Below the pieces are notes generated by a model that saw only the letters and a list, made by a program, of their open reading frames with translations, was not told the DNA's origin and ran no database searches. A stretch of DNA of 38,604 nucleotides, taken from positions 1 to 38,604 of the forward strand of contig JABGYH010000008.1 in assembly GCA_018675335.1 (NCBI GenBank), read 5' to 3'. Position numbers and translations under genes: made by a program. Of the stretch, positions 1 through 38,604 are shown piece by piece. This DNA comes from Candidatus Woesearchaeota archaeon. Its GTDB lineage: Archaea > Nanobdellota > Nanobdellia > Woesearchaeales > UBA11576. Numbering within the stretch: position 1 is the first letter of the stretch; each line of letters opens with the position of its first letter.

Positions 1-907
1 TCAAAACCCAACCATCATTCCAACCCCAAACCTGATAACTACCCGACAAATCACCAAACAAATCAGTAACAGCCAAACTATCCACCTCAACAGGAACACT
101 AATCAAATACCAACTACCCACACTAGGCAAATCATATTCAACCATTGTAATTCCACTTGCCTCAGTTACATTAATTTCAGTACTTGTTCCAGTGGAATCA
201 GCATTTTCTGACGAAATTGAAACATTAAAATCATAAACTTCTCCAGGAGGTAGAGGTGGAAGTTCAACTGTCCACGTAACAAACTTAGAAGTTGATTCTG
301 AAACATCAATTGTTAAATCAGAAAAATTCACTATCCCTCCAACTTCACTACCGTTTAGACTAGTTGAAACTAATAAATCAATCCCCCTAACATCAATTTC
401 AGGATTTGATGTAGATAAACCTAAAGTAATTGATAAATTAGTTGAAACATTTGAAACAGAGTAAGATGAATTCATAAAAGTTGGAGTAATCTGAGGCTTG
501 GATACAATATTATAATTTGTATATTTAACACCTGGCGCACCAGTACCAGTAAAACTCCAAGTAATTTTTTTACCTTCACCCATACACATACCAAAATTTG
601 TTCCTTCTACAGAAAACGTAGTTGTTGGAGATCCAGAACTTACTGAACTACTTGATGGACTAATATCTAAACAACTTAAACCTCCAAATTCAGTTCCAAC
701 TGAAGGATTAACTGTTATTGCATCGGTAACTCCTGAACAACTCACAGTAATATCTTCAGAAACACCTAAAATTGCAGTTGCAGCCGACGCAACAGTACAA
801 GTTGCTGCACTTACTAATGTTAAAGATAAAATAAAAAAGATTGAAGCAATCAATAAAGTCAGCAATCTTTTATTTAAAATTTGTTTTGTTGATTTTTTTG
901 CTTTCAT
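1..907 (-). CDS. Secreted surface protein, C-terminal end outside window
   Basis: An open frame of about 302 codons starts at ATG 907-905 and runs off the left edge without a stop; the TGA-looking triplet at the very edge is out of frame. The N terminus is a clear signal peptide: a Lys/Arg-rich start, then a hydrophobic stretch around residues 15-33 ending in VSAAT. The mature part is Ser/Thr/Val-rich with many N-X-S/T sequons, and its visible end (SWYLISVPV followed by VWGWNDG) resembles a beta-rich segment common in archaeal envelope proteins. The start overlaps the stop of the giant upstream gene (TAATG), so the two are probably translated together. It is presumably an exported, glycosylated envelope component. 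No enzyme motif is visible. Confidence 0.8.
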   Translation of the reverse strand, partial: MKAKKSTKQILNKRLLTLLIASIFFILSLTLVSAATCTVASAATAILGVSEDITVSCSGVTDAITVNPSVGTEFGGLSCLDISPSSSSVSSGSPTTTFSVEGTNFGMCMGEGKKITWSFTGTGAPGVKYTNYNIVSKPQITPTFMNSSYSVSNVSTNLSITLGLSTSNPEIDVRGIDLLVSTSLNGSEVGGIVNFSDLTIDVSESTSKFVTWTVELPPLPPGEVYDFNVSISSENADSTGTSTEINVTEASGITMVEYDLPSVGSWYLISVPVEVDSLAVTDLFGDLSGSYQVWGWNDGWVL

Positions 908-3900
908 TATTGCTCACCTCCTAACTCATCCCAACCCCTGTCGAACATATCATGCCACCCAGAATTTGGAACAAGATCTACAAACTGATTTTCAAAAACA
1001 CTAAAATCAGTTGCAGTGTATTCTGTATCAAAACAATCATCCATTTGAGCAGATTCATTCCAGAAACAATCATGCACTGTCCAAGTTTCTTGATATGTTT
1101 CGAAATCAGTCATCCTCGTTGCTAAAATGATTTCATTTACATTAGACTCATTATCAAACGCTAAATCATCTAACAGCACTTTAAAGTCAATACTCTGCAT
1201 TGGATTTTTACAAGTAATACTATAATTAGTATCTATAACTTCATCTAATACCCATTGACCTGCACTCCAAAAATAAAAATTATCTGAAACGTAGGATGGA
1301 TCTTCACCAAATGCTAATTCAAACTTAAAATCTGCACCTTCAATACCTGCAAGTGTTGAACCTTGACTATCAATCGTATTGTAATAAGCAACATATGATT
1401 GATTGTATATTCTACCTCTTGATGGGTCTGATGGGAAACTACCTTCACAATAAGGCAAACCACCATTCCATTCAAAACCACCCAGTTTCATCTGAGTATA
1501 CATATAAGTTGAATCATTAGCTATTTGTGCAAACACAATATCTCCTCCCGGACTTCCTTCAAAAGGTTTTGCTTCGTCAGCACCTTCAGTGCCATTCCAA
1601 CCCCATAAAATTCCAGAGGACATATTACCTAATGCATCTGTTGATTTATCCCAATCATATAACATAATTAAATCATCTTCATGGAAATAATCACACATAC
1701 ATTCACAAACAGCGACGGTTTCTACACCATATGGTTCTTCAGCACAATCTACAACTGAATCACACTCACAATTTTTAATTTCGTGACATTGTTTGTCCCA
1801 CATATCACAGAACCAATTATCTCCATATTGATCAATACATTCTGAATCCGCATTACAACCAATATTTGCTTCAGGAACATAATGACACTCACCATATTCA
1901 CAAAGAGAAACATGTTCTGGAGGAATATCAGTACATTGAGAATCAGTAGTACATTCTACATCAGTAGTTGATTCATATTCACACATATAATTGTCACAAT
2001 AATCAAATGTTGATGTGTTAGTATCATCACAATCATTTGCACCTTCACACTCACCAGAAATGTTATTACATTGACCAGTAAAATCACAAACCCCATATAA
2101 TCCTTGCGCAGGATAATTTGGACATTCACCATCAAAACTACATTCTGATTCTTCGGAAATTACATAGTGAGTACACTTAGTTTGTAAACAAACATCCCTA
2201 GTAGTTGAATTATTATCATCACACTCAACAAATAATGAACATTCACCAGATGTACTATTAACTTCATAATTTGCAAACAGCATTCCAGCCATATCTGCAG
2301 GACCAAAGAAACTACTTCCTTTTTTCCTTAATTCGAGTAAACTTGTGTAAGTTCCAGGTCGAGCTCTAGATAAAACAACAAAGTGAGTTGGAGCATTAGG
2401 ATTAATGTAAATTGGAGATCCCAACCAATCAGTTTTACCTGATTCTTGGCCGCCACCCATCATTTCCTGCATTGAAATCGCACCATTTTCACTTTGTAAA
2501 TGTTTAACCATTTGATCAATCATAACTTTACCTGCAGTTTCCTCAGACGTTGTTAAATTAATTTCAATAAATTCATCTGCACCCACAACTGGATTTAAAA
2601 TTTGAAGTTCAAAATCAGCAGTATCTGAATCATAGATTAAAATCATAGAATCAATAAACTCAACCACTTTGTCTCCTTTAATTATATCAACCCAAATAAA
2701 TGCAGAACCTGCAGTAACATTTTCTGACGGAATATCTAAACTTATCTGTGCAAGGCCATTTGAAAATGAAACATTTTCAACTAAATCGTAATCTACTTCT
2801 TTTGCTCCGCACCAGCCCATATTACCAGGCACATACTCGCCCTCATCTTCAGACCACATGCAAATAGCACTAGTACTCTCACAATCATTCATTTCAACTA
2901 TCCCATTACAATGTCCAACAATACTACCTTCACAAGCATCAACATTCCAAGTACAACTCATATCAGTGCAAACATCGGAATCAGTAATATGCATACACGC
3001 TAAACCTTCACCATTACAAGTTAACATTTGCGCGTCAAGTTCTTCTGACTTGGCACCAAAGTCACCACCCATAAAATCATCAGTCATCCATTCACATTCA
3101 GACTTAGAACTACAAGTTTCATTAGTCATTTTATTCATACAGTCCATTTCTTGTTCAGACATTGCAAACTTAGGTTCTTCTAATCCTGCATCAACTTTAA
3201 AATTACTTCCAAGAGGAGTTCCATTAGAATAAGTTGCAGACACATTAACATTCACCGTATCACCAGGAGAATATTTTAATGAATCAGTACTTAATGAAAG
3301 ATTGAATTTTCTAATTACTTTCGTTTTATGAGACCAGAACCAACCTTGACCTGGTGCATCAACATTAACATTAAATTCATACTCCCCCTTGTTTGGAGCA
3401 CTATCTCCTGCAAACTTAAATTTAGCTTCACCATTCATGTTAGTATATTTCTCATACCATCCTTCAATACTATTTTTACTCTCTCCGATGTTACTCCATT
3501 CAACACCGCAGTAAAATCCATCATCAGCCCACCAACCATTACAAGTTGGATTAATATTACAATTATTGGAATCTAACGCCTGACAATGTTCTTCAATACC
3601 AATACATGATGAAACATTCCAAATACATTCATCAGAACATTCATCTTGCGCCAAATTTGAACATACAACTAATTCTTCAGTTCCTTCTCCACCACCTGCA
3701 AACCAGTGCCTCATAACATCTAGATTAACTCTTGCATTTGGAGATGGAAGACCATTAGAATCAACAACTAAAACTGTTAAAGTTAAATCTTCTCCAGAAT
3801 ATAATTGATCTGCACCACCATTAATTAAAATTTCTACGTTCATACCGCGAACTTCAAACTGTTTTCTAACTTCTTGAACAGTCTCACCATCAGTTACTTC

Positions 3901-6900
3901 CATAATTAATTCGTAACCGCCAGTTGATTGAGGAACTACAATTTCACCAATAAATTCACCATTTGCATCTAATACAAAATCTTCATCTATTGAAATTGGT
4001 GCTTCACCCCAGTTCCACATATTTCTAAGTTCTTTAACTGTAACAATCCCCCCGTTTAGAGGAGTTCCATTAGCATAAGTTGATTTAATCCAATAAGATA
4101 CGTTTTCACCTTTTTGAACAAATTCAGGTATTAATGAAGATACTTGGAAACTAACAATATTAAATCCAACATCTCTAGTTATTCCTAAATTTTCACAATT
4201 AACTCGAGCATTATATTCTCCTGCAGCCCAAGAATTATCAATTAAAAATTCTAACTGTGCACCAGGAGGACCTTGCATCGGGTTCATTTGAACTGCATCT
4301 TGAATTATTTCTTGATCAGTTGCAACTAAATTCCAAGTCTTTTGATCTCTAACTTCAGTTATAGAAACGTTTCCACAAGCACTAAGTTCATCAACATCTT
4401 GCCAACCATTTCTATTCCAAAGCTCTACTACAACAGTCGCATTACTACCACTCCATACATTCCAATCATTAATCCAAGTATGCATTTCATAGTCTGCTTC
4501 TGCACCACCTTTAACATCAAACCAAACACTCTGATCTTTTAACCAATCATCATTATCTTTAGTTTTTAATACAATCCAAGCATTATACTCTCCAGATTGA
4601 GATGGAGCAGTAAAATTAAACGAAGTTAAATCACCACTCACAATATCATAACATTCAGAATGATAATTAGTATTCCAAGTCCAAGTATTCTCAATTCTGT
4701 CCAAACAAACTTTATAATTTGAAACATCATCACCAGACACATTAACATCAACAAAAACAAGATCACCAGGACCTTTACTACTTACTTGATAATAAGTTGT
4801 ATCATCTAAACTAGGATCTGCCGCTAATTCAACTTCCCACGTAAATGCTGAAAGTCTAAACCATTTAAAGAAATCCATAACTTTGTTTGATACATTAACT
4901 TCAACTCTTAAATCATAATCTGAGTCTCCAGCAAGTTCTGCCACAGTAAATCTAATTTCTGCATTACCCTCACTATCAGTAACTGAAGAGGTACTAGTAA
5001 AATTAATTGAATTAGTTACATCAACACTAGGTCCCTCAGATTTAGACATTTTAAAAACATCCTTAATTGAAACTTCTGCATCTTGAATAGGACTTCCTGA
5101 ACTATCTTTTAATGTAATACTCGTAACTACTTCTGCAGCACTAGGAATTTCCCAATCCCAATAAGTTTTATCATCACCAGTTATTTCTCCACGTAAATCA
5201 ATCATAACATCAAATGGACTGATCATAAATCCTCTCCATTCTTTACGCGCGCCATCACCAATGTCAAACTCTATATCATAAAATCCCATAAAATCATCAG
5301 GGATTAAATAACTAAAATCAACTTTGCCATCATTATTAGTATTACCAAGAGATATTGAATCATTAATAATAGTCCAATCATTAAATTCACTTTTAACAGT
5401 GTAAGTTATCGGAATATTATTTGCAGGAGTTCCATCATCATTCATAACTTTAATTTTTGCAATGTACATATCACCCACAGCGTAAGGAGGATGTGACTCT
5501 TCAAAAATTTCTACCTGATAACCAGAACTAGAAATATCAAATGACCTAAATTCTTCAGGACTTGTTCGTTTAAATTCAATATTAAAATTAGTATTAAGTC
5601 CAGGAGGTAAATTAAATTGCGTTTCTGCTCTACCATCTTCATCAGTAGTATTTGTTAAACTAACAAATAATTCAGAAGCAATTCCTTGTTTAGTTCCTGC
5701 TGCATCATAATATGAAACATTAACTAACTCAACATCAACTCCTGAAACTGGAGCACCATTAGAACTTTCTACTTTAGCAATAACAGTTACTAGTTCACCA
5801 GATGCATAAGATTGTTTATTTGTGAAAACATGAAATTCGCCATCAGTTGCTTTAAACCAAGTTCCCCTATGAATAATATTAGCACCAATCTCAAACTCGA
5901 TTTCAACACCATATTCTCCAGCAGTATCTGTTGGGTCAAATTCAAAAACACCAATTCCACCATCAAGCAAAGTTACTTCTCCAGTAATACCTACACTATC
6001 ATTAATCATATCCCAATTCATAGGGTTATGATACTCTATAATAGATACATTAACTTTAGTTCCTGCAATCATAGGATTCCCATCATTATCAGTAACAGTA
6101 AAATTAAGAGTTAAATTTTCTTCACCAACACCAATATGATCATTCATATTTTCATGGTTCCAAAAAATATCAAAACCAGATTTAATACCAAAACCATAAT
6201 GCGCTTCGATTCTTTGAGGATCGTCTTTACTAGGAATAAAAGCTACCGCATCATAATCTCCAAAGTTAGGTATTGCTAAATTAACTTGAGCAAATCCACT
6301 TGATAAAGTAAAAGGATTATTCCCTAACTCAGACATGAATTCACCCATTTGATTATCTCTAATATATAATTCTCCAGATTCAGAAACATCACCCATCGAA
6401 ACATTAAATGTTATTTGTTCATTAGCTCCGTAAATAGGATAAGTATCCACTTCGTCATCTGCAGCAATTAAATTAAGATTATATACTTGAGACTTAATTT
6501 TAAATCCTACAAAAACATCATAAGATCCACCAGCATAATCAATTCTAAATGTTGCATCATACCAACCTTTAACTTCTCCAGTATGGTTTAATGAAACTAA
6601 TTCCCAACCAACATTCGATGAATCCGCAATTGAATCTATAGCAAAATTTGAAACAATTGTTCCATCTTTTTTAACATTAACAAGAGTTATATCTTCTGAT
6701 GATAATGATTGAAACGCATCAGATTTATTTTCAAGCGCAATTTCAAGATCAACTAAATCAGATGATAAATACATACCATCAGGATTAAATGGTCTTGCTA
6801 AAGAAAAATATTCGCTCTCCACATAAAAATTAAACAATTTAATATCACTATCATTAGTACACGTACTTGATGCAGGATAAACACACAATTCAACTTCATA

Positions 6901-9900
6901 ATTTCCAGGTAAATTATTAGGAACTGAAAATGAATAAATATTTGTGCCTTCTGAAAAAGAAGCTTCACTACCCATAAATCCTGCAATTACTTGAGATGCA
7001 TCATCCATATCCAATAATCTTGTTGCATTAATTTTTATAGGACCAGAATTTGAAAAATTAATTTTTGCAGAATCTGATGTACTAAACATATTTTGTTCTT
7101 GCCAGAAATTATAGGTTATACCTAATGCTTTTACTGGATCTACAACTTTAAACTGTTTAGATATTGTTTCAATTGAATTATCAGAATCTTTTGTTTGAAT
7201 ATTTAATGAATAAGCTCCTTGTTTAGTAGGCGCTGTAAAAGTTAAATTTTTATTTTGAGTTACTGAAGTTAATTTTGCACCAAGCAAAGTAGTTACTTCT
7301 ACAGTTCCTGCAAGCATTTCTGCCACAGTCGGAATCAAACAATCTCCTCCAGCACACATATGGCTTAACAACTTAAGTTCGTTCATACTTACTGCCCCAC
7401 CACTAGGATTAGAGAGTAAAAAACCAACAGTAATATTTTCACCAGCCATAAAATCTTTAGAACTAGAACCTGAATCATCATACAGTTCTACATCAACATC
7501 AGTTTTTGCAACTGCAAATTCACAAGGGATCATGCCCCACGCATATTCTTGACTAGTAAGTTCAACATCGTCTGCAGATAATAACGGCCTATAATAACCA
7601 ATATTATTTGGCGCTTTAAACGTTAACGTTGCAACACCATTTGAATTAGTAGTTCCAGCAGTAGTTGTAAGAGCCGTTGATTCAACATTAGATTCAGTGT
7701 TAGTAAATTTAGAAACTTCAACACCAACATTTTCAACACCTGAACCAAATTTATCTGTAACAGTAATTTTATACTCAACAGATGTGCCCGGCGCAACTGC
7801 TACTTGTTCAGAATTAACTAACTCACACTCTACACTTGCATAATTTTTAATAAATAAAAATCCATCATAGGTGTCATGAGTTCCACTCACACTATCAAAA
7901 GCAGAAACACCAAAAATATATTCTCCCTCTTTAACAGGAGATGAATTAACTGCTAAAGTAAACATTCCTGCAGAATTTGACGTTGCATCAGGAAAATTAA
8001 TATCGTCAATTAATTTAGCTTGTTTTGAATCATAAAAACCATCAAAAGTAATACCAACACCTGATTTTGGTTGCATTGAAGACGGATCCACAACAAAACC
8101 AATTATATTTAATGAAGTTGCAGGAGCATGATAAAATGGATTGCTCACAATTAAATGAAATGCTTTAACCATTAACCAAGCTTCTCTTGTTTCTGAAACC
8201 GAACCAGTATTAACATTTACAAACGCAAGATACATTCCAGATGGAAGAGTCTTACCAGGTTTTGGGGTAACTGTAACTTGTGCAGCACCACTTGCAGTAA
8301 TATTACTAGTTGCATCATACAAATCAGTAGAAACCGCTGTTGCACCACCTGAAATTAATAATAATTTGTCAACATTAACTGTTGAACCATCAACTACTGG
8401 CACACCTTCAAAATCAGTTGCTAAAACATTTAGAACAAAACCAGAACTTGGTTTGAAAAAAGGCCAATAACTAGAAGGATTACTAACTTTAGCAGGAGTT
8501 ACAGAAACATCCAAGTTAGAAATTTGAAAAAAAGCATCGCCAGTTTCAACTGTACCTTCATCATCAGTTACATCAAATTCTGCACGATAAATTCCCGAAG
8601 GAAGATTAAGTGAGGCTAAAGGAATTTTTACAACAGGAACTCCACTACCCTTAGATGTTGCTTGAGCTAATGGAACATCTGAAGAAGTATTTGGCATAAC
8701 CGAAAAAATTGGATCTAGATAAGTTTTACCAGTTGTTAAACTAGTTAATTTAGAAACTTCAATTGTTAAATCTGCAGCAGGCACAGTATATCCAACATCA
8801 TTCATAACATTAACATGAAAATAAACATTACCAGTTGATTGGAATCTCCATTGCCAAGTACCATCGTCACCTCTAGAATCTGCCCAAATATCATATTTTT
8901 CAACACAAATTTGCTCAGAAGTTGATGACATACCACTATCAGTTGTGACTTCTAAAATACAAGTATAACATCCACCATCCGCAGGAGCGTTAACATCAAT
9001 GTCTGATCCTTCACTTGTTCCTTCAGATTTAATCATTTCTTCAGTAACATCAACACCATCATCATCAACACAAGAAATAATCTCAACTTGATTAATTAAA
9101 GCTTCAGCATTACTTGCAAGCCAGGCTTCAGTATCAAATGTCATTGTCTCTCCAGCCATAACATTTGCTTTTAAATTTGCAAAACGATCTGCAACAGATA
9201 CTGTTGCAACCAAATCATCTACTTCTACATAGATCACACCATCAACATAAGTGTTTGTACCTTCACTAGAAATATTTACTCTAATTTTTAAACGATATAC
9301 TCCAGACTCAAGAGGAGTTGTGAAATTTAGTGCAGCTATAAAATCAGGATCAGTAGATGTAATTAAATTACCTTCACCTGACAAAAGATTCATACAATCA
9401 ATTTCTGCTTGGTTACACTCAATAATTGAAGCATCAGTTAATTCATTATACGCATAAACTTTTCCGGTTGCTAAATCCCTCACATTTATTCCAATTGCAG
9501 CAGTATCATTTTTTAATAATGAATTAATTGCTTCATTATCAAATAAAGGTTCGAGTTCTAAATCTAGAGTTTTAATTTTAAAATATTTAGTATTTTTAAT
9601 TTTTTTACCTGATTTTGTTACAGATACTTCAACATAATATTCTCCACTAGATAAATCAGATAAATCATATGATTGGGAAGAATAAGCACCGCTTACTTCT
9701 GCAAAATTACTAAAAGTATAAACTGCAGTTCCTGCATCATCTTCATTATTTTTTTTAATAATTGCAGTTACGGTTGCGCCAGAAACAGGAGATACCAGAT
9801 CTCCACTTTTTTGAGTTACACTAACATCTAAACTAAGATTATTTTCTGATGAGAATTTTTTAGTTTCAGAACCAGTTTCATCAAAAAGAGAAATATCAAA

Positions 9901-10614
9901 ATCAAACGAACTTACCTCAAACATTGCTTGAGCATATCCATTTTTAACACTAACAGTATAAAAACCATAACCTGTGCTATCTTCAGGAATAGTATAAGTT
10001 TCAGAAGCAGTCCCATTCTCATTTAAGACTAGAGCCATATTTGAATAAACTTCACTTCCTGATTCACCATTATTAAAGAAAATTTTAAGAGGAATAATTT
10101 CAGATGCTAAAGAAGTTTTTGAACCATTTAACTCCAAGTCATACGCTTTTACAGTAATCGTTACCGTATCACCCAGTGAATATTCAGAACTATCAGTATA
10201 AAGTAAATATTGTCTTTTCGGTTCAACATCAAAGAAAGCATAACTTAATGTTGGAGGAATTAAGGGATTTGAATTAAAAAGCATAACTGAGATTGAATAT
10301 TTTCCAGATTCAGATGTGTTACCGAATTTAGGTGCAGTAAATTCACCATCTGAATTTAAAAGAATATTACCAAGGTCATAAGAAGTTCCAGACGGATCAA
10401 AAATCTGAACTGAAACATTCCTGCCAGTTATTGGTGTTGACGTACTACCAACCACATTTTTCGCATAACCTGATACAGTTATGTTTTCGCCCGGTTCGAT
10501 CAGCCCACCAGGCATTGTTTGTAGCCCAAGCTCATCATAATCATCACTGGAAACTATAAACGTTGACAAAATAAACATTATTAGAAATAAAACTAGACAT
10601 ATTGCTTTCTTCAT
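907..10614 (-). CDS. Giant multi-Ig-domain surface protein (3235 aa)
   Basis: The N terminus is a signal peptide (MKKA, hydrophobic core to about residue 22, then SSDDYDELG). Residues ~30-2750 are a long series of beta-sandwich, Ig/MG2-like domains of roughly 100-170 residues. Most open with a YxxGDxVxVxVxV strand and a GxPVxGAxV turn, as in YSLGDTVTITV, YASGELVTVIA and YSPGDTVNVNV. Two cysteine-rich inserts (about 2318-2371 and 2494-2594) carry repeated CxW knots. Residues ~2788-2978 hold five tandem four-cysteine repeats, followed by a C-terminal globular domain to 3235. N-glycosylation sequons are abundant. No C-terminal membrane segment or sorting signal is visible, so the mode of attachment is unknown. 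It is likely an S-layer-like, fibre or adhesin protein; the function is inferred from architecture only. Confidence 0.85.
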   Translation of the reverse strand: MKKAICLVLFLIMFILSTFIVSSDDYDELGLQTMPGGLIEPGENITVSGYAKNVVGSTSTPITGRNVSVQIFDPSGTSYDLGNILLNSDGEFTAPKFGNTSESGKYSISVMLFNSNPLIPPTLSYAFFDVEPKRQYLLYTDSSEYSLGDTVTITVKAYDLELNGSKTSLASEIIPLKIFFNNGESGSEVYSNMALVLNENGTASETYTIPEDSTGYGFYTVSVKNGYAQAMFEVSSFDFDISLFDETGSETKKFSSENNLSLDVSVTQKSGDLVSPVSGATVTAIIKKNNEDDAGTAVYTFSNFAEVSGAYSSQSYDLSDLSSGEYYVEVSVTKSGKKIKNTKYFKIKTLDLELEPLFDNEAINSLLKNDTAAIGINVRDLATGKVYAYNELTDASIIECNQAEIDCMNLLSGEGNLITSTDPDFIAALNFTTPLESGVYRLKIRVNISSEGTNTYVDGVIYVEVDDLVATVSVADRFANLKANVMAGETMTFDTEAWLASNAEALINQVEIISCVDDDGVDVTEEMIKSEGTSEGSDIDVNAPADGGCYTCILEVTTDSGMSSTSEQICVEKYDIWADSRGDDGTWQWRFQSTGNVYFHVNVMNDVGYTVPAADLTIEVSKLTSLTTGKTYLDPIFSVMPNTSSDVPLAQATSKGSGVPVVKIPLASLNLPSGIYRAEFDVTDDEGTVETGDAFFQISNLDVSVTPAKVSNPSSYWPFFKPSSGFVLNVLATDFEGVPVVDGSTVNVDKLLLISGGATAVSTDLYDATSNITASGAAQVTVTPKPGKTLPSGMYLAFVNVNTGSVSETREAWLMVKAFHLIVSNPFYHAPATSLNIIGFVVDPSSMQPKSGVGITFDGFYDSKQAKLIDDINFPDATSNSAGMFTLAVNSSPVKEGEYIFGVSAFDSVSGTHDTYDGFLFIKNYASVECELVNSEQVAVAPGTSVEYKITVTDKFGSGVENVGVEVSKFTNTESNVESTALTTTAGTTNSNGVATLTFKAPNNIGYYRPLLSADDVELTSQEYAWGMIPCEFAVAKTDVDVELYDDSGSSSKDFMAGENITVGFLLSNPSGGAVSMNELKLLSHMCAGGDCLIPTVAEMLAGTVEVTTLLGAKLTSVTQNKNLTFTAPTKQGAYSLNIQTKDSDNSIETISKQFKVVDPVKALGITYNFWQEQNMFSTSDSAKINFSNSGPIKINATRLLDMDDASQVIAGFMGSEASFSEGTNIYSFSVPNNLPGNYEVELCVYPASSTCTNDSDIKLFNFYVESEYFSLARPFNPDGMYLSSDLVDLEIALENKSDAFQSLSSEDITLVNVKKDGTIVSNFAIDSIADSSNVGWELVSLNHTGEVKGWYDATFRIDYAGGSYDVFVGFKIKSQVYNLNLIAADDEVDTYPIYGANEQITFNVSMGDVSESGELYIRDNQMGEFMSELGNNPFTLSSGFAQVNLAIPNFGDYDAVAFIPSKDDPQRIEAHYGFGIKSGFDIFWNHENMNDHIGVGEENLTLNFTVTDNDGNPMIAGTKVNVSIIEYHNPMNWDMINDSVGITGEVTLLDGGIGVFEFDPTDTAGEYGVEIEFEIGANIIHRGTWFKATDGEFHVFTNKQSYASGELVTVIAKVESSNGAPVSGVDVELVNVSYYDAAGTKQGIASELFVSLTNTTDEDGRAETQFNLPPGLNTNFNIEFKRTSPEEFRSFDISSSGYQVEIFEESHPPYAVGDMYIAKIKVMNDDGTPANNIPITYTVKSEFNDWTIINDSISLGNTNNDGKVDFSYLIPDDFMGFYDIEFDIGDGARKEWRGFMISPFDVMIDLRGEITGDDKTYWDWEIPSAAEVVTSITLKDSSGSPIQDAEVSIKDVFKMSKSEGPSVDVTNSINFTSTSSVTDSEGNAEIRFTVAELAGDSDYDLRVEVNVSNKVMDFFKWFRLSAFTWEVELAADPSLDDTTYYQVSSKGPGDLVFVDVNVSGDDVSNYKVCLDRIENTWTWNTNYHSECYDIVSGDLTSFNFTAPSQSGEYNAWIVLKTKDNDDWLKDQSVWFDVKGGAEADYEMHTWINDWNVWSGSNATVVVELWNRNGWQDVDELSACGNVSITEVRDQKTWNLVATDQEIIQDAVQMNPMQGPPGAQLEFLIDNSWAAGEYNARVNCENLGITRDVGFNIVSFQVSSLIPEFVQKGENVSYWIKSTYANGTPLNGGIVTVKELRNMWNWGEAPISIDEDFVLDANGEFIGEIVVPQSTGGYELIMEVTDGETVQEVRKQFEVRGMNVEILINGGADQLYSGEDLTLTVLVVDSNGLPSPNARVNLDVMRHWFAGGGEGTEELVVCSNLAQDECSDECIWNVSSCIGIEEHCQALDSNNCNINPTCNGWWADDGFYCGVEWSNIGESKNSIEGWYEKYTNMNGEAKFKFAGDSAPNKGEYEFNVNVDAPGQGWFWSHKTKVIRKFNLSLSTDSLKYSPGDTVNVNVSATYSNGTPLGSNFKVDAGLEEPKFAMSEQEMDCMNKMTNETCSSKSECEWMTDDFMGGDFGAKSEELDAQMLTCNGEGLACMHITDSDVCTDMSCTWNVDACEGSIVGHCNGIVEMNDCESTSAICMWSEDEGEYVPGNMGWCGAKEVDYDLVENVSFSNGLAQISLDIPSENVTAGSAFIWVDIIKGDKVVEFIDSMILIYDSDTADFELQILNPVVGADEFIEINLTTSEETAGKVMIDQMVKHLQSENGAISMQEMMGGGQESGKTDWLGSPIYINPNAPTHFVVLSRARPGTYTSLLELRKKGSSFFGPADMAGMLFANYEVNSTSGECSLFVECDDNNSTTRDVCLQTKCTHYVISEESECSFDGECPNYPAQGLYGVCDFTGQCNNISGECEGANDCDDTNTSTFDYCDNYMCEYESTTDVECTTDSQCTDIPPEHVSLCEYGECHYVPEANIGCNADSECIDQYGDNWFCDMWDKQCHEIKNCECDSVVDCAEEPYGVETVAVCECMCDYFHEDDLIMLYDWDKSTDALGNMSSGILWGWNGTEGADEAKPFEGSPGGDIVFAQIANDSTYMYTQMKLGGFEWNGGLPYCEGSFPSDPSRGRIYNQSYVAYYNTIDSQGSTLAGIEGADFKFELAFGEDPSYVSDNFYFWSAGQWVLDEVIDTNYSITCKNPMQSIDFKVLLDDLAFDNESNVNEIILATRMTDFETYQETWTVHDCFWNESAQMDDCFDTEYTATDFSVFENQFVDLVPNSGWHDMFDRGWDELGGEQ
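913..921 (-). promoter_or_regulatory. Shine-Dalgarno inside the end of the giant gene
   Basis: GGAGGTGAG on the minus strand lies 5 nt before ATG 907 and also encodes the last residues of the giant protein. With the TAATG overlap it fixes the start of the downstream gene and implies translational coupling. Confidence 0.75.
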
Positions 10615-10654
10615 ATTATATGCACCCTTTTTTTAAATAACAATTTTCCCCTTT

Positions 10655-10712
10655 TGTAAATATAAAAAGTATAGATTATTGATATAATGATGAGTGGCGT
10701 TTAAATACTTTT
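10655..10712 (-). promoter_or_regulatory. Promoter region of the giant surface-protein gene
   Basis: Two archaeal BRE/TATA-like boxes read on the minus strand: CGAAAAGTATTTAAACG around 10697-10713 and CTTTTTATATTTAC around 10658-10671. The first would give a leader of about 60 nt, the second about 20 nt. A GGGTG stretch about 10 nt before ATG 10614 could serve as a ribosome binding site. Confidence 0.5.
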
Positions 10713-10901
10713 CGTTAAAAAATCCATTTTTTAGAAAAAAAAACATTAATTCTTGACGGCAAAAATAATTAAAAAAACTTAAAATAAGTTTGATTTTAAA
10801 TAAAATAAAAAAGTGTTTAAATCAGAAATATAAATTAATTCTTATTTCAATAAAAAACAAAACCGTAAACTTTAAAAAGAATGACTGCGTATTGCGGCAG
10901 C

Positions 10902-10921
10902 GATAAATTGCGAAGTTTATC
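10902..10921 (+). promoter_or_regulatory. Leader hairpin with GNRA-type loop
   Basis: GATAAATT-GCGA-AGTTTATC forms an 8-bp stem (one G-U pair) closed by a GCGA tetraloop. It lies just downstream of the expected start site from the TATA-like box at 10869-10878. It would therefore sit at the 5' end of the roughly 70-nt leader of the phosphoesterase mRNA. Its role is unknown. Confidence 0.4.
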
Positions 10922-10968
10922 AAACAATAAATTTAGACAAATTAGCAAAAATGTTGTGTTGAGACTCT

Positions 10969-11829
10969 ATGCGAATTGGACTAATATCTGACAACCACGA
11001 AGGCGGGTTTGAGAGAAAAATTGCAGAAGCATTAAAAGGCGAAGATGTTGATGCAATAGTTAGTCTAGGTGACGCTATAGAAATTCCAACAAATTCTGAA
11101 AGACTAATTAGGGTTCAACAAATATTTTGTGAAACTGGAATTCCATTTTATTCCACTGCAGGAAATCATGAAGGATACCAGGCATGGGTTCGCGCCTCAG
11201 AGGTAGTTTGTCAAAGATATGATAATTTTTATGATGCGGCACTACAACACATATTTAGAATAAATGGAATAAGTTTTGTATTTGTTCCAGGAACCGAAGG
11301 CATGGATGATGATTTTTTAGTTGCAAATGGAAAAACCGGGCTTAAAAAAATTGATGGTCGCGAATGCTATGTTACAAGCACAAAACAAATTGAACGAATG
11401 CTAAAAGAACAAAGTATTGATACTAGTAAAACAATTTTGTTTACACACCAACCGCCAGAACAAGGATACAGAAATGGAACTGATTCTCTCGTAGGCACAG
11501 ATTATGAAATAGTTGAAAATCCCCTTGAAGCAGATGGAATAACTGATGAAGAACGAGATTTTTATGAATTACATCAAATGATTGGACAAGGAAGTATGCA
11601 AACAAGAATGCTCATTAAAAAAACTGGAATACCCCTAGTTTGTTCAGGCCACTTACACAGAAAAACAAGCGCAATAAATCACTCAGGAGAAGATTTAGTT
11701 GAAGGAGACGTATCAAATACAATGTATATAACTCCTGGAATGGCAGGACGTGGAGAATTTGCAATTCTTGAAACAGATGATTCTACGGGCAATCTTGTTG
11801 CAAGCTATGAAAAAAGAAATGTGCAATAA
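10969..11829 (+). CDS. Calcineurin-like metallophosphoesterase
   Basis: This 286-residue protein has the full two-metal phosphoesterase motif set: DNH (D8, H10), GD (D35), GNHE (N66, H67), FTH (H160) and GHLH (H228, H230). It has no signal peptide, so it is cytosolic. The family hydrolyses phosphomono- or diesters such as nucleotides, cyclic nucleotides or nucleic acid ends; the substrate cannot be told from sequence. The ATG at 10969 is chosen because an in-frame TGA lies 9 nt upstream. It appears to be transcribed with a structured leader rather than leaderless. It has its own promoter and lies 86 bp before the RNase P gene, so they are probably separate transcripts. Confidence 0.9.
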   Translation: MRIGLISDNHEGGFERKIAEALKGEDVDAIVSLGDAIEIPTNSERLIRVQQIFCETGIPFYSTAGNHEGYQAWVRASEVVCQRYDNFYDAALQHIFRINGISFVFVPGTEGMDDDFLVANGKTGLKKIDGRECYVTSTKQIERMLKEQSIDTSKTILFTHQPPEQGYRNGTDSLVGTDYEIVENPLEADGITDEERDFYELHQMIGQGSMQTRMLIKKTGIPLVCSGHLHRKTSAINHSGEDLVEGDVSNTMYITPGMAGRGEFAILETDDSTGNLVASYEKRNVQ

Positions 11830-11885
11830 ATTGATGATAATTATTCATTAAATTGATAAAAAATTAGCTTAGCACATAACAAACA

Positions 11886-11894
11886 TTTTTATAG
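11886..11894 (+). promoter_or_regulatory. TATA box of the RNase P gene
   Basis: TTTTTATAG is centred about 26 nt before ATG 11916, the spacing expected for a leaderless archaeal transcript. Confidence 0.5.
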
Positions 11895-11915
11895 AATTCT
11901 AAATTAGACCTAGTT

Positions 11916-12422
11916 ATGCAAGCAGAACATAAAAAAAAAGTTTTGAATAAACAATCAAAAATAGATTCCAATAAAAAAATCAAAAGCCCACAAACAAAAC
12001 AACAAACAAGACAACAAAAAACACAGGGCAAACGCAGACAAAAAAAACACCGAAAAAAACCAGATAAACATAGAGCAATTGCTAATGAGCGAATAAATAT
12101 TTTATTTAACGAAGCAGATGAAATGCATAACGAAAGTCAAACGCTTGCAAACAGATATGTTATTTTAGCTCGAAAAATTTCAATGAAATATAAAGTGAAA
12201 CTCGCATCCGTTTTTAAAAGAAGATTTTGTAAACACTGCTATTCATTCTTAGTTCCAGGGAAAAATTTGCGAGTACGTTTCGGATCAGGAAAATTAATTT
12301 ATTATTGTTTAACTTGTAAAAAATTTTGGAGAATGCCTGTGAAAAATATTAAAAAACAGAACAAAAAGCAAAACGCCCAACAATTATCGAAAGACCACAT
12401 TAAAAATCAAGAAACTAAATAA
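11916..12422 (+). CDS. rnp4: RNase P protein component 4 (Rpp21/Rpr2 family)
   Basis: This 168-residue basic protein has the Rpr2/Rpp21 layout: two amphipathic helices (about 54-96, ANERINILFNEADEM and on) followed by a zinc ribbon. The zinc ligands are C105 and C108 (RRFCKHCYSFLVPG) and C131 and C134 (YYCLTCKKFWRMP). The archaeal RNP4 subunit binds the RNase P RNA with RNP1 and helps remove 5' leaders from pre-tRNAs. The first 50 residues are an unusually long Lys/Gln-rich tail, and the C terminus is a further Lys/Gln tail; both are probably disordered RNA-binding extensions. It is expressed from its own TATA box with almost no leader. Confidence 0.9.
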   Translation: MQAEHKKKVLNKQSKIDSNKKIKSPQTKQQTRQQKTQGKRRQKKHRKKPDKHRAIANERINILFNEADEMHNESQTLANRYVILARKISMKYKVKLASVFKRRFCKHCYSFLVPGKNLRVRFGSGKLIYYCLTCKKFWRMPVKNIKKQNKKQNAQQLSKDHIKNQETK

Positions 12423-12435
12423 AACTTAAAATAAA

Positions 12436-12455
12436 TTGTCTTAATGAAGAGACAA
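12436..12455 (+). terminator. Stem-loop after rnp4
   Basis: TTGTCT and AGACAA form a 6-bp stem with an 8-nt loop 14 nt after the rnp4 stop. A second near-perfect inverted repeat (TTTGTTTT/AAAACAAA) follows at about 12470-12486. This could be the 3' end of the transcript; there is no long T-run, so the call is weak. Confidence 0.25.
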
Positions 12456-12552
12456 CAAAAAATCAATTATTTGTTTTTAAAACAAACAGTGTCATCCACA
12501 AAGTACGACGTCAAAACTACTTCTTTTAGACTATCACTATATTTTTACTACA

Positions 12553-12568
12553 GAAAAGTTTATATAGG
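12553..12568 (+). promoter_or_regulatory. BRE/TATA promoter of the coiled-coil gene
   Basis: GAAAAGTTTATATAGG is a strong archaeal promoter match with its centre about 30 nt before ATG 12592, implying a very short or absent leader. Confidence 0.6.
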
Positions 12569-12591
12569 AAATTTCTTTCCAAAAGTGAATA

Positions 12592-14235
12592 ATGGTGGGT
12601 GGAAAAAAGCAGGCGAAAAGCCGTAAAAAGCACAGCGTAGAAGACTCTTTAACATACACAAGTGTTACGAAAGTCAGAGATTTCAGAGAGCTTGATGGAG
12701 TATTAAGCAACTCATTTGGAAATATAAAAAAAGACATGCGCTACTTGCAAGAAACACAAACCCAACAACTAACTTCTACTAATGAAATTAAATCACTCAT
12801 AAAAGGAATGCGAGAAGATTTTGTAACAGTAGATAAGTTTAATATCTTAAAAATTAAAATTGCAGAAATCAATGAAAACCTAAAAAAATTATGGGACCTT
12901 GATAAAAAAGTAATTGAACTCGATTCTAAAAGTCTTGCCGAATCAGATTTTGACCAACAAGCAAGTTTATGGGAAAATGAATTTGAAAAAGTTAGACAAG
13001 ATTTAGAAGACTTAAAAGATAAAAGTGCATCAGAAAAACAACTCAAAAAACTTGTTCAAGACATTAATGACGAATTTGATAAAGTAAAAGAAAATATTGA
13101 TCAGATTAGAAATATCAAAAATACTATAACTCGTGGAGAACTTGACAAAAGAACTTTAATGCTAAACAATCAAGCAGAAGATCTACGAACTGGACTTAAA
13201 AAGATTGAAAAACGAATAAAAGAAAAAGTAAGTGTCAAACAAGCAGAAGAATTAGTTGATGATATCAACTCCGAATTTGATGTTGTAAAAGAAACCGTTG
13301 AAAATTTAAAAAAGGATCATGCAAAATTTGCAAAACAAAAAGATTTAACTTCTAAATTTAGTTCAGTCGGAAAAGATATTAAAGAAATTCGTGAAGAGAT
13401 AACAAGTATTACCCAAACACATGACACATTATTATCAAAAGATGAAGCAGAAAACTTAATTGAAGATATTAATACAGAATTTGACATTATGAAAAGAGAA
13501 GTGGACAAAGCTTTTGAACAAGATAAAACAATTAAAAAACATTTTTTACGTAAAACAGACTTTTTAGATTCTGAGAAAAATTTACGAAAAGAAATTTCTG
13601 ATGTTGAACATGGAATTAAAGATGTTTCTCAAGATGTTGTAGAACTTAGAACTGATCTTGAAAATCAAATTAATGAAAGATCAACTCAAGAAGAATTAAA
13701 TAGAGATATCCGAGATACACGAGACGAAATTGAAAGACTTAGAAAAAAAATAAACACAGTAAAAGATGAAGTCTTATCATATAAAGAACTTAAAAATATG
13801 AATAAAAAATTAAAATATCACCTAGTAAAAATTCAAGATAATTTTGTAGAAGAAGACAAGTTTGAAAAGTTAAACGAAGAAGTAGAAATGTTAAAAGAAC
13901 AAATACAAAATTCAGGAATGAAACTAAAAAAAGTAAAACCTTCTCCAGTTAAAAAAGTAAGTTCAAGAAAGCAAGCGCAAATGAGACGAAAAGAAGAACT
14001 GAAAACAATTTTAAAAAATGAAGTTAAAGCAAAAAACGGAAAGAAGAACTATTCAGCACTATTTTTCTTTGCAAACTTTTTAATGACTGTCGCATTCATA
14101 CTACTTATTGGATCAATCGGATTTTTCTTTTGGAATCAACAATTATTAACAGATAGTTTTGCAATTGCAGCCGTTGTTTGTTTTGTAGTTGGAATTCTTA
14201 TTCGAATTTTAGTTTTGGTTAAACGCGAAGGATAA
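12592..14235 (+). CDS. Membrane-anchored coiled-coil protein with three long repeats
   Basis: This 547-residue protein is rich in Glu, Lys and Asp and is predicted coiled coil over about residues 40-450. It has a basic linker at 450-480 and two hydrophobic segments near the C terminus (about 484-505 and 515-541). The topology suggests a long cytoplasmic rod tethered by a C-terminal hairpin anchor. A motif of the form LxxDIN(D/S/T)EFDxxKxxV starts at residues 154, 221 and 289, showing a 67-68-residue internal repeat. Length and layout recall structural or scaffolding proteins (SMC-like rods, tethers), but no ATPase motif is present and no named family is recognised. A strong own promoter and a short N-terminal basic stretch support the ATG used. 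Confidence 0.8.
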   Translation: MVGGKKQAKSRKKHSVEDSLTYTSVTKVRDFRELDGVLSNSFGNIKKDMRYLQETQTQQLTSTNEIKSLIKGMREDFVTVDKFNILKIKIAEINENLKKLWDLDKKVIELDSKSLAESDFDQQASLWENEFEKVRQDLEDLKDKSASEKQLKKLVQDINDEFDKVKENIDQIRNIKNTITRGELDKRTLMLNNQAEDLRTGLKKIEKRIKEKVSVKQAEELVDDINSEFDVVKETVENLKKDHAKFAKQKDLTSKFSSVGKDIKEIREEITSITQTHDTLLSKDEAENLIEDINTEFDIMKREVDKAFEQDKTIKKHFLRKTDFLDSEKNLRKEISDVEHGIKDVSQDVVELRTDLENQINERSTQEELNRDIRDTRDEIERLRKKINTVKDEVLSYKELKNMNKKLKYHLVKIQDNFVEEDKFEKLNEEVEMLKEQIQNSGMKLKKVKPSPVKKVSSRKQAQMRRKEELKTILKNEVKAKNGKKNYSALFFFANFLMTVAFILLIGSIGFFFWNQQLLTDSFAIAAVVCFVVGILIRILVLVKREG

Positions 14236-14422
14236 TTGCACACAATTTTTGAGTACAATTTAACTATTATCAATACTAATTTATCAACAAATTCTTATTT
14301 TTTATTTGAATTAAATTAATAAATCAAATTCTTGCAAACACAAGCATAAATTACTAAATTCAATTACACAATTTACTTAATTAGCCCACATAAACCAGCT
14401 AATATAGTTATATACTCCAATT

Positions 14423-14438
14423 TTCATTTATAAATGAA
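14423..14438. promoter_or_regulatory. 16-bp perfect palindrome, possible operator
   Basis: TTCATTTATAAATGAA is a perfect dyad ending 12 bp before the BRE/TATA box of the downstream operon. A dimeric regulator could bind here. In AT-rich DNA a palindrome of this size can still arise by chance. Confidence 0.35.
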
Positions 14439-14450
14439 TCAAGCAAAAAA

Positions 14451-14466
14451 CGAAAGATTTAAATAA
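14451..14466 (+). promoter_or_regulatory. BRE/TATA promoter of the three-gene operon
   Basis: CGAAAGATTTAAATAA matches the same CGAAA-TTTAAA pattern seen before the giant surface gene. The start site would fall near 14487, leaving a leader of about 65-70 nt before ATG 14555, unlike the mostly leaderless neighbours. Confidence 0.5.
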
Positions 14467-14554
14467 TGCAAAATAACCATTTTTTGATAGTAACAAATTT
14501 GTGTTGAGTGAGTTACTGACATAATCTAAATCACAGAGTAAATTTAAGACTAAA

Positions 14555-17002
14555 ATGGCTTTATTTAACTGGAAGAAGAATAGAATAGATCCTGCAGATC
14601 CATTAGCAGATGAAAAACGGTTTGCTAGATTTATGGGCCTTGATCCGAGCGCAGTAGAACCTAGAAACGTACTCAAATACGCAGATTTAGCTCATTGCGA
14701 ACGAAAAACTATCGATACTGCCCTTGAATTCTGGGAAGATCTAACTCCTGAGCGAAAATCCGATTTAAGTGCAAATATCGTAAATTTAGGAGATTATGAC
14801 TTAAGTTTAGAATTAGCTAAAAAAGGAACTCCACTTAATAAATCACAATTATTCGACGCATTACAAAATGCAATTACCCGCGAAAGAAAAACCACTTCTG
14901 ATGAACCATTATTCGAAAATTATGAAACAGGAGATGTTGCACGAATTGCGCTAAGATTATTTGGCGAATTACCAATTTATGAACACTTAACTACAATTCA
15001 CCAAACAACACTTGCAATTGATGATCAAATAGACAAAGCAGATGTTGCAAGATTAATTTATCAAGATTTAAGTTCTGGAATGTACGAACTAGGAGAAGAT
15101 GCATTTGGTCCTGCGATGCTGAGAATATTTGGCGAAGCTGCAACTGCAAATCCCCAATTCATGTCTCAAGAAGATAGTTCTAAACTTGCTGCAGGATTTG
15201 TTTTACAAACACAAATTAATCAACAAAAACATCTTGCTCTTGACTTATACAAAAGAATAATTACTGACGAACTAGAACTTGCAAGACAACAAATGCCAGA
15301 ATACTTATCAGAATTAGAAATTAAAGATTTAGCAGATAAAACTTATGCTCGCGCAGTAACTGAAATTGAAGATTTAGTGAAAACACCACACCCACTAAGT
15401 CCACTAATACTCCAACAAATAGTTTCTGATCTGGCAACAAAAACAGAGTACCGACCAGAACCAAAACCAATAGAGAAAATAATTGAAGAAACTGCACAAA
15501 CAATTTTAGAACCACTCGGAAAACAAATATCACAATTAGTAACTCAATCAAATTCATACGATCAACTTCGCGACATCATTAGCGAAACATTTGCAGATCA
15601 AATTATGTTGTCAAACAGTTTAGGTGATGCAATTGTTAGAGGAGAACAATTATCAACAGTAATTCAAAGAGTGTTATCTAATGATATCAATTTATCAGAA
15701 GGACTTTATAGACTAGACCTAAATATAGATCCAACAGAATTTAAAGTTGCGGATGGTGCATCCCAATTACAAATAGATCAAGCACGACAAAAATATGTCG
15801 AAGCAAAATATTATACAGAAGGAATTAAATTCGCACAAGCAATTTGGATGGGTGCAATTTCTGATGCAGGACTTTTTGAATGGTTCTACAAACCAGTTGA
15901 AGGACAAAATGATCCAGAAGACGGAAACGATAATTCAAACACATTAATCGAACCAGAATATACTGCTCTAGGAGAATTCATTTTACGACGAGATGCGATT
16001 GAAACAACTGCAAAACAAACACAATCATTATTAGCATCACTTGACCCATTAAAAATTGGAGGACAAACAAATTTAGTTTATACAGTCAATCCAGATGGAA
16101 GTTCCGGCTTTGTTCAAGAATTAATCAATCGACCAGATAAAATTAGCATACAACCTGGAGTTTACATTGCAGACTATGATGCAAGCGATTCACGATTAGT
16201 TTTATTATTAAAAGATGCACAACAAAAAGCACAAGATGAAATACTTGCAAAAGCTGGACGTAAAATAAAAACATCCAACCAAGCAAAAAAATATTTGGCA
16301 GATCACGAAAATGAATTAACTGAACTTGCAAGTGCAAAATTTGTTGAAGAAACCCAATCATTCTTACATGCAGAATCTAAACAATTAGCACTAAATTTAA
16401 TTCTATTACCTAACTTAAGTTCTGATGAACAAAAAAAATATATTGAAGATGGCACAAATCTAACAACTGAAGGCGAAAGAGTTTATGGATCAGTACTTAG
16501 ACAATGCGCAAGCCAAATTGTTGGTCAAACCAGCATCGCAACTGATGAAGAAGGAAACTATCTATTAAAAATTACTATCGACGATAAATTAAAAGCAGAA
16601 GTGGATATTTATGAAAAGCCTCTCGCTACTGAAACTAATTTAGGCGAACAAGCATATCAAATTCCATTCCAAACAAATAAAACACCTGATCAATTCAGCA
16701 TAATTAAAACAATGAGCGATTATAGGGATTTAATTTCTGAAGCAATAGTACTTCGAAGAATCATTGATCCCACACTAAACTCTGCAGAACGAGCAGAATA
16801 CTTAACAGTTAATGCTCAAGGTCTTCCAAGTTTAACTCCTGCTGGACGAGAAATTTATGGAAGCACAACACAAAAATACCAATCAATCATGTTTCATTTA
16901 TTAACCGACCAAACAATCACCCCGCAAGGAGATTTTGAAATCGGACTTACTTTATCCCCGACAGGAATTAAATCTGGAAAAATAAATCAAACAAAAAGAT
17001 AA
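14555..17002 (+). CDS. Unrecognised 815-aa cytosolic protein
   Basis: I do not recognise this family. The protein is almost entirely alpha-helical by composition, has no signal peptide and no membrane segment, and shows no Walker, zinc or catalytic motif. It starts MALFNWKKNRIDPADPL. The middle (about 290-330) is rich in Pro/Ile/Glu, and an acidic Asp/Asn-rich linker (around 450-465) separates two helical halves. It is the first gene of a tight set: the next gene starts 5 nt after its stop, and a third follows after another 15 nt. Such a large, neutral, helical protein expressed with a disordered partner suggests a structural or scaffold role, which is only an inference. Confidence 0.7.
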   Translation: MALFNWKKNRIDPADPLADEKRFARFMGLDPSAVEPRNVLKYADLAHCERKTIDTALEFWEDLTPERKSDLSANIVNLGDYDLSLELAKKGTPLNKSQLFDALQNAITRERKTTSDEPLFENYETGDVARIALRLFGELPIYEHLTTIHQTTLAIDDQIDKADVARLIYQDLSSGMYELGEDAFGPAMLRIFGEAATANPQFMSQEDSSKLAAGFVLQTQINQQKHLALDLYKRIITDELELARQQMPEYLSELEIKDLADKTYARAVTEIEDLVKTPHPLSPLILQQIVSDLATKTEYRPEPKPIEKIIEETAQTILEPLGKQISQLVTQSNSYDQLRDIISETFADQIMLSNSLGDAIVRGEQLSTVIQRVLSNDINLSEGLYRLDLNIDPTEFKVADGASQLQIDQARQKYVEAKYYTEGIKFAQAIWMGAISDAGLFEWFYKPVEGQNDPEDGNDNSNTLIEPEYTALGEFILRRDAIETTAKQTQSLLASLDPLKIGGQTNLVYTVNPDGSSGFVQELINRPDKISIQPGVYIADYDASDSRLVLLLKDAQQKAQDEILAKAGRKIKTSNQAKKYLADHENELTELASAKFVEETQSFLHAESKQLALNLILLPNLSSDEQKKYIEDGTNLTTEGERVYGSVLRQCASQIVGQTSIATDEEGNYLLKITIDDKLKAEVDIYEKPLATETNLGEQAYQIPFQTNKTPDQFSIIKTMSDYRDLISEAIVLRRIIDPTLNSAERAEYLTVNAQGLPSLTPAGREIYGSTTQKYQSIMFHLLTDQTITPQGDFEIGLTLSPTGIKSGKINQTKR

Positions 17003-17007
17003 AAAAA

Positions 17008-19056
17008 ATGGCTAAAAAAAGAAAACCAAAAAACACCGCACGTACATTCGAATATAACCCTACAGAACTAGATGATTTAGTATCACTTACAGATGTAATG
17101 CTCGGACATGTAACCCCGCAAGATTCACCTCTAGATGTAACACATGTAGGATTTGATTATTCTCCCGCTCACGTTTCAGAAGATTTAGAACCAATAGTAC
17201 TTCAAACTCCCCCTGCAATTGATCGAACCTATCAACCAGTAGATGTTGTTGGCGAAGATATTGTTATTGAAAAACCTGCACCAGCACAAGCAGTTGTGCC
17301 CGCAGAAGAAGTTTCAAACCCTCAAAACTGGGGCGGAGATGTTGAACAACAATGGCTAAGCACTCCTTCAGAAAAACCTGTAAAAGAAATTACACCAGAT
17401 CCCGCTCTTGAAGTTCCAGTTGCAGCAATGGTTGAACCAAAATATGATCAACCTGCACCAATAGTTAAAGAACCAGTACAAGTCGTCGAAGAACCAGTGC
17501 CCGTAGTCGAAGAACCCGCACCAATCATATTTGACGAACCCGTACAAGTAGAAGCAGTTGCTATCGAACCACAAATCGTCAATGAAACCCCTGCAGAAAA
17601 AAAACCTTGGTTTGGGCGAAGAGCATACAATGCTTGGCAAGCGAGAAGAAATCCAGAACTTATTGATGATGAAACCGTAGAATTACCTGATTCTGTAGAA
17701 CCAGACTTAGCAGGAATAGTTCAAGATTGGACAACTGCAAAACCAACAACAGAGGGCGTTGAAATTGTCGATCCAGTCGATTCTGATAAAGCATTAATTG
17801 ACGGATGGATGGGACGAGAAAATGATCCCGCACACATTCGAGCACTTGCAGAAAATCCAGAATTAGTCGTAAGAGAAATGGATGAAGGAGTTTATAATCC
17901 TGCAAATCATGCAGACTTAACACCAGTACAATTACAAGATCCAAAAAAAGAGGTCACTCCAAAACCCAAAGAAAGTAGATGGCACAGATATTGGAGACAA
18001 AAAAGAGAACTAAAAGCAGAACTTGCAGAAGGAACTGATCAAGATAAATCAAATAGGCCTTCACTACGACAAAGATGGGCAAATGTTCGAAGCACATTTG
18101 GACAAGGAAAAAGATTAGATGCAGAACTTGCGGAATTAGCAGCACCAGAAGAAGTAGTTGTGCCTAAAGAATTAAGTCCAATTCCAGATGCAGAAGTAAA
18201 CCCAGTAGTTGATGTTGCACTCCATACAAGAGTTACTCAAGAAATACCAGTAGTAAAAATACCTCCCGAGAATGCGGTTGATTCTGAAGTCAAACAAGAC
18301 AAACCAAAAAAAACAGTATTGGAAAAATTAGTTGTTGAACAAGTAACTCCAGTAACAATTGCAGTTGATACAACTGATAAAACAAGATTATGGTTTTTAG
18401 ATCAAACCCTTAGAAAATATGAAGCGAGACGAGTTGAAGAATTAAAAACACTTGAAGGACAAACTGATGCTGTAAAAAATTCAACTACTCTTAGATATAA
18501 AATTGAAATACTATCAGCAATTCTAGAATCAAAACCAGATCAACACCCCTTATCAGACAGTCCTCGCCCAAGTTATTTTACAAATACGGGAGACATTGCA
18601 GAAGAAATGCAAATATTAGATAAGGGAATTAATCATGAAAGATTTAGACGTGCAACATATCAAGTTTTTATGTATGCAGTAAATGATATTGAAAAAACAT
18701 ACGAATTAGAAAAACCCAAAGTAAACATACCTGAATTCAAATTAAAAACACCAACAGATATGACACACAAAGACACATTGCAAACAAAACTTCTAACATA
18801 CATGGGACGAATGCAAAACCATTGGTCAGATGATTCATATAGAAAACCAACAGATAGATTCACATCAGAATTATTTTACAGAATAGAATTACTAACAGAA
18901 TTATTAAACGATCACGAAATTGATTTAGCAAAAACTGGACAAAGATTAATTGATGAAACACACTGTTTTAACAAAAAAAATTATGATAGTGCGTCAAGAC
19001 TCATCATGTTATACGCAACAACAAAACCTAGCGAATGGTCAAAATTTGTTAAATAG
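17008..19056 (+). CDS. Unrecognised 682-aa protein, disordered N-half, helical C-half
   Basis: Residues ~1-200 look disordered: a basic start (MAKKRKPKN), then Pro/Val/Glu-rich repeats such as EEPVPVVEEPAP. Three short basic, Trp-containing blocks follow at about 199-216 (KPWFGRRAYNAWQARR), 321-341 (ESRWHRYWRQKRELKAELAE) and 350-377 (ending KRLDAELAELAAPEE), separated by acidic linkers. Residues ~450-682 are helical and presumably folded. The Trp/Arg blocks resemble repeated short binding motifs that could dock on a partner, perhaps the co-transcribed 815-aa protein. No known family, catalytic motif or membrane segment is visible. Five nt separate it from the gene before. Confidence 0.7.
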   Translation: MAKKRKPKNTARTFEYNPTELDDLVSLTDVMLGHVTPQDSPLDVTHVGFDYSPAHVSEDLEPIVLQTPPAIDRTYQPVDVVGEDIVIEKPAPAQAVVPAEEVSNPQNWGGDVEQQWLSTPSEKPVKEITPDPALEVPVAAMVEPKYDQPAPIVKEPVQVVEEPVPVVEEPAPIIFDEPVQVEAVAIEPQIVNETPAEKKPWFGRRAYNAWQARRNPELIDDETVELPDSVEPDLAGIVQDWTTAKPTTEGVEIVDPVDSDKALIDGWMGRENDPAHIRALAENPELVVREMDEGVYNPANHADLTPVQLQDPKKEVTPKPKESRWHRYWRQKRELKAELAEGTDQDKSNRPSLRQRWANVRSTFGQGKRLDAELAELAAPEEVVVPKELSPIPDAEVNPVVDVALHTRVTQEIPVVKIPPENAVDSEVKQDKPKKTVLEKLVVEQVTPVTIAVDTTDKTRLWFLDQTLRKYEARRVEELKTLEGQTDAVKNSTTLRYKIEILSAILESKPDQHPLSDSPRPSYFTNTGDIAEEMQILDKGINHERFRRATYQVFMYAVNDIEKTYELEKPKVNIPEFKLKTPTDMTHKDTLQTKLLTYMGRMQNHWSDDSYRKPTDRFTSELFYRIELLTELLNDHEIDLAKTGQRLIDETHCFNKKNYDSASRLIMLYATTKPSEWSKFVK

Positions 19057-19057
19057 A

Positions 19058-19064
19058 AGGAGGG
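19058..19064 (+). promoter_or_regulatory. Shine-Dalgarno of the 69-aa gene
   Basis: AGGAGGG, about 7 nt before ATG 19072, confirms that the small acidic gene is translated as the third gene of the operon. Confidence 0.6.
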
Positions 19065-19071
19065 CAAAAAA

Positions 19072-19281
19072 ATGGCTGACACAGAAGATTGGGATTATTC
19101 AGACGATGCTGTCGAAAGAATAAAAATGCACAGCAAAACATTGAAAGAGTTTTTAAACAAAAAAGACTTAAACTCAATGGAAATGGATGAAGTATTCCTA
19201 ACATCAGATGAAGATTTCCCTGATTTTGATGAAGAAGAAGAAATTGTCGATGAATTCGAAAGAAACGATGATGACGACTAA
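19072..19281 (+). CDS. Small, strongly acidic protein (69 aa)
   Basis: This short protein is made largely of Asp and Glu (for example DEEEEIVDEFERNDDDD at its C terminus). It has a short helical middle (HSKTLKEFLNKKDLNSMEM). It has a strong ribosome binding site and lies 15 nt after the 682-aa gene, so it is a real member of that operon. The family is not recognised. The charge pattern could complement the basic blocks of the 682-aa partner, an inference from composition alone. Confidence 0.65.
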   Translation: MADTEDWDYSDDAVERIKMHSKTLKEFLNKKDLNSMEMDEVFLTSDEDFPDFDEEEEIVDEFERNDDDD

Positions 19282-19320
19282 ATTATTTTTTATTTACTAA
19301 TTCTATTTATTTATGAGTAA

Positions 19321-19331
19321 ATTTTATAAAT
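19321..19331 (+). promoter_or_regulatory. TATA box before the Dph2 fragment
   Basis: ATTTTATAAAT lies about 27 nt before ATG 19353, so this fragment still has an intact leaderless-type promoter. Confidence 0.5.
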
Positions 19332-19352
19332 AAAAGTTAATCTACCAGTAAG

Positions 19353-19619
19353 ATGAAGTACGAATTAGAGCTTAACACCGCAGTTGAAGAGATAAAGCAA
19401 GAAAATGCAAAACTTGTATGCGTACAACTCCCAGATGGACTTAAAACTCAAGCTAAAGAAATTACAGATTTTTTACAAGAAAAAACAAAAGCAAAAATAA
19501 TTATATGGGCAGGAAGCTGCTTTGGAGCATGCGATGTTCCCCTCGAACTTGAAAAATTAGGTGTTGACTTAATAATTCAATGGGGACATAATAATTGGAA
19601 AAGAGGAATACTAAAATGA
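19353..19619 (+). pseudogene. dph2: Diphthamide synthase Dph2, N-terminal fragment only
   Basis: The 88 residues match the first domain of archaeal Dph2: VCVQLPDGLKTQAKEI, then WAGSCFGACDVPLE and LGVDLIIQWGH. C60 corresponds to the first of three conserved cysteines that bind the 4Fe-4S cluster used to transfer the aminocarboxypropyl group of SAM to a histidine of elongation factor 2. A full enzyme is about 320-350 residues. Here the second and third domains, with the other two cluster cysteines, are missing, and the frame ends after WGHNNWKRGILK. The promoter is intact and the stop overlaps the next start (ATGA). It is most simply a deletion remnant. A working copy elsewhere, or a retained one-domain protein, cannot be excluded. 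Confidence 0.75.
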
Positions 19620-20113
19620 TTGGATTAGCAACATATTACTTTGTAGCACTCATAGTTTTCTTAGGAATTTATTGCGGAGTCGCACTTGGCAAAATCGCAA
19701 AAGAAGAATTAGACCCTGGGAAAAAATATATAGAAATGTTTCAAGCAGCACTATTAAGTGCAATTGTTTGTTCTACATCTTATTTTTTCGGACTTCACTG
19801 GATGTTTGGATTATTAGTTTTTTTCCCACTCGCATTTGGAGCAGACTACTTAGTACGAAATCCACTAGTCATACAATTAACTTATGTACTACTAGGATTT
19901 TTATTATTCGCAAGTACCTCGTCCACAAAATTCTTTTTAGTGATTAGCAGTTTGATATTTTTATTTGGACTACCAACTGGAAGTTTATACGTACAAAGAC
20001 ACCCAACTCAATCAACTAATGTGATAGTATCAGATATGGCAGTATCCTACAGTGTGTTTTTTGTAGTTGCAATACTTACAAGTTTTTTAAGCATCATGCT
20101 AAATAACTTATAA
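19616..20113 (+). CDS. Small polytopic membrane protein (165 aa)
   Basis: The protein has five or six hydrophobic segments (about 5-27, 46-64, 66-84, 88-107, 109-127 and 143-163) with short loops and no catalytic motif that I recognise. I use ATG 19616 rather than the upstream in-frame TTG at 19595. The ATG overlaps the preceding stop as ATGA and has an AGAGG element about 10 nt before it. The coupling to the Dph2 fragment may reflect a deletion that joined the two genes. The function is unknown. Confidence 0.7.
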   Translation: MIGLATYYFVALIVFLGIYCGVALGKIAKEELDPGKKYIEMFQAALLSAIVCSTSYFFGLHWMFGLLVFFPLAFGADYLVRNPLVIQLTYVLLGFLLFASTSSTKFFLVISSLIFLFGLPTGSLYVQRHPTQSTNVIVSDMAVSYSVFFVVAILTSFLSIMLNNL

Positions 20114-20129
20114 AATTCCAACAAATAAA

Positions 20130-20834
20130 ATGAACTCACTCTTTAAGTACTGGAAGAAACATATTGATAATCAAAAACTGTACAGAGTATTTTCTCAAGA
20201 ATACTCAGATTCAATTAAAAAACAAGGTATTGACCCAAATAATAATCCGTACAAATCTAGCAACAGAAAAATAAAAAAATTATTCAGAATTCTAGCTTGG
20301 CTTGAAAGAACTCACAACTTTAATCACACACAAGATTGGGGTCGCAAAGAATTAGTAACAACTGATCACATAATAAAAGTAACACTCGAAGATATGGAAA
20401 AAAAATATATTGATTTCACACCTTACCCAAAAGAAGTTAAGTATTATCAAAAATTGATGCGAGGCAATGGTGGTGCACTAGTCTCAACAGTGCAAAAAAT
20501 AACTGAAGATATCATCAAAAGAAAACCAAAGCTCCCATTTTTGGTTAGATGGAAATTTATCACCAATCTTCATGATTGGACTCTTGCAAAAGGAGACCAC
20601 AAAATAAAAGTGTTATTTGTTAAGGGTTCTGCAAAATGTTTTGAAACTGCAATTTTTCAAAACAAACTTGGAACAACTTCAAATATTAAATCTCCTTTTG
20701 GAAGTTTCAAACATTTTCAAAGAATAGTAAAAGAAGCAGGTTTAAAAACATACAAACCTTTTTTTGAAAAAAATAAATGGTATAATTTACGAGTCCAGCA
20801 CAAAATACCTCCCGCAGATATTCAAGTATTGTGA
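20130..20834 (+). CDS. Unrecognised basic protein (234 aa)
   Basis: This is a Lys-rich, soluble protein with no signal peptide or membrane segment. It begins MNSLFKYWKKHIDNQKLYRV and contains an aromatic-rich middle (IDFTPYPKEVKYYQKL) and a C-terminal mixed alpha/beta part (HKIKVLFVKGSAKCFETAIF). I recognise no family or active site. A TATA-like ACTTATAAAATT overlaps the stop of the preceding gene about 20 nt before the ATG. It is the last gene before the tRNA that hosts the integrated element, so it is probably chromosomal. Confidence 0.6.
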   Translation: MNSLFKYWKKHIDNQKLYRVFSQEYSDSIKKQGIDPNNNPYKSSNRKIKKLFRILAWLERTHNFNHTQDWGRKELVTTDHIIKVTLEDMEKKYIDFTPYPKEVKYYQKLMRGNGGALVSTVQKITEDIIKRKPKLPFLVRWKFITNLHDWTLAKGDHKIKVLFVKGSAKCFETAIFQNKLGTTSNIKSPFGSFKHFQRIVKEAGLKTYKPFFEKNKWYNLRVQHKIPPADIQVL

Positions 20835-20900
20835 CCTCAGCCCAATAATCAAATAGTTTGTACTTGCATTTTATCTTATAAATGCGTTCCAAAAAGTACA

Positions 20901-20915
20901 GAAACCTTTATAAAG
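20901..20915 (+). promoter_or_regulatory. BRE/TATA promoter of the tRNA-Asn gene
   Basis: GAAACCTTTATAAAG is a good archaeal promoter match. Transcription would start near 20937, about 40 nt before the mature tRNA, leaving a short 5' leader for RNase P. Confidence 0.5.
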
Positions 20916-20975
20916 AAGCCCAAATTTTATTCAAGCTAATTAGAGCAGTTGTTTAATTCCAAATACCTGCAAAAT

Positions 20976-21074
20976 GCCCTCGTAGCTTAGCGGTGGAGCG
21001 TGCGAATCTTAGAATAAAATAAGATCACGAAGCTGTTAACCGCAAGGTCGCCAGTTCAAACCTGGCCGAGGGCG
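20976..21074 (+). tRNA. tRNA-Asn (GTT) with a 27-nt intron
   Basis: All arms are visible. The acceptor stem GCCCTCG pairs with CGAGGGC, followed by discriminator G at 21074. The D arm GCTT/GAGC encloses the GG-containing loop. The T arm is GCCAG-TTCAAAC-CTGGC. The anticodon loop CTGTTAA gives anticodon GTT. The anticodon stem TGCGG/CCGCA forms only after removal of an intron at 21005-21031. CCA is not encoded, as is usual in archaea. The 3' end of this gene is the apparent attachment site of the adjacent integrative element. Confidence 0.95.
21005..21031 (+). other. tRNA intron at non-canonical position 30/31
   Basis: A full bulge-helix-bulge fold is visible. The central 4-bp helix CGTG/CACG is flanked by the 3-nt bulges CGA and AAG, and the inner ATCTTA/TAAGAT stem closes an 8-nt loop. 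Cutting after the second base of each bulge removes exactly these 27 nt and restores the TGCGG/CCGCA anticodon stem. The splice junction is inside the stem (30/31), not at the usual 37/38. Confidence 0.9.
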
Positions 21075-21079
21075 CTCAT
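21055..21079. repeat. Left attachment repeat (attL) at the tRNA-Asn 3' end
   Basis: The 25 bp from the T loop through five bases past the tRNA match 32334-32358 at 22 of 25 positions. The last 17 (TGGCCGAGGGCGCTCAT, 21063-21079) are identical. This is the usual signature of tyrosine-recombinase integration into a tRNA 3' end. Confidence 0.85.
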
Positions 21080-21119
21080 ACTTTCTGTAGCCCTTTATGG
21101 GCGCATCATCATAATAAAA

Positions 21120-21629
21120 ATGATAAAACTAAAAAATTGGCTTAATTCAACTGTAATTGTACCTGCAATATTTGTTATTTTTAGCATAATTCTAATAATT
21201 ATTCCAAATATTTGCATAGGTAGAAAAAGCTTCGGCGCTCTTTGTTTAATATTTTCAACATTATTCTTAGCTAAAGAAGTTAAAAGACACTATTTTATCA
21301 CCCTGCCCGATATCAAGCATGAATTTAAATCAAAAAAACATAAAGACATTGCGTGGTATTTAACAAAACATGAAATAAAATATGTGTATCCAAAAATAAT
21401 AAAAATTAATCATAAAAAAATAACTATGGATTTCTATCTTCCAGAATATGACATATACTTAAATTATTTAACCACTCGTTTAACAGATAAATCAAACGAT
21501 AAATTAAGAAAACTATATACTGATGAGGGAATTTTAGTTGTAGAATTAGATTATTTTGACACATATACCCTAAAAGTTCTTGATTGGAAATTTAGTGAAA
21601 GAATGTTAAAATTACTTAAAAAATCATAA
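21120..21629 (+). CDS. Membrane protein with degenerate endonuclease-like domain
   Basis: This 169-residue protein has two membrane segments (about 10-32 and 36-52) followed by a small cytosolic domain. The domain reads HKDIAWYLTKHEIKYVYPK, then ITMDFYLPEYDIYLNY, then KLRKLYTDEGILVVEL. This follows the pattern of the restriction-endonuclease-like domain also found inserted in the element's helicase (ERDIANFLFKHNIKFEYEP, then YEPDFFIPDLNIYVEHWG). The acidic residue expected after the PD strand (Glu in IYVEHWG) is Asn here (IYLNY), so the domain is probably inactive and may bind DNA or a partner. It is the first gene inside the element. Its stop is 1 nt before the start of the DUF2779-type gene, so the two are likely co-translated. 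A weak TATA-like CCTTTATGG sits about 25 nt before the ATG. Confidence 0.65.
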   Translation: MIKLKNWLNSTVIVPAIFVIFSIILIIIPNICIGRKSFGALCLIFSTLFLAKEVKRHYFITLPDIKHEFKSKKHKDIAWYLTKHEIKYVYPKIIKINHKKITMDFYLPEYDIYLNYLTTRLTDKSNDKLRKLYTDEGILVVELDYFDTYTLKVLDWKFSERMLKLLKKS

Positions 21630-21630
21630 A

Positions 21631-23067
21631 ATGTCTCTGCTTACTAAATCCAAATACTTAAACGGAACTCAGTGCCCCAGATTACTTTGGCACGCAAATA
21701 AGAAACTATTGCCTGAAGTGTCTGTAGCAGACCAACATAGATTTGATCAAGGTTTTGAGTTTGAAAATGTTGCTCGAAAGCTATTTCCAGAAGGTGTTAA
21801 TTTAAGTAAACTTGATTTTCTAGGTAATTTGGATAGTACCAAAAGATTAGTTACTAAAAATAAAACCATTATTGAAGCAGGTTTTAAAGAGGATAATTTA
21901 TTTGTAAGATCAGATGTTCTTAAATTTACTGATAATGGTTGGAATTTATATGAAATTAAATCCACTACCTCAGTTAAACCACAACATATTACTGACTTAG
22001 CTTTTCAAAAGTTTTTAATTGAAAAAACAGGTATTAAAATAAACAAATGTTTTGTTCTATTTCTAAATAAAGCGTTTGTTAAACATGGAAAGATTAATCC
22101 TGAAGAAATTGTTTTTAAAAAAGAAGTTACAGAACAAGTTGGATTAATTGATGATATTGAGACTAATATAGATAAATATCTTTATATAATGCAACAAGAA
22201 AAAGCTCCTGAAATGACAATATCTAAAGGATGTAATAATCCTTATGAGTGTCCTCTAAAATCTGAGTGTTGGGGAACTCTTCCAAGTAATAATGTAACTC
22301 AATTAACAAATTGGAGACAATATTGGAAATTGTTTGAAGAAGGCATTCAAGATATTAATGATGTTCCTAAAGATACAATTCTTAAACCTAAAGATGAAGT
22401 TATTAGAAAAGCAGCAGTTGAAAAGAAAGTGCAGATTTCTAAAGAACACCTTAAACATTTTATGAATACTTTAGTATTTCCTTTATATCATTTTGACTTT
22501 GAGACATTTGATACTGCAGTTCCCATTTATGATAAATCTAGACCATATCAAAAGATTCCATTCCAATATAGCTTACACATCCAACATAAAGATGGAAAAA
22601 TAGAACACTTTGAATATCTTGCAGATGGAAAAGAAGATCCGCGTTTTAAATTATTAGAACAGTTAGAAAGCCAAATTGAAGGAACTGGTTCAGTCGTAGT
22701 TTTTAACAAATCTTTTGAGATTATGGTTTTGACCAAATTGGCAGAAGACTTTTCTAACCATGCTGAATGGATTAACAAAGTTTTAGGAAGAATTGTTGAT
22801 TTAGCAACCCCTTTTCAAGGATTTCATTATTACTGTCCCACCCAGAAAGGTCGTTATTCAATCAAAAAAGTAATGCCTGCAATAACTGGAAAAGGATACG
22901 ATAATTTAGAAATTAATAATGGAGCAGAAGCATCAGTGCAATATTTCAATAGCCACATAAAAAATAATACTCCCGATCCAAACCTAAGAGAAAACCTACT
23001 CAGATACTGCTGTTTAGACACAGAAGGAATGATTTGGATAATCAATGAATTAAATAAATTAGTTTAA
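21631..23067 (+). CDS. DUF2779-type protein: Cas4-like nuclease fused to DEDD exonuclease
   Basis: This is a 478-residue fusion. The N half (1-215) has a Cas4/AddB-like PD-(D/E)XK core: RSDV (D95) and YEIKS (E108, K110). It has four cysteines placed for a 4Fe-4S cluster: C15 (QCPRLLW), C201, C207 and C213 (CNNPYECPLKSECW). The C half (280-478) is an RNase H-fold, DEDD-like 3'-5' exonuclease: HFDFETF (D289, E291), a middle helix with RIVDL (D390), and CLDTEGM (D463). The layout matches the DUF2779 family, known from domain architecture in archaea and bacteria, for which I know no settled function. Cas4-like enzymes process DNA ends. It sits directly after the membrane protein, suggesting a membrane-associated DNA-processing pair. 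Confidence 0.8.
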   Translation: MSLLTKSKYLNGTQCPRLLWHANKKLLPEVSVADQHRFDQGFEFENVARKLFPEGVNLSKLDFLGNLDSTKRLVTKNKTIIEAGFKEDNLFVRSDVLKFTDNGWNLYEIKSTTSVKPQHITDLAFQKFLIEKTGIKINKCFVLFLNKAFVKHGKINPEEIVFKKEVTEQVGLIDDIETNIDKYLYIMQQEKAPEMTISKGCNNPYECPLKSECWGTLPSNNVTQLTNWRQYWKLFEEGIQDINDVPKDTILKPKDEVIRKAAVEKKVQISKEHLKHFMNTLVFPLYHFDFETFDTAVPIYDKSRPYQKIPFQYSLHIQHKDGKIEHFEYLADGKEDPRFKLLEQLESQIEGTGSVVVFNKSFEIMVLTKLAEDFSNHAEWINKVLGRIVDLATPFQGFHYYCPTQKGRYSIKKVMPAITGKGYDNLEINNGAEASVQYFNSHIKNNTPDPNLRENLLRYCCLDTEGMIWIINELNKLV

Positions 23068-23310
23068 TTTTTCTCGCCCGATAATATCCCTATAACAGAG
23101 ACTGAAATGCCCGAAGGACTAAAAGCCCACCCTAAATAAATTTATTTTACAATTTAAACTACCATATGTACATAGCACTCAGGAAAATCGGTTTTTTGAA
23201 ATTTAAGATCTTAATACTTAAGGGATTTTATCTTTTATTATATGATAGTATTTAATTACCAATTTAGCTTGTTTTTTAATTCTTCAACACATAGTTTGCG
23301 AATAAATTAG

Positions 23311-23323
23311 TAAATTTTATAAT
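23311..23323 (+). promoter_or_regulatory. TATA box of the membrane HNH gene
   Basis: AAATTTTATAATC is centred about 27 nt before ATG 23346 and implies a leaderless transcript separate from the preceding pair. Confidence 0.5.
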
Positions 23324-23345
23324 CTACAGTTATTAGTTTAATTTA

Positions 23346-24365
23346 ATGGCAAAAAATAAGGAGTTAAATATCATATTAATTGTAATAGGAGTCATCGTAA
23401 TTATTATTTCAGGCATTATATCGTTACTTAAAACTTTTGCAGGACCAATTGTTATTGTGTTAGCAATACTGGTCGGCCTGTTTTTGATTTTTAAAATTTA
23501 TGAACACATATATTTTTCAAGTGAAAAATTCAAAAATATAAAACAAAGTATTCAAACGCACATAGATGATTGTAATGAATTAAATCACCATATTGAAGAA
23601 TTAAAAGGTTCATATGTAAACATAAAATCATATGATTATGGGGAAGGTTTAATGAAAGATGCTAGTAACCACAATTTTAAAAGAAAAGAATGGTCTAGCG
23701 AAGTAAAAAACACTCAGGTTCATAACTGCTCAGCTTCTGTCTGTAAAAATGCAGGTAATCAACCACTTAAATATATGTGTAAATATTTTGACATAAAAAA
23801 AACAGATGAATCATTAACTCAATTTGAAACTGTACTTAACAACTTTTCCGCAGCGGAGGAAGGTAAAACTTTGTTGTTAAATCAACGAGATTCAAGTCTT
23901 AGCAATATAAAAAATTCTATCCCTGGGATAATAAACACTTTTAGTAAAAACCGATTAATAAAAGAGCTAGGATTTGAAGAAATTGATCTTAGTGATTTGT
24001 ACTTTCCAACTTATACATTCCAATATGTATCCGCAGGGGGAAATAGTTCGATGAAATATGATATTAAATTGAACATTGAAAATTTGAATAAGTTAGTCAT
24101 TTATTTGAAAGATCTGATCAAGTACAAAAAAAGCGTTGTAGGGCAAAGAGCATTAATGACATCTAAATTAAGAGAAAAAATTAAAATTAGAGATCATTAT
24201 ACATGTAAACTTTGTAATTTATCAACCAATGATGAAAAAAACTTATTATTAGAAATTGATCACATACATCCAGTTTCAAAAGGAGGGATTACAGCTGAAG
24301 ATAATTTGCAAACTTTGTGCTGGAGATGTAATAGATCAAAAGGTGCCAAAGTTTCAGCTTCGTGA
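23346..24365 (+). CDS. Membrane-anchored HNH nuclease
   Basis: The 339 residues start with two adjacent membrane segments (about 8-26 and 29-52). A largely helical cytosolic part with some cysteines (HNCSASVC, then YMC, around 125-145) follows, and the C terminus is an HNH domain (about 275-336). The HNH motifs are complete: CKLC (about 287-290), IDHIHPVSKGG (Asp-His at 305-306), NLQTLCWRCNRSKG (about 319-332). HNH domains cut DNA using one metal. Fusion to a membrane anchor is an architecture seen in anti-phage effectors and in some toxins. It has its own promoter. Target specificity is not visible. Confidence 0.8.
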   Translation: MAKNKELNIILIVIGVIVIIISGIISLLKTFAGPIVIVLAILVGLFLIFKIYEHIYFSSEKFKNIKQSIQTHIDDCNELNHHIEELKGSYVNIKSYDYGEGLMKDASNHNFKRKEWSSEVKNTQVHNCSASVCKNAGNQPLKYMCKYFDIKKTDESLTQFETVLNNFSAAEEGKTLLLNQRDSSLSNIKNSIPGIINTFSKNRLIKELGFEEIDLSDLYFPTYTFQYVSAGGNSSMKYDIKLNIENLNKLVIYLKDLIKYKKSVVGQRALMTSKLREKIKIRDHYTCKLCNLSTNDEKNLLLEIDHIHPVSKGGITAEDNLQTLCWRCNRSKGAKVSAS

Positions 24366-24616
24366 ACTGACATTTAATAATCCTGCTTTGAGAACCAGCA
24401 TTTAAAACATAAAATTATTGTATGTGATTAAAGACTGACTCACCAGAATACATCTTTTATAGTCCTACAATATGTACAAATATATTTTTGTTTTATTTTA
24501 GTGCCCACTGTCTGAGGGCCCATATATTTTTCCCAAATATGCAATCCAAGCCTACACCTAAAACGTTTCATCATTTTATGATTAATTTTATTTTATAAAA
24601 ATCTTTTTAAAAAAAA

Positions 24617-24847
24617 TTAAATAAGTTTTATCTCTTCATAATCTTTCAATTTCCTAGTTTGAAATTGTTTTTTCTTAAGTAAAACATAATATTCATATAA
24701 CCAAGGTATTTGCGGATACTTATCACTATCAACAAAAAAACGAGCACTATCCTCCCAATTCATCAAAGGAGCTAAAAACTCTTCCATCAATCGTATTCGT
24801 TCTTTTAATTCTTCTTTTGTAAACTCAAATTTTGCACGCATCGCCAT
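24617..24847 (-). CDS. Small unrecognised protein (76 aa)
   Basis: This is a short charged protein with two helical stretches (FTKEELKERIRLMEEFL and WLYEYYVLLKKKQ), no cysteines and no membrane segment. A convincing minus-strand TATA box (CTTATATATT, about 24869-24878) sits about 26 nt before the ATG, which argues that the frame is real. It lies next to the repeat-nuclease gene and could be a regulator or small partner, but nothing in the sequence shows which. Confidence 0.5.
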   Translation of the reverse strand: MAMRAKFEFTKEELKERIRLMEEFLAPLMNWEDSARFFVDSDKYPQIPWLYEYYVLLKKKQFQTRKLKDYEEIKLI

Positions 24848-24865
24848 TTAAGCCATTAAGAAATC

Positions 24866-24880
24866 ATAATATATAAGGTT
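24866..24880 (-). promoter_or_regulatory. TATA box of the 76-aa gene
   Basis: AACCTTATATATTAT read on the minus strand, about 26 nt before ATG 24847. Confidence 0.45.
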
Positions 24881-24975
24881 CACACAAGAAAGTCCAATGG
24901 GTAATGGAAACTTTATTAGTTTTAGTTCCAATATCATTTGAGACAATATAAAACTCAATGAGCACACCCTACTTT

Positions 24976-26466
24976 TTAATCTAATTTACAATATTTCCAA
25001 CATTCACTTAATGATCCAAATTTTCTTATAATAGTATTTGTACTAGGAAGACCATATTCCCGCTTAAACTCTTTGACATATGGTTTTCTCCCATGTTTGG
25101 AACAGAACCGAATTATTAAATCTCGAATCTCTTGTTTATCACAATATTTCTTGACATACTTTGATTCACTATGACCCAATTTTTTTTTTAATTTAGCCAA
25201 AGAAAAACCAAAAATCCTAGTATATGTGTTTGCTGATGGATAACCTTTAGCTTTATCTAATGTAGTTGCAGAAGGTAGTTTACTAAATTCTTTTTTGAAT
25301 CTGTACAATTCAGCAATTAAATCTTTTTTAGTCCACAAACCAATCTCTTTTCTTAGTTCATCATCCTCCATCTTAATAAATGACATACATCTTTTCGCAA
25401 GCAAGTCACACCCATTCTTCAATAGAATATCATGAATCTCCTTAGCATAAACATATTTGACTGGAAGTTTTTGCTGTTTCTTATTTTTTTGTAAACACCA
25501 AAAAGATATGTTTTCTGTTATCTTTAAATATTGCTCACATTGCTTGTCACTTCTGTTCTTAATATGATAATCAGAAAGTTTAGCATCAATAATTAAGTCT
25601 AAAGAAGGAATATAATTATCAGGGATTAGCAATTTATCATCAATAACAAACTTTTTCTTAACTATAGCATCAGGATACAATTCTTTTACTGCTTCTTGAA
25701 CAAAACGTTCCCATTTAAAGGGAAGACTATTCTTATTAGCCCATTCACTTTTTTTAAAACCTGCTTTTTCTAAAACTTCATGCCAAGTATTTACTTGCAA
25801 AATTCTTTTGACTATCACATATTCAGGTTTACCTGTTGAAAAATCCAGTGCTTTTGGAACTCTAGAATGTAATTTTTTAAAATCATGAAGAGAACTTATT
25901 ATCATTTTTTTTGTATATTTCATCTCTTTTGTTATATCCAAACCAGCTTTTTTAATAGCGTTATTCCAACTTCCAAATCGTCGATGATACAATATTGATT
26001 TAGGATAACTCTCATCAAGCTTATCAAATTCATTTACTTTAGGCGTGCGTCCTAATTTTTCTGATACTTGCTTTAAAATATCCAAAAGTTCATTATTTGA
26101 GTAATCCTGTCTTCTGCTAAGAGGAATCCCTGCTTTCCTTAGAAGATTATTCCACGTACCAAATCTTTGAGCATACATACTTGAAAAGTCTTTGGCATCT
26201 GGACTTTTTCCAGTTTTATTATATTTCTCTCTAACGCTATTGATTATATATTCATCAGTTACTTTTTTTCCAATTTTTCTTACAGAAATGATATTTAATC
26301 CAGCTTTCTGCAAAGCCTTATTCCACGATCCAAATCTATTTGAATATGTTAATCTACCCGGAAGACCTTTTCCAAAATCTCTAGATTTAGGAACTCTTCC
26401 CTGTTCTTTATAGAAAATAATTAAATAATCTAATAATTCATTATCAGTATATTTACGTTTAACCAT
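24976..26466 (-). CDS. HNH-associated-repeat protein with internal PD-(D/E)XK-like domain
   Basis: This 496-residue protein holds six copies of the roughly 50-residue repeat found beside HNH homing endonucleases (Pfam HNH_repeat; typical ending RFGSWNxALxKAG). Copies lie at about 6-57, 69-115, 122-177, 184-238, 378-431 and 441-494. These repeats are small DNA-binding modules. Between the fourth and fifth is a different domain (250-345) with IPDNYIPSLDLIIDAKLS, giving P282-D283 and D294-A-K296. This is a plausible PD-(D/E)XK active site preceded by helix KWERFVQEAVKELYP. No HNH motif is present. The arrangement suggests a site-specific DNA-binding endonuclease in which modular repeats read the target. 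It has its own TATA box (26491-26510). Confidence 0.75.
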   Translation of the reverse strand: MVKRKYTDNELLDYLIIFYKEQGRVPKSRDFGKGLPGRLTYSNRFGSWNKALQKAGLNIISVRKIGKKVTDEYIINSVREKYNKTGKSPDAKDFSSMYAQRFGTWNNLLRKAGIPLSRRQDYSNNELLDILKQVSEKLGRTPKVNEFDKLDESYPKSILYHRRFGSWNNAIKKAGLDITKEMKYTKKMIISSLHDFKKLHSRVPKALDFSTGKPEYVIVKRILQVNTWHEVLEKAGFKKSEWANKNSLPFKWERFVQEAVKELYPDAIVKKKFVIDDKLLIPDNYIPSLDLIIDAKLSDYHIKNRSDKQCEQYLKITENISFWCLQKNKKQQKLPVKYVYAKEIHDILLKNGCDLLAKRCMSFIKMEDDELRKEIGLWTKKDLIAELYRFKKEFSKLPSATTLDKAKGYPSANTYTRIFGFSLAKLKKKLGHSESKYVKKYCDKQEIRDLIIRFCSKHGRKPYVKEFKREYGLPSTNTIIRKFGSLSECWKYCKLD

Positions 26467-26876
26467 AGTAGTAATAATAGCTAGTTTTTATGGATTATAT
26501 ACTTTTTCTTTTTTGGTGCAATATAACTAATTTAAACAATTAAACCAATAAACAATAATAGGTATGATCACCAAAATTAATTTCTAATAGCGCAACAACT
26601 TTTATTTTTTTAAAATGGGTAACAGACAGTTTAATGGATTGGGGTTTTAAAAAAAATCAATACCTAAAAAAAGTCCTTTCTTTTGGAAGGGTGGCGTAAC
26701 TGAAATTTTAAGAGGTCAAACTGAGTTCAAAAAAAGTTGTTTCTATACTATCTTTAAGATTATCTTTAGGTATATCAAGTAAAGGATAATCCTAAAAATA
26801 CTTTAATACAAAATATAACATAATAGAATATAATAATAAAATAATAAATAATAATAAAAGAAATAACTAAAAAAAA
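26467..26876. other. 410-bp AT-rich non-coding region within the element
   Basis: The region holds the promoter of the 496-aa gene (AAAAAGTATATAATCC on the minus strand, about 26493-26508). It also has a bulged 11-bp hairpin at 26758-26791 and a nearly pure A/T tract with TAATAA repeats at about 26806-26866. No coding frame is supported. The hairpin plus AT-rich tract could be a replication or regulatory site of the element, but nothing more specific is visible. Confidence 0.4.
26758..26791. repeat. Imperfect inverted repeat in element intergenic DNA
   Basis: GATTATCTTTA pairs with TAAAGGATAATC (one bulged G) around an 11-nt loop. It lies about 85 bp downstream of the zinc-protein stop and has no T-run, so a simple terminator is unlikely. 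Confidence 0.35.
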
Positions 26877-27182
26877 TTATTTAGAATTAATATTTAATGA
26901 TTTAATGTGTTTTATGAACTCAGTAGCAGACATATTTTCCAATCCTACGAATAAACTCTTATCCAGGAAAGGGTTTCCTTCTTGTTTTTTCGAATAAGGA
27001 TAACCAAGTCGAAATATCCAAGAACGACACTGAGTACTGCTGCACGCACGTATTTCCGCCCTATTACCACAAACACAATCAAAACATCTTAATCTATGTG
27101 CTTTAGTAGCAGAAATGCGAGGGACCGCACTCTTTCCAGAACTTGGCTCAGAGTGCGGCACAGTAGAAGGTGTTTCAGACAT
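26877..27182 (-). CDS. Phage-type zinc-binding protein (101 aa)
   Basis: The core KAHRLRCFDCVCGNRAEIRAC and TQCRSWIFRLGY follows the pattern C-x2-C ... ExRxC-x4-C-x-x-(W/Y)-x-(Y/F)-R-x-G. This pattern recurs in small zinc-binding proteins encoded by many tailed phages. The ligands would be C33, C36, C47 and C52. The N terminus is Ser/Pro-rich and disordered; the C terminus is helical. I use ATG 27182, with a GAGGT element about 11 nt upstream, rather than the TTG 9 nt before it. It overlaps the stop of the 52-aa gene by 8 nt, so the two form a translationally coupled pair. Its presence supports a viral or mobile history for the element. Confidence 0.6.
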   Translation of the reverse strand: MSETPSTVPHSEPSSGKSAVPRISATKAHRLRCFDCVCGNRAEIRACSSTQCRSWIFRLGYPYSKKQEGNPFLDKSLFVGLENMSATEFIKHIKSLNINSK

Positions 27183-27333
27183 TCGAATCAACCTCGCAAC
27201 AACCCCTTAAAAAAATTTGTAGAAAAAAAGAACCATCAGAATCATTAATTTTCTTAATAACATACTCAGAAGGAGGAAAAATCTCTTCCAAACATAAATT
27301 CCCCAAACAAGATAATTTAATTTTTTCTTTCAT
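27175..27333 (-). CDS. Small coupled protein upstream of the zinc protein (52 aa)
   Basis: The frame starts MKEKIKLSCLGNLCLEEI and ends CCEVDSNV, overlapping the zinc-protein start by 8 nt. A longer frame to 27399 exists, but its extra N terminus is low-complexity Phe/Ser/Tyr. ATG 27333 has a TATA-like box (TATTATAATA, 27351-27360) about 23 nt upstream, so I use that start. A cysteine pair (C9, C14) and a late CC are the only notable residues. The family is unknown and an overlapping frame on the other strand competes, so confidence is modest. Confidence 0.4.
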   Translation of the reverse strand: MKEKIKLSCLGNLCLEEIFPPSEYVIKKINDSDGSFFLQIFLRGCCEVDSNV

Positions 27334-27362
27334 AAAAAAAGAAAATGTTATATTATAATAAA

Positions 27363-27378
27363 TAGAAAAGTATTTAAT
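27363..27378 (+). promoter_or_regulatory. BRE/TATA promoter of the 370-aa gene
   Basis: TAGAAAAGTATTTAAT shares GAAAAGTATTTAA with the giant surface-gene promoter and is centred about 27 nt before ATG 27402. It is back to back with the minus-strand promoter of the 52-aa gene. Confidence 0.5.
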
Positions 27379-27401
27379 TGAAAAAGACGACATAAACAAA
27401 T

Positions 27402-28514
27402 ATGAGTGTTTCAGACCCTAAACTCCAAAACAAAGAAAAAATAAAGAAATATGTTAATTTAAAAATTACAAATCTTAATGACTTAATAATAAATTTTAAA
27501 CGCGAAAATAAAATCATAAAAGAAAGAAATAAAATTGAAAAAATACTTTTAACTTGCATAAATAATTATTTGACATATAAACACAAATTTAAATTAAAAA
27601 CCCAAATAACTCATTTTAATCAATTTAGAAAAAAAGGTGCTTTGAGCTTTTTACAAATCTATGAATCCACAAAAGAAATAACAAAACTAAATTTTCAAGA
27701 ATACTGCCAAATAATACAACAATTACTAACACAAAACCTAATAAAATTTAGAACCGACAAAGAAGAAGTATTTAAACAAACAATACTAAACAAAATTTCT
27801 TACTTACACCCTAACAACCCACAAGAAATTTTTATTGGAAATAAAATACCCCTAATTTGGTTTACTTCAAAAGGTGCAGATGAAGATAAAAAATATTTAT
27901 CTAGTATTTTAATAAAATTAAATAAAACTAAAGAAATAGGTTTTTTTAATTACTCTGAAGACTTATTTGAGAGATTCCATTTGAATAAAATATTTTGGGA
28001 TCCATCTAGAAAAGGATCGCCTAAAAAAATTAGATATTATTTTCCCACCCCACTCAGAGCACAAATAATGAATAAACTAGATAAAATTCATAAAAAAAGT
28101 GCTCCATTTCTTACAGCTGTAAATAATAATTTAATTAAAACTAATCTTAAAGTAATTGATATATTTTTAAATATTATTTGTGCAGAACTGTTTTTTGTAA
28201 ACAAAACGTCATCAATTAAACGACAGTTGAATGATTTAACTGAACAATCAACATTTTTGAAAAACTGTTTAGGAGAATTATACAAGAAAAGAAAATTTCA
28301 GTATTTAATCCAGAGAGAAAATTTTAACATGCACTTATTAAATTATTATCTGAAAGATTTAAAGAAAATATCAATATTAAAAAATGATGAACTATTGGCA
28401 GCTAAGTTAAGGATGTTTAACAGAGAAATTAATTTTTTTGCGTTGTTTGAAGCGCAGTTTACAGAAATTTATGAGATAATTAAAAAGGACATGGGCTTAA
28501 GGAATTATTTCTAA
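27402..28514 (+). CDS. Unrecognised Lys/Asn/Ile-rich protein (370 aa)
   Basis: I recognise no family. The protein is basic and helical throughout, with no membrane segment, cysteine cluster or nucleotide-binding motif. An early stretch (about 70-130, FNQFRKKGALSFLQIYESTKEITKLNFQEYCQIIQQLL split over two helices) could be a winged-helix-like DNA-binding region. A later segment (IFWDPSRKGSPKKIRYYFPTP) is the most distinctive part. It lies between the zinc-protein pair and the helicase and is convergent with the helicase. A replication or regulatory role for the element is possible by position only. Confidence 0.55.
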   Translation: MSVSDPKLQNKEKIKKYVNLKITNLNDLIINFKRENKIIKERNKIEKILLTCINNYLTYKHKFKLKTQITHFNQFRKKGALSFLQIYESTKEITKLNFQEYCQIIQQLLTQNLIKFRTDKEEVFKQTILNKISYLHPNNPQEIFIGNKIPLIWFTSKGADEDKKYLSSILIKLNKTKEIGFFNYSEDLFERFHLNKIFWDPSRKGSPKKIRYYFPTPLRAQIMNKLDKIHKKSAPFLTAVNNNLIKTNLKVIDIFLNIICAELFFVNKTSSIKRQLNDLTEQSTFLKNCLGELYKKRKFQYLIQRENFNMHLLNYYLKDLKKISILKNDELLAAKLRMFNREINFFALFEAQFTEIYEIIKKDMGLRNYF

Positions 28515-28552
28515 TTTTTTGTCCCTTTAATATTGAAACTTGCAAGCTCATT

Positions 28553-28581
28553 ATGATTTTTGTTTTTCAACAAAAAATCAT
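28553..28581. terminator. Hairpin between convergent genes
   Basis: ATGATTTTTGTT and AACAAAAAATCAT form a long stem with one bulge around a 4-nt loop, 38 bp after the 370-aa gene and 52 bp after the helicase gene on the opposite strand. It is well placed as a bidirectional terminator. Confidence 0.5.
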
Positions 28582-28633
28582 ATGGCTCGCGCGTAACTAA
28601 AAGCAGTTAAGGGCCAAAAAAAGATATTAAGTA

Positions 28634-30994
28634 TCAAGTGAAATCAAAAAAATTTATTGGTTTTGGCGGTTCTAAGTATTCAGCTATTTCAGTTAAAAAA
28701 AGAGATTTGCTATTTTTGTTAGTGTAAATGTATAAGAATTCTTTGCTTCGGGTTAGTGCTACGTAAAACAAGCGTCTTTCTTCTTCGAAACTTTCTTGGT
28801 TTCTCGGGTTTTTAGCAATTGCTAAAACTGAGTCATTTTCTATTTCACAGGGAAAGCCATAAGTTCCAGAAATTACATCTATTAAAAAAACATGCTTTGC
28901 CTGGGTTCCTTTGGATTTATGCGCAGAATAAAATCTAATGCCTTTTTGTCTTTCTTTATTTGTGGGCAAGCCTTTTTTACTAAACACCTGTTTCATTTTT
29001 TTTAAATTTTTGTTAAATCTAGAAATAATTAAAATTTCTTCCGGTTTAACGCCTTTAGCTATTAGTGTTTTAATTTTTTTAAGTATATGACCAGTTTGCC
29101 GTTCAATCAAACAACTAAAATTTTCATTCAACTCAAATAATTCTGCTTTCCTAACTAATTTATTATGCGAAATAACTGTTTTTTTTATCTGATTAGAATT
29201 ATTTTTTATTAAATCGTTAGACATATCTACAATAGTTTTACTGCAACGATAATTCTTTGATAAATAAATAAGATCGGGATACTCAAAATATTCTTTAAAA
29301 TTAACAAAAAAATCAACTTCACTTCCTGCAAAATGATATATGCTTTGCCAATCATCACCCACACAAAATAGTTTAGTTTTTGATTCTGGATTAACAAAAC
29401 ATTTGATTAATTCTAATCTCTGTTTAGAAATGTCTTGAAACTCATCTACTAAAATATAATCATATTTGTTTAAAAAAAGAGATTTATTTGAGTTAACTAA
29501 GTCTGCTGCCTTGTTAATCATATCATTAAAATCAATTCTATTCTCTTTTTGAAGCAAATTTTCATATTTTGAGTATATTTCATTAGCTATTTTTGCAAAA
29601 GACTTTTGTCGCACATCATAATTAGTTGAATTAATACGGTTCGTTACTTTTTCAGGAGTTAATAAATTAGATTTTGCTAATTGAATAAAAGTATGAATAA
29701 GGCCTGAAAGTTTTTGTTTAGTTTCTTTAAACTCATATGTTTTTTCCACTAATTCTTTATAAGTTAACGTATTAAATAATATTTTATTATTATGTTTTAA
29801 TAAACGAATTTTGAGTTTTTTAAGAAGGCTATTTTGTTGACGTTCAAATTCATATGTTTGAATTAGAGTTTTAGAATGTTTATCGAACTGATTGCAAACC
29901 CAATCTTTTTTTAAATTATATTCTTCACTACTCATTGAAAACCATTCAGGCACTTCATATTTTTCGTTTAATCCCCAATGTTCTACATAAATATTTAAAT
30001 CTGGAATAAAAAAATCAGGCTCGTATTCTTTAAATTTAGGGTTAGAATCAGACCAAGTTACTTTAGGTTCGTATTCAAATTTAATATTGTGTTTAAATAA
30101 AAAATTGGCAATATCTCTTTCTGCAAGAGATTTAACTTTTACATTTGTTAAAGTAGCATATTTCTTTGATCTCATATACTCATAATATAGTTCTTTTTCT
30201 TTAAATTTTATATTTGCAGGATCTTCATATAAATGGTCTGAAATATAGTCTACAAATAATTTTTGAAACTCTTTATCAGCCAAACTAGAGTTAATCAAAT
30301 TATTTATTACTTCTTTAAATTTATAATCTGCATTATCTCCATTAAACAATAACTTGGGATGTTGTTTGGTTACTTCAGAAATAATGTTATTTCCAAATTT
30401 ATGAAATGTTGAAATATTTATGTCAATACCATATTCTTTTTTTAGTCTATTTTGCATTTCTTTAGCTGCAACGTTAGTAAATGCTAACGCAAGTATCTTT
30501 TCAGGCTTTATTGAATCTTTACGCCTGACTAAATATGCAATTTTAGAAATTAATACTTTAGTTTTTCCAGAGCCTGCACCCGCAATAACTAAACTATGCT
30601 TATCATCTTTTATTACTGCAGTTCTTTGATCTGAATCTAATGGATGATCTAACTTGTCATCATCACCAGCTAAAAATGTAGAGTATTCTTTTAATCTTTT
30701 TTTAATGAACTTAGAATTGTAATTTAATACGCCCTCATTAAATATATCTAAATCTAACCTTAGTGAATTTACTAAAGAATTTAAACTTAAATTCCAAAAA
30801 AGAAACCACTTAACTTTTGATTGACTTTTAATAGCTTTAGTTCGAAATAAAAAATTATTCTTCTCACCACATATTAAGTAAGTATCTTTTGATAAAAATG
30901 AATTCCAGTTTTGATTTAAGCTTGCCAACTTATCCCGTTGTTTAGATATTGCTATTTCGTTTAATTCAATTTTGTTTTTTAACCACTGCACCAA
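28634..30994 (-). CDS. UvrD/helicase IV-like SF1 helicase with inserted nuclease-like domain
   Basis: This 786-residue protein has the SF1A motifs in order: Walker A GAGSGKT (139-145), LAFTNVAAKEM, Walker B DEFQD (517-521), GDDWQSIYHFAG (546-557), NYRC, YSAHKSKGTQ and RRLFYVALTRS. The N-terminal 110 residues resemble the helicase IV (HelD) N domain. Residues ~285-385 are an insertion with ERDIANFLFKHNIKFEYEP, YEPDFFIPDLNIYVEHWG and WVCNQFDKHSKTLI. This has the layout of a PD-(D/E)XK nuclease fold: D327 in the PD strand and E338. It would unwind and perhaps cut DNA. The start is TTG 30994 or GTG 30991, with AGGTG 8 nt upstream. It follows the integrase by 24 nt and is probably co-transcribed with it. 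Confidence 0.85.
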   Translation of the reverse strand: MVQWLKNKIELNEIAISKQRDKLASLNQNWNSFLSKDTYLICGEKNNFLFRTKAIKSQSKVKWFLFWNLSLNSLVNSLRLDLDIFNEGVLNYNSKFIKKRLKEYSTFLAGDDDKLDHPLDSDQRTAVIKDDKHSLVIAGAGSGKTKVLISKIAYLVRRKDSIKPEKILALAFTNVAAKEMQNRLKKEYGIDINISTFHKFGNNIISEVTKQHPKLLFNGDNADYKFKEVINNLINSSLADKEFQKLFVDYISDHLYEDPANIKFKEKELYYEYMRSKKYATLTNVKVKSLAERDIANFLFKHNIKFEYEPKVTWSDSNPKFKEYEPDFFIPDLNIYVEHWGLNEKYEVPEWFSMSSEEYNLKKDWVCNQFDKHSKTLIQTYEFERQQNSLLKKLKIRLLKHNNKILFNTLTYKELVEKTYEFKETKQKLSGLIHTFIQLAKSNLLTPEKVTNRINSTNYDVRQKSFAKIANEIYSKYENLLQKENRIDFNDMINKAADLVNSNKSLFLNKYDYILVDEFQDISKQRLELIKCFVNPESKTKLFCVGDDWQSIYHFAGSEVDFFVNFKEYFEYPDLIYLSKNYRCSKTIVDMSNDLIKNNSNQIKKTVISHNKLVRKAELFELNENFSCLIERQTGHILKKIKTLIAKGVKPEEILIISRFNKNLKKMKQVFSKKGLPTNKERQKGIRFYSAHKSKGTQAKHVFLIDVISGTYGFPCEIENDSVLAIAKNPRNQESFEEERRLFYVALTRSKEFLYIYTNKNSKSLFLTEIAEYLEPPKPINFFDFT

Positions 30995-31018
30995 TTCTAA
31001 AACACCTTTTAAATATAA

Positions 31019-32275
31019 TTACTCCGTTAATGAAAGTAATTCTTTTTCTGATAAATTAATCTTATTAGTTTTTTTAGATAATAAATTTATGAATTTTTTC
31101 ATAACCTTACTTTGTTCATCAATAATTTCATTTTGTTTTTTCATTAATTTAACTTGTTTATTCATTTCTTCAACTTCTGTTTTTAAATCATCATTTCGTT
31201 TTGAATAAAGCTTTTCTCGATTTTCAAATTTCTCAAGTTTATCATGTAATTCTTCCAGCTCAAATTGACGAATTTTTGCTTTAGGTGCATGCGTATCAAT
31301 AGCTAAAAAATTAATATACTTATTAATCTCATCACTATTAGGTTTATGACCTAATCTTTTATTTACTTCATCAGTAGTCCATTTCTTCTTCAATAAATCA
31401 CAAGCCATTCCAGAACGTAAATCTTTCCAAGTAACTTTTTCACCATTAGGAATACATTTTTGTTCTGTCTTTTTAACAAACCTATCCAGAAATTGTTTCG
31501 CATTACGATATTCAAAGGGAAATAAATAATCTTGCGCACCCAAATTACTTAATTTTTTATCAATTAAATTCACAGTTTCAGTATAATTAGTAAGTTCACT
31601 CCTAGGAGTCCTACTTCGTTTAAGAATTTCACGTTTTAAATTAACCCTATACTCAGGTTCTTTAGTATTAGAATTTTTTTGCAAATAAAAATCACATTTT
31701 TTCAATTTTAGCAATGCATTAATACTTTCTCCAATATCCCATGCCAACCACAGCAACAACCTATGATCAAGCTTTGATGCAGCACCTTCAATCAGCTTAA
31801 ATTGTTTTTCAATTATGAATCTAACTTCTTTATTGCTTTTTTTAGTGTATTCTATAACTTGCTTGGCCAATTTCAATTTACCTGCAAGTTCAAATGGTTT
31901 ACTTTTAAAAACTCTACTGTAATAAGTAGTATTCAAATTTTCATAAGGTTTTCCATCCTTTCTTAAAATTTTACCATCTTCTAAATCATCATACACAGTC
32001 TGAATATCCTCTTTAGTTAATTGTTTCCAAGCCTTATTCTTAAACCAAGTATTCACAATTCTAAACTTATGCACGTACCCAGAAAGAGTTTTAAACGTAC
32101 TCGCATCTAAATTTCTCAATCCATTCATCCGTTTAAGTTTTTTTTCTTGCCAAACAAAAAACTCACCAAATAACTCACGATTACTTTTACAAATAGTCAC
32201 ATCACTCAATAATACTTTCTTACCATTCAAATACTGTTTTGCACGTTTTTCACGCTCTATCTCAATCTTATTCAC
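31019..32275 (-). CDS. Tyrosine-recombinase-like integrase with coiled-coil tail
   Basis: The 418 residues comprise an N-terminal SAM-like core-binding part (about 30-120), a catalytic part (about 165-325) and a C-terminal coiled coil (about 330-400). Catalytic elements visible are TWKDLRSG (R287), LGHKP (H310) and KYINF (Y320, the likely nucleophile). The first catalytic Arg is not where expected: the usual TGxRxSELLxL is DIGESINALLKL here (179-190). The start is GTG 32275, which lies about 26 nt after a very strong BRE/TATA box, so the mRNA is leaderless. The gene lies immediately inside the right attachment repeat, the normal place for the integrase of a tRNA-inserted element. Confidence 0.8.
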   Translation of the reverse strand: MNKIEIEREKRAKQYLNGKKVLLSDVTICKSNRELFGEFFVWQEKKLKRMNGLRNLDASTFKTLSGYVHKFRIVNTWFKNKAWKQLTKEDIQTVYDDLEDGKILRKDGKPYENLNTTYYSRVFKSKPFELAGKLKLAKQVIEYTKKSNKEVRFIIEKQFKLIEGAASKLDHRLLLWLAWDIGESINALLKLKKCDFYLQKNSNTKEPEYRVNLKREILKRSRTPRSELTNYTETVNLIDKKLSNLGAQDYLFPFEYRNAKQFLDRFVKKTEQKCIPNGEKVTWKDLRSGMACDLLKKKWTTDEVNKRLGHKPNSDEINKYINFLAIDTHAPKAKIRQFELEELHDKLEKFENREKLYSKRNDDLKTEVEEMNKQVKLMKKQNEIIDEQSKVMKKFINLLSKKTNKINLSEKELLSLTE

Positions 32276-32295
32276 TTAAATTAAAAAATATAACA

Positions 32296-32313
32296 AATAT
32301 ATAAACTTTCCGC
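32296..32313 (-). promoter_or_regulatory. BRE/TATA promoter of the integrase
   Basis: CGGAAAGTTTATATATTT read on the minus strand is among the best promoter matches in the window. It lies 29 bp inside the right attachment repeat, about 26 nt before the GTG start. Confidence 0.65.
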
Positions 32314-32333
32314 CCAATAGGGTGTCAAATATA

Positions 32334-32358
32334 TTCACCCTTGGCCGAGGGCGCTCAT
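32334..32358. repeat. Right attachment repeat (attR)
   Basis: This is the second copy of the tRNA-Asn 3' end: 17 bp identical (32342-32358) and 22 of 25 overall with 21055-21079. No complete tRNA surrounds it, so it is the element-generated copy. Confidence 0.85.
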
Positions 32359-32476
32359 TTTCTATATCAACGTTTTACAAGCACCAAGAAGTTAATCCTA
32401 AATTTATACCTTTCATTCTCTTTTTGTAAAAAAATAAGACAAATAGAATTATAACCCGTCCAGTCTCACCTAGCTA

Positions 32477-32845
32477 GTGAACAAAATGGCAATAAATTTA
32501 GAACAAGAAATTTTGAAAACAAATGCAGAAAAAGTACTAGAACGAATTAGGAATTTTGGTCTAGAAATTATAGATCCAACTTATCGAGATTTTGATCCCG
32601 AAATAAGAAAGGCACATGATTATGGATTAGAACATGGAATTTTTGATAAAACTGATGTTGAAAATGCAAGAAGATTGTATGAAGCTAGAAAAAATGAGCC
32701 CAAATCTCCTCCTGATGATTACCGCCAAAGATTAATTTCAAGAGTAAATAATAGTGGCGGATGGAGTTGTGGCTCTGATGCTAGACAAAAACTTGAAAGA
32801 TATGAAGAACGAAGACGAAAAGATATAGATGAAGGAAGTTGGTAA
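32477..32845 (+). CDS. Unrecognised charged protein (122 aa)
   Basis: This is a soluble, highly charged protein with helices at both ends and a Gly/Ser-rich patch (NNSGGWSCGSDARQK) near residue 95. There is one cysteine and no motif I recognise. GTG 32477 is used because a TATA-like GAATTATAACC lies about 25 nt upstream; ATG 32486, 9 nt later, is the alternative. It lies just outside the right attachment repeat, so before integration it would have been the first gene downstream of the tRNA. Confidence 0.5.
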   Translation: MNKMAINLEQEILKTNAEKVLERIRNFGLEIIDPTYRDFDPEIRKAHDYGLEHGIFDKTDVENARRLYEARKNEPKSPPDDYRQRLISRVNNSGGWSCGSDARQKLERYEERRRKDIDEGSW

Positions 32846-32893
32846 TAATTTAATCTCAAAAAATTTAAAAAAAATCTCACTTAGTTAAATTTC

Positions 32894-33280
32894 TTAATTA
32901 ACATCAAAATAATTTTTTGGAACTCTACATTTTTCAGCAACAACTGCACCATATTCAGACGTTAATTTATACTCACCAAACATGGGAAATTTCATAGAAT
33001 CACCACGACTAAGATTTAATTCTTTACCCCCTATTTGAACAGTAACTCTTCCTTTTTCAACAAATAAGGTTGTTTTTCCTACACATATGTGCTCATAAGC
33101 CATATCCCCTTGAACATATATTAAAGAATGAATGTCATTTCCAAATAATGCATTAGTCAACCCAGTTTGAATTACTGCTGCAGTCCCAGTTCTTTGAGAC
33201 ATACCAACTAACATATCTTCAATAGACGGATCTTGTGATTCACAAGCTTCATAATCTTCTGCAATTAATGTATCAACCAT
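32894..33280 (-). CDS. Cupin-like protein (128 aa)
   Basis: The C-terminal half (about 60-125) reads as a single small beta-barrel typical of cupins: LFVEKGRVTVQIGGKELNL, SRGDSMKFPMFGEYKLTS, then GAVVAEKCRVP. Classic metal-binding His residues of the cupin motif are not evident, so an enzymatic role is uncertain. I use ATG 33280. A strong minus-strand BRE/TATA box (GCGAAAACTTTATAAATTAG, around 33300-33319) is centred about 27 nt before it; the GTG at 33289 would lie upstream of the expected transcription start. Confidence 0.55.
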   Translation of the reverse strand: MVDTLIAEDYEACESQDPSIEDMLVGMSQRTGTAAVIQTGLTNALFGNDIHSLIYVQGDMAYEHICVGKTTLFVEKGRVTVQIGGKELNLSRGDSMKFPMFGEYKLTSEYGAVVAEKCRVPKNYFDVN

Positions 33281-33383
33281 ATTCACCACGAAATAGTAAC
33301 TAATTTATAAAGTTTTCGCTCTAAAATAAACAAATTTAGCACCACAAAATAAACCCCTCAAAAAACTAGAAAAAAATGTTAAA

Positions 33384-34031
33384 TTATGTCAATCCCTTCA
33401 AACTATTAAATGCTTTAATTGCATCCCGTTCATGAACAATGAAAATAACCTCAGTCATTGTTGAAATATTTTCATAACAATTAATGCCATCCCAAAATAA
33501 TTTACGAGTAACCTTCGCAATAATTCCTGGAGTGTACAAAAAATCTTTAGAAAAACTCATAGCTAAAGAAACAAGTTTTTTTTCAACATTAATTTTTTTA
33601 TCTCCTTTAAGCAATTCTAAAATTTGTTCACGATATTTATCACTAACAACAATTGTTACTTCATAATTTCCCTGAATGATATTAAGAGTTTCGCCCTTGT
33701 CTTGATTCACAAAACCATATATTTCTTTTAACTTAGATAAAATTGAAGGCGATTTCACAAAAGTCATATCACACAGACCAGTCTTTAAAGTTATTTCAGC
33801 ATCGAACTTAAATGGAACTTTAACACTCCCTAAAGTTTTAATTTTTTCTCTGTAACGCCTAAGTGCCATAACAATTGCCATATTCTTAACAGAACTCCCC
33901 AGCTCCCTTTCGATTTCAGGAGTTAAGTAATCTGCAAGATTAGGATAATTAACAATATCATTAGCTAAAGCTTCATACAATGTAGATCTAGATTCAATTA
34001 TTTTTTTAACAATATGACTTACAGTAGGCAT
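33384..34031 (-). CDS. ACT-domain regulatory protein (215 aa)
   Basis: The protein starts with a helix-turn-helix-like region (PTVSHIVKKIIESRSTLYEALANDIVNYPNL, in two helices) and a basic helix (MALRRYREKI). It ends with an ACT fold such as that of aspartate kinase (SFSKDFLYTPGIIAKVTRKL, then GINCYENISTMTEVIFIV, then DAIKAFNSLKGL). ACT domains bind amino acids, so it may be an amino-acid-responsive regulator. I use ATG 34031, about 26 nt after the TATA box CTATATAAAT (34053-34062) read on the minus strand; ATG 34040 would lie upstream of the likely transcription start. It is divergent from the KamA-like operon across about 84 bp, which makes it a candidate regulator of that operon. Confidence 0.65.
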   Translation of the reverse strand: MPTVSHIVKKIIESRSTLYEALANDIVNYPNLADYLTPEIERELGSSVKNMAIVMALRRYREKIKTLGSVKVPFKFDAEITLKTGLCDMTFVKSPSILSKLKEIYGFVNQDKGETLNIIQGNYEVTIVVSDKYREQILELLKGDKKINVEKKLVSLAMSFSKDFLYTPGIIAKVTRKLFWDGINCYENISTMTEVIFIVHERDAIKAFNSLKGLT

Positions 34032-34052
34032 AAAAAACATAAAATAACAGAA

Positions 34053-34095
34053 CTATATAAATTTTGTTATTATAATTACACAATGTTTTTATAAG
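34053..34095. promoter_or_regulatory. Divergent promoters of the ACT gene and KamA-like operon
   Basis: CTATATAAAT at 34053-34062 fits the minus-strand ACT gene (about 26 nt to ATG 34031). TTTTTATAAG at 34086-34095 fits the plus-strand operon (about 26 nt to ATG 34116). Both imply leaderless transcripts. The compact arrangement invites co-regulation. Confidence 0.55.
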
Positions 34096-34115
34096 AATTA
34101 TTCAACTTTCATTAC

Positions 34116-36464
34116 ATGGAACAAAACTACATATTAACAAATATGGAAATTACCAACAACATCGCACAATTAAATACAGCTGCGACTAGATTTTTAAATG
34201 AAAATAATAGCGAAATCATACTCGGACCTGAATTCCATACACTAATCCAAAATGGCAACAGTTCAAACGAAGACACTCAACCAGAAGATCACTTTAAAAA
34301 TTTATTAGCCAACATGAATATCACTGATACAGAATTTTTTAATCAACTAATACCCCAATTAAATCAAGTAAAAATAACACCTACAACAATACATGTAAAT
34401 GAAGTTTTGATACCTAATGATTTCTTAATGGCAATTTTAACCGAACTAATTCCAGGCAATCAATATATCACCATAAAAACTGTTGATCAACTAAAAGAAT
34501 TAACAAATCTAGATTTTTCTGAAGAACTACAACAAGTAATAGATACGTATCCAGTAAGATTATCCCTGCACGTCCTACGACAAATGAGATTCTCAAGCCA
34601 CGTAACATATCAATACCTGCCATTCCTAGATGAGCTTAATCCGAATGGGTTAAAAAATACTTGGGTCGGACAATTTCACCAAGGACTATTAGAACAAATG
34701 TATCAAAATAGACCAATATTTGTTTTGAATATGACTTGCCCAGTATATTGTAGATTCTGTTTTAGAAAACACAAAGAATGTCGCAATCAAAAAAATCCAA
34801 CATTAGAAGATGTAAAAAATGCAATAACCCACCTAAACAAAAATCCCCACATCAAAGAAGTAGTACTTACAGGAGGAGATCCATTCACAAATGCACAAGT
34901 ACTAACATATGCAGTAGAAGAACTAAAAAAAATACCCCACATAAAAACATTAAGACTTGCAACAAGATCAATTGCATATTATCCACAATTATTCACAAAC
35001 AACAATAATTTTTGGTTGGACTATTTAAAAAAATTATATCTTGATGATAAAAGAATAGAAATTGCAACACACTTCATACATCCCGACGAAGTTACAATTG
35101 AATCATTAAACATAATTTCAGAACTAACAAAAAATGGAATACGAGTTTATGTACAAACACCATTCCTAAAAGACTGTAACGATAATTACGATTCACTAAC
35201 TAAATTATATCAAAGACTAAGAAGTGTTGGAACTGAAATACATTATGTTTACATTCCCTGCAGCCCAATTCAAGGAAATCGAAAATATTCAACAACATTT
35301 GCCGAAGGTTTAGATGTTGCTGCCAAACTTAGACCTCAAACCTCTGATAGATCAATGCCGCACATATGTACTGCTACAACAATTGGGAAAATTGATTGGA
35401 ATACTAGTGGCTGGGCTATCGAACAAGCAGATGAAAATAATATATGGATAAGAACTCCCTACACCGAAGAATATTTTAAACAATTCAGTTCCGAATTTGA
35501 AAAACCCTCAGACACAAGAATAAATGAAGATGGAACATTGGATGTTAAATATTTAGGACAAATTGGAGATCCCAATTTATTTAATGTTAATTGCGGTTTG
35601 AGAATAAAAAGTAATTATGGTCTTGTTGAGGGAATCAACTTAGAACAAGCTCGAGAAAAAATATTTAAAAATCCTGAATGTTTAACACAACCAGAAAATA
35701 CAACTGTTGCAGGAATTACTCGAGCACACAAAACAAGAGTTGAACTAAACTTAAATAAAATTGAAAACGAACTTTTAATAAAATATTTGAACGAAAATTG
35801 CGATGTTACAGATTTAGTTTTTTACTCAACAAATAATTTGATAGAACAAATCGAAAAAATTGAAAATATTTTATTAAATTCAAAATTACCAAACAATGTT
35901 AACCACATTAGATTAAGAAGCATCCAATTTAGCCAACATCCTGACGAATACACTGAAGAAAATATTCAAAAACTAGCCAGAATCAATAGAATTGATTTAC
36001 GCAATCCATTAAAATTAGAAATTGAAACAGTTTTTTTGCACTCATCAGAATTTAATAAAACACACGAACTGATTTCAAATAAATTACGAAAAAATGGAAT
36101 AACTGTTTATGCGAATGTTCCTTTAATTATGTCAGTTAATGCCACTCCTGATGAAATATTAAACATCTCATACAAGCTTAGAGAAACAGGAATAGAATTT
36201 CACCAAATATATATTGAAGGATTACCAATCAATAAAGAACTTAATCAAGTTCCCATTGAAGCTTCAAGAATAATTCAAATTGCAAGCAACTTAAGAAGAT
36301 TTGAAAGTGGAAGAGAAATTCCATTTTATATCATTTCAACAGATCAAGGAGAAGTGGATTTTTCATTAAATACCCAACCATTGTTTGAAAATAAACAATT
36401 TAAAGGATTAAGATTGCTCCCTTACAATACAGACTTAAATGATACAAATATTACCTGGAACTAA
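34116..36464 (+). CDS. KamA-like radical SAM protein with duplicated, cysteine-free second barrel
   Basis: The 782-residue protein has its radical SAM motif at C208, C212, C215 (MTCPVYCRFCFRK), followed by the SAM-binding LTGGDPF (253-255). This is the pattern of lysine 2,3-aminomutase (KamA/AblA) relatives. A Lys at 425 (TTIGK) falls where KamA has its PLP lysine, though the glycine-rich context is weak. The family is usually about 350-470 residues. Here residues ~530-755 form a second copy of the barrel: NGIRVYVQTPFLKDC (341-355) is echoed by NGITVYANVPLIMSV (660-674), and IHYVYIPCSPIQGN by FHQIYIEGLPINKE. The second copy lacks the three cysteines and cannot bind a cluster that way. It leads an operon with a GNAT gene and an M23-like gene. 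Confidence 0.8.
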   Translation: MEQNYILTNMEITNNIAQLNTAATRFLNENNSEIILGPEFHTLIQNGNSSNEDTQPEDHFKNLLANMNITDTEFFNQLIPQLNQVKITPTTIHVNEVLIPNDFLMAILTELIPGNQYITIKTVDQLKELTNLDFSEELQQVIDTYPVRLSLHVLRQMRFSSHVTYQYLPFLDELNPNGLKNTWVGQFHQGLLEQMYQNRPIFVLNMTCPVYCRFCFRKHKECRNQKNPTLEDVKNAITHLNKNPHIKEVVLTGGDPFTNAQVLTYAVEELKKIPHIKTLRLATRSIAYYPQLFTNNNNFWLDYLKKLYLDDKRIEIATHFIHPDEVTIESLNIISELTKNGIRVYVQTPFLKDCNDNYDSLTKLYQRLRSVGTEIHYVYIPCSPIQGNRKYSTTFAEGLDVAAKLRPQTSDRSMPHICTATTIGKIDWNTSGWAIEQADENNIWIRTPYTEEYFKQFSSEFEKPSDTRINEDGTLDVKYLGQIGDPNLFNVNCGLRIKSNYGLVEGINLEQAREKIFKNPECLTQPENTTVAGITRAHKTRVELNLNKIENELLIKYLNENCDVTDLVFYSTNNLIEQIEKIENILLNSKLPNNVNHIRLRSIQFSQHPDEYTEENIQKLARINRIDLRNPLKLEIETVFLHSSEFNKTHELISNKLRKNGITVYANVPLIMSVNATPDEILNISYKLRETGIEFHQIYIEGLPINKELNQVPIEASRIIQIASNLRRFESGREIPFYIISTDQGEVDFSLNTQPLFENKQFKGLRLLPYNTDLNDTNITWN

Positions 36465-36475
36465 TAATCGCCAAA

Positions 36476-36502
36476 AAGCTGTCGAGCTTAAAACGAGGAG
36501 GT
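36476..36502 (+). promoter_or_regulatory. Stem-loop and strong Shine-Dalgarno before the GNAT gene
   Basis: AAGCT-GTCG-AGCTT (36476-36489) is a short perfect hairpin. GAGGAGGT (36495-36502) lies 7 nt before ATG 36510. This ribosome binding site fixes the true GNAT start 259 nt upstream of the first ATG in the main frame. Confidence 0.65.
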
Positions 36503-36509
36503 AAAAAAA

Positions 36510-37512
36510 ATGACACAAACAAATACAGACGGTGGTTTAGCCAAGCGTTCGCCCATCGAAACTAACTACTGATTTAACTAATTCTAATGCAGGAAGCATA
36601 GGTAGTGTTGAGATAAGTTATGATGAACTTAACCAAAGAGTAAAAGGTTGGAGTTTATCTGATGAAACCATAAGAATTGTTAGAACAGAAAATGATGTTT
36701 TAGCCACACTTTATGATTTTACACTTGCAAATTTCTTAGCACAAAAAAAAGGTGCTACTAGAACAACAATGAGAACAGTATTGGCAGATTCTGATCTGAC
36801 GCATTTGTTTACCCCATTAGTTGAAGCAACAGTCCCCATAGCAACTGGACAACATATAGCATATTTAGGACAAAACGGCACAAAAAGATTAACAGACCCA
36901 GTCAGATATGGAATGCAAATACACAATTTGGAAAAAATAACTCAAGGTGAAAGTTTAGAAAGTTCCCAAGGAAAAATTTCTGAAGAATTTACTATTGAAA
37001 AATTAACTGACCCTTGTGACTCCGATGTTTTAGCAGTTCAAGCACTACTAATCGAAGCATATTCTCGAGAAGGAAGAACCATAATGTGGTATGATCCCAC
37101 CATCGAAAATGTATTAGAAGTTCTTGAAAATTCATTAGCTTTTGTTGCAAGAAATTCAGATGGGCAAATTGTTAGTATTGCTGCCGCAGAAAGAGCAACA
37201 GGAATTATTGTTGATGAACGTGAACTCGAAATATACGAAATAAGTGATTGTGCAACATATAAAGATTTTAGAGGGCAAGGATTACTAAAGGGTTGTTTAC
37301 TTGGTTTGTTAAATAGCAAAGAAATAATTGCTGCAGATTGCGTTTACACCGAAGCTAGAATTGCACACACACCAATAATTCGAGCATTTAATCGATTGGG
37401 TTTTGAACTTGGAGGTGTTGTTAGAAATCATGTACTTATAGGTGGAGATCGAGATTTATCAGAAACAACCGATATTGAAAACTTGGCAGTAATGTACTTG
37501 CCTAGGAGGTAA
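36510..37512 (+). pseudogene. GNAT acetyltransferase, AblB-like, frameshifted near its start
   Basis: The C-terminal domain (about 160-330 of the restored protein) is a GNAT fold: LIEAYSREGRTIMWYD, FVARNSDGQIVSIAAAE, the acetyl-CoA loop FRGQGLLKG, AFNRLGFELGG. Placement directly after a KamA-like gene matches AblA/AblB, where AblB acetylates beta-lysine at N-epsilon to make an osmolyte. The strong ribosome binding site starts translation at ATG 36510, but that frame stops after 20 codons (TGA 36570-36572), and the main frame is open from 36541 onward. A tandem AACTAACT at 36560-36567 explains it: with one AACT removed, the frame joins as RSPIE-TTDLTNSN and gives about 332 residues. Either the gene is disrupted or there is a sequence error; internal initiation at ATG 36769 would give a 247-residue product. 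Confidence 0.7.
37504..37510 (+). promoter_or_regulatory. Shine-Dalgarno of the M23-type gene
   Basis: AGGAGGT overlaps the GNAT stop codon and lies 4-5 nt before ATG 37515, showing that the two genes are translated from one mRNA. Confidence 0.6.
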
Positions 37513-37514
37513 AA

Positions 37515-38180
37515 ATGATTCAAGAATTGCTAAACAAAAATAGAGATTTATTTGGTCCGGTTTTGAGAAATCAAAATAACAATCCAAAATTTTTTATTTT
37601 TGATTTAACCTCAACAAATAAAGAATTGGATACTGTTGACATGTCAAATGCAGAAGAATTTACTAAATATATTTTTAGCAAATTACCAGATTATGACTTC
37701 GGCATCGGACAATACAATGAAGAAAGAATAATTTATGACCACAGCAAAGTATTTAGTGGAACCAATAGAAGAACAATACATTTAGGAATTGATCTTTTTT
37801 CTAATGCAGGAGTTGAAGTTATTTGCCCATTTGAAGGAACAGTTCACAGTTTTTCTAACAATTCTTCAGACGGAGATTATGGCCCAACAATAATTTTAGA
37901 ACATGAACTAGAGGGAATTAAGTTTTATACTCTTTATGGTCATTTAAGTTTAAGAAGTCTAGATCCATTAGTTGAAGGGATGAAAATATGCAAAGGAGAT
38001 GTCGTTGGAAGACTTGGAAACTATCCTGAAAATGGAAACTGGCCACCCCACCTACATTTTCAAGTTATTGCAGATATTGGCAATTACCGCGGAGATTTCC
38101 CAGGAGTTGCATCTTCAGAAAATAGAAATGATATGTTAAACACTTGTCCAGACCCAAATTTAATACTAAATCTTTTTTAA
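37515..38180 (+). CDS. Cytosolic M23 (lysostaphin-fold) family protein
   Basis: The 221 residues contain the M23/LytM zinc motifs HLGID (H89, D93) and HLHFQ (H179, H181), with YGH (H143) between. There is no signal peptide or membrane segment, and archaea lack murein, so cell-wall cleavage is unlikely. The segments GPTIILEHEL, FYTLYGHLS, NWPPHLHFQ, DFPGVAS and CPDPNLIL closely resemble, from memory, the M23-like domain embedded in large kinase/aminotransferase-III fusion proteins. That points to a metabolic or small-molecule role alongside the KamA-like and GNAT genes. The gene lies 2 nt after the GNAT stop. Its specific reaction is unknown. Confidence 0.75.
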   Translation: MIQELLNKNRDLFGPVLRNQNNNPKFFIFDLTSTNKELDTVDMSNAEEFTKYIFSKLPDYDFGIGQYNEERIIYDHSKVFSGTNRRTIHLGIDLFSNAGVEVICPFEGTVHSFSNNSSDGDYGPTIILEHELEGIKFYTLYGHLSLRSLDPLVEGMKICKGDVVGRLGNYPENGNWPPHLHFQVIADIGNYRGDFPGVASSENRNDMLNTCPDPNLILNLF

Positions 38181-38200
38181 TTTTTATTTTATTTTTTAGA
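38181..38200. terminator. T-rich tract between convergent genes
   Basis: TTTTTATTTTATTTTTTAG follows the M23 stop directly and overlaps the end of the opposing metallophosphoesterase gene. Such oligo-T tracts terminate archaeal transcription. Confidence 0.45.
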
Positions 38201-38604
38201 AACTAAGTTAATAACTGTGATTTCATTACTTGACCCCAATCTCATAGGTGGTCCCCAAGTTCCAGTACCCGGAGATACATATAAATTAAGATTATTAATT
38301 TTGTAAAGACCCCTAACATGCGGAAAAACAGCTTTAACTACAAAATTAAATGGAAAAATTTGACCGTTATGAGTATGCCCTGCAAGTTGTAAATTAATTC
38401 CTGCCTTTTCTGCTTCAATCATACCCTTTGGTTGATGATACATCAAAACTGAAGGAATAGATTTGTTAATTTTTATTTTTGATAAATTAACATTAATGAA
38501 TTTATCCCTCTTCGGATGATTTAACCCAATTATTTGAATTCATTTATACTCAACTAATTCATCACTTAAAAACTGAACATCATTTTCAGATAATAATTTT
38601 TTAA
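38189..38604 (-). pseudogene. Metallophosphoesterase (YkuE-like), in-frame stop, 5' end outside window
   Basis: The C-terminal part has VLMYHQP and LAGHTHNGQIFPF, ending LYVSPGTGTWGPPMRLGSSNEITVI. These are the last metal-binding motifs of YkuE/YaeI-like phosphoesterases, which are often membrane-linked and act on lipid-type phosphates. The same frame continues upstream as NDVQFLSDELVEYK, then TGA at 38542-38540, then IQIIGLNHPKRDKF. The flanks on both sides of the stop read as one continuous family-like sequence. TGA is a normal stop elsewhere in this window (for example at 19617-19619 and 24363-24365), so this is a nonsense mutation or sequence error. The N-terminal metal motifs lie beyond the window. 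Confidence 0.7.

Follow-up and report, generated by a model that had tools for sequence, protein, structure and literature searches.

A probable archaeal homing-type endonuclease with HNH_repeats on both sides of a PD-(D/E)XK-like core, and the association of its relatives with mini-introns in carB

The Pfam HNH_repeat (PF18780) occurs as a tandem unit in proteins that carry a C-terminal HNH domain and are encoded by solitary genes. I-Ssp6803I is an intron-encoded enzyme that, to our knowledge, has no HNH_repeats. It is cited as the bacterial PD-(D/E)XK homing endonuclease (PMC3943268). The EDxHD homing endonucleases (I-Bth0305I type, Vsr-like) are elongated multidomain enzymes with a restriction-type core (PMC3943268). 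Among phage proteins, the best annotated match to the protein described here is Geobacillus virus E3 gp35, a hypothetical protein with several HNH_repeats and a C-terminal restriction-like core (D..EYFG). In the collaborative homing of phages, a free-standing nuclease gene lies beside a conserved gene that is interrupted by an intron (PMC10448857).

The window, the whole stretch of 38,604 nucleotides of Candidatus Woesearchaeota DNA analyzed here, contains an ORF for a protein with the same tandem repeat unit as the PF18780 proteins. It differs from them in lacking HNH and in having a PD-(D/E)XK-like core in its interior, between two groups of repeats. The features of the ORF are:

24976..26466, minus strand: ORF of 496 aa with an ATG start; four HNH_repeats, PD-(D/E)XK-like core, two HNH_repeats
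26293..26451, minus strand: HNH_repeat 1, aa 6-58 (Pfam, finer profile)
26122..26262, minus strand: HNH_repeat 2, aa 69-115, shortened between the helices (finer profile)
25933..26103, minus strand: HNH_repeat 3, aa 122-178, the best Pfam stretch (Pfam, finer profile)
25750..25917, minus strand: HNH_repeat 4, aa 184-239, FGSWN box degenerate (QVNTWHE) (finer profile)
25339..25746, minus strand: PD-(D/E)XK-like core of ~135 residues, aa 241-376 (12-member alignment A8)
25708..25713, minus strand: W252-E253; W invariant, E in most members, Q in the MCM-linked group (A8)
25618..25623, minus strand: P282-D283, invariant in 12/12 cores (A8)
25579..25587, minus strand: D294-A-K296; (D/E)xK in 12/12 cores (A8)
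25168..25335, minus strand: HNH_repeat 5, aa 378-433 (finer profile)
24979..25143, minus strand: HNH_repeat 6, aa 442-496 (finer profile)

Pfam detects the HNH_repeat in six stretches of the ORF with E = 2.3e-68 and 226.8 bits (curated cut-off 26). Together with a finer repeat profile, this confirms the six repeats of the initial annotation, four before and two after the core, and places them on the minus strand; the plus strand of 24976-26466 has stops throughout. The six repeats score 63-86 bits with the finer profile compared with 4.4 bits for the best repeat-like stretch in 500 shuffled copies. Because these repeats were part of the training data of the finer profile, the unbiased test is Pfam, a source independent of the window, and the Pfam E of 2e-68 rules out a chance or low-complexity origin. 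Repeat 4 was not separately matched in one earlier repeat search and was found by the finer profile. In AlphaFold models from a two-sequence alignment, every repeat forms a small helical unit, at a pLDDT of about 66-85 by blocks. No HNH, GIY-YIG or LAGLIDADG family in Pfam or NCBIfam matches the protein, and the initial view that the repeats are detached from HNH stands. The ORF is present in one copy in its genome, and the only direct repeats immediately flanking it are a 13-nt A/T run. A group I or group II intron was rejected as host of the ORF because an Rfam search of the window yields only a tRNA.

Conservation of the core was analyzed in A8, which aligns 12 diverged cores, the other 11 being 22-55% identical to that of the window. 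The order of the conserved residues is W252-E253..KLLIP282-D283-NYIPSLDLIID294-A-K296..Q309..Y313..W323, and seven A8 columns are invariant (W252, P282, D283, I293, K296, Y313 and W323 in window numbering). At position 294 the window and its closest relative (L065) have D, and the other ten members have E. The residue numbers originally assigned to P282, D283, D294, A295 and K296 are correct, and the D/D/K set proposed with them is conserved throughout A8, with D or E at 294, so the proposal withstands the conservation check named with it. The invariant and near-invariant residues of the core are those of the PD-(D/E)XK sequence pattern.

Searches for the fold gave similarities that are weak yet consistently placed on this pattern. 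Two AlphaFold runs with two-sequence alignments returned most of the core at pLDDT <50, a low confidence, and Foldseek with the full model gave only meaningless helical matches. The A8 profile produced marginal matches to PDB sequences, nearly all of them to influenza PA endonuclease (best E 0.02-0.1), in which PD aligns on PD and (D/E) on E at the PA active site; the top PDB match is CspB (0.016), which is not a nuclease. I-Ssp6803I gave no sequence match in the PDB searches. Comparison of A8 with Pfam identified DUF7487 (5.8e-6; four members), with VRR_NUC, MmcB-like and Tox-REase-7 marginal at about 0.1, and the core family carries no Pfam name. A Holliday resolvase (0.03) and an endonuclease were marginal matches in PHROGs. 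In an hhalign comparison the catalytic motif lines up with that of archaeal Hjc, but the score is not above that of shuffled profiles, and the comparison is given no weight here. The core differs from the EDxHD enzymes: it has PD-x10-(D/E)xK with no H-D follow-up, the E-D-x-H-D motif (YEFLGDYWHGNP-type) is absent, and repeats also follow the core. An hhalign comparison with viral EDxHD-like proteins aligned only 14 columns.

The HNH_repeat is a shared targeting module. Its partners in the same phylum are HNH (L006), LAGLIDADG (L051 and others), a helicase protein (L033) or none (two repeats), and the order of the window includes repeat-plus-HNH proteins such as L006/L030 (two repeats and HNH). 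In IMG/VR contigs the partners are HNH, EDxHD-like, Vsr/DUF559-like and one other PD-(D/E)XK-like core, where Pfam names the repeats only and the non-HNH cores are assigned by motif. L136, L137 and L140 are the viral proteins whose core was classed as EDxHD-like, by visual inspection of the motif. The E3 gp35 core is C-terminal and Vsr/DUF559-like by motif, and its 26% identity to the window protein lies mostly over the repeats. The HNH_repeat in L033 sits within a large DEAD-box/restriction-type helicase protein. Seven proteins of ~125-155 aa (L007, L010, L016, L025, L026, L027 and L037), mainly from one family of the order, consist of two HNH_repeats only. The initial annotation proposed a modular target-reading nuclease and implied that this pairing is unique. 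The conserved D/D/K set, the weak PD-(D/E)XK similarities and a genomic context of the relatives that fits homing favor the first part, but uniqueness does not hold, since EDxHD-like, Vsr/DUF559-like, LAGLIDADG and further PD-(D/E)XK-like cores are joined to the HNH_repeat in phage and archaeal proteins. The window protein differs from these combinations in that its core is internal, is flanked by repeats on both sides and belongs to a family unnamed in Pfam.

BLAST over 279 genomes of the phylum followed by a profile scan over 353 genomes of the same order located repeats plus core in about 15 genomes, the window's included. The closest relative (L065/L129), from Candidatus Woesearchaeota RIFCSPHIGHO2_02_FULL_36_13, is a 573-aa protein with 49% identity that has four repeats, the core and three repeats. 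It is the only close relative with repeats on both sides; in the remaining relatives all repeats precede the core. Synteny between the window ORF and the closest relative (L169) does not extend beyond the ORF itself. Viral scans with the window protein alone, with the carB-type alignment and with the MCM-type alignment found no relatives.

Eight relatives lie in the carA/carB gap adjoining the carB start, and five are directly 3' of MCM, ahead of an RPA-like gene. All are solitary intergenic genes without helicase or integrase partners. Two genomes of one genus (G229 and G407) have CarB proteins that are 77% identical and nucleases that are 44% identical, and two genomes from different families (G090 and G482) have CarB at 62% and the nuclease at 69%. 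This disagreement between nuclease and CarB identities indicates that the relatives' genes are horizontally exchanged. Broken copies are also present, with an internal stop in G229 and truncated or split genes in G183 and G424. The traits of the homing class (a solitary mobile gene, a conserved site, exchange and decay) are thus found in the carB and MCM relatives; for the window copy, the one trait established is its location on a mobile element (below). The same carB slot is occupied by a LAGLIDADG gene in eight further genomes, to which the strong LAGLIDADG matches (E <1e-70) of an order-wide scan are confined. Most of the LAGLIDADG proteins from the carA-carB gap (L111-L115, L117, L118 and L123) share an N-terminal 'TGHWTSA..' leader with the PD-(D/E)XK proteins. 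The carB slot looks as if nuclease cores had been swapped behind one shared leader.

The carB gene beside these nucleases is usually interrupted. Short inserts of about 17-36 nt with stops or frameshifts occur at one or both of two places, between GSGA(L) and KIG and between GE and FDYSG (carB 5' region of L002, L005, L031, L038, L057, L058, L110-L115, L117, L118, L120 and L124). The remainder of the interrupted gene is open over about 1000 codons in most genomes, so carB does not appear decayed. All 14 second-site inserts tested fold into a common structure of a 3-4-bp helix, a 3-nt bulge and a hairpin of variable sequence. The helix is GGCG/CGCC, with a compensated change to GTG/CAC in G282, and the bulge is AGA/AAA. 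The two exons meet after the second nucleotide of the bulge, and on the 3' side the predicted folds have a looser loop than a strict bulge. The BHB introns of cbf5 are 16-44 nt long with the exon joint placed likewise (PMC2738675). From these features the carB inserts are classed as BHB-type mini-introns.

Inserts are present in 14/15 carB genes with an adjacent nuclease gene and in 3/82 without one (Fisher p = 3.5e-13, a value that ignores kinship and overstates independence because the genomes are related). The counts over the order are 14 genomes with nuclease and insert, 1 with the nuclease only (G432), 3 with the insert only (G413, G144 and G313) and 79 with neither; G346 and G421, with insert-bearing carB genes at contig edges, are excluded. 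Most inserts were read directly; for the insert of G144, and for the intact state of carB genes outside L078-L107, the call was based on the match table. The insert-bearing genes span at least 6 families of the order, and the G279 insert differs in sequence from the others. Mini-introns were found in 0/3 complete MCM genes beside a nuclease. At three loci (L031 2400-2460, L002 1306-1340 and L117 3080-3144) the nuclease ORF continues in frame into carB exon 1 and stops within the mini-intron, so splicing would fuse the nuclease and carB frames.

The six repeats, the conserved core, relatives at recurrent slots, their exchange and broken copies, LAGLIDADG genes in the same slot and the mini-intron association together argue that the ORF probably encodes a PD-(D/E)XK endonuclease of the homing type, free-standing and equipped with repeats that recognize the target. 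The surroundings of the window copy have these features:

21063..32358, no strand: integrated element, 11.3 kb, inferred boundaries; each end has a copy of a 17-bp direct repeat, with the tRNA on the left and the integrase on the right
20976..21074, plus strand: tRNA gene with intron, the integration target; anticodon GTT by inspection (Rfam RF00005)
21063..21079, plus strand: att-like repeat at the tRNA-Asn 3' end, TGGCCGAGGGCGCTCAT; last 12 nt of the tRNA plus 5 nt
23346-24365: TM+HNH protein, a second nuclease gene beside the ORF (Pfam)
31019..32275, minus strand: tyrosine recombinase (integrase); PHROG integrase 5e-10, weak Phage_integrase
32342..32358, plus strand: second exact copy of the att-like repeat, just outside the tyrosine recombinase gene

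About 0.002 matches of such a 17-mer are expected by chance. The tRNA gene was overlooked by ARAGORN and detected by Rfam. In G493 and G494 a homologue of gene 19595-20113 also lies upstream of the same tRNA, and no element genes follow in the available stretch. The att-like repeat, the integrase and this left flank without element genes make it most likely that the ORF is carried as cargo by an element of ~11.3 kb that has integrated in a tRNA-Asn gene. A 370-aa element gene (27402-28514) is absent from 9/9 family relatives searched. A viral scan with the element integrase found no relatives, and a plasmid search with the element gave no match. The element also encodes a DUF2779/Cas4-like protein and a UvrD/HelD-like helicase (Pfam), and a resolvase-like 169-aa protein (PHROG Holliday resolvase, E 0.001). 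The helicase (28634-30994) has an inserted 'EPDFFIPDLNIYVEHWG' stretch that resembles a Vsr or restriction-like nuclease motif. The cysteine-rich product of ORF 26877-27191 (104 aa, no Pfam or PHROG match) recalls small phage zinc-ribbon proteins, and ORF 907-10614 is a single frame of 3235 aa with no PHROG match.

As element cargo beside a second nuclease gene, the ORF could instead encode a site-specific endonuclease that the element directs at competing elements or viruses, in exclusion or a restriction-like role, and not at the spread of its own gene. Phage homing-type nucleases are active in inter-phage competition and exchange (PMC10448857). This role is unlikely, however, for a family whose members outside visible elements occupy conserved chromosomal genes and are horizontally exchanged, and the only PADLOC match, a type II REase model, is marginal (E 0.004) and aligns over the repeats. 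The resolvase-like, Cas4/DUF2779 and helicase proteins of the element raise the idea that the ORF product is its recombination or replication nuclease (resolvase-like or end-processing), with repeats that bind structure and not sequence. That idea is quite improbable: those functions are already supplied by the other element genes, the relatives are solitary, without helicase or integrase partners, and the HNH_repeat elsewhere accompanies site-specific endonuclease types. A DNA-binding regulator with a dead nuclease core is very improbable, because although nuclease-free two-repeat proteins in the same order mean that the repeats can stand alone, the D/(D/E)/K set is kept in the window and all relatives, even at 22% identity.

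A homing-type endonuclease would work as follows. The HNH_repeat units, as small helical DNA-binding modules flanking the core, would read a long target, and the PD-(D/E)XK-type core would cut it with the conserved acid/acid/lysine set. The relatives would cut those alleles of conserved host genes (carB, MCM) that lack the nuclease gene, and this gene would be copied in alongside during repair; a carB site interrupted by an intron would be immune to cutting. The window copy adjoins neither carB nor MCM, and its neighborhood yielded no target or interrupted gene. Riding on the tRNA-Asn element, this copy may cut a target in a competing element or a host allele.

The location of the relatives beside a usually interrupted carB suggests that enzymes and introns spread together. 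The arrangement resembles the collaborative homing of phages in that a free-standing nuclease gene lies beside an intron-interrupted conserved gene, but the carB introns are tiny archaeal BHB-type introns and not group I introns, and the likeness consists of an association at the carB-slot relatives. Within open papers, the scope of the literature check, cbf5 was the sole archaeal mRNA BHB intron reported up to 2020 (PMC7714728), and the origin of the cbf5 intron was called unclear (PMC2738675). There is about an even chance that free-standing homing endonucleases, the HNH_repeat plus PD-(D/E)XK family included, spread jointly with carB mini-introns in Woesearchaeales-like archaea, where the nuclease would cut the intronless site, the mini-intron would mark the immune allele and the host splicing endonuclease would excise the mini-intron from the transcript. 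Of these findings, the mini-intron association should surprise a specialist most.

The window gene probably encodes a selfish, sequence-specific DNA-cutting enzyme. It belongs to a family, probably of homing endonucleases, whose restriction-type core is surrounded by tandem repeats that read DNA, and the family bears on the evolution of modular specificity. Through the relatives, it also offers a testable account of where the tiny introns of archaeal protein genes come from. Joint spread, if true, would amount to collaborative homing in archaea with introns of minimal size, and it would account for the origin of such introns in protein genes.
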